35,259 nt of DNA from an uncultured Collinsella sp. Its GTDB lineage: Bacteria; Actinomycetota; Coriobacteriia; Coriobacteriales; Coriobacteriaceae. Position 1 is the stretch's first letter. Each line of letters starts with the position of its first letter. Made by a program: the position numbers and the translations under genes. The notes beneath the pieces are model-generated. The model was not told the DNA's origin. It worked only from the letters and a program-made list of their open reading frames with translations, and did no database searches. Below are positions 1-35,259 of the stretch, in pieces. The stretch is from the NCBI GenBank assembly GCA_938036665.1, contig CALHWR010000087.1, positions 1 through 35,259 of the forward strand. The letters run 5' to 3'.

Positions 1-1
1 A

Positions 2-73
2 AATACAGCCGTTCACTTCTCGGGAAAAGTATTAGACCTCGAAATATGGGCGGCGTTCGCGAACGGCAACTAG
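2..73 (+). CDS. C-terminal fragment of an unidentified protein
   Basis: An open frame enters from the left edge and stops at TAG 71-73. It encodes about 23 residues ending in KVLDLEIWAAFANGN. The mixed hydrophobic/acidic composition looks like a real protein tail, whereas another frame open over the same bases is arginine-rich and less convincing. The ending faintly resembles the C-terminal helix of asparagine-synthetase-like proteins, but the piece is too short to assign. Nothing gene-like follows until position 253; that gap holds two palindromic repeats. Confidence 0.3.
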   Translation, partial: NTAVHFSGKVLDLEIWAAFANGN

Positions 74-96
74 CTTGCGTCCGGTAGCCGGCACTT

Positions 97-123
97 GGGG
101 CAAAGGGACTGCCCTTTTGCCCC
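97..123. repeat. Palindromic intergenic repeat (GGGGCAAAGGG variant)
   Basis: GGGGCAAAGGGAC is followed by TGCCCTTTTGCCCC, giving a near-perfect inverted repeat of about 13 bp per arm. The AAAGGGAC core is shared with the TGACAAAGGGAC palindromes elsewhere in the window, but the outer arms are GGGGC/GCCCC instead of TGTGAC/GTCACA. No T-run follows, so it is not a typical intrinsic terminator. Confidence 0.7.
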
Positions 124-207
124 TTCACCATTGCATCGTATCTGGTGTGGAAAAAATATCGCCTGCGTTCTCGCGCCTGCGAAGAGTTCCTGAACCGCTT
201 GAATGGG

Positions 208-238
208 ATGTGACAAAGGGACTGTCCCTTTGTCACAT
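208..238. repeat. 31-bp palindrome, family A (copy 1)
   Basis: ATGTGACAAAGGGAC, a central T, then GTCCCTTTGTCACAT: a perfect 15-bp inverted repeat around one central base. The same element recurs at 26327-26357, 27544-27575, 30095-30125 and 31320-31350. This copy lies 14 bases before the start of the dihydrouridine synthase gene, so it falls in that gene's 5' leader or promoter region. The other four copies sit at or near gene ends. Confidence 0.9.
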
Positions 239-252
239 TGATTTGAGAGTGG

Positions 253-1215
253 ATGTTGATGAATTTATCGCTGGCCCCTATGGAGGGGATTACCGGGCAT
301 GTGTTCCGTCGCGTGCATGCGGAGTGCTTTGGCGCACTCGATTGTTATTACACGCCGTTTTTGCCGCCGCCGCGGGTGGGCAACCGCTTTGGTGGCAAGG
401 CGTTTAAAGAGGTCGATCCTGCCAATAACCAGGGGCTTAACGTAGTACCTCAGCTGATGTCCAAGAATGCGGACGAGTTTGTGTGGGCGGCGCAGGTGCT
501 CGCCGAGATGGGGTACCGCGAGGTCAATCTCAACCTTGGCTGCCCCTCGGGTACGGTTGTTGCCAAAGGCAAGGGTTCGGGCTTTCTGCGCAACCTGGAT
601 GAGCTCGAGGTGTTCTTGAGCGACGTGTGCGAACGCTCACCCTTGCCGGTGTCGGTCAAGACCAGGCTGGGGTTGGAAAGCGATGACGAGTACGAACGCG
701 TGCTCGACCTCTATTGCCGCATGCCGCTGGCAGAGCTGATCGTGCATCCGCGCGTGCAAAAGGACCGTTATACGGGCTCGCCGCGTAAAGAGTTTTACGG
801 CGAGACGTTGGAGCGGGCGCCGTTTCCCGTGGCCTATAACGGCGACATCTTTGATCTTGAGGACATGGATGCGCTGGTGGGGGCCTATCCCGGAACACGC
901 CACGTAATGTTGGGGCGCGGCTTGCTCGCGAACCCCGCGCTGACTCGCATGGTTAAGGGCGGCCCTGCTGCCACGGCCGCTGAGCTGCAGCGCTTCCACG
1001 ACATGCTGTTTGCGGCCTATGCGGACGAGATTGGGGACAACGCGGTCTTTCGCATGAAGGAGTGGTGGTTCTACGCCAAATGCGCCTTCGCCGATCCCGC
1101 GACCGTTCACAAGCTCGTTCGCAAGACCAAAAAGGTCGATGAATACCGCGCTGCTGTCGAGCGCGTCTTTCGCGAGCAGCCGCTTGCGCCTGTTGCCCGC
1201 TTTTGTGGCTACTAG
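253..1215 (+). CDS. tRNA-dihydrouridine synthase
   Basis: A 320-residue Dus-family flavoenzyme, which reduces specific uridines in tRNA to dihydrouridine using FMN and NADPH in the cytoplasm. The family hallmarks are visible: an N-terminal LAPMEGIT, the active-site stretch NLNLGCPSG followed by KGKGSGFL (catalytic Cys about residue 97), an SVKTRLG strand, an HPR segment near residue 165 and a C-terminal MLGRGLLANP flavin-phosphate motif. Length is normal. Two ATGs compete: 253, and 259, where GAGAG at 245-249 is better spaced (9 bases) and the product would begin MNLSLAPMEG; 259 may be the true start. The stop TAG at 1213-1215 lies inside a palindromic repeat. Which tRNA position it modifies cannot be read from the sequence. 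Confidence 0.93.
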   Translation: MLMNLSLAPMEGITGHVFRRVHAECFGALDCYYTPFLPPPRVGNRFGGKAFKEVDPANNQGLNVVPQLMSKNADEFVWAAQVLAEMGYREVNLNLGCPSGTVVAKGKGSGFLRNLDELEVFLSDVCERSPLPVSVKTRLGLESDDEYERVLDLYCRMPLAELIVHPRVQKDRYTGSPRKEFYGETLERAPFPVAYNGDIFDLEDMDALVGAYPGTRHVMLGRGLLANPALTRMVKGGPAATAAELQRFHDMLFAAYADEIGDNAVFRMKEWWFYAKCAFADPATVHKLVRKTKKVDEYRAAVERVFREQPLAPVARFCGY

Positions 1216-1269
1216 TCGTTGGGGACGTTCTTTAACGACTAGTCATTCAAGAACGTCCCCAATGACTAG
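1212..1269. repeat. Long inverted repeat with GGGGACGTTCTT core, overlapping the dus stop
   Basis: The left arm 1212-1232 and right arm 1249-1269 match at 20 of 21 positions as inverted copies (CTAGTCGTTGGGGACG against its complement with one change). The 16-base centre itself contains the palindrome GACTAGTC. The dus stop codon TAG is formed by the first bases of the left arm. It shares a GGGAC core with other repeats of the window. There is no T-run on either side. Confidence 0.85.
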
Positions 1270-1280
1270 ATTGAAAAGCT

Positions 1281-1333
1281 GTACGTCAGCATCCAAAGAT
1301 GTCGGAAAATGTCGACTTTGGATGCTGGCGTAC
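1281..1333. repeat. 18-bp inverted repeat between convergent dus and glutaredoxin genes
   Basis: Arms 1281-1298 and 1316-1333 are inverted copies with one mismatch (GTACGTCAGCATCCAAAG). The 17-base loop contains TGTCG twice. Read on the minus strand the hairpin is followed by CTTTTC, so it may serve as a weak terminator for the glutaredoxin gene. It may equally be another dispersed palindrome type; no second copy was seen in this window. Confidence 0.65.
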
Positions 1334-1389
1334 ATGTTTGGTTCGTATGGGTTCGGCTCGGTTGGCGCGAACTGGCCGCAGTGCGCGTG

Positions 1390-1635
1390 CTAGAGCAGGT
1401 TCTTCTGCACCCACGCGATGATGTCGCTCGACTCGTAGAGCGGTTTACCGTCGATGAACAGGCAGGGAACCTGGCGCTTTCCGCCGACGGCGATGAGTGT
1501 CTGCTCGGCATCGGGGTCGGTCGAGATATTGCGCTCGGGGATGGTCACGCCGTTATCGGCCAAAAAGCGCTTGACCTTTATGCAATACGGGCAGCCGGTC
1601 ATAACGTAGAGCACGAGTTCGTGATCAGTAGCCAT
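1390..1635 (-). CDS. Glutaredoxin family protein
   Basis: An 81-residue glutaredoxin-like protein, the usual size for a single thioredoxin fold. The redox motif is CPYC at about residues 15-18, followed by the family's VKRFL helix, then a QVPCLFIDGK segment around residue 56 (the cis-proline loop) and a C-terminal helix with SSDIIAWVQ. It probably carries out dithiol/disulfide exchange in the cytoplasm. The start is ATG at 1635 with GGAGAC just upstream; longer readings of the frame run into the TipAS-type regulator gene and lack support. It is convergent with dus and downstream of the regulator gene on the same strand, whose stop is 52 bases away, so co-transcription is possible. Confidence 0.88.
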   Translation of the reverse strand: MATDHELVLYVMTGCPYCIKVKRFLADNGVTIPERNISTDPDAEQTLIAVGGKRQVPCLFIDGKPLYESSDIIAWVQKNLL

Positions 1636-1687
1636 GGTGTCTCCAATCGGTTGAGGTTTCGGTTGAGATACCCAAAGCCGCCGCAGT

Positions 1688-2515
1688 CTATGCGCGATCC
1701 ATTGATGACTCGATGGCATGGACCAGAAACGCCGTGGCTCCGGTGCCGCAGGGCTTGTCGTAGTAGTCGATAAAGCGCTGATCGGCAAGATAGCCGTGGG
1801 CGAGGCCCAGGTATGCTTCGTCTTGGGGCTCGTGTCCCCAGTTAAGGCCAATCCATCGACGGTGCATTGCTACAAGCTTGCGGGCCTCGCTGCCTTCCGG
1901 TTCGCCATCGCCCATGGCAATCGAGAGCTGGCCCAGAACAGCGCGTTCAAGTTCCTTCATGTCGTTCCATGTCTCGGGGTCCATGCCCAGCAGTGCCTCG
2001 TTTGCTGCATCGATAGCCTCGTCGCCATAGCGCGCCCGCGCCTCGGCGCCGAAGCGCTCCTCGTTTTCCTGCACGGCGCGCCAGCGCTCCAGCTGCGGCA
2101 AGACGGCACCCATGAGTGAGACGGCCTCGTCGAGCGACATGCCGGTGTTTTGTGCCAGGCGCGGGGCACAATCCTCGATCATTGCCTCCATCGTGGTGTC
2201 GTAGGTGTACTTGCCGTGCTCGTAGCACCACTTGCAGTAATGGTCGGTCGTGGCGCCCGTGGCGTCGGTGCCGCAGTCGTTGGGCGTGAGTATCATGCCG
2301 CAGCTCTGACAATAGTGCTCGGGCATTTCGAGCAGGTGGGACAGCGGTTCTCCGGTTATGGCGGCAATGAGCTTCATCATGTCGATGCCCGGTGTGACTT
2401 CGCCGCGTTCCCAACGGCTGACGGCTTGGCGTGTGACGAAGAGCTTGGCGGCGAGTTGCTCTTGGGTAAGATGATGGGCGCGACGGACAGCAATGAGCTT
2501 TTCTGCGAAGGCCAT
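1688..2515 (-). CDS. XRE-family regulator with zinc ribbon and TipAS-type ligand domain
   Basis: A 275-residue three-part regulator. Residues about 5-60 form an XRE helix-turn-helix (LTQEQLAAKLFVTRQAVSRW). Residues about 70-105 form a putative zinc ribbon with CQSC and CKWC pairs (YCQSCGM ... DHYCKWCYEHGK). The C-terminal part (about 130-270) resembles the TipAS domain: YGDEAIDAANE, ETWNDMKELE, HRRWIGLNW and LADQRFIDYYD. TipAS domains bind macrocyclic antibiotics in TipA-type regulators, so a drug-sensing role is plausible but inferred; here the DNA-binding part is XRE rather than MerR. The start ATG at 2515 has AAAGGAG six bases upstream. A good sigma-70-type promoter lies at 2547-2575. It is divergent from the TrmO-like gene. 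Confidence 0.85.
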   Translation of the reverse strand: MAFAEKLIAVRRAHHLTQEQLAAKLFVTRQAVSRWERGEVTPGIDMMKLIAAITGEPLSHLLEMPEHYCQSCGMILTPNDCGTDATGATTDHYCKWCYEHGKYTYDTTMEAMIEDCAPRLAQNTGMSLDEAVSLMGAVLPQLERWRAVQENEERFGAEARARYGDEAIDAANEALLGMDPETWNDMKELERAVLGQLSIAMGDGEPEGSEARKLVAMHRRWIGLNWGHEPQDEAYLGLAHGYLADQRFIDYYDKPCGTGATAFLVHAIESSMDRA

Positions 2516-2546
2516 AACGGCTCCTTTCTGCTGGTTGTTGGCTTTA

Positions 2547-2575
2547 AGCATACGCGGCGGCAGGTGCCCTTCCAA
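2547..2575 (-). promoter_or_regulatory. Promoter of the XRE/TipAS regulator
   Basis: On the minus strand TTGGAA (2575-2570) and TATGCT (2552-2547) are separated by exactly 17 bases, upstream of the AAAGGAG ribosome binding site. A small perfect inverted repeat, GCAACC-GTT-GGTTGC (2576-2590), abuts the -35 and could be an operator for the regulator itself or its divergent neighbour. Confidence 0.55.
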
Positions 2576-2643
2576 GCAACCGTTGGTTGCGCGACGGGGG
2601 CTGCGGCGAAGAATTGCGTACAACGTCCCACGCCTCCATGCCG

Positions 2644-2649
2644 TACAAT
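2644..2649 (+). promoter_or_regulatory. -10 box suggesting a leaderless TrmO mRNA
   Basis: TACAAT at 2644-2649 ends seven bases before the ATG at 2657, the spacing expected if transcription begins at the start codon. No ribosome binding site precedes that ATG, and no clear -35 is seen. Leaderless mRNAs are common in actinobacteria, so this is a plausible but untested reading. Confidence 0.4.
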
Positions 2650-2656
2650 GACCGGC

Positions 2657-3394
2657 ATGGAACCTATTGCACACATACATACCGATCTGCCGCAGAAGTT
2701 CGGCATTCCGCGCAACAGCTTTTTGGCGCCCCATTTGCAGGGACGCATCGTCTTTGAACCGGAATTTGCCTCCAACGCAGCAGTTGAGGGTCTGGATTCC
2801 TTCTCTCACCTATGGTTGCTCTGGCGCTTCGAAAACGGCACGCCCGGCGGCACGGCTAAGGACATAGCCGCCGATGCCAAAACGCAGGACAGGTCCGGAA
2901 CTAATGCCAAGTGGTCGAAAACCGTGCGTCCGCCGCGTCTGGGCGGAGCCGAGCGTGTGGGCGTCTTTGCCACGCGCAGTCCGTTTCGCCCTAATCCCAT
3001 CGGTCTCACCTGCGTCAAGCTTGATCGTGTCGAGCTCACCGACGATGGTCCCATCATCCATGTGTTGGGGGCCGACCTGCGCGACGGCACGCCCATCTAC
3101 GACATTAAGCCCTACATTCCGTTTGCGGATTGCCACCCGGATGCGACCGGCGGCTGGATTGAGGATGCGCCGTGGCAAGAGCTCGACGTCGAGTTTCCGC
3201 AAGCGCTGCAGGATATGGTCCCGCCTACAAAGCTTCCTGGCTTGGTTGAGGTTCTTCGCCAGGATCCGCGCCGCGCGGGCAGCAAGCACGAGCCAAACCG
3301 TGTTTATCACTTGGCCTTCGCCGGGCTCGACATATCTTTTACGGTCGATGAAACCCGGCTAACCGTAGTCGCCGTCAACGACGCGCAAGACTAA
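2657..3394 (+). CDS. trmO: TrmO/TsaA-like tRNA methyltransferase
   Basis: A 245-residue protein of the TsaA/TrmO family. TrmO adds the N6-methyl group to threonylcarbamoyl-adenosine 37 of tRNA using SAM. Visible hallmarks: an N-terminal IAHIHTDLPQKFGIPRN, the motif LDSFSHLWLLWRF around residues 46-58, the signature ATRSPFRPNPIGLT at about 105-118, and GTPIYDIKPYIPFAD at about 144-158 before the C-terminal domain. Length is normal. The start chosen is ATG 2657 (MEPIAHIHTD); ATG 2648 is in frame but overlaps a TACAAT box. It is divergent from the TipAS-type regulator, which could control it, though such tRNA enzymes are usually housekeeping. The family assignment is firm, the exact substrate inferred. 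Confidence 0.88.
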   Translation: MEPIAHIHTDLPQKFGIPRNSFLAPHLQGRIVFEPEFASNAAVEGLDSFSHLWLLWRFENGTPGGTAKDIAADAKTQDRSGTNAKWSKTVRPPRLGGAERVGVFATRSPFRPNPIGLTCVKLDRVELTDDGPIIHVLGADLRDGTPIYDIKPYIPFADCHPDATGGWIEDAPWQELDVEFPQALQDMVPPTKLPGLVEVLRQDPRRAGSKHEPNRVYHLAFAGLDISFTVDETRLTVVAVNDAQD

Positions 3395-3506
3395 TCAGCC
3401 ATTCGTCCGCACCCGTCAAATTAAGAGCCAAACCCCATGCCAAAACCGCCCATGCTGGTGGACAATAACGCCTACCAAAACAATCCGCTTTGCATGGGAG
3501 CCCAGG

Positions 3507-4718
3507 ATGAAATACGACTTTACTTCGCTTATCGACCGCCACGGCATGGACTCCATCGCCGTTGATTCTTGGGGTGAGATCCCCGGCATGGCTCCAAACG
3601 CACCCGACGAGGGCTTCGATCGCATTCCCATGTGGGTGGCGGACATGAACTTCGCCACGGTGCCCACGGTCCAGGAACACATCATTCAGCGTGCCCAGCA
3701 CCCCATGTTTGGCTACTTTGATCCGCGTGCCGAGTACTCTGACCGCATCATCGAATGGCAGAGCCGCCGCAATGGCGTCGAGGGTCTGCGCCCTGAACAT
3801 ATCGGTTACGAAAACGGCGTGCTGGGCGGTGTTGTGTCGACGCTGCGCGCGTATGTCCAGCCGGGCGATGCGGTGCTGGTCCACAGCCCCACCTACATCG
3901 GCTTTACCAAGTCTATCGAAGCCGCGGGCTATCGCATTGTCCACAGCCCGCTTAAGCTCGACGACCAAGGCGTGTGGCGTATGGACTTTGAGGACATGGA
4001 GCGCAAGCTCGCCCAAAACCACATCCATGCCGCGGTGTTCTGCTCGCCGCACAATCCCTGCGGGCGCGTATGGGAGCGCGACGAGATCGAGCGCGCCATG
4101 GACATCTATCGCCAGCATGATTGCGTGGTGATCTCGGATGAGATTTGGTCCGATATCATCCTGCCGGGTCACAAGCATATCCCGACGCAGTCGGTGAGCG
4201 AGGATGCCCGCATGCGCACGGTTGCCCTTTATGCGCCCAGCAAGACGTTTAACCTGGCGGGCCTGGTCGGCAGCTACCACATCGTCTATAACGAGACGCT
4301 GCGCGACCGCGTGTGCGCCGTGTCCGACAAGACTCACTACAACGAGATGAACGTCCTCTCCATGCATGCGCTTATCGGTGCCTATCAGCCTCAGGGCTAT
4401 GAGTGGGTGGACGAGCTCAACCAGGTGCTTGCCGGTAATATCGAGTGCTTCTGCGATTACGTTGACGAGCATTTTGCGGGCGTGTCCTATTCGCGTCCGC
4501 AAGGCACGTACATGGTGTTTCTGGACTGCACCGAATGGTGCCGCGAGCATGGCCGCGATATTCAGTGGCTGCTCGACGAGGGGGCGCGCGTGGGCGTGGG
4601 GTATCAGGACGGCCGCCCGTTCCACGGGCCCTGCCACATTCGCGTGAATCTGGCGCTGCCGCTTTCGCGCGTAAGGGAGGCGTGCGACCGCCTGGACCGC
4701 TACGTTTTTGGGGTATAG
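3507..4718 (+). CDS. MalY/PatB-type PLP-dependent C-S lyase (aminotransferase fold)
   Basis: A 403-residue fold-type I PLP enzyme of the MalY/PatB group, typically a cystathionine beta-lyase acting on cystathionine or cysteine conjugates. The group is recognised by the N-terminal PMWVADMNF (41-49), SPHNPCGRVW (180-189) with the cofactor-contacting Asn, SDEIWSDI (210-217) with Asp 211 for the pyridine nitrogen, APSKTFNLAGL (243-253) with Lys 246 as the Schiff-base lysine, and a C-terminal RVNLALP. GGGAG precedes the ATG by six bases, and a GACAAT box lies at 3461-3466. A strong hairpin follows the gene. Some MalY homologues also act as regulators; nothing here shows that. Confidence 0.92.
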   Translation: MKYDFTSLIDRHGMDSIAVDSWGEIPGMAPNAPDEGFDRIPMWVADMNFATVPTVQEHIIQRAQHPMFGYFDPRAEYSDRIIEWQSRRNGVEGLRPEHIGYENGVLGGVVSTLRAYVQPGDAVLVHSPTYIGFTKSIEAAGYRIVHSPLKLDDQGVWRMDFEDMERKLAQNHIHAAVFCSPHNPCGRVWERDEIERAMDIYRQHDCVVISDEIWSDIILPGHKHIPTQSVSEDARMRTVALYAPSKTFNLAGLVGSYHIVYNETLRDRVCAVSDKTHYNEMNVLSMHALIGAYQPQGYEWVDELNQVLAGNIECFCDYVDEHFAGVSYSRPQGTYMVFLDCTEWCREHGRDIQWLLDEGARVGVGYQDGRPFHGPCHIRVNLALPLSRVREACDRLDRYVFGV

Positions 4719-4739
4719 GGGGCGCTCGATTCGAGTGCT

Positions 4740-4782
4740 GCCCCATGCGCCCACGCCGTCAAAATGCGTGGGCGCATGGGGC
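4740..4782. terminator. Strong hairpin between convergent genes
   Basis: A perfect 17-bp stem (4740-4756 with 4766-4782; arm GCCCCATGCGCCCACGC) closes a 9-base loop between the MalY-like gene and the convergent PPOX gene. There is no T-run, so it is not a textbook intrinsic terminator, but it may stop or protect transcripts from both sides. Confidence 0.55.
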
Positions 4783-4814
4783 GCAGAGGGTAGCGAGCGC
4801 GTTTTCCGCATTCG

Positions 4815-5294
4815 CTACTTTTCCTGAATCTGCTTGCCGCAAAGATACTCAATCGAAATCTCGTAGAGTTGGACGCCCTTTATGTCTTTGGCGATCTCCT
4901 CCTCGACTTCTTCGGCAGAAGGGTAGTACTTAAGCGCGAGCTGACGGACTTTGTCCTCGATAAACGCGGGCGCTTCATCTACCAGGCGACAACGACCAAA
5001 GACAACGGTACTCATAACGTAGGGAGCCCAGTCGCCGTCCTTGTACCACTCGTTGCCGTAAACGGTAAAGCAGACTTTATCATCATGCTTGAGTGAATCG
5101 ACCTTGTGGCCAGCCTTGGCGCCATGGAAATAAATCTTGTCGTGCTCGGCGTCAAAGAAGTAGTTGACGGGAATGGCATAGGGGTAGCCATCATCGCCGT
5201 TGACGGCAAAGACGCCGCGCTTGCAGGCAGCGAGCAACTCGCGCGCTTCCTCGTCAGTGATGGCGCGTTTCTTTCGACGTAAGGGCCTAAACAT
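4815..5294 (-). CDS. Pyridoxamine 5'-phosphate oxidase family (Nim-like) flavoprotein
   Basis: A 159-residue split-barrel FMN-binding protein of the PPOX superfamily, closest in style to the NimA/5-nitroimidazole reductase-like group. Seen: GVFAVNGDDGYPYAIPVNYFF (first strands, residues about 28-48), IYFHGAKAGHKVDSL (about 54-68, the family's H-G-x-x-x-G-x-K segment) and KVCFTVYG. A very basic start (FRPLRRKKR) precedes the fold. AAAGGAAG sits upstream of the ATG at 5294. Members reduce small molecules or bind flavin; nitroimidazole resistance has been shown for some, but is not demonstrated by sequence here. It lies 42 bases downstream of the broken sensor kinase, same strand. Confidence 0.85.
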   Translation of the reverse strand: MFRPLRRKKRAITDEEARELLAACKRGVFAVNGDDGYPYAIPVNYFFDAEHDKIYFHGAKAGHKVDSLKHDDKVCFTVYGNEWYKDGDWAPYVMSTVVFGRCRLVDEAPAFIEDKVRQLALKYYPSAEEVEEEIAKDIKGVQLYEISIEYLCGKQIQEK

Positions 5295-5336
5295 CGTTGG
5301 CTTCCTTTCTGGCTGTGCATGGTGGTTAAACGCAAA

Positions 5337-8160
5337 CTATAGCGAAACAGTTCCGTTTTTCTTGATGCGGGCGAGTATGTTTTTGAGCTTGTTAAAGTCG
5401 AGCGGTTTGGGCAGATGGGCGTTCATACCGGCATCGTGTGCCGCCTTGGCGTCCTCGTTGAAGGCGTTGGCAGTGAGCGCGATGATGGGGATGTCGGCTG
5501 CATCGGCCTTTTCGCTCAGACGAATCGCGCGGGTTGCCTCGTAGCCATCCATGCCCGGCATCATGATGTCCATCAGGATCGCATCGAAGCTGCCGGCGGG
5601 ACGACTAACGTATAGGTCGACTGCTTTGTTGCCGTCGGCGGCGCGCGTTACGACGATGCCTTCGCTTTCGAGTAGAGCCTGGGCAATTTCGGCATTGAGC
5701 TCGTTGTCTTCTGCCAAAAGGACGTTCATGCCGGCAAGCGAGCAACTGTATGTCTGCTTGGACGCACGTTCTTTTGCCTGAGGGTTCTTGTCGATATCGA
5801 GCGGTATCTGGACGTTGAACGTGCTTCCCGCGCCAACCTCACTCGAAATCTCAATCGTGCCGCCCATCATATCGATGAGCGATTTGACGATAGACATGCC
5901 AATGCCGGTTCCTTGGAACTTGCTACGCGCATCGTCGCCTTCCTGGGCAAACGGCAATCGAAATTGGCTTCTGTCTCGAAATGTGCGTCAAAAACTCGGG
6001 CGTCATACCAATGCCGGTATCCGAGACGCTAAAGCAAAACACGGCGTGCTCGTCGTCGACCGGTTTGATGGTCGATGAGAACGTGACGGTGCCTCCGTGC
6101 TTGTTGTACTTGATGCTGTTGTCGAGCAGGTTGACAAGGATCTGCCGAATATGGGTGGGGCTGCCGATCATATATTGGTCGACAGCGTAGGGCTCGCTGG
6201 TGTCGAGCATGGTTATGCCGCGGTCCGATGCGCGGAGCTTGCACAGTACGAGCGCATTGTCGCACAGCTCTTTAAGGTTGAATGATTCGTGCTCGAGCGT
6301 CACTTTGCACTCCTCGATCCTGCCCATCTCGAGGATGTCGTTAATCAGTGACAGCAGGTGATTGGCGGCAACGCGCGCCTTGGCGCGGCTTTCGCGGGCG
6401 ACCTGCATGTCGCCTTCTCTCAATTCCTCAATTTCGATAAGGCCTAGGATGCCGTTGAGCGGCGTGCGGATGTCGTGGCTCATGCGCGTGAGGAAAGCGG
6501 TTTTGGCGGCGTTGGCGGCATCAGCTTTCTGCCGTTCCTCCTGTGCGCGGTAAAGCGACCAGACAAGGATGGCGATGCTGGTGAGCAAGATGCAGATGAT
6601 AACAGTCGCAATGGCGGTGCGGTTACGATAGAAAAACTGGAACGTGTCCGATTCTTGCGCCGAGTACGATGTGGGGAAATAGCTGTTTGCAGAGAGCGAT
6701 TCACCTGCATTGACGATGCCCTTATTGATGATTCCCAGCAGCTCGGGCTTGCCGCGCGAAATTAAACACGATAGCTGCGCCGTGTTGGCGAGTTCCTGTG
6801 TTTCGAAATCCTCGATGTCGTAGGTGTCGCAGAGAGTTTCCAGGCGCGTGCTGGGGACAATGATGCAACGTGCCTTCCCCTCATTGAGGGCTTTGAGCAC
6901 CTCGCCGTCATTCGAGTACTCGGTTACTGTTGCGTTCGGGAAGAGACTTTCGAGCTCAAAACGGTTAACGATTGTGCTCTTTGTACAAGCGATGTTCTTA
7001 AGGTCGCTGTTCAGGTTTTTGCCACTGTGAATGGCGGTCAGCGAAACCGTTCCCATCGAGTTTGACTGGATGACTCCTGTCTGCTCGGCGAGCCAGTAGT
7101 CGCGAAACAATGGCAGGGCGACATCGATGGTTCCGTTGGAAAGGGCTTTGATCATTTGCCTGTTGTTCGAGAGTGCGATTGTTTTGACCGTAATACCAAA
7201 CTTGTCGTGCAACGTCGTTGCAAGCGAGGCGAGCGATCCTTCCATCTCGCCGTCGTCATTTTGCGTGCAGTAGGGAAGTTGGTTTTTAAGATAGCCGAGC
7301 GTGATGGTATTGCCGTTTGCTTTGAGCCAGGTGGTCTCGGGGCCGGTGAGCGATGACGAGCCACTGTTTTGGGTCGAGTAACTCGATTTGACTTCCTCGT
7401 TATAGCGCGGGTTATCGCGGGCGATGGTCGTCATGGCGGCGTTGATGTCGTTCATCAGATCGGGGCGGCTTTTGGGAACGGCAAAATAGTAGTCGCTCGA
7501 GCCTACGTAGAACATGGGTGACGCATCGGGCGACGAAATGGTATCGTTCATGATGACGGCGTCGACCTCGCCGTCTGCAAGCGCCTCAAAGAGGGCGCTG
7601 CCGGTGTCGATTTCTTTATAGGTGCAGGTGACGCCTTCGTCGGCGAGCCACTGCTGGCCGACGATAGTTTGCATAACGCCAGAGTTGCAGCCGATGGTGA
7701 GGCCTTGGAGCGCCTGGGGGTCACCCTTGGCCAGATCGTCGCGGTCGGGCCTGGCGTAGATGTAGTAGCGCTCGGTGCCCTCGGGGTTCGAGGAAAAGAG
7801 CAGCTTCTGCTCGCGTTCTGCCGAATACGAGATGTTGGGCATGAGGTCGATTTCGCCTGCTTCGAGCATGTCCATAAGCTCGGAGAAGGTGCCGCTAACG
7901 TATTCGTATTGCCAGCCCTTTGTGTAATACGAGAGGGTCTGGAGGTACTCGTAGCCCCACCCCGAGAGTCGCTCGCCCGGCATGCCTTCCTGGAAGCCTT
8001 TGTTGTTGACGAGCCAGCCAACGCGGACCGTCTTGACCTGCTGGTCGGAGTCGGCGGCAAAGGCGGGGGCGGGCATGACGGCGCTCAGTATGGCGAGCGC
8101 GGCAAGCGCGACGGCCAGGGTGCGATATAGAGCCAAGCGAAGGACGGCGGAAGGTTTCAC
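5337..8160 (-). pseudogene. BvgS-like hybrid sensor histidine kinase, frameshifted
   Basis: A large membrane sensor of about 940 residues if read through. Order: a signal peptide ending near PAPAFAAD, two periplasmic SBP_bac_3-type ligand domains (roughly residues 45-260 and 280-480 from the GTG), one membrane helix (about 516-535), a HisKA domain with FLTRMSHDIRTPLNG (phosphorylated His about 562), a HATPase with SVSDTGIGM, and a C-terminal receiver (LLAEDNELN, then LMDIMMPGMDG with the acceptor Asp). The kinase frame breaks at 5955-5979: after FLTHIS the expected continuation PFAQEGDDARSKFQGTGIGMSIVK is in another frame. Residual duplication of ATTTCGA there suggests a roughly 19-20-base insertion. 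The start chosen is GTG 8158-8160, with AGGAT upstream; ATG 8193 is in frame but lacks a site. No response gene lies beside it. A sequencing error cannot be excluded. Confidence 0.8.
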
Positions 8161-8246
8161 ATGAAATCCTATCGAGTTGAGACAGTTTCGCATAAGGATA
8201 CCAGCTCAGCCTGCCCATTCAGCCGCCGCACCGCTAAACGGTCACT

Positions 8247-8279
8247 CCCGGCAGTTGGGGACAGTCCCTTTCTGCCGGG
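8247..8279. repeat. Palindromic repeat, family B (CCGGCAG arms)
   Basis: CCCGGCAG (8247-8254) and CTGCCGGG (8272-8279) flank TTGGGGACAGTCCCTTT. The core is the same GGGGACAGTCCC heart as in the family A palindromes, but the arms differ. A related copy is at 20490-20522. It lies upstream of the ion channel gene, just before a GACAAT box at 8285-8290. Confidence 0.75.
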
Positions 8280-8330
8280 TGTGGGACAATAACGAGCGAA
8301 TGTGATTGGGCGTCTGGAAAAGGGGTCGCG

Positions 8331-8756
8331 ATGAACAAGTTGAGGACGCTTGCCGACGTGTTGCGCCAGGCTGGCTTTGCGCGCATCACGGGCCTGTTTC
8401 TTGTGTTCTATCTGCTGTGCTCGACGGCCGTCTGGCTGTCCGAGCCCACGACCCTCACCTTTGGCGATGGACTTTGGTTTAGCTTTGAGACGGTCTCGAC
8501 CATCGGCTTTGGTGACATTCCGGCCGAGACACCGGTTGCCCGCGCGATTACCGTCGTCTTGAGCGTCATCAGCATCTTCTACATCGCCATGCTTACGGGC
8601 GTGGCGGTGAACTACTGCAATACGCTCATCAAGATGCGCCAAAAGGACACCATGGCGCGCTTTATGGACGATCTTGAGCATTTGGAAGAGCTCGATCGTG
8701 ACGAGCTCGCCGATCTTTCGCGTCGCGTGCGCGAGTATCGTCGACGCCAGCGCTAG
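8331..8756 (+). CDS. Two-transmembrane potassium channel (ion_trans_2)
   Basis: A 141-residue minimal K+ channel subunit: a first membrane helix (about 17-36), a pore helix and selectivity filter STIGFGD at about residues 56-62 (a variant of TVGYGD), and a second helix (about 72-95), then a charged C-terminal tail (EHLEELDRDELADLSRRVREYRRRQ) likely to form a coiled coil. Such proteins assemble as tetramers in the cytoplasmic membrane. There is no RCK/TrkA domain, so gating is unknown. AAGGGG precedes the ATG. The downstream LOG-family gene starts 36 bases later on the same strand and may be co-transcribed. Confidence 0.88.
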   Translation: MNKLRTLADVLRQAGFARITGLFLVFYLLCSTAVWLSEPTTLTFGDGLWFSFETVSTIGFGDIPAETPVARAITVVLSVISIFYIAMLTGVAVNYCNTLIKMRQKDTMARFMDDLEHLEELDRDELADLSRRVREYRRRQR

Positions 8757-8792
8757 AACGGGCGCCGTGCGTCACGATGAGGGGGACTGAAT

Positions 8793-9326
8793 ATGAATAT
8801 CACCGTGTATCTGGGTGCCAGCGTCGGTAATGACCCGGCGTTTCTGCCCGCGGTGCAGGAGCTGGGCAACTGGATTGGCGCTAACGGACACGCGTTGGTA
8901 TACGGCGGGTCCAAGTCGGGCTTGATGGGCGCGCTCGCCGATAGCGTGCTCGATGCCGGTGGACACGTGACGGGCGTGGAGCCGAGCTTTTTTATCGAGG
9001 CCGAGTTTCAGCACGATGGCATCGACGACCTCATCGTGACGAGCGACATGGCCGAGCGCAAGGCCAAGATGATCGAGCTTGGTGATGCCTTCATTGCCTT
9101 TCCCGGCGGGACGGGTACGCTCGAGGAGATTGCCGAGGTCATGTCGGCCGTGTCGCTGGGGCATCTGAGCGCGCCGTGCATCCTGTATAACCTGGACGGT
9201 TACTACAACGATCTCAAGGCGCTGCTCGGACGCATGATTGATAAAGGGCTTTCGAGCCCGAGGCGCCAGCACGGCATCTACTTTGCCGACGATTTGCGCG
9301 AGATTGCCTCGATTATCAACGGATAA
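8793..9326 (+). CDS. LOG-family nucleotide phosphoribohydrolase-like protein
   Basis: A 177-residue Rossmann-fold protein of the LOG (lysine decarboxylase-like) family. It shows the family signature PGGTGTLEE at about residues 104-112 and a glycine-rich YGGSKSGLMGALA near residues 38-50. Characterised relatives hydrolyse nucleoside 5'-monophosphates, including cytokinin riboside monophosphates, to base and ribose 5-phosphate; older annotations as lysine decarboxylases are misleading. GGGGGAC sits nine bases before the ATG. It follows the K+ channel gene closely; the functional link, if any, is unknown. Confidence 0.88.
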   Translation: MNITVYLGASVGNDPAFLPAVQELGNWIGANGHALVYGGSKSGLMGALADSVLDAGGHVTGVEPSFFIEAEFQHDGIDDLIVTSDMAERKAKMIELGDAFIAFPGGTGTLEEIAEVMSAVSLGHLSAPCILYNLDGYYNDLKALLGRMIDKGLSSPRRQHGIYFADDLREIASIING

Positions 9327-9406
9327 GTCTTGAGCCTGCCCCACTATGACTCCCAATGGTGCCGTTTGCGGCGCAGACGGTTGGCTCGTTCGGGTAACGC
9401 TCGCTC

Positions 9407-9412
9407 TACAAT
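9407..9412 (+). promoter_or_regulatory. -10 box for the CLC channel gene
   Basis: TACAAT at 9407-9412 lies 39 bases before the CLC start codon, which has its own GGGAGG site. A -35-like TTGGCT at 9381-9386 gives a long 20-base spacer, so the -35 is uncertain. The TACAAT hexamer recurs before prfC (12984-12989), trmO and ung in this window. Confidence 0.4.
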
Positions 9413-9451
9413 AAAACGTATCTTTGCCGAATTTGACCACGGGAGGTCCCG

Positions 9452-10750
9452 ATGGATAGTCTTGCAAAACCCAAAAACCGTGCGCTGTTTTTAGTTAGCG
9501 TTGCCGTGACCGGTGCGTTCGCAGGCGCCGCGGTCTGGCTGTTCTTTTTTGCGATGGAGCACGGTGTCGACTATCTATGGACCGAGATTCCGCACGCGCT
9601 GGGCGTCGCTTCGCCTGAGCTCGCGAGCGGCCCGTTCGGTTTTCTGCCGTACCCGTTTTTTGTCTGCTTGCTGGGCGGCCTGCTGATCGGTCTGTACGAA
9701 AAGATTACGGGCACCAAGACCGATGACCTCAACCAGGTGATGGCCAAGGTTAAACAAGACGGTCGCTACCCGTACGACAACCTCGGCAAGCTTTCGCTTG
9801 CGGCATTGCTGCCGCTGCTGTTTGGCGGAAGTATTGGACCGGAGGCCGGCCTGACCGGAGTTATCGCGGGTCTGTGCAGCTGGGTCGGCGACCGCATGCG
9901 TCGCTTTGGCGCCGAGTTTAGGGAGCTCACGCTGCTGGGCACCCAGGCTGCCCTGACGGCGCTCTTTACCGCGCCCGTGTTTGGCTTTGTGGCGCCGCTC
10001 GCCGGTAGCGCCGACGGCCAGGGCGCTGGCGAGGACTCCGCGTCCGATGAGATCACCATCAAGCTGCCCAAGGCGCAAAAGACCGTGGTCTACGGCATCG
10101 CGATTGCCGGCGGTCTGGGCACCTATCTGCTGCTCGGCCAGCTTATGGGCGGCGGCATGGGCATGCCCAGGTTCGAGGCCGCCCAGGTGGGTAATCTTGA
10201 GCTTGCCTGGCTTATTCCTCTGTCGCTCGTCGGTACGGTCTGCGGCTGGCTGTACTTTGTCTCGGAGCACGCGAGCGAGGCATTGGCCCACGCCATAGGG
10301 GAGCGCCCGGTCGTCAAGGCCATGCTGGCCGGCCTGGCGCTCGCCATCTGTGGCACGGTCCTGCCCTACACCATGTTTGCCGGCGAGACCCAGGCCGATG
10401 TGCTCATGGAAACCTATCTGACCATTCCCGCTGGCGTGCTTATCGCGACCGGTCTTGTTAAGGCCATGCTGACGCCCGCCCTCATCAACCTTGGTTGGCG
10501 CGGCGGCCACTTCTTCCCGGTTATCTTCTCGGGTGTGAGCCTGGGCTATGGCCTTGCCATCCTCACCGGCGCAGATCCGGTCTTTTGCGTCGCCGTCTGC
10601 ACCGCCTCGACGATGGGCGCCGTCATGCGTCAGCCCGTCATGGTCGTGGGCCTGCTGCTCATGTGCTTCCCGCTCAAGGGCATCGTCTGCATGATCATCG
10701 CCGCTGTTATCGCCGCCGGCATTCCGCTTCCCAAGCCGCTGCGCAAGTAG
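9452..10750 (+). CDS. CLC-family chloride channel/antiporter, divergent filter
   Basis: A 432-residue polytopic membrane protein with the CLC architecture. The N-terminal half carries FGGSIGPEAGLTGVIAGLCSW (about 128-148), at the position of the CLC GxxGP filter motif, and the C-terminal half carries GWRGGHFFPVIFSG (about 349-362), matching the CLC GxFxP filter segment. The canonical GREGP is GSIGP here, so the gating glutamate is replaced by Ile, and a Glu follows the Pro instead. This places it in a divergent GPEA-type branch; whether it is a channel or exchanger, and for which anion, is unknown. GGGAGG precedes the ATG. No CBS domains are present. Confidence 0.85.
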   Translation: MDSLAKPKNRALFLVSVAVTGAFAGAAVWLFFFAMEHGVDYLWTEIPHALGVASPELASGPFGFLPYPFFVCLLGGLLIGLYEKITGTKTDDLNQVMAKVKQDGRYPYDNLGKLSLAALLPLLFGGSIGPEAGLTGVIAGLCSWVGDRMRRFGAEFRELTLLGTQAALTALFTAPVFGFVAPLAGSADGQGAGEDSASDEITIKLPKAQKTVVYGIAIAGGLGTYLLLGQLMGGGMGMPRFEAAQVGNLELAWLIPLSLVGTVCGWLYFVSEHASEALAHAIGERPVVKAMLAGLALAICGTVLPYTMFAGETQADVLMETYLTIPAGVLIATGLVKAMLTPALINLGWRGGHFFPVIFSGVSLGYGLAILTGADPVFCVAVCTASTMGAVMRQPVMVVGLLLMCFPLKGIVCMIIAAVIAAGIPLPKPLRK

Positions 10751-10845
10751 TACGGTGGCGCACGCCGGGGACATGCCGTTTGCCATGGATTTGCGGATGG
10801 GCGATTGCGACCGATTGCGGCCCGCGTGGGTCGAGATTTGCTTGC

Positions 10846-11544
10846 CTACAGGTCGCGTGCCCGATAGACCTTGGTGCTGACGGTGCAGCTGATTGCACAT
10901 AGCGTGAGGGCCAGTACGGCAATTCCTGCGCACAGGCAGCCGAGGACGGCGGGATCGGGATTCGCCCCAGCAATCGACATGAGCCAGTTGCTGATGGGGT
11001 TGGAGGAGCTCAGCGTGGCCATGGCAAGGCATCCGAGCAGGGCAAACAGGCCGACGGAAAGGCGCAGCGCCTCCATGTGTCCAAATCGAAAGAACAGCGG
11101 CTGTGCCAGAAACACCATCATGAGGGAGATGAGCATCGATGCGGCGGAGGCTATTGTGGTCTCAAAGACGATCTGTCCCGTCGAGGGCATGCCCGTGTGA
11201 TCGAAGAACGGAAGAGTGATGGTGCTCAAAAGCACGGTCGCGCACGCCATGATGGCCGAGAAGGCAACAATGCAGAGGTAACGTGCGCAGATGATGTCTT
11301 TGCGCGAGAGGGGCAGCGTTGCCCGATAGCGCTCCCATCCGTTTTGATTGTCGTAGCCGGCCAGCGAGCTCATGACCACGATGGGCGACATGGCACTGAC
11401 CGCGCAGGCGCCGGCGCTCATACTGGCATCGCCATCCGATGCGTTGGCGAGGGTTAGTACGACGAAGATGAACAGGCCGACGCCCGCGATGCTCGGGACA
11501 AGCGTGCGGACGATGGCGAGCTCAGACATAAAGGCGCGTTTCAT
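10846..11544 (-). CDS. ABC-2 type transporter permease
   Basis: A 232-residue integral membrane protein with about six hydrophobic segments, resembling the ABC2_membrane_5 type permeases that pair with YtrA-regulated ATPases. The central cytosolic segment NQNGWERYRATLPLSRKDIICARYL (about residues 66-90) is characteristic of this permease group. Its ATG overlaps the stop of the ATPase gene as ATGA (11541-11544), implying translational coupling. The substrate is unknown; relatives act in cell-envelope stress or antimicrobial peptide export. It is the third gene of the GntR-ATPase-permease operon. Confidence 0.85.
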   Translation of the reverse strand: MKRAFMSELAIVRTLVPSIAGVGLFIFVVLTLANASDGDASMSAGACAVSAMSPIVVMSSLAGYDNQNGWERYRATLPLSRKDIICARYLCIVAFSAIMACATVLLSTITLPFFDHTGMPSTGQIVFETTIASAASMLISLMMVFLAQPLFFRFGHMEALRLSVGLFALLGCLAMATLSSSNPISNWLMSIAGANPDPAVLGCLCAGIAVLALTLCAISCTVSTKVYRARDL

Positions 11545-12417
11545 TTCGAAGCCCCTTTCAGTATGAGGCGAAGATAGTCATCAATGGTTGCCCGGTCGCA
11601 GGGAATCTCGGGGAAGGCCTCGAGCGCCTCGCGACGGTTGGGTACGAGCACGTCCACGCTATAGGCGTGGTGGGCGGCACGGGCACCTTCGACGCAAGCC
11701 ATAAGCTCTGCGGCCTGTGCTTGGGTGCAGTGGGCGATGCCGGCTCGGTCGGTAATGTCCTCGCGCGTCAAACACAATCGAGCCGTTATCGATGCAGATG
11801 ACGCGGTCGGCAGTGCGATCGAGGTCGGATGTAATGTGGCTCGAGAGCAGCACGCTGTGCTGGCCGTCGGCGACAAAGGCAAGCAACTCGTCGAGCAGTT
11901 CCTCGCGCGCCATGGGATCGAGGCCCGCGGTGGCTTCGTCCAAAACGAGCAGCTTGGCATTGTGGCTGAGCGCACAGGCGAGCTGCAGCTTCATGCCCAT
12001 GCCGCGGGAGAGGTCCTTGACCTTCGTCTTGGGATCGAGGCCAAATCGGTCGATGAATCCGGCGAACGTTTCGCAGCTCCACGTGGGGTATGCCGGGCCT
12101 ACGAGTTTCTCGACCTGGCCCACCTTGAGCGTGGAGGGGAAGGGACACGTGTCCAGGACAAGCCCGATGCGGGAGCGCAGGTGGCGCTGCGTCTCGTCGG
12201 GCGCGTTGGCGTCGCAGCGCTGTCCAAGCAGATGCACCTCGCCGGCATCGGGCTTTATAAGCCCAAGCGCGGCGCGAATGGTCGTCGTCTTGCCGGCGCC
12301 ATTTGCGCCCACAAAGCCAACGATCTGGCCGGGCTCCACGGCAAGCGTGACGTCGCGCAGTGAAAAGCGGTCGCTCACGCGGCGCGATACACCTTTAAGT
12401 TCTAGCAACTTTTGCAT
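11541..12417 (-). pseudogene. ABC transporter ATP-binding protein, frameshifted near its C-terminus
   Basis: ATPase partner of the adjacent permease. The nucleotide-binding core is complete in one frame: Walker A GANGAGKTT (37-45), a degenerate signature LSRGM (136-140, usually LSGGQ), Walker B LLVLDEATAGLD (156-167) and the H-loop SSHITSDLD with His 194. At about 11760-11770, just after DNGSIVFDAR, the frame breaks: the family-like continuation EDITDRAGIAHCTQ and the final 70 or so residues lie one base over. One base extra in GCGCGAGG would explain it. The C-terminal frame still ends in the ATGA overlap with the permease. AAGAAAGG lies before ATG 12417. Either a recent mutation or a sequence error; without correction the product would be a core ATPase with a scrambled tail. 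Confidence 0.8.
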
Positions 12418-12440
12418 GGTATAGCCTTTCTTGCAGATGG

Positions 12441-12821
12441 CTACTGCATGGTTTCGGGGGCTACGAGGTCGAGCATCTCGTGCAGCTTGTCGCGCGTGAC
12501 GCCCAAGGCTTCGGCTTGGCTCGCCGCTTTCGCAAGCAGCTCTTCGATATGGCAGAGCTGGTTTTCGCGCAAGAGTTCTTGGTTGCCCTCGGCGACAAAA
12601 CAGCCCTTGCCCTGCACGGTGCAGATAAAGCCGAGTTGCTCCAGGTCGGCGTAGGCGCGCTTGGTGGTGATGACACTCACGCCAAGATCGCTCGCGAGTG
12701 CACGGATGCTGGGGAGTTTGGCTCCCGCAGCGAGCGCGCCCGAAAGGATCTGAGCTTTGACTTGCGAGGCTATTTGCTCGTAGATGGGCTTGTCGCTCGA
12801 ATTGGATAGGATGATGTCCAC
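12441..12821 (-). CDS. GntR-family regulator, YtrA type
   Basis: A 126-residue regulator with the GntR winged helix (residues about 10-75: PIYEQIASQVKAQILSG, KLPSIRALASDLGVS, TTKRAYADLEQLGF, then the wing QGKGCFVA) and a short C-terminal helical tail of the YtrA subfamily, lacking a large ligand domain. YtrA-type regulators repress their own ABC operons and respond to envelope stress or antibiotics. The start is GTG (12819-12821) with AAGGAG five bases upstream. It heads the ATPase/permease operon; the ATPase ATG follows 23 bases after its stop. A palindrome at 12849-12882 is the probable operator. Confidence 0.9.
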   Translation of the reverse strand: MDIILSNSSDKPIYEQIASQVKAQILSGALAAGAKLPSIRALASDLGVSVITTKRAYADLEQLGFICTVQGKGCFVAEGNQELLRENQLCHIEELLAKAASQAEALGVTRDKLHEMLDLVAPETMQ

Positions 12822-12848
12822 AGCGGCTCCTTAGCTGATGGGCTACAC

Positions 12849-12882
12849 GTGTATATAACCGGTAAGCACAGTATATATACAC
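12849..12882 (-). promoter_or_regulatory. Palindromic operator/promoter of the GntR-ABC operon
   Basis: GTGTATATA (12849-12857) and TATATACAC (12874-12882) form a perfect 9-bp inverted repeat with a 16-base spacer, 28 bases upstream of the GTG start. On the minus strand TATACT within the right arm is a good -10 candidate, so a bound repressor would cover the promoter. GTGTAT/ATACAC operators are typical of the YtrA group, supporting autoregulation. Confidence 0.6.
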
Positions 12883-13036
12883 TATGTACAGTTACGCAAG
12901 AGACAAATTCGGATTGGGCCGGCTACCCAGGCCCCAACTGATGAATTTGTCCTGATAGGTGCCCTATGGCGGGATTTCGCGGCTACAATAGTACGGTTAC
13001 AACGACGTAATGCACTCAATGCAAGAAAGGATCCGC

Positions 13037-14650
<1,614 letters not shown>

Positions 14651-14658
14651 TGCATCGG

Positions 14659-14690
14659 CGCGGTGGCCCTGTGGGGCTGCCGCGTCGTTT
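14659..14690 (+). terminator. Hairpin terminator after prfC
   Basis: An 11-bp stem (14659-14669 with 14674-14684, two G-T wobbles) closes a TGTG loop and is followed by TCGTTT. The T-tract is short, so termination may be partial. It separates prfC from the transporter promoter that starts at 14693. Confidence 0.5.
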
Positions 14691-14692
14691 GC

Positions 14693-14721
14693 TTGCCTGA
14701 TGCCGTGTGAGCGGCTATTAT
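14693..14721 (+). promoter_or_regulatory. Promoter of the VUT transporter-SDR operon
   Basis: TTGCCT (14693-14698) and TATTAT (14716-14721) are separated by exactly 17 bases. The leader of about 80 bases includes a 7-bp hairpin (CGAGCAG 14751-14757 with CTGCTCG 14773-14779) and an A-rich AAACCTAAAACC stretch before the AAAGGAG site. No known riboswitch could be matched to it. Confidence 0.6.
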
Positions 14722-14806
14722 ACCCATCGTCGTCTCAAGCCCGTGACGTCCGAGCAGTTCGGGTCCGATATCCTGCTCGTTAAACCTAAAACCAAAGGAG
14801 TACATA

Positions 14807-15529
14807 ATGATCAAGAAGGTCATGGAGGACTACAAGGTCCTGTTGCGGAGCATTCCCGCGGCAACGGTTTCGCTGTTTTTCGTGAGCGTCATCATGATGA
14901 ACCTGCTGGCCAACAAAGAGCTTATCAGCCTGCCATATCTGGCGCTCGACTGCGGCTTTGTGGTGAGCTGGGTCTCGTTTTTGTGCCAGGACATGATCTG
15001 CAAGCGTTTTGGCGCCAAGGCATCCATCAAAATCTCTATCCTCGCGCTGGCGGTCAACCTGGCCGTAAGCCTGTGCTTTTGGCTGTGCTCGCTCACGCCC
15101 GGCATGTGGGGCGCCTACTATGACACGGGCATGATCGAGGTCAACACCGCCCTTAACGCCACCATCGGCGGCACCTGGTACGTGGTGTTGGGCTCTTCGC
15201 TGGCAATGCTCGTTTCCGCCGTGGTGAACTCCACGCTCAACCAGTCGCTCGGCCGTATGCTCAAAAAGAATAACTTTGCGAGCTTTGCCTTCCGTTCCTA
15301 TGTGTCCACGGGTGTTGGCCAGTTTATCGACAACCTGGTCTTTGCCATTGTGGTGAGCCACACGTTCTTTGGTTGGACCTGGGTACAGGTCCTTATGTGC
15401 TCGCTGACCGGCGCTGTTGCCGAGCTGCTGTGCGAGGTCTTCCTGAGCCCCGTGGGCTACAAGGTCGTGCGTGGCTGGGAGCGTGAGAATGTGGGCGCCG
15501 AGTACCTCGAGCGCCACGCAATCGCCTAA
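14807..15529 (+). CDS. VUT-family (YhhQ-like) transporter, putative queuosine-precursor uptake
   Basis: A 240-residue membrane protein with about six helices, matching the VUT_1/YhhQ family. Recognised by FVVSWVSFLCQDMICKRFG (about 51-69; the family's D-x-x-x-x-x-[FY]-G after TM2), NFASFAFRSYVSTGVGQFIDNLVF (about 162-185), and the C-terminal GAVAELLCEVFLSPVGYKVV. E. coli YhhQ imports preQ0/preQ1 and some family members take up queuine, so a queuosine-precursor role is inferred. AAAGGAG precedes the ATG. The SDR gene follows after nine bases with its own AAGGAG site, so the two form an operon. Confidence 0.85.
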   Translation: MIKKVMEDYKVLLRSIPAATVSLFFVSVIMMNLLANKELISLPYLALDCGFVVSWVSFLCQDMICKRFGAKASIKISILALAVNLAVSLCFWLCSLTPGMWGAYYDTGMIEVNTALNATIGGTWYVVLGSSLAMLVSAVVNSTLNQSLGRMLKKNNFASFAFRSYVSTGVGQFIDNLVFAIVVSHTFFGWTWVQVLMCSLTGAVAELLCEVFLSPVGYKVVRGWERENVGAEYLERHAIA

Positions 15530-15538
15530 GGAGCAAGT

Positions 15539-16219
15539 ATGCGGGTTTTGATCACGGGTGCTTCGGGTGGTATTGGAGCCGCGTGCGTGCAGCGCTTTTT
15601 GGACGAGGGTCACGAGGTCGTGGGCTTTGATCTGCTGCCGGCGGCAGTCGAGCACGAGCGCTATCGCCATCTGATCGTCGATGTCCGCGAGCCGGATTCG
15701 TTTCCAGACGAGCTTGAACCCCAGGTGATCGTGAACGTTGCCGGCACGCAGGATTCGGCCGACGATATTGCCGCCAACCTGTGCGGCACCATCAACGTGA
15801 CCGAGCGCTATGCCTTTGTGGGGGAGGGGCTTGCCGCCAAGCCGGCGCCGGCCATTACATCCGTGGTCAATGTGGGGTCGGCGAGCGGGCATACGGGATC
15901 GGAGTTTCCCGCCTATGCCGCCAGCAAGGGCGGCGTTATCGCCTACACCAAGAACCTTGCAAACCGTCTGGCGCCGCAGGCTATCGCCAACAGTGTGGAC
16001 CCGGGCGGCGTTATCACGCCGCTCAACCGTTGCGTGATGGAAGACGAACACCTGTGGAACCAGATTATGGAGCTCACGCCGCTTAAACGCTGGGCCACCG
16101 CCCAAGAGATCGCCGAGTGGATCTACTTTGTGGGCGTGACCAACCGGTTTATGACCGGGCAGAGCCTGCTGATCGATGGCGGCGAGGCCGGCCGCACACA
16201 ATTTATTTGGCCCGAATAG
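15539..16219 (+). CDS. SDR-family oxidoreductase
   Basis: A 226-residue short-chain dehydrogenase/reductase. The nucleotide motif GASGGIG (7-13) is at the N-terminus; NVAG (66-69) and a GSASG serine (about 113-117) precede the catalytic Y-x-x-x-K (YAASK, Tyr 126 and Lys 130). The later PGGVITPLNR and the C-terminal FMTGQSLLIDGGE are classical SDR features. Asp at about 31 (GFDLLP) suggests NAD rather than NADP. It is shorter than many SDRs between motif I and NVAG. AAGGAG lies six bases before the ATG. The pairing with a VUT transporter is notable but the substrate is unknown. A strong terminator follows. Confidence 0.85.
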   Translation: MRVLITGASGGIGAACVQRFLDEGHEVVGFDLLPAAVEHERYRHLIVDVREPDSFPDELEPQVIVNVAGTQDSADDIAANLCGTINVTERYAFVGEGLAAKPAPAITSVVNVGSASGHTGSEFPAYAASKGGVIAYTKNLANRLAPQAIANSVDPGGVITPLNRCVMEDEHLWNQIMELTPLKRWATAQEIAEWIYFVGVTNRFMTGQSLLIDGGEAGRTQFIWPE

Positions 16220-16222
16220 GAA

Positions 16223-16257
16223 ACGCGCCCGATGGGAAGCCGTCGGGCGCGTTTTTT
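16223..16257 (+). terminator. Rho-independent terminator of the VUT-SDR operon
   Basis: A 13-bp GC-rich stem (ACGCGCCCGATGG 16223-16235 with 16240-16252, one wobble) and a GAAG loop are followed by TTTTTT (16252-16257). This is a textbook intrinsic terminator on the plus strand. It sits between convergent genes, but the minus-strand side has only a short T-run. Confidence 0.9.
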
Positions 16258-16270
16258 GATGTATCGATTT

Positions 16271-16996
16271 TTAGCCGAGGCAAGTCCAGTTGACGGGGGT
16301 CGAGCCGTGCTGTTCGAGTAGCCGATTGGCAGCGGAGAAGGGGCACGACCCCATAAAAGCGGGGAGTTCTGCCGTGGCACGGTTTGCCGAAAGCGGCGAG
16401 GGGTGCGTAGAGGCCAGACAGAACTTGCCGGTTGCCTTTCCCGCGCCGGTCGCGGCGAGCTTGCCTTCGACCATCTGCTGGGCAAAGCGACCCCATGCCA
16501 AAAAGACGACCGGCTGGGGCAGCTGACAGCAGCGTTCGATGACGTAATCGGTCAGGGTGCTCCAGCCCAGCTTGGCGTGCGAGTTGGCGGCATGCTCGCG
16601 CACGGTGAGCGTCGTGTTGAGGAGCAGGACGCCCTGTTGTGCCCATGGGGTTAGGTCTCCCGTGGCGGGAATGGGACAACCCAGATCGGCGTTGAGTTCC
16701 TTATAGATGTTGCGCAGGCTCGGCGGCAACTTGGTTTGCGACGCGGGGACCGAGAACGATAACCCCATGGCCTGGTTGGGTCCGTGATAGGGATCTTGAC
16801 CCAAAATGACAACCTTGACCTGGTTGGCCGGCGTATAGGCGAGGGCATTGAGGATGTCGTCTTGTGCCGGGTAGATAGTCTGCTCGGCACGTAAAAGGGC
16901 GATGCGCTCGAGCAGCTGGTTCGTTGTGTCACGTACCGGCTGCGGCGCATCGCCCAACCAAGTTGCTATGTTGCGGTCGCGAGTTGCGGTGTCCAT
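16271..16996 (-). CDS. ung: Uracil-DNA glycosylase, family 1
   Basis: A 241-residue family 1 UDG, which excises uracil from DNA to start base-excision repair. Catalytic motif GQDPYHGPNQAMGLSFSV at about 66-83 (water-activating Asp 68), LLLNTTLTV (about 124-132; the Asn that reads uracil), VVFLAWGRFAQ (about 163-173) and the minor-groove loop HPSPLSA (198-204, with His 198). Length is slightly above E. coli Ung (229). AAAGGAG precedes the ATG by four bases. A TACAAT box (minus strand, 17037-17032) overlaps the stop codon of the upstream EamA gene, so ung probably has its own promoter. Confidence 0.96.
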   Translation of the reverse strand: MDTATRDRNIATWLGDAPQPVRDTTNQLLERIALLRAEQTIYPAQDDILNALAYTPANQVKVVILGQDPYHGPNQAMGLSFSVPASQTKLPPSLRNIYKELNADLGCPIPATGDLTPWAQQGVLLLNTTLTVREHAANSHAKLGWSTLTDYVIERCCQLPQPVVFLAWGRFAQQMVEGKLAATGAGKATGKFCLASTHPSPLSANRATAELPAFMGSCPFSAANRLLEQHGSTPVNWTCLG

Positions 16997-17029
16997 GGGG
17001 CTCCTTTACGGCAGATGCTCTGTTGGCAT

Positions 17030-17986
17030 CTATTGTAAAGGCGCACCGGTTGCCTTTATGCCGCGGCTGCATGAAGAGTGGGGTCTACGAGACGCGCTCG
17101 GGCGCTCCTGCCATGTGAGCGTGTCCTTGCGAGCGAAGGCGCGGAGCTCGACGGTTGCCACCATCACACCGGTGAGGATGAGGGCGGCGCCAAAGAAGGC
17201 GATGGGGCTCAGGACCTCGCCGACCAGGAAGAACGAGAAGACGGCGGAGCAGACCGGCTCCAGCGAGAAGGCAAAGCCGGTGGTCTCGGCGGGCACGTGG
17301 GGCTGCACGAGCGTCTGGGTGATAAAGCCGTAGGCAGAGCAGATGAGTGCGAGCGCGACGACCACGACGATTTCGTTGGGCGTGCTGGGAAGCGTGAAGC
17401 CGCCCAAGGTGCACGCGGCGATGCCCGAGAACAGGCCGCCAAAGCCCAGCTGCCAAACACCCAAGGCCAGTGGGTCGACTTCTTCGACAAAGCGCTTGGC
17501 TACGATAATGTGGCTGGCATAGATAAAGGCTGAGAGCAACATGATGATCGCGCCGGGATTCAGGCTGGTAAAGTCGGCACCCGAGAGCAGCAGCATACCG
17601 CAGGTGACGATGGCGGTGCCGATGAGTACCTTGCGCTCGGGGGCGCGACGCAGCAGGGCGGCGTTGGCAAACGGCACGATCACGACCGTCAGGCTCTGCA
17701 AAAAGCCAGCGGTGGAGGCGGAGGTGAGGCTGGAGCCCAGGCACATGCAGGTGAGCTCGGTTGCCATGATGGCGCCGATGATGGCGGCGCGAACCATCAG
17801 GTCACGGTTGATGCGCAGCGCGTGCTTGTGAAAGAGCACAAGGCAAGCTGCAAAGGCGATGATGCAGCGCAGCGCAACGATGCTCGTGGCGTTCATGCTG
17901 TCCATGCCGATCTTCATGAGGGGGTACGAAAAGCCCCATGCGACGGGAACGGAAAATGAGAGCGCGATTGCTTTTTTGCGATCCAT
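17030..17986 (-). CDS. EamA-family (DMT) transporter
   Basis: A 318-residue membrane protein with about ten helices in two EamA repeats (residues about 5-135 and 150-280), the drug/metabolite transporter architecture. Seen: PVAWGFSYPLMKIG (14-27), LTSASTAGFLQSLTVVIVPF (about 107-126) and LEPVCSAVFSFFLVGE (about 241-256), the conserved end-of-repeat segments. It ends in a positively charged tail with Ser/Arg clusters. AAAGGAG lies before the ATG. It is divergent from the LysR gene; LysR proteins often regulate the divergent exporter, so its substrate may be that regulator's ligand. No substrate can be read from sequence. Confidence 0.88.
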   Translation of the reverse strand: MDRKKAIALSFSVPVAWGFSYPLMKIGMDSMNATSIVALRCIIAFAACLVLFHKHALRINRDLMVRAAIIGAIMATELTCMCLGSSLTSASTAGFLQSLTVVIVPFANAALLRRAPERKVLIGTAIVTCGMLLLSGADFTSLNPGAIIMLLSAFIYASHIIVAKRFVEEVDPLALGVWQLGFGGLFSGIAACTLGGFTLPSTPNEIVVVVALALICSAYGFITQTLVQPHVPAETTGFAFSLEPVCSAVFSFFLVGEVLSPIAFFGAALILTGVMVATVELRAFARKDTLTWQERPSASRRPHSSCSRGIKATGAPLQ

Positions 17987-18066
17987 GGGACTCCTTTTGT
18001 TACAGAACGGTTTCGCAAAAAGGATTCTGCTCCCAGATATGGATGTAGTAAAGCGAATGTATCTTC

Positions 18067-18085
18067 AGTATGATTAAGAAATACT
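18067..18085. promoter_or_regulatory. Possible LysR operator in the divergent EamA/LysR spacer
   Basis: AGTAT-N9-ATACT (18067-18085) is a dyad in the 158-bp AT-rich spacer between the divergent genes, with the T-N11-A form typical of LysR binding sites. It lies about 60 bases before the LysR start and 80 from the EamA start. Only one dyad is seen. Confidence 0.45.
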
Positions 18086-18144
18086 AATGCTAGTAGAAAA
18101 AGCCCTGGCAAAACGTTTTACGGCTACATCGATGTGGAGGCACG

Positions 18145-19011
18145 ATGGCATCGCGGTATCAGATTGTTTGTATGGTGGTCGATTGCGGCAGTCTTAAGGG
18201 CGCGGCCGACGAACTGGGCTATACGCAAAGTGCGGTGAGCCAGGCCGTCAAAGCGCTCGAGCGCGAGCTGGGTACCACGCTTATCGAGCGCGGTAAGCAG
18301 GGCGTTTCGCTTACGCGCGACGGTAAACAATATCTGCCGTTCCTGCGCCAGATTGTGACCGCTGAGGCCGAGCTCGAGGGCAAGCGCCAGGAGCTGCTGG
18401 GGTTCTCCTCGACTGATATTCGCATTGCGACATTTACCAACGTGAGTCGTACCGTGTTGCCACGCGTGATCCGCGACTTTGGTGCGCTGCACCCGGGCGT
18501 ACGCTTTACCCTCAAGCAGGGCGATTACACGCGCAACGCTCAATGGGTACACGATGGCGTGGTTGATTTTTGTTTTACGGCGCGCGGATTTACCGCTGGG
18601 CTCGAGAAGCGCGTGGTCTATCACGACGAGTTGGTAGCATTGTTGCCGGCCGCGCATCCGCTGACGGCAAAGGAAAAGGTGACACTCGCCGACCTGGCGT
18701 CCGAACCGTTTGTGTTACTGGATGAGGGCGAGCAGAGCCTGGTGCTCGATGCATTCGCGGCGCACGGGCTGTCGCCGCACGTGACGAGTGAGGTCACCGA
18801 CGACTACACCATCATGGCGATGGTGGAGGAGGGCCTAGGCGTAAGTATGCTGTATCGCCGTACCGTCGAGGGCATGCGGGCCGATATCCGCGTACGTCCC
18901 ATCGTGCATGCTCCCTCGCGCGACGTGGTGGCAGCTTGGCGCAGCTGGGACACCATGCCTATCGCCACGAGGCGTTTTATCGACTATATGAGCTCGCATA
19001 TTGTCAATTAA
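18145..19011 (+). CDS. LysR-family transcriptional regulator
   Basis: A 288-residue LTTR. The N-terminal helix-turn-helix (residues about 5-60) reads CGSLKGAADELGYTQSAVSQAVKALERELG, with TTLIERGKQGVSLTRDGKQYLPF after it. The C-terminal effector-binding region (about 90-285) has the periplasmic-binding-like fold: IRIATFTNVSRTVLPRVIRDF, the middle LVALLPAAHPL and MVEEGLGVSMLY. GGAGG lies before the ATG. It is divergent from the EamA exporter and likely controls it and itself; the ligand is unknown. Confidence 0.9.
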   Translation: MASRYQIVCMVVDCGSLKGAADELGYTQSAVSQAVKALERELGTTLIERGKQGVSLTRDGKQYLPFLRQIVTAEAELEGKRQELLGFSSTDIRIATFTNVSRTVLPRVIRDFGALHPGVRFTLKQGDYTRNAQWVHDGVVDFCFTARGFTAGLEKRVVYHDELVALLPAAHPLTAKEKVTLADLASEPFVLLDEGEQSLVLDAFAAHGLSPHVTSEVTDDYTIMAMVEEGLGVSMLYRRTVEGMRADIRVRPIVHAPSRDVVAAWRSWDTMPIATRRFIDYMSSHIVN

Positions 19012-19038
19012 TGACTGGCGTGACGTTGAGTGCGGTGT

Positions 19039-20421
19039 TTAGCGGGCTGTCGCTTTGGCTTGGGCGGTGTGATAGGTGCGTGCCGGGTGGCAGAGCAATA
19101 CCGCCACGACCATAAAGAATGCCGTGGTGCCCAGGCTGATGGGGTAGACCATCATGATGTTCGCAAAGGTACGGAAGTGCGGGAACACGCAGAATACCCA
19201 ATAGAAGCGAATGCCGCAGACGCAGATCATGGTGATGAGGGCGGGCATGAGCGAGATGCCAAAGCCGCGCAGGTAGCCGGACATGTTTTCGTAAAACATG
19301 CTAAAGGCGTATGCCGGGAAGATCGAACACACGCGGATGTAGCCGATCGAGACGATGTTGGGGTCGCTGTTAAAGAGCGATAGGATCTCGCGCCCCAGAC
19401 CGACGATAACGATAATCGTGGTGAGTGCAACGATACCGCCTTCGATCAGGCAGACCTTGAGCGTCTTGGTGCAGCGGTCGATCTGGCGAGCGCCGTGGTT
19501 TTGTCCCACAAAGGTGGTGCAAGCCTGGCTAAAGCTGTTGAGCAGGTTGTAGCACACGTACTCCAAGCTCATGGCGGCGCTTGATGCCGCCATGACCTCG
19601 GTGCCCAAGCTGTTGATGGCGGACTGGATGATGATGTTGGCGACGGCAAAGACAGCGCTTTGGATGCCGGCGGGCAGGCCGATCTTGACGATGCGCTTGA
19701 GGGCGACGGGGTCTAAGCCTAAGTCGCGTGGGGTGACGCGGACGACGGAGTCGGTCTTGAGCAGGTGGACAAAGAGTGTGGCGGCGCTGACGGTGTAGGC
19801 GATGGCGGTGGCGATGGCGACGCCCGTGACGCCCCAGTGGAGCACGGGGACAAAGATGAGGTCCAGGCCAATGTTGAGGACGGTGGACACGGCGAGCGCC
19901 TGCAGCGGCATGCGGGTGATGCCGACGGAGCGGAAGATCGCGGCCTCAAAGTTGTAGAGCAAGATCGAGGGCATGCTGAGCAAAAAGACGCGCAGGTAGA
20001 GCGAGGCGAGCGGCATGGTCTCGGCAGGCACGTTGAGCGCAGCGAGCATGGGCTCGGCAAAGATCTCGCCCAGTGCGATGACGACAAAGCCCACGAGCGC
20101 CATTAAAATCGAGGTATGGACGGCGCGTTTGACCATGTTCTGATCGTTGCGGCCGATAGCGTTGGCGATGACCACGTTGGAGCCAAGCGACATGCCAATA
20201 AAAAGGTTGAGCATAAGACTGGTAAGCGGAACATTGGAGCCGACCGCCGCCATGGCGAGGGTTCCCTGGTCGCCCGAGAAGTTACCGATGATGACCGTGG
20301 CGATGAGGTTCGACAGCTGCTCCAAGATGCTCGTGGCGGCCACGGGGAAGGCGAACAGGGGAATATTGCGCCATAGCGAGCCGGTGGTCATGTCAATGTG
20401 CTTAGATGCGGTGCCTGCCAT
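19039..20421 (-). CDS. MATE-family efflux transporter
   Basis: A 460-residue polytopic protein of about 12 helices, typical of MATE exporters that use a Na+ or H+ gradient. Seen: GSLWRNIPLFAFPVAATSILEQL at the N-terminus (about 15-37), FVGQNHGARQIDRCTKTLK (about 303-321; the G-Q-N-x-G segment of the second half), and IGRNDQNMVKRAVHTSILM in the first half. The start chosen is ATG 20421, with GAGAG upstream; ATG at residue 11 (MTTGSLWRN) also has the usual N-terminus of the family. It lies alone, 27 bases from the LysR stop and convergent with it. Its substrate is not deducible. Confidence 0.9.
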   Translation of the reverse strand: MAGTASKHIDMTTGSLWRNIPLFAFPVAATSILEQLSNLIATVIIGNFSGDQGTLAMAAVGSNVPLTSLMLNLFIGMSLGSNVVIANAIGRNDQNMVKRAVHTSILMALVGFVVIALGEIFAEPMLAALNVPAETMPLASLYLRVFLLSMPSILLYNFEAAIFRSVGITRMPLQALAVSTVLNIGLDLIFVPVLHWGVTGVAIATAIAYTVSAATLFVHLLKTDSVVRVTPRDLGLDPVALKRIVKIGLPAGIQSAVFAVANIIIQSAINSLGTEVMAASSAAMSLEYVCYNLLNSFSQACTTFVGQNHGARQIDRCTKTLKVCLIEGGIVALTTIIVIVGLGREILSLFNSDPNIVSIGYIRVCSIFPAYAFSMFYENMSGYLRGFGISLMPALITMICVCGIRFYWVFCVFPHFRTFANIMMVYPISLGTTAFFMVVAVLLCHPARTYHTAQAKATAR

Positions 20422-20489
20422 ACGCTCTCAATCTCTAATATGCTCTTTCGTGCTTATTTGCGCAGACGATGATACTCCTAATGCAGCCA

Positions 20490-20522
20490 GCCGGCACTTA
20501 GGGACGTTCCTTTTCTGTCGGC
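20490..20522. repeat. Palindromic repeat, family B (second copy)
   Basis: GCCGGCA (20490-20496) and TGTCGGC (20516-20522) flank CTTAGGGACGTTCCTTTTC, the same layout as 8247-8279. It is followed directly by GCTGGGGACACTCC (20524-20537), which looks like the left part of another copy without its partner arm. Both lie in the 191-bp spacer between the divergent MATE and rRNA methyltransferase genes. Confidence 0.65.
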
Positions 20523-20612
20523 AGCTGGGGACACTCCTTGTCTCTTCTATGACTAGGTGGGGAAGGCGTGCGACAATGGTGGGCGTTGTGTTGTTCGCGC
20601 TAAGGAGTTGCC

Positions 20613-21425
20613 ATGTTGTTGTGTCCCGTTTGCCATGAGCCGTTGGTGGACGACGAGCGCGGTGCTGCATGTGCGGGTGGACACCGGTTTGACCGTGCGC
20701 GCGAGGGCTATCTGTATCTGCTGCGCTCGTCCAAGAGCGGCGACTCCATGGGCGATCCCAAGTCGCAGGCGCGCAGCCGTCGTGACTTTCTGAACCGTGG
20801 ATACTATGCGCTGTTGCGCGATGCGATGGTCGAGCTGGTGCGCGAGCGGGTGTCTGAACGTGCCGCGTCTACGAACGGCCCCATGACCTTGCTCGATATT
20901 TGCTGCGGCGAGGGCTACTACACCAGCGCCATGGGTGCGGTGCCGGGCGTGGACGCTTACGGGTTCGACTTGGGCAAAGAGATGGTGCGCCTGGCCGCCA
21001 AGCGCGGCGATGCGACCTATTTTGTGGCCAACATGAAGGATATCCCCGTGGCTGATGGCGCCTTTGATATGGTGACCGAGCTCTTTGCTCCCTTTAACGA
21101 GCGTGAGTTTTCTCGCGTGCTGGCGCCCGGGGGCTCGCTCTACACCGTGGTGCCGGGTGCCCGTCATCTGTTTGGGCTCAAGGAGGTGCTCTACGACACG
21201 CCATATCTCAACGACGAGAAGCTGCCGAAGACTACCGAGCTCGAGTTGGTCGGAACGCAGCGGGTGTCTGCGAACATTACGCTCCAGACCCAGGCCGACA
21301 TCGAGGCGGTGTTCCAGATGACGCCGTACTACTACCGCACGCGCCCCGCCGACAAAGAGCGCCTGGCAAACCTGGACACCCTTCAAACCGACATCGACTT
21401 CATCATCGCCGAGTACCGCCACTAA
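20613..21425 (+). CDS. rlmA: RlmA-type 23S rRNA (guanine-N1) methyltransferase
   Basis: A 270-residue protein. An N-terminal zinc finger (C4, C7, C20, H24 in CPVCHEP ... CAGGHRF) and the following REGYLYLL match RlmA, which methylates G745 or G748 of 23S rRNA. The Rossmann methyltransferase core follows, with motif I LDICCGEGYYT (about 94-104), the acidic YGFDLGKEM (about 117-125), FVANMKDIPVADGAFDMV, and the late LAPGGSLYTVVPG. Which G is modified, and hence whether it affects macrolides such as tylosin (the RlmAII effect), cannot be read. AAGGAG lies before the ATG. Its TAA stop overlaps a palindromic repeat. Confidence 0.87.
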   Translation: MLLCPVCHEPLVDDERGAACAGGHRFDRAREGYLYLLRSSKSGDSMGDPKSQARSRRDFLNRGYYALLRDAMVELVRERVSERAASTNGPMTLLDICCGEGYYTSAMGAVPGVDAYGFDLGKEMVRLAAKRGDATYFVANMKDIPVADGAFDMVTELFAPFNEREFSRVLAPGGSLYTVVPGARHLFGLKEVLYDTPYLNDEKLPKTTELELVGTQRVSANITLQTQADIEAVFQMTPYYYRTRPADKERLANLDTLQTDIDFIIAEYRH

Positions 21426-21460
21426 CCTACCAAAAAGGGACAGGTTTATTTTGGCAGGTT
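21424..21460. repeat. Palindromic repeat, family C, overlapping the rlmA stop
   Basis: AACCTACCAAAA (21424-21435) and TTTTGGCAGGTT (21449-21460) match at 11 of 12 inverted positions around AGGGACAGGTTTA. The AA of the rlmA TAA stop are the first bases of the repeat. It again contains GGGACAG, the core shared with families A and B. Confidence 0.75.
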
Positions 21461-21478
21461 TTATCTGGGCAAATGTAA

Positions 21479-21510
21479 AGGGCCGACCGCGTTGCTGCGC
21501 GATCGGTCCT
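21479..21510 (-). terminator. Hairpin terminator after the four-helix membrane protein gene
   Basis: Arms 21479-21491 and 21498-21510 form a 13-bp stem with one mismatch and one wobble. On the minus strand it is followed by TTACATTT. It lies 40 bases downstream of the stop of the minus-strand gene at 21552 and is probably its terminator. Confidence 0.55.
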
Positions 21511-21551
21511 TGTTGGTTGCTTGGATGTAGGGGGCAGTGGAAGGAGGGAGT

Positions 21552-21953
21552 CTACAGGCGGTCCTTGTTCTCGGCCTTAATGTCGTGTGCCTGCTGAATA
21601 AAGAACAGGTCGTACACCACGATGACAAAGGCGCCAAAGTTGATGGCGTCGCCGCCAAACGCGGGAAGCGTGAGCACGGCCTGCGCAATCGTGGCGATTG
21701 CGGCGACGATGCCGAGCTTAAACGCACCATCCACCTGCGAAGGCTTGTTGGCGCCCTTGATGCCCGCAACACCTGCGGCAAGATCGACAAGACCCTTGAT
21801 GACAAGTACGGCCGCGGCGAGCATGGCATTCGATCCGTAGGTGGACTCGAGCTTGCCGGTCGCGATGCCGGCGATTCCAATGATGAGACTGGCGATGCCC
21901 AGCACAAAATAAATCAGGGCAAGGATTTTGAGTGTCTTGCGAGCGGCGCTCAT
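21552..21953 (-). CDS. Small four-helix membrane protein, unknown function
   Basis: A 133-residue protein with four hydrophobic segments (about 9-29, 42-60, 77-97 and 102-119) and a charged C-terminus (HDIKAENKDR). AAAGGACC precedes ATG 21953. The glycine-rich helices (LGIASLIIGIAGIATG, AAGVAGIKGA) resemble small conserved membrane proteins of Coriobacteriia, but I do not recognise a family with a known role. A TACAAT box on the minus strand at 22027-22022 could be its promoter. It is not obviously part of an operon. Confidence 0.75.
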   Translation of the reverse strand: MSAARKTLKILALIYFVLGIASLIIGIAGIATGKLESTYGSNAMLAAAVLVIKGLVDLAAGVAGIKGANKPSQVDGAFKLGIVAAIATIAQAVLTLPAFGGDAINFGAFVIVVYDLFFIQQAHDIKAENKDRL

Positions 21954-22181
21954 AGCTGGTCCTTTCGATGCGGGCGCGGAGAATCTGTCGCACCCAGGTT
22001 GCGGCACATATCGTGAAGCACATTGTAGTTCAACGGGGCGATGCATGCGTTTGAAAGCGTTTCTTACCTGCACGGTCCAACCTTTCAAAAAGGAAAGCCG
22101 GACGTAAGCCAAATCGATGGCAGTTCAAGTGCGGCGCTGCGATAATGAGGCCATAGCAAGGAGTTGGTCTAAGGAGGAGCC

Positions 22182-22325
22182 ATGATGTACGGAACAGGGC
22201 AGGCGCGCGAGCCGCGATCGTTGGGAAGGCGCATGAGCGATTCCGTGATCGCTGCCGTGTGCACGGGATTGATGGCGGTGCTTTGCATTGGGATGTTGTG
22301 GGCCATGTCGCATGTGGGACAATAG
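22182..22325 (+). CDS. 47-residue single-helix membrane peptide
   Basis: A short frame from ATG 22182 to TAG 22323-22325. The product starts MMYGTGQAREPRSLGRRM, a basic cytoplasmic leader, followed by one membrane helix (AAVCTGLMAVLCIGMLWAM) and ends HVGQ. AAGGAGGAGCC precedes the ATG by a normal distance, a much stronger site than most here, and an extended -10 (TGCGATAAT, 22138-22146) lies 35 bases upstream. These together make it a credible gene. The end of the frame overlaps a GACAAT box (22318-22323) that may drive rsmJ. Function unknown. Confidence 0.65.
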   Translation: MMYGTGQAREPRSLGRRMSDSVIAAVCTGLMAVLCIGMLWAMSHVGQ

Positions 22326-22388
22326 CGGACGATTGGGTGCCGACACATGCGGCGCTCACGTATCCGCTTTGCTTGCTAAGGAGTGCCC

Positions 22389-23093
22389 ATGGGCGTCGTC
22401 GATCCCTTTTCTGTTGCTCGGGCCGCGGGGCTTGAGCTGATCGGGAAGCCCGAGGGCCTCACGCTCACCGACGGTGCGATGGAGCTGCGCGCCGATTTTG
22501 TCCGCATGCTTCCACGGCTCAGGCAGGGCCGCCTGCAGCAAGAGCTGCTGGTTAAGGCTGCGCGCACAAAAGGCATCGAGCAGCCATGGGCGATTGACGC
22601 CACGGCAGGCTTTGGCGAGGATTCGCTGCTGCTGGCGGCAGCGGGCTTTACCGTCGATCTGTATGAACAGGACTGCGTGATCGCGGCGCTCCTCAAGGAT
22701 GCCTTGGACCGCGCGGCGGATGATCCGGCGCTTGCGACTGCCGTGGCGCGTATGCGTTTGCATGCGGGCGAGGACAGCATTGCCGGCCTTCGCCATACGG
22801 CTGAGCTGGTCGAGCGCGGTGAGCTCGCGGCTCCCGACGTGGTGTATCTGGACCCCATGTTTCCCGAGCGCACCAAGAGCGCGGCGGTTAAAAAGAAGTT
22901 CCAGCTCTTGCACCATTTGGAGCAGCCGTGCGCCGATGAGGAGACGCTGGTCGAAGCTGCGCTTGCACCGCACCCGCGCAAGGTCGTTATCAAGCGGCCG
23001 GTGAAGGGGCCGCTGCTTGCCGGCGTTAAGCCGAGCTATCAGCTTGCGGGCAAGGCCGTCCGCTACGATGTTTTGGTGCCGCCGCGCCCGTAG
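22389..23093 (+). CDS. rsmJ: RsmJ-type 16S rRNA (guanine-N2) methyltransferase
   Basis: A 234-residue SAM-dependent methyltransferase resembling RsmJ, which makes m2G1516 in 16S rRNA. Motif I is DATAGFGEDSLLLAAAG (70-86), followed by the acidic LYEQD (91-95) and VVIAALLKDAL-like helix, the catalytic-region VVYLDPMFPERTKSAAVKKK (about 155-174), then VVIKRPVKGPLLAGVKPSY near the end. The start chosen is ATG 22389 with AAGGAG five bases upstream. A GACAAT box overlaps the preceding small gene. Slightly shorter than E. coli RsmJ (250), chiefly at the N-terminus. Confidence 0.87.
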   Translation: MGVVDPFSVARAAGLELIGKPEGLTLTDGAMELRADFVRMLPRLRQGRLQQELLVKAARTKGIEQPWAIDATAGFGEDSLLLAAAGFTVDLYEQDCVIAALLKDALDRAADDPALATAVARMRLHAGEDSIAGLRHTAELVERGELAAPDVVYLDPMFPERTKSAAVKKKFQLLHHLEQPCADEETLVEAALAPHPRKVVIKRPVKGPLLAGVKPSYQLAGKAVRYDVLVPPRP

Positions 23094-23160
23094 TTTGCGT
23101 GCGATGGCCGGCGATGTGTCGGTGCCGCGCCGCTGCGTGAGTGTCGCGCCGATGCGGCGC

Positions 23161-23457
23161 CTATTTCCAAGGGTGCGACGTCAGGTGCCACCCGCCGCAG
23201 TATTCACATTTGTAGCAGGCCAAGCCACGTCGTCCACGGTTTTCGCAGTCGGCCATAACGGCCTCGGCCTCGGCGCGTGTGTCGTAGCGGTTTTTGCGCT
23301 CGCACGACTTGTAGCGCCAAGCCTCATCGCGCTCGGCGTCCAGGGCATCGCGGCGCTCGTCCTCGCGCGCAAACAGGTCGCTCATATCGCCGCCGGTGGC
23401 AGCGCCCAAAAACTCGCTTTTGGCCTTTGACCAGGCGGCTCGCTTTTTGCTTCCCAT
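23161..23457 (-). CDS. Small Cys-rich protein with C-terminal CxxCGGWH motif
   Basis: A 98-residue highly charged protein. The N-terminal half is rich in Lys, Glu and Asp (AREDERRDALDAERDEA). The C-terminal part reads CERKNRYDTRAEA, then ACYKCEYCGGWHLTSH, a putative zinc knuckle of a type seen in small actinobacterial and phage proteins. The chosen start, ATG 23457, has AAGGAG four bases upstream; a longer form would begin at 23490 inside a palindrome. It is divergent from the GNAT gene with a shared palindromic spacer. Function unknown; nucleic-acid binding is a guess. Confidence 0.7.
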   Translation of the reverse strand: MGSKKRAAWSKAKSEFLGAATGGDMSDLFAREDERRDALDAERDEAWRYKSCERKNRYDTRAEAEAVMADCENRGRRGLACYKCEYCGGWHLTSHPWK

Positions 23458-23480
23458 CCGCTCCTTGCCCTTTCCAAACG

Positions 23481-23512
23481 TTGGTATCATTGCTCAATCA
23501 AAGTGATACCAA
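23481..23512. promoter_or_regulatory. Palindrome in the divergent Cys-rich/GNAT promoter region
   Basis: TTGGTATCA (23481-23489) and TGATACCAA (23504-23512) form a perfect 9-bp inverted repeat with a 14-base spacer, centred in the 76-bp gap between divergent genes. Each strand then carries TTGGTA and GATACC 18 bases apart, so the palindrome may be two overlapping divergent promoters or an operator. Confidence 0.45.
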
Positions 23513-23533
23513 TAAACGTGAGGTCGCCGCGTG

Positions 23534-24022
23534 ATGATCAGAAAAACCCTCGATACCGACATTCCCGCCGTCATGGCTATCTATGACGCGGCCCGCGCCT
23601 TTATGCGCGCGCATGGCAACGCCACGCAGTGGCCCGAGGGCACGCCTTCGGCCGAGCAGCTGGCTGCCGATATTGCCGCTGGTGGCAGTTACGTGTGCGA
23701 AGTCGACGGCCGCGTGGTGGCGACGTTTGCCTTTTTACCGGGTCCGGACGAGTGCTATGACGTGATTGAGGACGGTCAATGGCGCAGCGACACTCCGTAT
23801 GCCGTGCTGCATCGCGTGGCATCCGACGGCACCGTGCACGGTATCGCGGCGGCGATGTTTGCCTTTGCCAAGGAATGCGCCGACCATCTGCGTATTGACA
23901 CGCACGAGGACAACTTGCCCATGCAGGGCGCCATCGCCAAGGCGGGGTTCGAGCGTGTCGGTATCGTCTATGTGTCCGACGGCACGGCGCGTGTCGCGTT
24001 TGATTGGCTGCGCGAGGCGTAG
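23534..24022 (+). CDS. GNAT-family N-acetyltransferase
   Basis: A 162-residue acetyltransferase of the GNAT fold: N-terminal RKTLDTDIPAVMAIYDAARAFMR, central strands YVCEVDGRVVATFAFLPGP (about 55-73), the acetyl-CoA region AVLHRVASDGTVHGIAAAMFAFA (about 93-115; a relaxed form of the R/Q-x-x-G-x-G/A loop), and RIDTHEDNLPMQGAIAKAGFERVG. It transfers acetyl from acetyl-CoA to an unknown amine. GTG 23531 directly before the ATG is an alternative start; GAGGT lies upstream of both. A bidirectional terminator follows. Confidence 0.88.
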   Translation: MIRKTLDTDIPAVMAIYDAARAFMRAHGNATQWPEGTPSAEQLAADIAAGGSYVCEVDGRVVATFAFLPGPDECYDVIEDGQWRSDTPYAVLHRVASDGTVHGIAAAMFAFAKECADHLRIDTHEDNLPMQGAIAKAGFERVGIVYVSDGTARVAFDWLREA

Positions 24023-24056
24023 GAGCCAAGGCACGTATCATCACCCAGCTCAAATA

Positions 24057-24084
24057 AAAAATGGCCCCGAGTGTGGCCATTTTT
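24057..24084. terminator. Bidirectional intrinsic terminator after the GNAT gene
   Basis: AAAAATGGCC (24057-24066) pairs perfectly with GGCCATTTTT (24075-24084) around an 8-base loop. The A-run and T-run make it work in both directions: for the GNAT gene on the plus strand and for any minus-strand transcript that passes the candidate RNA at 24144. Confidence 0.85.
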
Positions 24085-24143
24085 GGTAAAACGCGTCGTT
24101 GTGGGACTCGCATTGTTACCGCCCCAGATGAACCCGGGCAGAC

Positions 24144-24253
24144 AAAAAGGGGAGGTGCCGGCTTTCGCAAGGCGCGAACCTACGAAAATCGCCGCGCGGC
24201 AACGCGGGGCGATGAGCTCGGTCGGGGGATAGGGCCCGCTTCGCCCACCGGCC
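24144..24253 (-). ncRNA. Candidate structured small RNA of about 110 nt
   Basis: The 306-bp gap 24023-24328 holds no protein-like frame on either strand but has the layout of a small RNA gene on the minus strand. The extended -10 TGATACAAT (24267-24259) would start RNA near 24253 with GGG. The transcript holds a strong hairpin (ATCGCC..CGCG arm around 24189-24215, 10 of 11 pairs, TTGC loop), a second small stem (TTCGC/GCGAA near 24164-24178) and a 3' CACC-TC-CCCC that can pair with 5' GGG-CC-GGTG, ending in TTTTT (24148-24144). I could not match it to SRP RNA (no GGAAG/GAGCAG apex), tmRNA, RNase P RNA, 6S or tRNA. Alternative: the plus strand is a leader controlling the TetM-like gene that starts at 24329. 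Confidence 0.35.
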
Positions 24254-24258
24254 CGTAA

Positions 24259-24267
24259 ATTGTATCA
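24259..24267 (-). promoter_or_regulatory. Extended -10 promoter facing away from the TetM-like gene
   Basis: On the minus strand TGATACAAT is an extended -10 (TGN plus TACAAT). A TTCACG-like -35 lies 15 bases further upstream, which is weak. No protein gene starts downstream on that strand before the terminator at 24084, which is why an RNA product is suggested. Confidence 0.45.
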
Positions 24268-24328
24268 TCCAGTGTGGAGCGTGAACGCCCGTTGCCGCGT
24301 GCGATGGGCTTGCAATAAGAGGAGAGCC

Positions 24329-26332
24329 ATGTCGAAGCAAGCGGTCGTTGGAATCTTGGCGCATGTCGATGCCGGCAAGACCACGTTGGCCGAGGCCATG
24401 CTGTTCAACGCGGGCCGCATTCGCAAGCGTGGCCGCGTGGACGATGGCGATTCGCATCTGGACACTAACACGATCGAGCGCGAGCGCGGTATCACGATTT
24501 TCTCGTCGCAGGCCGTGCTCGACCACGGCGATACCCACGTCATGCTCGTGGATGCTCCCGGCCATGTCGATTTTTCTGCCGAGGCGGAGCGCACACTGCG
24601 TGCCCTGGACTACGCGATTCTGGTGGTGGGCGCCAACGATGGCGTGCAGGGGCACACCGAAACCCTGTGGCGCCTGCTTGCACGCTATGACATCCCGACG
24701 TTCATCTTCATCAACAAGATCGATTTGGAGAATCCCGGCCGCGATGTTTTGCTGGCACAACTCGGGCAGCGTCTTTCCGAGGGCTGCCTGGATGCCAACG
24801 AGCTGCTGGCGGGCGCCGCCGTTCAGGAGGACGCTGCTGCGTTGGACGAAGCGGCGCTCGAGGAGTTTCTTGAAGCGGGTGAGCTTTCCGTCGCAACGCT
24901 GTCGCGTATGGTTGTTGAGCGCAAGCTCTTTCCCTGCTTTGCCGGTTCGGCGCTCAAGGATCAGGGCGTGGGCGAGCTGCTGGATGGTATGTGTACGCTG
25001 ATGCGTGAACAGACATGGCCCCCGGAGTTTGCCGCGCGTGTCTATCGTGTCAGCCGAGGCGTTCGCGGCGAGCGCTTGGCTTGGGTTAAAGTGACCGGCG
25101 GCACGCTGCGTTCAAAACAGATGATTGAGGGACGCTCCGGTGCCGAGGTATGGGAGCAGAAGGTCGATCAGGTACGCATCTATAACGGCGAGAAGTACGA
25201 GCTTGCCCAGGAAGTTGCTGCTGGCGGTATTTGTGCCGTGACGGGTCTTGCGCACGTTCGCCCGGGGGACGCCTTGGGTGCGGAGCCCGGGTGCGATGCA
25301 CCCGTCATTGCGCCGGTCCTCACCTATACGGTGCTACCGGGCGAACACGATGTCCATGCGGTGTTTCAAGCGCTGACCGAGTTGGCGGACGAAGACCCCA
25401 TGCTCGGCGTAAGCTGGAATACGCATCTTGAGCAGATTCATTTGCAGTTGATGGGCGCCGTGCAGCTCGAGGTCGTGCAGCGGGTGTTGGCCGATCGCTT
25501 TGGCCTTGCGGTCGAGTTTGAGCCCGGCGGCATCCTCTACAAGGAGACTATCTCGCAGCCGGTCGAGGGCGTGGGCCACTTTGAACCGCTGCGCCACTAT
25601 GCCGAGGTGCACCTGCGCTTGGAGCCGCTACCGGCGGGCTCGGGCGTGCAGTTTGGTACCGTTGCCTCGACCGACGAGCTCGACCTTAACTGGCAGCGTT
25701 TGGCGCTCACCAATGCCATGGAGCGCGACCACCTGGGCGTGCTGACCGGCTCGCCCATCACCGATGTGCGCATTACGCTCACGGGCGGCCGCGCGCATGC
25801 CAAGCATACCGAGGGCGGCGACTTTCGCCAGGCAACGTACCGCGCGATTCGCCAGGGCTTGATGCGGGCGCGCGAGGCCGGCACAGCCGTGCTGTTGGAG
25901 CCGTGGTACCACTTTGAGCTCGAGGTGCCGGGGGAGTGCGTGGGCAGGGCGCTCTCGGACGTCACGCGCATGGGCGCCGAGTACGAGCCGCCGGCAATGG
26001 CGGGCGACCGGGCGAAGCTCGTGGGTCGCGTACCGGCATCCGAGGTACAGGATTACGCGCTGGAGGTGGCTGCCTACACGAGCGGCCGCGGGCATTTGTA
26101 CCTTGAGTTTGCCGGTTATGCGGCTTGCCATGATGCCGAGCGCGTAATCGAGACGGCCGCCTATGAGCCCGAGGCCGATCTGCCCAACACGCCCGATTCG
26201 GTCTTTTGCTCTCACGGCGCCGGCTATACCGTCAAGTGGTACGACGTACCCGCCGCGGCGCACGTAAAGATCGATCCCGCCACCTTCCGCCCCTATCGCC
26301 CCGCCGACGCGGAATTTTTCGGCCACATGTGA
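24329..26332 (+). CDS. TetM-like translational GTPase (ribosomal protection family)
   Basis: A 667-residue EF-G-like GTPase of the TetM/TetO/TetW group. G1 is AHVDAGKTT (11-19), then TIERERGITIFSSQ (switch I), DAPGHVDFSAEAERTL (G3) and INKIDLENPG (G4, NKID). The EF-G-like domains III-V follow, with GAVQLEVVQRVLADRFGL and a long C-terminus. Length is close to TetM (639). Ribosomal protection proteins release tetracycline from the ribosome, but the domain IV/V tips differ from classical Tet proteins (for example EPWYHFELEVPGECVGRALSDVT), so it may be a chromosomal relative without resistance. The start is ATG 24329 with GAGGAG upstream. Its stop TGA (26330-26332) lies within a family A palindrome, the last codon ATG included. 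Confidence 0.85.
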   Translation: MSKQAVVGILAHVDAGKTTLAEAMLFNAGRIRKRGRVDDGDSHLDTNTIERERGITIFSSQAVLDHGDTHVMLVDAPGHVDFSAEAERTLRALDYAILVVGANDGVQGHTETLWRLLARYDIPTFIFINKIDLENPGRDVLLAQLGQRLSEGCLDANELLAGAAVQEDAAALDEAALEEFLEAGELSVATLSRMVVERKLFPCFAGSALKDQGVGELLDGMCTLMREQTWPPEFAARVYRVSRGVRGERLAWVKVTGGTLRSKQMIEGRSGAEVWEQKVDQVRIYNGEKYELAQEVAAGGICAVTGLAHVRPGDALGAEPGCDAPVIAPVLTYTVLPGEHDVHAVFQALTELADEDPMLGVSWNTHLEQIHLQLMGAVQLEVVQRVLADRFGLAVEFEPGGILYKETISQPVEGVGHFEPLRHYAEVHLRLEPLPAGSGVQFGTVASTDELDLNWQRLALTNAMERDHLGVLTGSPITDVRITLTGGRAHAKHTEGGDFRQATYRAIRQGLMRAREAGTAVLLEPWYHFELEVPGECVGRALSDVTRMGAEYEPPAMAGDRAKLVGRVPASEVQDYALEVAAYTSGRGHLYLEFAGYAACHDAERVIETAAYEPEADLPNTPDSVFCSHGAGYTVKWYDVPAAAHVKIDPATFRPYRPADAEFFGHM

Positions 26333-26357
26333 CAAAGGGACAGCTCCTTTGTCACAT
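26327..26357. repeat. 31-bp palindrome, family A (copy 2), supplying a stop codon
   Basis: ATGTGACAAAGGGACAGC then TCCTTTGTCACAT; the centre reads GCTCC where other copies have GTCCC. The ATG-TGA at its left end encodes the last Met and the stop of the TetM-like gene. It marks the left border of the ATPase/UvrA-like/ATPase block. Confidence 0.88.
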
Positions 26358-26360
26358 TCA

Positions 26361-26392
26361 GTTGGTATAACTCGGTATAAGTTGGTATAACT
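26361..26392 (+). promoter_or_regulatory. Three 10-bp iterated repeats before AAA ATPase 1
   Basis: GTTGGTATAA, CTCGGTATAA and GTTGGTATAA follow one another without gap (26361-26390), so GGTATAA recurs every 10 bp, one helical turn. The last TATAAC (26386-26391) can be a -10 with TTGGTA (26362-26367) as -35, 18 bases apart. Repeats phased to the helix suggest a binding site for a regulator, possibly the ATPase itself through its C-terminal winged helix. Confidence 0.5.
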
Positions 26393-26425
26393 ATTGCTAG
26401 CCTTTGCCAATCCGAGGAGGCCGAC

Positions 26426-27544
26426 ATGAATCCAAATCCCTTTAAGCCAACGGCTGGTAAGCGGCCTCCGATACTCATCGGTCGCGAGTCGGTCATCGAA
26501 GATTTTGAGGAGGGGTTCGACAACGGTGCCGGAGCGCCGGGCAGACTCATGCTCATTACAGGAAACCGCGGCTGTGGCAAAACAGTTCTCCTGCGGGAGC
26601 TGCAACGTCTGGCCAGTGAGCGCGGATGGGCGGTTGTCTCCGATTCCGCTTCGCTTGGTTTATGCGACCGCTTGGCCGACGCACTCCGCTCGAATAAGCC
26701 CGTTGTGACGTCAATGGAGTTTGGCCCATCGTTTGGACGGATGTCGGTTGAGGCGGCGCGGGCAAAAGGCGAGACGTTGCGAGGGCTGGTCAACGAACGT
26801 CTCAAGAAACTCGGCCCAAGCAAGGGTATTCTGTTTGCGATTGACGAGGCTCAATCTGCGTCTATCGAGGAACTGGCGACTCTCGCCGTTCTCTATCAGC
26901 AGGTGCTCGGAGATCAGGATGCCACGGGCTTGCCCGATAGCGACCAGCGAGGTCTTGCGTTGGTCTTTGCCGGCTTGCCCAGTATGGTTGACGATCTGCT
27001 CGAAGAGCCGAGCGTGACGTTTTTGCGACGTGCCCAGCAGCGTACGTTGGGGACGATTTCTTTGCCCCAGGTGCGCGATTCATATATCCAGACGGTCGAA
27101 TGTGCTGGTCTTTGCATTGATGCGGGGACGGCGGACCTTGCGGCGCACAAGAGCATGGGACATCCCTATATGGTTCAGCTGGTGGGATATTACATGTGGC
27201 GGTCTGCTGTCCGGCGTGGCTCGCAGGTCATTGAAGAGTGCGATGTCGAGGATGGCCATGCGGATGCCGTCTCCGAGTTCTACGAAGCGGTTGACGCACC
27301 TCTGTATTACGGGCTGCGCACCCCACAGCGCCTCTTTATCGAGGCTATGGCGGTTGATGAGGGCAAGCCGACGCGCATGGCAGATATCATTGAGCGCTGC
27401 GACCGTACCCAGAGCTGGGCGAGTAAATATCGCGCAAGCCTGATTCGCGAGCGCGTCATCGAGGCTGCCGGATACGGCCTCGTCCGGTTTAGCGTGCCCA
27501 TGCTGGGCAAGTATATTCGCGATCGCATTTTATGGCACGAGTAA
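26426..27544 (+). CDS. AAA-type ATPase with C-terminal winged-helix-like domain (paralogue 1)
   Basis: A 372-residue ATPase. Walker A GNRGCGKT (46-53), Walker B ILFAIDEAQS (135-144), a sensor-like LVFAGLPSMV (179-188), then FLRRAQQRTLG (199-209) and HPYMVQLVGYYMW, followed by a C-terminal helix-turn-helix-like region (TRMADIIERCDRTQSWASKYRASLI). The same blocks occur in the same order and spacing in the gene at 30133-31233, so the two are paralogues. The layout resembles Orc1/Cdc6-like or STAND-related archaeal-type ATPases of unknown role. GAGGAGG precedes the ATG. Its TAA stop abuts a family A palindrome. A regulator, DNA-handling or defence role is possible but not shown. Confidence 0.8.
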   Translation: MNPNPFKPTAGKRPPILIGRESVIEDFEEGFDNGAGAPGRLMLITGNRGCGKTVLLRELQRLASERGWAVVSDSASLGLCDRLADALRSNKPVVTSMEFGPSFGRMSVEAARAKGETLRGLVNERLKKLGPSKGILFAIDEAQSASIEELATLAVLYQQVLGDQDATGLPDSDQRGLALVFAGLPSMVDDLLEEPSVTFLRRAQQRTLGTISLPQVRDSYIQTVECAGLCIDAGTADLAAHKSMGHPYMVQLVGYYMWRSAVRRGSQVIEECDVEDGHADAVSEFYEAVDAPLYYGLRTPQRLFIEAMAVDEGKPTRMADIIERCDRTQSWASKYRASLIRERVIEAAGYGLVRFSVPMLGKYIRDRILWHE

Positions 27545-27575
27545 TGTGACATGAGGGACTGTCCCTTTGTCACAT
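27544..27575. repeat. Family A palindrome (copy 3), at the ATPase 1 stop
   Basis: ATGTGACATGAGGGACTG then TCCCTTTGTCACAT. The left arm has CATGAGGG where other copies have CAAAGGG, so it is a slightly decayed copy. Its first A is the last base of the ATPase 1 TAA stop. It separates ATPase 1 from the UvrA-like gene. Confidence 0.88.
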
Positions 27576-27597
27576 TCGATCAATAGGAAGGGGAGCG

Positions 27598-30090
27598 ATG
27601 GCGGTGTCGCAACAACCAAGCGCTATCGAGGTGCGTGGCGCGCGTGTCCATAACCTTAAGGACATCGATATCGATATTCCGCTGGGAAAGCTGGTGGGTA
27701 TTGCCGGCGTGTCGGGCTCGGGCAAGAGCTCGCTGGCGCTGGGTGTTTTGTATGCCGAGGGCTCGCGCCGTTACCTGGAGGCGCTCAGCACCTATACCCG
27801 CCGTCGGCTGACGCAGGCAGAGCACGCTCAGGTGGACGAGGTGCTGCACGTGCCGGCGGCACTCGCATTGCATCAGCGCCCCAGTGTACCGGGCGTGCGC
27901 TCGACTTTTGGCACCATGACCGAGCTCAACAACAGTCTGCGTCTGCTCTTTAGCCGCTGCGCCCATCACGTGTGCCCGCATTGCGGGGCGCGTGTGGAGC
28001 CGAGCCTTAACGTGGCCGCGGGCCTGTCGCTCGCGTGCCCCGCATGCGGCCGCGAGTTCTATGCGCCGGGGGCCGAGGACCTTGCCTTTAACAGTGGCGG
28101 CGCGTGTCCTACCTGCGGAGGCACCGGCGTCATGCGCGAAGTGGACGAGGCGAGCCTGGTGCCCGACGAGTCAAAGACCATCAACGAGGGTGCGGTGCTT
28201 CCCTGGGGCACGCTGATGTGGGATCTGATGAAGCAGGTGGCCGGCGAGATGGGCGTGCGCACCGACGTGCCGTTTAGCCAGCTCACGCCTCAAGAGCGCG
28301 ACATCGTGTTCCATGGTCCGGCGGTTAAGAAGCACATTCTCTACGTTCCCAAAAATGGCGAGGGCGCCACGCCGCTCGACTTTACCTATTACAACGCCGT
28401 CTATACCGTCGAGAATGCGCTCGCCAAGGTTAAGGACGATAAGGGGCTTAAGCGCGTTGCGCGCTTTTTGCGCGAGGGACCGTGCCGCGATTGCGGAGGC
28501 ACGCGTCTTTCCGAGGCTGCGCGCCAGCCCCAGGTGCGCGGTATCAATCTGGCGCAGGCGGCGGCCATGACGCTGGGCGAGGCGATTGAGTGGGTGCGCG
28601 GAGTGCCCGCATCCTTGCCGACCGAGATGCAGCCCATGACGACGGATATCTGCGATTCGTTTTTGAGCACGGCCCGTCGCCTGGTCGATCTGGGTCTCGA
28701 CTACCTTTCGCTCGACCGCGCCGGCGCCACGCTTTCCACGGGTGAGCGCCAGCGCGTACAGCTTGCCCGCGTGGTGCGCAACCGATCGACGGGCGTGCTG
28801 TATGTGCTGGACGAGCCTTCGATCGGCTTGCATCCTGCCAATGTCGACGGCTTGGTGGGCGTGATGCGCGATCTGGTGGTCGACGGCAATACCGTGGTTG
28901 TTGTCGACCACGACACGCGCGTGCTGGCAGAAGCCGACTATCTGGTCGAGATGGGCCCCGTTGCGGGAGCAGGCGGCGGCCATGTAATCGCCGCCGGTAC
29001 GGTAGACGAGGTCGAACAATCGCAGGGCAGCCGCATCGCGCCGTTCTTGCGCTCGGACCCCAAGCGTCTGCGCCCGCAGGTGGCTGACGACGAAATGTTC
29101 GACCTAGGCCATATCCGCATGGCGACCGATGCCATCCATACCGTCAAACCGCTCGAAGTCGATATCCCGCGTGGCCGCCTTGTCGCGGTGACGGGTGTTT
29201 CGGGTTCGGGCAAGACGACGTTGGTGCTCGAGACGCTCATCCCGGCGCTCAAGGCACAGGCAGCCGGTGAGCGCCTGCCAAGGCACGTGCGTTGGGTCGA
29301 TGCCGAGGGCATCGCGCGCGCCAACCTGATTGACGCCACGCCCATCGGCGCCAACGTGCGCTCGACGGTAGCGACCTATGCCGACATCCATGATGAGCTG
29401 CGCCGCGCCTTCGCCCGTACGCCCGAGGCCAAGGCGGCAGGATATAAAGCGGGTGCCTTTAGCTACAACACTGGCACCTTGCGCTGTCCTACGTGCGATG
29501 GCACGGGCTCGATATCGCTCGACGTGCAGTTTTTGCCCGATGTCGAGATTGTCTGTCCTGCATGTCGCGGCTCGCGTTATGCAGACGCGGCTTCGCATAT
29601 TCATCGCGAGGGCAGGGACGGGAGCCTGCTCACATTGCCGCAACTTATGGATATGAGCGTGGATGAGGCCCTCGACGCGACCGTCGGACTCAAGAAGGTT
29701 CAGGTGTGTTTACAGACCTTGCACGACCTGGGCTTGGGTTATCTCACGCTTGGTGAGCCCACGCCGGCGCTTTCGGGCGGTGAGGCGCAACGCCTTAAGC
29801 TTGCGAGCGAGATGGGCCGCGTGCAGGACGATGCCGTATTCGTATTCGACGAGCCCACGATCGGCCTGCATCCGCTCGATGTTCAGGTGCTGCTGAGCGT
29901 GTTTGATGGCCTCGTTGCCAAGGGCGCCACGGTTATCGTGATCGAACACGACCTCGACCTTATCCGTAACGCCGATTACGTGATCGACATGGGCCCGGGC
30001 GGCGGTGACGCAGGCGGAAAAATCGTCTGCACCGGCACGCCGGATGACACTGCGGCCTGCTCCGCAAGCGTCACTGGCCGCTACCTCTAG
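27598..30090 (+). CDS. UvrA-like ABC ATPase (UvrA2/DrrC type)
   Basis: An 830-residue protein with two UvrA-type ABC modules. Module 1 has Walker A GVSGSGKSS (37-45), zinc-type CPHC/CPAC and CPTCGGTG pairs, a signature LSTGERQRVQLAR and Walker B YVLDEPSIGLHP. Module 2 has GVSGSGKTT, a zinc loop CPTCDGTG to CPACRGSRY, LSGGEAQRLKLA and VFDEPTIGLHP. At 830 residues it is shorter than UvrA (about 940), and a UvrB-binding insert is not evident, which fits the UvrA2/DrrC group linked to tolerance of DNA-damaging drugs rather than core excision repair. GGAAGGGGAG precedes ATG 27598. Family A palindromes lie 22 bases before its start and four after its stop. It is bracketed by the two ATPase paralogues. 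Confidence 0.88.
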   Translation: MAVSQQPSAIEVRGARVHNLKDIDIDIPLGKLVGIAGVSGSGKSSLALGVLYAEGSRRYLEALSTYTRRRLTQAEHAQVDEVLHVPAALALHQRPSVPGVRSTFGTMTELNNSLRLLFSRCAHHVCPHCGARVEPSLNVAAGLSLACPACGREFYAPGAEDLAFNSGGACPTCGGTGVMREVDEASLVPDESKTINEGAVLPWGTLMWDLMKQVAGEMGVRTDVPFSQLTPQERDIVFHGPAVKKHILYVPKNGEGATPLDFTYYNAVYTVENALAKVKDDKGLKRVARFLREGPCRDCGGTRLSEAARQPQVRGINLAQAAAMTLGEAIEWVRGVPASLPTEMQPMTTDICDSFLSTARRLVDLGLDYLSLDRAGATLSTGERQRVQLARVVRNRSTGVLYVLDEPSIGLHPANVDGLVGVMRDLVVDGNTVVVVDHDTRVLAEADYLVEMGPVAGAGGGHVIAAGTVDEVEQSQGSRIAPFLRSDPKRLRPQVADDEMFDLGHIRMATDAIHTVKPLEVDIPRGRLVAVTGVSGSGKTTLVLETLIPALKAQAAGERLPRHVRWVDAEGIARANLIDATPIGANVRSTVATYADIHDELRRAFARTPEAKAAGYKAGAFSYNTGTLRCPTCDGTGSISLDVQFLPDVEIVCPACRGSRYADAASHIHREGRDGSLLTLPQLMDMSVDEALDATVGLKKVQVCLQTLHDLGLGYLTLGEPTPALSGGEAQRLKLASEMGRVQDDAVFVFDEPTIGLHPLDVQVLLSVFDGLVAKGATVIVIEHDLDLIRNADYVIDMGPGGGDAGGKIVCTGTPDDTAACSASVTGRYL

Positions 30091-30094
30091 CAGA

Positions 30095-30125
30095 ATGTGA
30101 CAAAGGGACAGTCCCTTTGTCACAT
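30095..30125. repeat. Family A palindrome (copy 4), between convergent genes
   Basis: A perfect 31-bp copy (ATGTGACAAAGGGAC, A, GTCCCTTTGTCACAT). It lies four bases after the UvrA-like stop (TAG) and seven bases from the stop of the convergent ATPase 2 gene, so it fills nearly all of the 42-bp gap. Confidence 0.9.
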
Positions 30126-30132
30126 CCGATGC

Positions 30133-31233
30133 CTATTTCACGCATTGAGCGGCGAGATAGTCGCGGAAGAACGGTAATTCAAAAGCGACGATTCCGCGCC
30201 CGCGTTCTCCAATGATGCCGGCGTCTATCATGCGGCGTCGGTAGCGGGAGACCTGTTGCGGCGAACGCTTAAGGCGCTCGACAAGGTCAGCGGTGGTGGA
30301 CTCTTCTTCGTCATCGAGCATGGCGATGAGAAATCGCTTGTCCTCCGCAGTGAGTTCCCGATAGGTCGCTGCGAGGATCCGGTCGTCCATTTCATCGCGT
30401 GCGATTTTGATTCCCTGGTCAAAGTCGCGAGATGATATTTCCCTCGAGTTGCTCGTGAGATCCCAGGCGCGGTAACCCACAAGCTGCAAAAGGAAAGGAA
30501 AGCCCGAAATCGAGCGAACGGCCTTATCGATTCCCTCGGCATCCGCCAGACGGTCGTTTTCCTGGATCGTTCGGATCAAGGCCTCGCGTACATCGTAGTC
30601 GGCGATACGCCCCAGATGATATTGCTGGGCGCGACGAAGGAACGAGACCGTCTTGTGGTTCAGCAACGTCGAGACGTTGTTGGGAAGTCCCGCCATGAGT
30701 AGGGCGACGCGTTTCCCATCGGTCACAAAGTGCTGATACGTGGCTGCGAGCTGGATCATCTCGTCGAGCGTCGGGTCGACCTCATCAACCGTGACGAGTA
30801 GACCGGTGCCCGTTTCGTTGAGCTGGTCGATGATGTCGCTCATGCGATAACGCCAAGTCGAGGCATCGTGAACGCGATTGACCTCGATACTGCCGAGCGG
30901 CGCGATTCCGAGACCGGTGACTTCGAAGTTGTTAGACGGGCTGATGAGATGGCCTGCAGCACGTTTCGCCCCGAGCTCGATTTCCTCAAGCATTCCCGAG
31001 AGCGCGGTCGTCTTTACCGCTATCCAGCCGTGGGATTCCGCCCTTGTTGCGAGCGACGACATGAGAGCGGTTTTACCGGTTCCACGCGCGCCTGAGAAGA
31101 TCGAGGTCAATTCCGGGCGTCTACGCTGGCTCAAGAAGGCACGGTCCAAATCCCGAATAATCTGTTGTCTGCCGGCGAGATGGGCAGGAACCTCACCAAA
31201 ACTGGGGGTAAACGGGTTCTCGAGATATTCCAC
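30133..31233 (-). CDS. AAA-type ATPase with C-terminal winged-helix-like domain (paralogue 2)
   Basis: A 366-residue ATPase. Walker A GARGTGKT (48-55), Walker B LLVTVDEVD (145-153), LLMAGLPNNV (178-187), FLRRAQQYHLG (198-208), FPFLLQLVGYRAW and a C-terminal helix-turn-helix (TTADLVERLKRSPQQVSRYRRRMIDAG). Every block matches ATPase 1 (26426-27544) in order and almost to the residue in position, so the two derive from one ancestor, yet sequence outside the blocks is quite different. The start is GTG 31233, with AAAGGAG eight bases upstream. Two 10-bp phased repeats precede it, as with ATPase 1. The C-terminal end DYLAAQCVK is unremarkable. Function unknown. Confidence 0.82.
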   Translation of the reverse strand: MEYLENPFTPSFGEVPAHLAGRQQIIRDLDRAFLSQRRRPELTSIFSGARGTGKTALMSSLATRAESHGWIAVKTTALSGMLEEIELGAKRAAGHLISPSNNFEVTGLGIAPLGSIEVNRVHDASTWRYRMSDIIDQLNETGTGLLVTVDEVDPTLDEMIQLAATYQHFVTDGKRVALLMAGLPNNVSTLLNHKTVSFLRRAQQYHLGRIADYDVREALIRTIQENDRLADAEGIDKAVRSISGFPFLLQLVGYRAWDLTSNSREISSRDFDQGIKIARDEMDDRILAATYRELTAEDKRFLIAMLDDEEESTTADLVERLKRSPQQVSRYRRRMIDAGIIGERGRGIVAFELPFFRDYLAAQCVK

Positions 31234-31260
31234 AAGGCTCTCCTTTCACATCGCCGTTTA

Positions 31261-31290
31261 ACTCCATTTTATTCTAGTTAATTCTGATTA
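31261..31290 (-). promoter_or_regulatory. 10-bp phased repeats before AAA ATPase 2
   Basis: On the minus strand TAATCAGAAT, TAACTAGAAT and AAAATGGAGT follow one another (31290-31261). The first two share TAAYYAGAAT at 8 of 10 positions and the third is looser. The 10-bp phasing mirrors the iterons before ATPase 1, although the sequence differs. TTAATTCTGATTAA (31278-31291) is also a small dyad. AT-rich for this genome. Confidence 0.4.
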
Positions 31291-31319
31291 AAAGCGACGG
31301 CTCGTTATTTGGTGCATCA

Positions 31320-31350
31320 ATGTGACAAAGGGACAGTCCCTTTGTCACAT
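31320..31350. repeat. Family A palindrome (copy 5), supplying the TrmL stop
   Basis: A perfect 31-bp copy. On the minus strand its ATG-TGA (31350-31345) gives the last Met codon and the stop of the TrmL gene, exactly as copy 2 does for the TetM-like gene. It is the right border of the ATPase/UvrA-like/ATPase block. Confidence 0.9.
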
Positions 31351-31944
31351 GCCGGGGAAGCCTGTCTGGCGGAGGGCCTCGTAGAGGACGATGGCGGCGC
31401 TGTTGGAGAGGTTGAGGGCGCTGATGCGGTAGTCGTCCGGGTCTACAAAGTTGCCGCAGATATCCTGCCGAAGGATGGCCTCGTGGCTGTCCTCGGTATG
31501 CCCGAGCGATTCCTCGTGGGCTTCCCAGGCCTCGGCGTTGTCAAGCGAATCGCAATCGCGCAGCATCGGGATGCGCTCGCAGCGCTCGGGCGCCGCGGCA
31601 AGCAGTGGCTCGGGAATGCCCGAGCTCTCGCTGCCAAAGACCAAGTAGTCGCCATCGCGGTAGGCACTCTGCGCATAGGTGCGGCGCGCCTTTTTGGTCA
31701 GCAGATGTAGACGCTCGTCGACAGGGGAGAGGCCGTTGCGCGCAAGGAAATCCTCCCAGCCGGCATAGGTCGTCACGTCCAAGTTTTGCCAGTAGCCCAG
31801 GCCGGCGCGACGCACTGTCTTGTCGTCGAGCGAAAACCCCAGCGGCTCCACCAGATGCAGGCGGGTACCGGTAACCACGCAAGCGCGGCCGATATTGCCC
31901 GTATTGGCCGGAATCTCGGGCGCATACAGCACAATGTTGAACAT
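31345..31944 (-). CDS. trmL: TrmL-like tRNA (cytidine/uridine-34 2'-O)-methyltransferase with an insert
   Basis: A 199-residue SPOUT methyltransferase. Seen: PEIPANTGNIGR (9-20), LHLVEPLGFSLDDKTVRRAGLGYW (about 29-52), LVFGSESSGIPEPLL (about 101-115) and ISALNLSNSAAIVLYEALRQ (about 174-193), the knot motifs of TrmL, which 2'-O-methylates the wobble nucleotide of tRNA-Leu. E. coli TrmL has 157 residues; here about 40 extra residues (roughly 132-172, rich in Asp and Glu) lie between IPM and RISALNLSNS, where the family normally runs straight on. AAGGAG precedes ATG 31944. The stop is within the palindrome. Confidence 0.88.
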   Translation of the reverse strand: MFNIVLYAPEIPANTGNIGRACVVTGTRLHLVEPLGFSLDDKTVRRAGLGYWQNLDVTTYAGWEDFLARNGLSPVDERLHLLTKKARRTYAQSAYRDGDYLVFGSESSGIPEPLLAAAPERCERIPMLRDCDSLDNAEAWEAHEESLGHTEDSHEAILRQDICGNFVDPDDYRISALNLSNSAAIVLYEALRQTGFPGM

Positions 31945-31965
31945 GAATCTCCTTGGCTCAGAACG

Positions 31966-32000
31966 AAAAACCACCACGAAGGGCACCTTCGTGGTGGTTT
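31966..32000 (-). terminator. Intrinsic terminator of the CobW-like gene
   Basis: A perfect 15-bp stem (31968-31982 with 31986-32000, loop GCA) with arm AAACCACCACGAAGG. On the minus strand it is followed by TTTTT. It lies 40 bases past the stop of the CobW-like gene and upstream of trmL, isolating the two. Confidence 0.9.
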
Positions 32001-32039
32001 GGCGGTTACGTAGGCGGAAAAATACCCGCTTGGATAAAC

Positions 32040-33170
32040 CTAGGCGCGGTGCCAGTCGGTCAGGCAGGCATCGAGGGAGGCGATGAGCGCATCCTTGTCC
32101 ATGTGACGGCCGATGATGCACAGGCTCGTCATGCGGTCGCCCGTCTCGTCGTCCCAAATCTGCATGATTTCGGGGTTCTCGTCGATGATCTTCTGCTTCT
32201 CGCCCTCGGGCGCGGAATCGACAAACAGACCGTTCTCCATCAGGCGCATCTGGTGGCCGGCCTGCTCAAACATGTAGCACATGTCCGGATTGCCGGTCTG
32301 CCACAGCGGACCCTTGACGCGGATGACCTCGTCGGGCCACTCCTGCTCAACAAAATCGGTGAACTTCTGCAGGTCAAACGGCTTGCGGCGCGAGTACACA
32401 AAGGTCTCGATGTCGTACTCGAGCACCTCGGGGTCGTCGTGCTCCTCGGGATGCTCCATGGCCTCGATCCAAGCGGCGGAGTTGTAGGCGCGCATAAAGT
32501 CGAAGCGGTCGGTATCGAGCAGCTCCTCCATGGGGACCTCGCCGTTTTGGGCCTCGACGATCACGGCGTCTTTCTGCAGGCTGCGCACGATGGCCTTGAG
32601 CTCGGCGATCTGCTCAGGGCTCACGGTATCGGTCTTGTTGAGGATCAGCGTGGAGCAAAACTCGATCTGCTGGATGAGCAGGCTCTCGATGTCGTCCTCG
32701 TCGATATCCTCAGCCAGCAGGTCGCGGCCGCCGTTGAACTCGTCGTACATGCGGGCGCAGTCGACCACGGCCACGATGTTGTCGAGCGCGAGCTTGGGCT
32801 CGCCGCCCACCTTGGCCTCGTCGCAGAAGCTCGAGATGGTGTAGGCGATGGGGATAGGCTCGCAAATACCCGAGGCCTCGATGATGATGTAGTCGAACTT
32901 GCCCGAATCGGCGATGCCCTGCAGCTGGTTGGCCAGGTCGTCCGAAAGCGTGCAGCAGATGCAGCCGTTGGTGAGCGGGATGAGGTCGTCGGTCTCGGAA
33001 AGGCCGCCGTCGGCGATAAGGCTAGCGTCGACGTTGATCTCGCCGATATCGTTGACGATCACGGCGGCGCGGATGCCGCCGTCGTTGGCGAGGATGTGGT
33101 TGAGCAGCGTGGTCTTGCCGGCACCGAGGTAGCCGGTAAGCATGATGATCTTCACGGGTTTGTTGGGCAT
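32040..33170 (-). CDS. CobW/COG0523-family GTP-binding metallochaperone-like protein
   Basis: A 376-residue G3E GTPase. Walker A GYLGAGKTT (13-21), the metal-binding CxCC in NGCICCTLSDDL (C70, C72, C73), IIEASGICEP (about 95-104; the E-x-S-G motif) and NKTD (guanine specificity). A C-terminal CobW_C domain starts near IETFVYSRRKPFDL. COG0523 proteins insert or deliver zinc, cobalt or iron to client enzymes; the client here is unknown. AAAGGAGGG precedes ATG 33170, better than ATG 33191. An acidic loop (LLAEDIDEDDIE, EHPEEHDDPEV) is notable. It lies downstream of the ArsC-like gene, same strand, 86 bases away, with its own terminator. Confidence 0.9.
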   Translation of the reverse strand: MPNKPVKIIMLTGYLGAGKTTLLNHILANDGGIRAAVIVNDIGEINVDASLIADGGLSETDDLIPLTNGCICCTLSDDLANQLQGIADSGKFDYIIIEASGICEPIPIAYTISSFCDEAKVGGEPKLALDNIVAVVDCARMYDEFNGGRDLLAEDIDEDDIESLLIQQIEFCSTLILNKTDTVSPEQIAELKAIVRSLQKDAVIVEAQNGEVPMEELLDTDRFDFMRAYNSAAWIEAMEHPEEHDDPEVLEYDIETFVYSRRKPFDLQKFTDFVEQEWPDEVIRVKGPLWQTGNPDMCYMFEQAGHQMRLMENGLFVDSAPEGEKQKIIDENPEIMQIWDDETGDRMTSLCIIGRHMDKDALIASLDACLTDWHRA

Positions 33171-33256
33171 GTGCCCTCCTTTGTTAGACATGGCTTACAG
33201 TTGAATCTTATGCCAAACGCCTGCTCTTATACCCACGCGCCGACAAATAACACAGG

Positions 33257-33598
33257 CTACTCCCAGGCTCCCCATACATCAGGGCAATAACCGACGGTGG
33301 CCTTTTTGCCGTTGCGCACGATGGGCTCGGCCAGAACCTGCTGGTTCTCGAGTAGCTTGTCGAAGCGCTGGCTGGGGGTGAGGTGCTGGATGAGTGCGAG
33401 CGTCTCCTCGTCCTTAGCCTTGGGGTTGAGCAGCTTGTCGATGCCGCCGACCGCCTGCATCACGCTCGTGAGCTCGCCCTTGCTCATCTCCTTTTCCTTA
33501 AGGTCGATAAACTGCACCTTAATGCGGCGCTCCTTAAAATAGCGCTGGGCCTTCTTGGTGTCGAAGGACTTTTTGGTGCCGAAGATTTGCACGTTCAT
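33257..33598 (-). CDS. ArsC/Spx-like protein lacking the usual cysteine
   Basis: A 113-residue thioredoxin-fold protein of the ArsC/Spx-like family. The N-terminus MNVQIFGTKKSFDTKKAQRY matches relatives that read GTKKCFDTKKA, but here the position-11 cysteine is Ser (TCC instead of TGC or TGT). The only Cys is near the C-terminus (GYCPDVWG, about residue 105). The rest is regular: FKERRIKVQFIDLKEKEMSKGEL, TPSQRFDKLLENQQVLAEPIVRNGKKATVG. Loss of the cysteine suggests it is not an active reductase, or the change is recent. Its ribosome binding site is weak (GGCGGAAC). It is 17 bases downstream of the flavodoxin-like gene and probably in one operon. Confidence 0.82.
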   Translation of the reverse strand: MNVQIFGTKKSFDTKKAQRYFKERRIKVQFIDLKEKEMSKGELTSVMQAVGGIDKLLNPKAKDEETLALIQHLTPSQRFDKLLENQQVLAEPIVRNGKKATVGYCPDVWGAWE

Positions 33599-33615
33599 AT
33601 TTATGTTCCGCCGTT

Positions 33616-34239
33616 CTACCGAATAAAGTTGGTTCGCTCGCGATCGGCCTCGGGGGCTTCGATGCCGGCGGCCTTTCCCGCCTCGATGCAACGCAGCAGC
33701 CAGGCCATGTTTTTACCGATGTTTCGCATGGTGGCAAGGCCCTCGGCGTCCTGGGCGGCCTCGCCCGGCATGGCACCGAAGACGTTGTTCCAGTAGGTGG
33801 ATGCTACCACGGGCATCTGGTTGATGGTGAAGTACTTGTTGAGCACGTCGAAGGTGGTCGACGTGCCGCCGCGACGGGCAACGGCGACAGCGGCGCCCGG
33901 CTTGTGCGTAAAGGCCTTGCTGCCTGCATAGAATGCGCGGTCGAGTGCCGAGAGGATGCGTCCGCTGGGATGTGCGTAGTAGACGGGCGAGCCAAAGACA
34001 AAGCCGTCTGCCTGCTCGGCAGCGGCAATCAGCTCGTTGACCACATCGTCGTCAAAGGTGCAACGGCAATCGAGCTTGCCGCACTGGCCGCAACCAATGC
34101 AATCGCGAATGGGCTTGGCGCCCAGCTGAAACATCTCGGCCTCGATGCCTTCGGCGTTAAGCTGCTCGGCGACCTCGGCGAGTGCGCGGGCCGTGTTGCC
34201 GTTTGCCTTGGGGCTGCCATTGACCAAAAGAACCTTCAT
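33616..34239 (-). CDS. Flavodoxin-like NAD(P)H:FMN reductase family protein
   Basis: A 207-residue protein of the flavodoxin_2/NADPH-dependent FMN reductase group: LLVNGSPKANGNTARAL (phosphate loop, 4-20), then a cysteine cluster DCIGCGQCGKLDCRC (about 46-60), GFVFGSPVYYAHPSGRILSALDRAF (about 79-103) and GAAVAVARRGGTSTTF. The Cys-rich segment is typical of iron-sulfur flavoprotein-type members and of the multimeric flavodoxin group. GAGGGAG precedes the ATG by seven bases. The ArsC-like gene follows. Electron carrier or quinone/azo reductase roles are known for relatives; the partner is not identified. Confidence 0.87.
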   Translation of the reverse strand: MKVLLVNGSPKANGNTARALAEVAEQLNAEGIEAEMFQLGAKPIRDCIGCGQCGKLDCRCTFDDDVVNELIAAAEQADGFVFGSPVYYAHPSGRILSALDRAFYAGSKAFTHKPGAAVAVARRGGTSTTFDVLNKYFTINQMPVVASTYWNNVFGAMPGEAAQDAEGLATMRNIGKNMAWLLRCIEAGKAAGIEAPEADRERTNFIR

Positions 34240-34311
34240 CACAAACTCCCTCTGCTGTCGGTGACTTCTGCAGAGGATTATCGCACGAGCGGGCAGATGG
34301 CGTGGGGCACG

Positions 34312-34452
34312 ATGCCGGCCCCGAGGGCCCACGGCAGGCACGCTTACCAGGTACGAGCGGGATACGGTCCAGAGGATGTTGGAGTGCGGGGCCTCGTGCG
34401 AGCAGATTGTAAGGGGTCTGGGCGGGTCGCCCTCGATGGCGAGCTTTGAGGC
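34312..34452 (+). pseudogene. Decayed N-terminus of an IS30-like transposase
   Basis: In the 334-bp gap before the DUF3784-like gene, two frames join to give MPAPRAHGR (ATG 34312) and, one frame over from about 34340, LTRYERDTVQRMLECGAS then CEQIVRGLGGSPSMASFE. This matches the start of IS30-family transposases, whose helix-turn-helix reads roughly RERD-x-I-x-x-ML-x-x-G-x-S-x-x-x-IA-x-x-LGRSPSTVSRE. The frame break near 34338-34348, the loss of the StvSRE residues (here SMASFE) and the absence of any catalytic part show it is a relic. No flanking inverted repeats were recognised. It marks the left edge of an AT-richer patch. Confidence 0.5.
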
Positions 34453-34573
34453 CTTGGAAGGCGGGCTGCTGCGGCGGCTATGGTTTATACTAAGGCGGTT
34501 GCTATCGAGTAATTCATACTTGGTTTGATTCGATTGTGAATGCGTAACTAGGATGGAAAGCAAAGGAAACTCT

Positions 34574-34894
34574 ATGGAAACAGAGGATGCTGTTTGCTTG
34601 ATGACTTCGATTGCCTTGATTGTCCTTTCAATCCAATACCGAAGAGGAAGATGGCTCTGCTCAATTGCTGGATACGATGTCACAAAAAGGGAGAGCGAGA
34701 TTGATATACGCCCTTACGCAAAGCTGATTTCTTCTGTGACGTTATGGATGGGGCTGCTGTTTTTCTTGTGGGCGGTAGAGGGCTGGGTACGCGATTGGAA
34801 TACCAGCGTTTTTGAAGTTTTGGTTCTACTTCTGTTCAGCTTGGCCTCTTTGTCGTTCGTGCGGCTCGTTAGGTTTGTGTTTATGAGGCGATAG
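34574..34894 (+). CDS. DUF3784-like small membrane protein
   Basis: A 106-residue protein with three hydrophobic segments (about 9-22, 51-67 and 76-96) around GRWLCSIAGYDVTKRESEIDIRPYAK, which has the W/L-I-A-GY-x-x-x-x-x-E layout of the DUF3784 family. Role unknown. The start chosen is ATG 34574, with AAAGGAA upstream; ATG 34553 is an alternative. Base composition is lower in GC than most of the window and codon use more AT-rich, with the IS30-like relic just before it, so it may be acquired DNA. Confidence 0.65.
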   Translation: METEDAVCLMTSIALIVLSIQYRRGRWLCSIAGYDVTKRESEIDIRPYAKLISSVTLWMGLLFFLWAVEGWVRDWNTSVFEVLVLLLFSLASLSFVRLVRFVFMRR

Positions 34895-35178
34895 CCAGCG
34901 GAAGTGGCTGGACGACAAAATGGACCAATGCAGCCAATTGTCAATAGAATTTGATAGGCTTGGCTTAACAGATTTACTCGAGGGCATATCCGTGGCGGGG
35001 GATAGGTTCTATCTTGTTGAGCATTTATTTGCATCAGGCAAAGTAAACCAAGAGTATCGAAACGGTGCCCCCGGGCCCCGGGAGGGACTGAGGGGACGTT
35101 CGGCTAACTGCGGGTACGACCTATTTGCCCAATGTGTTCGGTTGAGATCGGAAATTAACCATCATGCGCCCCATAACG
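34895..35178. other. Non-coding or decayed tail of the AT-rich patch
   Basis: An open frame from 34920 starts MDQCSQLSIEFDRLGLTD and runs as plausible protein for about 48 residues, then meets GC-rich GTGCCCCCGGGCCCCGGG at about 35066 and loses protein character. It has no ribosome binding site. It may be a truncated gene joined to unrelated sequence. The stretch 35070-35178 holds nothing I can identify, apart from a GGGACTGAGGGGACG reminiscent of the GGGAC repeats. Confidence 0.3.
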
Positions 35179-35259
35179 CTAGTCCAGCTTGGTGCCCGGT
35201 ACCTGCGGCGCCTCTTTAATCAGCGCATTAAGTTCGTTCAAAATGGAAACGGGCTGTCG
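35179..35259 (-). CDS. C-terminus of a protein continuing past the window
   Basis: On the minus strand a frame enters at the right edge and ends at TAG (35181-35179). The 26 visible residues read RQPVSILNELNALIKEAPQV then PGTKLD. The amphipathic pattern and the codon use look like a real protein end. It is too short to name. Confidence 0.5.
   Translation of the reverse strand, partial: RQPVSILNELNALIKEAPQVPGTKLD

Follow-up and report, generated by a model that had tools for sequence, protein, structure and literature searches.

The closest precedents for the arrangement described here, by analogy, are the minimal mobile elements and the dRS3 repeats of Neisseria. Minimal mobile elements, in which a conserved gene pair encloses different whole-gene cassettes, are described as moving only by homologous recombination. 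dRS3, a 20-bp repeat (ATTCCC N8 GGGAAT) with 6-bp inverted ends, numbers almost 700 copies and serves the Nf1 phage; identical copies of the repeat have been suggested as the site at which a whole gene, pilC1, was integrated or deleted (PMC3898611). REP/BIME elements with their RAYT enzymes are palindromes at gene 3' ends that show paired stem changes. An integron cassette consists of one gene with an attC hairpin after its stop codon and is exchangeable.

Collinsella aerofaciens is among the commoner human gut actinobacteria. We analyzed a stretch of 35,259 nucleotides of Collinsella DNA (the window), in which a first-pass annotation had noticed a 5-kb block of three genes bordered by one palindrome, and compared it with 22 related Collinsella species, which are represented by species-level genomes and not by strains of one species. 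Our literature search on Collinsella together with palindromes, REP or cassettes, which reached few subscription journals, found no earlier description of these palindromes or cassettes.

Results

Genes of the block

The block and the flanks discussed below contain the following genes.

253..1215, plus strand: Dus (tRNA-dihydrouridine synthase), conserved on the right side of the 208 site
24260..26332, plus strand: EF-G-like protein that resembles ribosomal-protection proteins and scores below the family cut-offs
26426..27544, plus strand: ATPase 1, an AAA+ ATPase (AAA_16) with a C-terminal winged helix
27598..30090, plus strand: class II UvrA-like protein (UvrA2/Ecm16 type) without the UvrB-binding domain
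30133..31233, minus strand: ATPase 2, a paralogue of ATPase 1 and cassette gene
31345..32157, minus strand: TrmL-like SpoU methylase ORF, conserved right flank

The three block genes were confirmed in the order and on the strands given by the first-pass annotation, as was its view of the two ATPases as paralogues with common motifs: they are 31% identical across 372 positions (E = 1e-48), the AGLP, FLRRAQQ and QLVGY motifs align, and both carry a winged-helix-type region at the C-terminal end. In a Foldseek search with the predicted structure of ATPase 1 (pLDDT 85.6), RuvB ranked first by E-value, and the best TM-scores among the matches listed were those of the archaeal Walker-type ATPase 2qen (0.65) and ORC2 1w5t (0.62). 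These matches would place ATPase 1 in a class and not assign it a function. In the UvrA-like protein, residues 134–146 span what is residues 148–269 in UvrA 2r6f, which indicates that the UvrB-binding domain is missing by sequence. This absence is a feature of class II UvrA according to PMC10192343, and the protein, which combines the UvrA fold with this absence, belongs by sequence to that class; its structure-database matches include 2vf7 and 7sh1. It resembles UvrA2, DrrC and Ecm16 in lacking the domain but differs from them in that no antibiotic biosynthesis genes were noticed beside its gene.

The palindrome is a low-copy element at gene ends

Five family-A palindromes, listed without strand, were located in the window.

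208..238: perfect 15-nt arms with a 1-nt centre; ABC-transporter/Dus site
26327..26357: two mismatches in the core; holds the EF-G-like stop codon
27544..27575: 32 nt; left arm imperfect, with an extra base and mismatches
30095..30125: perfect; borders the ATPase 2 cassette on the left and lies where two genes end convergently
31320..31350: perfect; borders the ATPase 2 cassette on the right and contains the TrmL-like stop codon

Palindromes were thus present at all four block positions reported earlier, although the copy at 27544 is less perfect than had been implied. The copy at 208 had been called the only other one in the window; it is the only other close copy, and the 19-nt core occurs a sixth time, with different outer arms, at 96–124. 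The EF-G-like gene and the TrmL-like gene have their stop codons (26330–26332 and 31345–31347, respectively) inside the outer palindromes, which therefore belong equally to the neighbours of the block.

A 29-nt pattern with at most 3 mismatches matched four of the five window palindromes, and the mean number of matches in 100 dinucleotide shuffles was 0. Of 43 congeners, 22 have close copies, at 5–16 per genome, far from the thousands of evenly scattered copies that, according to the first-pass annotation, would make the block a coincidence. The complete genome of the relative G003 contains 20 copies in 2.306 Mb (at most 3 mismatches to the 19-nt core). At this density, taken from G003 and not from the window's own genome, 0.04 copies are expected in the 5-kb block, where the same criterion finds four (Poisson 1.4e-7). 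Since the relatives carry so few close copies, four in 5 kb represent clustering rather than background.

Gene ends near a palindrome lie within about 15 nt of it in 159 of 241 cases, compared with 3/27 to 11/42 at shifted points, and 104 of 198 copies are located between convergent ORF ends. The palindrome DNA folds into a strong hairpin. One palindrome site retains a recognisable copy in 22/22 species, and in several of these the arms have changed in pairs. As a part of the explanation favoured below, and at its strength, the palindromes are probably a low-copy REP-like hairpin element of the C. aerofaciens complex, with a conserved centre GGGACNGTCCC and variable arms, located at gene 3' ends.

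Rfam gave a single chance snoRNA match, below the cut-off, in 24000–33500. A viral origin of the palindromes was rejected because IMG/VR viral contigs contained 0 exact copies. Exact palindromes were also seen in Olsenella, Thermophilibacter and one Atopobiaceae MAG. An aldo-keto reductase/LysR pair near the Atopobiaceae palindromes resembles genes of G007 at the 208 site; since the pair is only 70–77% identical in nucleotides and its adjacency to the palindrome is not shared, it was not used as evidence of co-transfer.

Whole genes are present or absent between palindromes

In the following, P denotes a family-A palindrome, A and C denote the left and right flank genes, and A-P-C is a site without cargo. 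The first-pass annotation had proposed asking whether individual units come and go between palindromes, and they do so at the ATPase 2 locus and at two others. Of the 22 species, 14 have the ATPase 2 unit, all with a palindrome on the UvrA side and 11 with one on the TrmL side as well; on the TrmL side, G002 and G034 have extra cargo and the contig of G031 ends. The unit is absent from the other 8. Five absences (G001, G003, G004, G019, G033) have the form UvrA-P-TrmL with a single palindrome and no cargo, and two (G018 and G035) have the form UvrA-P-resolvase island-P-TrmL. The best relative of ATPase 2 anywhere in the eight genomes is 48% identical, and within the clade no empty site was found in which A and C are joined and the palindrome is missing. 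The divergence of ATPase 2 (87–92% nt) equals that of its neighbours. The arms of the two palindromes that border a cassette are often not the same, indicating that these palindromes are not plain target duplications. In G034 a duplicated 3' piece of UvrA is kept before P-TrmL, which points to recombination inside the flank gene. The states are scattered over a star-like tree, so that gains look the same as losses.

The 208 site shows the cargo pattern again, and a third locus shows it in a less clean form. The left flank of the 208 site, ending in CGAATA directly before P, is near-identical in the nine listed copies, and the sequences diverge right after P. The site has no cargo in G003, G008, G018, G024 and G026, holds a membrane protein gene in G001 (A-P-membrane protein-P-C) and holds transporter, TetR and deiminase genes between two palindromes in G002, G004 and G006 (A-P-(transporter, TetR, deiminase)-P-C). 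Gene calls here are longest-ORF calls that include antisense frames (e.g. g15, g19 and g27 at the 208 site); frame g19 hid Dus in G003, whose form is A-P-C. At the third locus, a DUF4143 AAA ATPase lies between two palindromes in G003 and G019, and five species have the right-hand palindrome with the ATPase missing there. These empty forms are not simple A-P-C because another hairpin adjoins P. A palindrome at G003:709993 was rejected as a clean insertion site, the region itself being repeat-rich and uninformative.

ATPase 1 and UvrA occur together in 22/22 clade species. Their gap contains one palindrome in the window, P-acetyltransferase (GNAT) gene-P in G003, and no palindrome in 21/22 species. 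The 26327 palindrome has a clear copy in 13 of 21 relatives, a diverged relative in 7 and a displaced one in 1; at this gap the palindrome is present and the cargo is unchanged. In the outgroup G013, the EF-G-like gene ends at its own TAA, and the EF-G-like, UvrA (91%) and NEXT genes are contiguous with no palindrome and neither ATPase.

Flank partners switch more often at palindromes

Flank-partner switching was observed in 20 of 56 flank clusters at palindromes, in 0/88, 2/91, 3/85 and 3/71 at shifted points, and in 44 of 257 at gene ends that have no palindrome (odds ratio 2.7, p = 0.003), counted over loci up to L257 only, as events that are not independent and mostly at loci chosen for carrying a palindrome. 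Switching is thus enriched at palindromes and not exclusive to them. Among 23 palindrome sites seen at least twice in a survey of 162 deduplicated instances (the window's 27544 copy being counted twice), 12 show one flank pairing only, one of them in 18 instances. Gene content also varies at palindrome-free gaps, including 10750–10847, 12908–12937, 22051 and 34296–35178 among others. Other hairpin families are seen at some variable gaps.

Discussion

What is observed is that cargo lying between palindromes is present, absent or swapped at three loci and that breakpoints are enriched at palindromes. The best explanation, to which we assign a probability of about 0.62, is that the palindromes at several sites are junctions at which whole-gene cassettes have been gained, swapped and lost, and that the three block genes are independent passengers. 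A site would read A-P-C in one species and A-P-gene-P-C in a second, and homology between them would end at the palindrome. Two palindromes are direct and inverted repeats at once and would provide a substrate for loss of the cassette by recombination or replication slippage between them. Gain may occur when imported DNA recombines on one side through a flank gene, which provides a long homology, and on the other through the shared palindrome, which provides a short one. The backbone that carries the passengers would consist of the EF-G-like, UvrA and NEXT genes. The recombination mechanism is what these patterns suggest, and any mobilising enzyme is putative. The cassette idea of the first-pass annotation is supported by units that are present or absent at three loci and by the breakpoint excess over other gene ends, whereas its functional trio and its mobilising enzyme are not.

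The trio had been suggested to act together as a stress or anti-mobile-element module. Its genes stand together in the window and in 14 of the 22 relatives, the ATPases share their C-terminal region, and in PADLOC the UvrA-like protein partly matches mad3 (232 bits) and mad8 (94 bits) of MADS. In the proposed co-occurrence check, however, only ATPase 1 and UvrA stay together throughout the clade; ATPase 2 comes and goes alone, UvrA is found in G013 without either ATPase, and paralogues of the ATPases occur at other loci, with up to 7 matches per genome. PADLOC defence models gave only weak P-loop matches to the ATPases, and the three genes are not a conserved set that matches a known anti-phage system, the UvrA-like protein alone matching mad3 and mad8. 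A single defence or stress module that is bordered by palindromes by chance is thus hardly credible. A less remote, though still doubtful, reading is that the palindromes are bidirectional hairpins that end transcription or protect mRNA, and that insertions are tolerated only at gene ends, a coincidence without causation. The proximity to gene ends, the convergent settings, the stem pairing maintained by paired changes and the variation at palindrome-free gene ends with other hairpin families would all fit. A terminator scan of 24000–33500, however, called a hairpin at 31968 and none of the four palindromes there, which lack the T run that follows the GC-rich stem of an intrinsic terminator. 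Wobble bias was tried as a sign of an RNA-level hairpin and was not clear (29 G-U vs 20 A-C mismatches in tandem settings, 44 vs 46 in convergent ones). Partner switching about twice as frequent as at other gene ends, different cargoes bordered on both sides at different sites, and the low number of close copies per genome also speak against ordinary hairpins.

A REP transposase-like HUH enzyme (Y1_Tnp, RAYT-like) could cut the single-stranded hairpins and move the palindromes with the genes between them, in keeping with the strong folding of their DNA. Y1_Tnp-domain proteins occur in 22/22 palindrome-bearing genomes and in 15/21 others (Fisher p = 0.009), but this association is confounded by descent and some matches are ordinary IS200 transposases. 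Of 22 short loci with Y1 genes, three (L045, L047 and L060), all from species without the family-A palindrome, have palindromes with the GGGACNGTCCC core and other arms near those genes, whereas the 10 longer Y1 loci examined in the palindrome-bearing clade contain no core palindrome (0 in 87 kb). One clade protein was scored against the REP_Tyr_transpos model and reached 54.5 bits, below the cut-off of 80. The unpaired GTAG/CGTC tag of the REP superfamilies is absent, by inspection, from both feet of the five window palindromes. Given this and the low copy number, we consider such an enzyme unlikely. It is more improbable still that the palindromes are sites of a site-specific recombinase, integron-like or like the dRS3-phage integrase, possibly the serine resolvase of G018 and G035. 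A serine recombinase, matching PF00239 in G018, does lie between palindromes in these two genomes and after ATPase 2 in G002 and G034, and one palindrome per gene end recalls integron cassette anatomy. Yet the recombinase is absent from the site in 18/22 species (G031 having a contig break there), no integrase is found among the annotated cargo genes, the genes between palindromes face both ways, and the viral contigs hold no exact copy. The crossover site of serine recombinases is even, 2 nt, for which an odd-length palindrome with a 1-nt centre is unfit. More speculatively, and with little probability, an array-free cassette system might exist in which a dedicated enzyme (e.g. Y1/HUH acting in trans on GGGACNGTCCC-tip hairpins) puts single genes in and takes them out between dispersed palindromes; a pool of palindrome-ended genes would then be common to the species complex in the manner of integrons, but at dispersed chromosomal sites, with arms diversifying and the tip fixed.

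Gain and loss of independent cassettes at palindromes, the reading we prefer, most resembles the Neisseria systems. As in minimal mobile elements, a conserved gene pair encloses different whole-gene cassettes at the UvrA/TrmL and ABC/Dus gaps, here among species-level genomes; in Collinsella, however, the same palindrome stands at the cargo borders of several unrelated sites. Regarding the mode of gain, the duplicated UvrA piece of G034 suggests flank recombination and the palindrome breakpoints suggest the repeat. With dRS3/NIME the palindrome shares a short intergenic form, inverted ends and the suggested role in whole-gene integration or deletion, but it is 29–31 bp long, nearly perfect, unrelated in sequence, far fewer in copies and without a known enzyme. 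It is like REP/BIME in its position, its paired changes and the presence of Y1 genes in the same genomes, and differs in its missing tag, its copy number and the lack of any palindrome-flanked Y1 gene in the clade (0/10 longer loci). Integron cassettes likewise are exchangeable units of one gene and one hairpin site after the stop codon; the Collinsella cargo differs in showing no integrase, no array, both gene orientations and a site unlike attC.

A recognisable border word would allow cassettes to be mined directly from genomes. It makes testable, in a commensal, the exchange of single genes, rather than of large islands, at fixed chromosomal spots.

Organization of the block and its proteins

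An earlier first-pass annotation had described two paralogous ATPases and a UvrA-like protein separated by copies of one palindrome, and proposed that they look like cassettes and that the trio might act together. The palindromes, the three genes and the paralogy of the ATPases were borne out, with corrections. The host genome, as inferred in part from the ATPase 1 matches in 22 congeners, belongs to the Collinsella aerofaciens complex. The order of the block and its neighbors is as follows (P, the family-A palindrome of ~31 bp).

24260-26332 (+), EF-G-like gene
26327, P
between these P copies (+), ATPase 1
27544, P
27598-30090 (+), UvrA-like gene
30095, P
between these P copies (-), ATPase 2
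31320, P
31345-32157 (-), TrmL-like gene
beyond the TrmL-like gene (-), NEXT

A further P lies at 208, and a sixth core copy of the palindrome was found at 96-124. The DNA hairpin of each of the three perfect P copies gave -14.3 kcal/mol (z -7.1 to -7.6), and those of the 26327 and 27544 copies gave -11.2 and -9.9 kcal/mol.

By sequence, the UvrA-like protein belongs to class II UvrA and lacks the UvrB-binding domain; according to PMC10192343, this class includes UvrA2 and the self-resistance protein Ecm16. It scored 232 bits with the PADLOC model mad3 and 94 bits with mad8, which possibly reflects just the shared ABC/UvrA fold. ATPase 1, whose identity over the matched part is 92-95% in 22 congeners, and ATPase 2 are both AAA+ proteins whose C terminus is a winged-helix-type region, and their relatives amount to up to seven matches per genome. 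The idea of a functional trio gained no support. Nothing in the analysis connected the ATPases to UvrA. The EF-G-like protein matched tetracycline ribosomal-protection models best, far below their cut-offs (417.6 versus 775 bits). Because 21 of the 22 loci fetched from the clade contain its gene and the remaining one is cut by a contig end, it is perhaps a housekeeping paralogue, not a resistance gene.

Distribution of the palindrome

Searching with up to 2 mismatches, we detected P in 22 of 43 Collinsella genomes at 5-16 copies per genome, while the reversed palindrome used as a control gave 0 matches. These 22 were also the only positives among 65 genomes of the family, P being absent from the 22 sampled genomes of its other genera. 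Olsenella, Thermophilibacter, an Atopobiaceae MAG and one Clostridia MAG also carry exact copies (8 of 63 stretches); the Atopobiaceae loci are L155, L164, L168, L169, L170, L182 and L204. This disjoint distribution, which includes Atopobiaceae but not the sampled genomes of other genera in the window's own family, hints at transfer. The complete genome G003 has 20 copies, and these cluster, with 7 neighbor gaps below 10 kb versus a random mean of 1.6; only 0.05% of random draws reached as many.

P belongs to a wider superfamily in which the centre GGGACNGTCCC is kept and the arms differ. In 1.29 Mb of fetched loci, 188 GGGACNGTCCC-core matches with stems were found versus 0-2 for five control cores, although these loci were fetched largely for carrying P and the figure is not a genome-wide rate. 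Palindromes with this centre, or nearly so, and quite different arms were seen in L040, L045, L047, L060, L119-L121, L155, L164, L168 and L204, that is, in congeners and Atopobiaceae.

Variable cargo between palindromes

We mapped genes and palindromes at the orthologous locus of all 22 P-bearing species, two loci being cut by contig ends. The UvrA-TrmL gap contained ATPase 2 with P on the UvrA side in 14 species, a single P and nothing else in 5 (G001, G003, G004, G019, G033), a serine-recombinase island between two P copies in 2 (G018, G035), and a diverged hairpin with an ~80-bp repeat in 1 (G021). Thus, single units do appear and vanish between palindromes. Among the 14 carriers, P was also present on the TrmL side in 11, further cargo lies between ATPase 2 and P-TrmL in G002 and G034, and the contig of G031 ends in the gap. 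Pfam confirmed a resolvase and a DUF4230 protein in the G018 island. ATPase 2 was not found elsewhere in the eight genomes lacking it in the gap (best match 48%). G034 has a second copy of a 3' piece of UvrA (L248 11914-12090), which directly precedes P and TrmL and is a trace of recombination within the flank gene. By eye, the duplicate is itself preceded by an apparent end of an ATPase-1-type gene.

The ATPase 1-UvrA gap had no P in 21 of 22 species; that of G003 contains P, a GNAT acetyltransferase gene (191 aa) and P, and that of the window one P. The P-free gap (L096-L117) reads GGTGATAAAGGTGAC, like the left half of P, and may hold a palindrome remnant. The EF-G-like-ATPase 1 gap showed no cargo change in 21 species, with a clear P in 13, a diverged relative in 7 and a displaced one in 1. 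A terminator-like hairpin lies between TrmL and NEXT (31968-32000), the version of some relatives having GGGACAG as part of its loop. A 1.4-kb insert in G018 falls exactly at this site.

The site at 208, between an FtsX-type ABC transporter gene and Dus, is a second cargo-variable P site. The flanks are separated by a single P in G003, G008, G018, G024 and G026. A membrane protein gene lies between two P copies in G001 and is accompanied by the right-hand P only in G019. In G002, G004 and G006, a transporter, TetR, a peptidyl-arginine-deiminase-family protein and further frames are enclosed by P, and G021 has the transporter with P on each side. G005, G007 and G010 have other content with no P called. 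In nine copies, the sequence to the left of P is nearly the same, and similarity is lost immediately beyond P. Two further large hairpins directly follow Dus (1212-1339). One of them (1280-1334) represents a second hairpin family, copies of which flank cargo at either end in G001, so that this habit is not unique to P.

A third locus shows the same pattern less cleanly (21 clade genomes matched, the right flank being outside the fetched locus in nine). In G003 and G019, two P copies enclose a DUF4143 AAA ATPase, and the ATPase has a left P in G006 and G021. Another hairpin followed by the right P, without the ATPase, was found in G001, G008, G012, G031 and G035, and a left P followed by a different hairpin in G005, G010 and G024.

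Breakpoints and possible mechanism

To count partner switching, 400-bp flanks were grouped by homology and groups seen at least 2 times were scored. At least 2 different partners across P were found for 20 of 56 flank groups, compared with 0/88, 2/91, 3/85 and 3/71 at points 600-1200 bp from P. For gene 3' ends with no P within 250 bp, 44 of 257 switched (Fisher p = 0.003 versus P), and 29 of 189 when only longer ORFs were considered (p = 0.002). By site, of the 23 P sites seen at least 2 times, 11 had two or more flank pairings and 12 a single one. Palindromes thus show an excess of breakpoints, but breakpoints occur at other sites as well. A survey of indels across the whole window, in comparison with 13 syntenic segments, points the same way, as several variable gaps lack a family-A palindrome. 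At 4709-4816, where a 43-nt hairpin lies at 4740-4782, ~3.2 kb of 11 of 13 syntenic relatives is missing from the window. About 850 bp at 34296-35178, where no palindrome was called, is shared by the window and G003 and absent from nine of the 13 segments, three ending earlier.

The best-supported reading is that the palindromes would act as repeat junctions, at which cargo may be deleted and, through uptake recombination, gained. Action of a Y1 (REP-transposase-like) enzyme on them is improbable: Y1 is present in 22 of 22 P-bearing genomes versus 15 of 21 others, but the flanking test failed in the clade, with the core palindrome at 0 of 10 longer Y1 loci. In the retrieved part of PMC7771070, Collinsella is among the top ten genera of the transfer-insertion-site set and palindromes are a learned feature; that part does not describe these Collinsella elements. 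Related literature includes PMC3898611, PMC3082526, PMC8266576, PMC3733652, PMC8040213 and PMC2911385.

History of the locus

In the outgroup G013, EF-G-like, UvrA and NEXT adjoin with gaps of ~100 bp, with no palindrome between them and no ATPase 1 or 2, and TrmL is located elsewhere. Such a UvrA-like protein is encoded by 34 of 43 genus genomes (at least 71% identity over the first 301 residues). The EF-G-like gene has its own TAA stop in G013; the window and the 13 species whose P copy is clear have the stop within P. Similarly, the TrmL-like gene has its own palindrome-free stop in 10 of 10 outgroup species and ends within P in the window, as it does in most species of the clade, the exceptions being G018, G021 and G032, where an ~80-bp repeat intervenes and the stop is outside P. 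From this layout and these stops, the palindromes and ATPases appear to have been added to an older backbone.

At one fixed site, a recognisable P is retained in 22 of 22 species, and in several of them changes in one arm are paired with changes in the other; the hairpin itself therefore seems to be maintained. ATPase 2 has diverged among species as much as its neighbors have (87-92% nucleotide identity), and the species that carry it are scattered over a star-like tree. This would fit an old cassette that has been repeatedly lost or exchanged.
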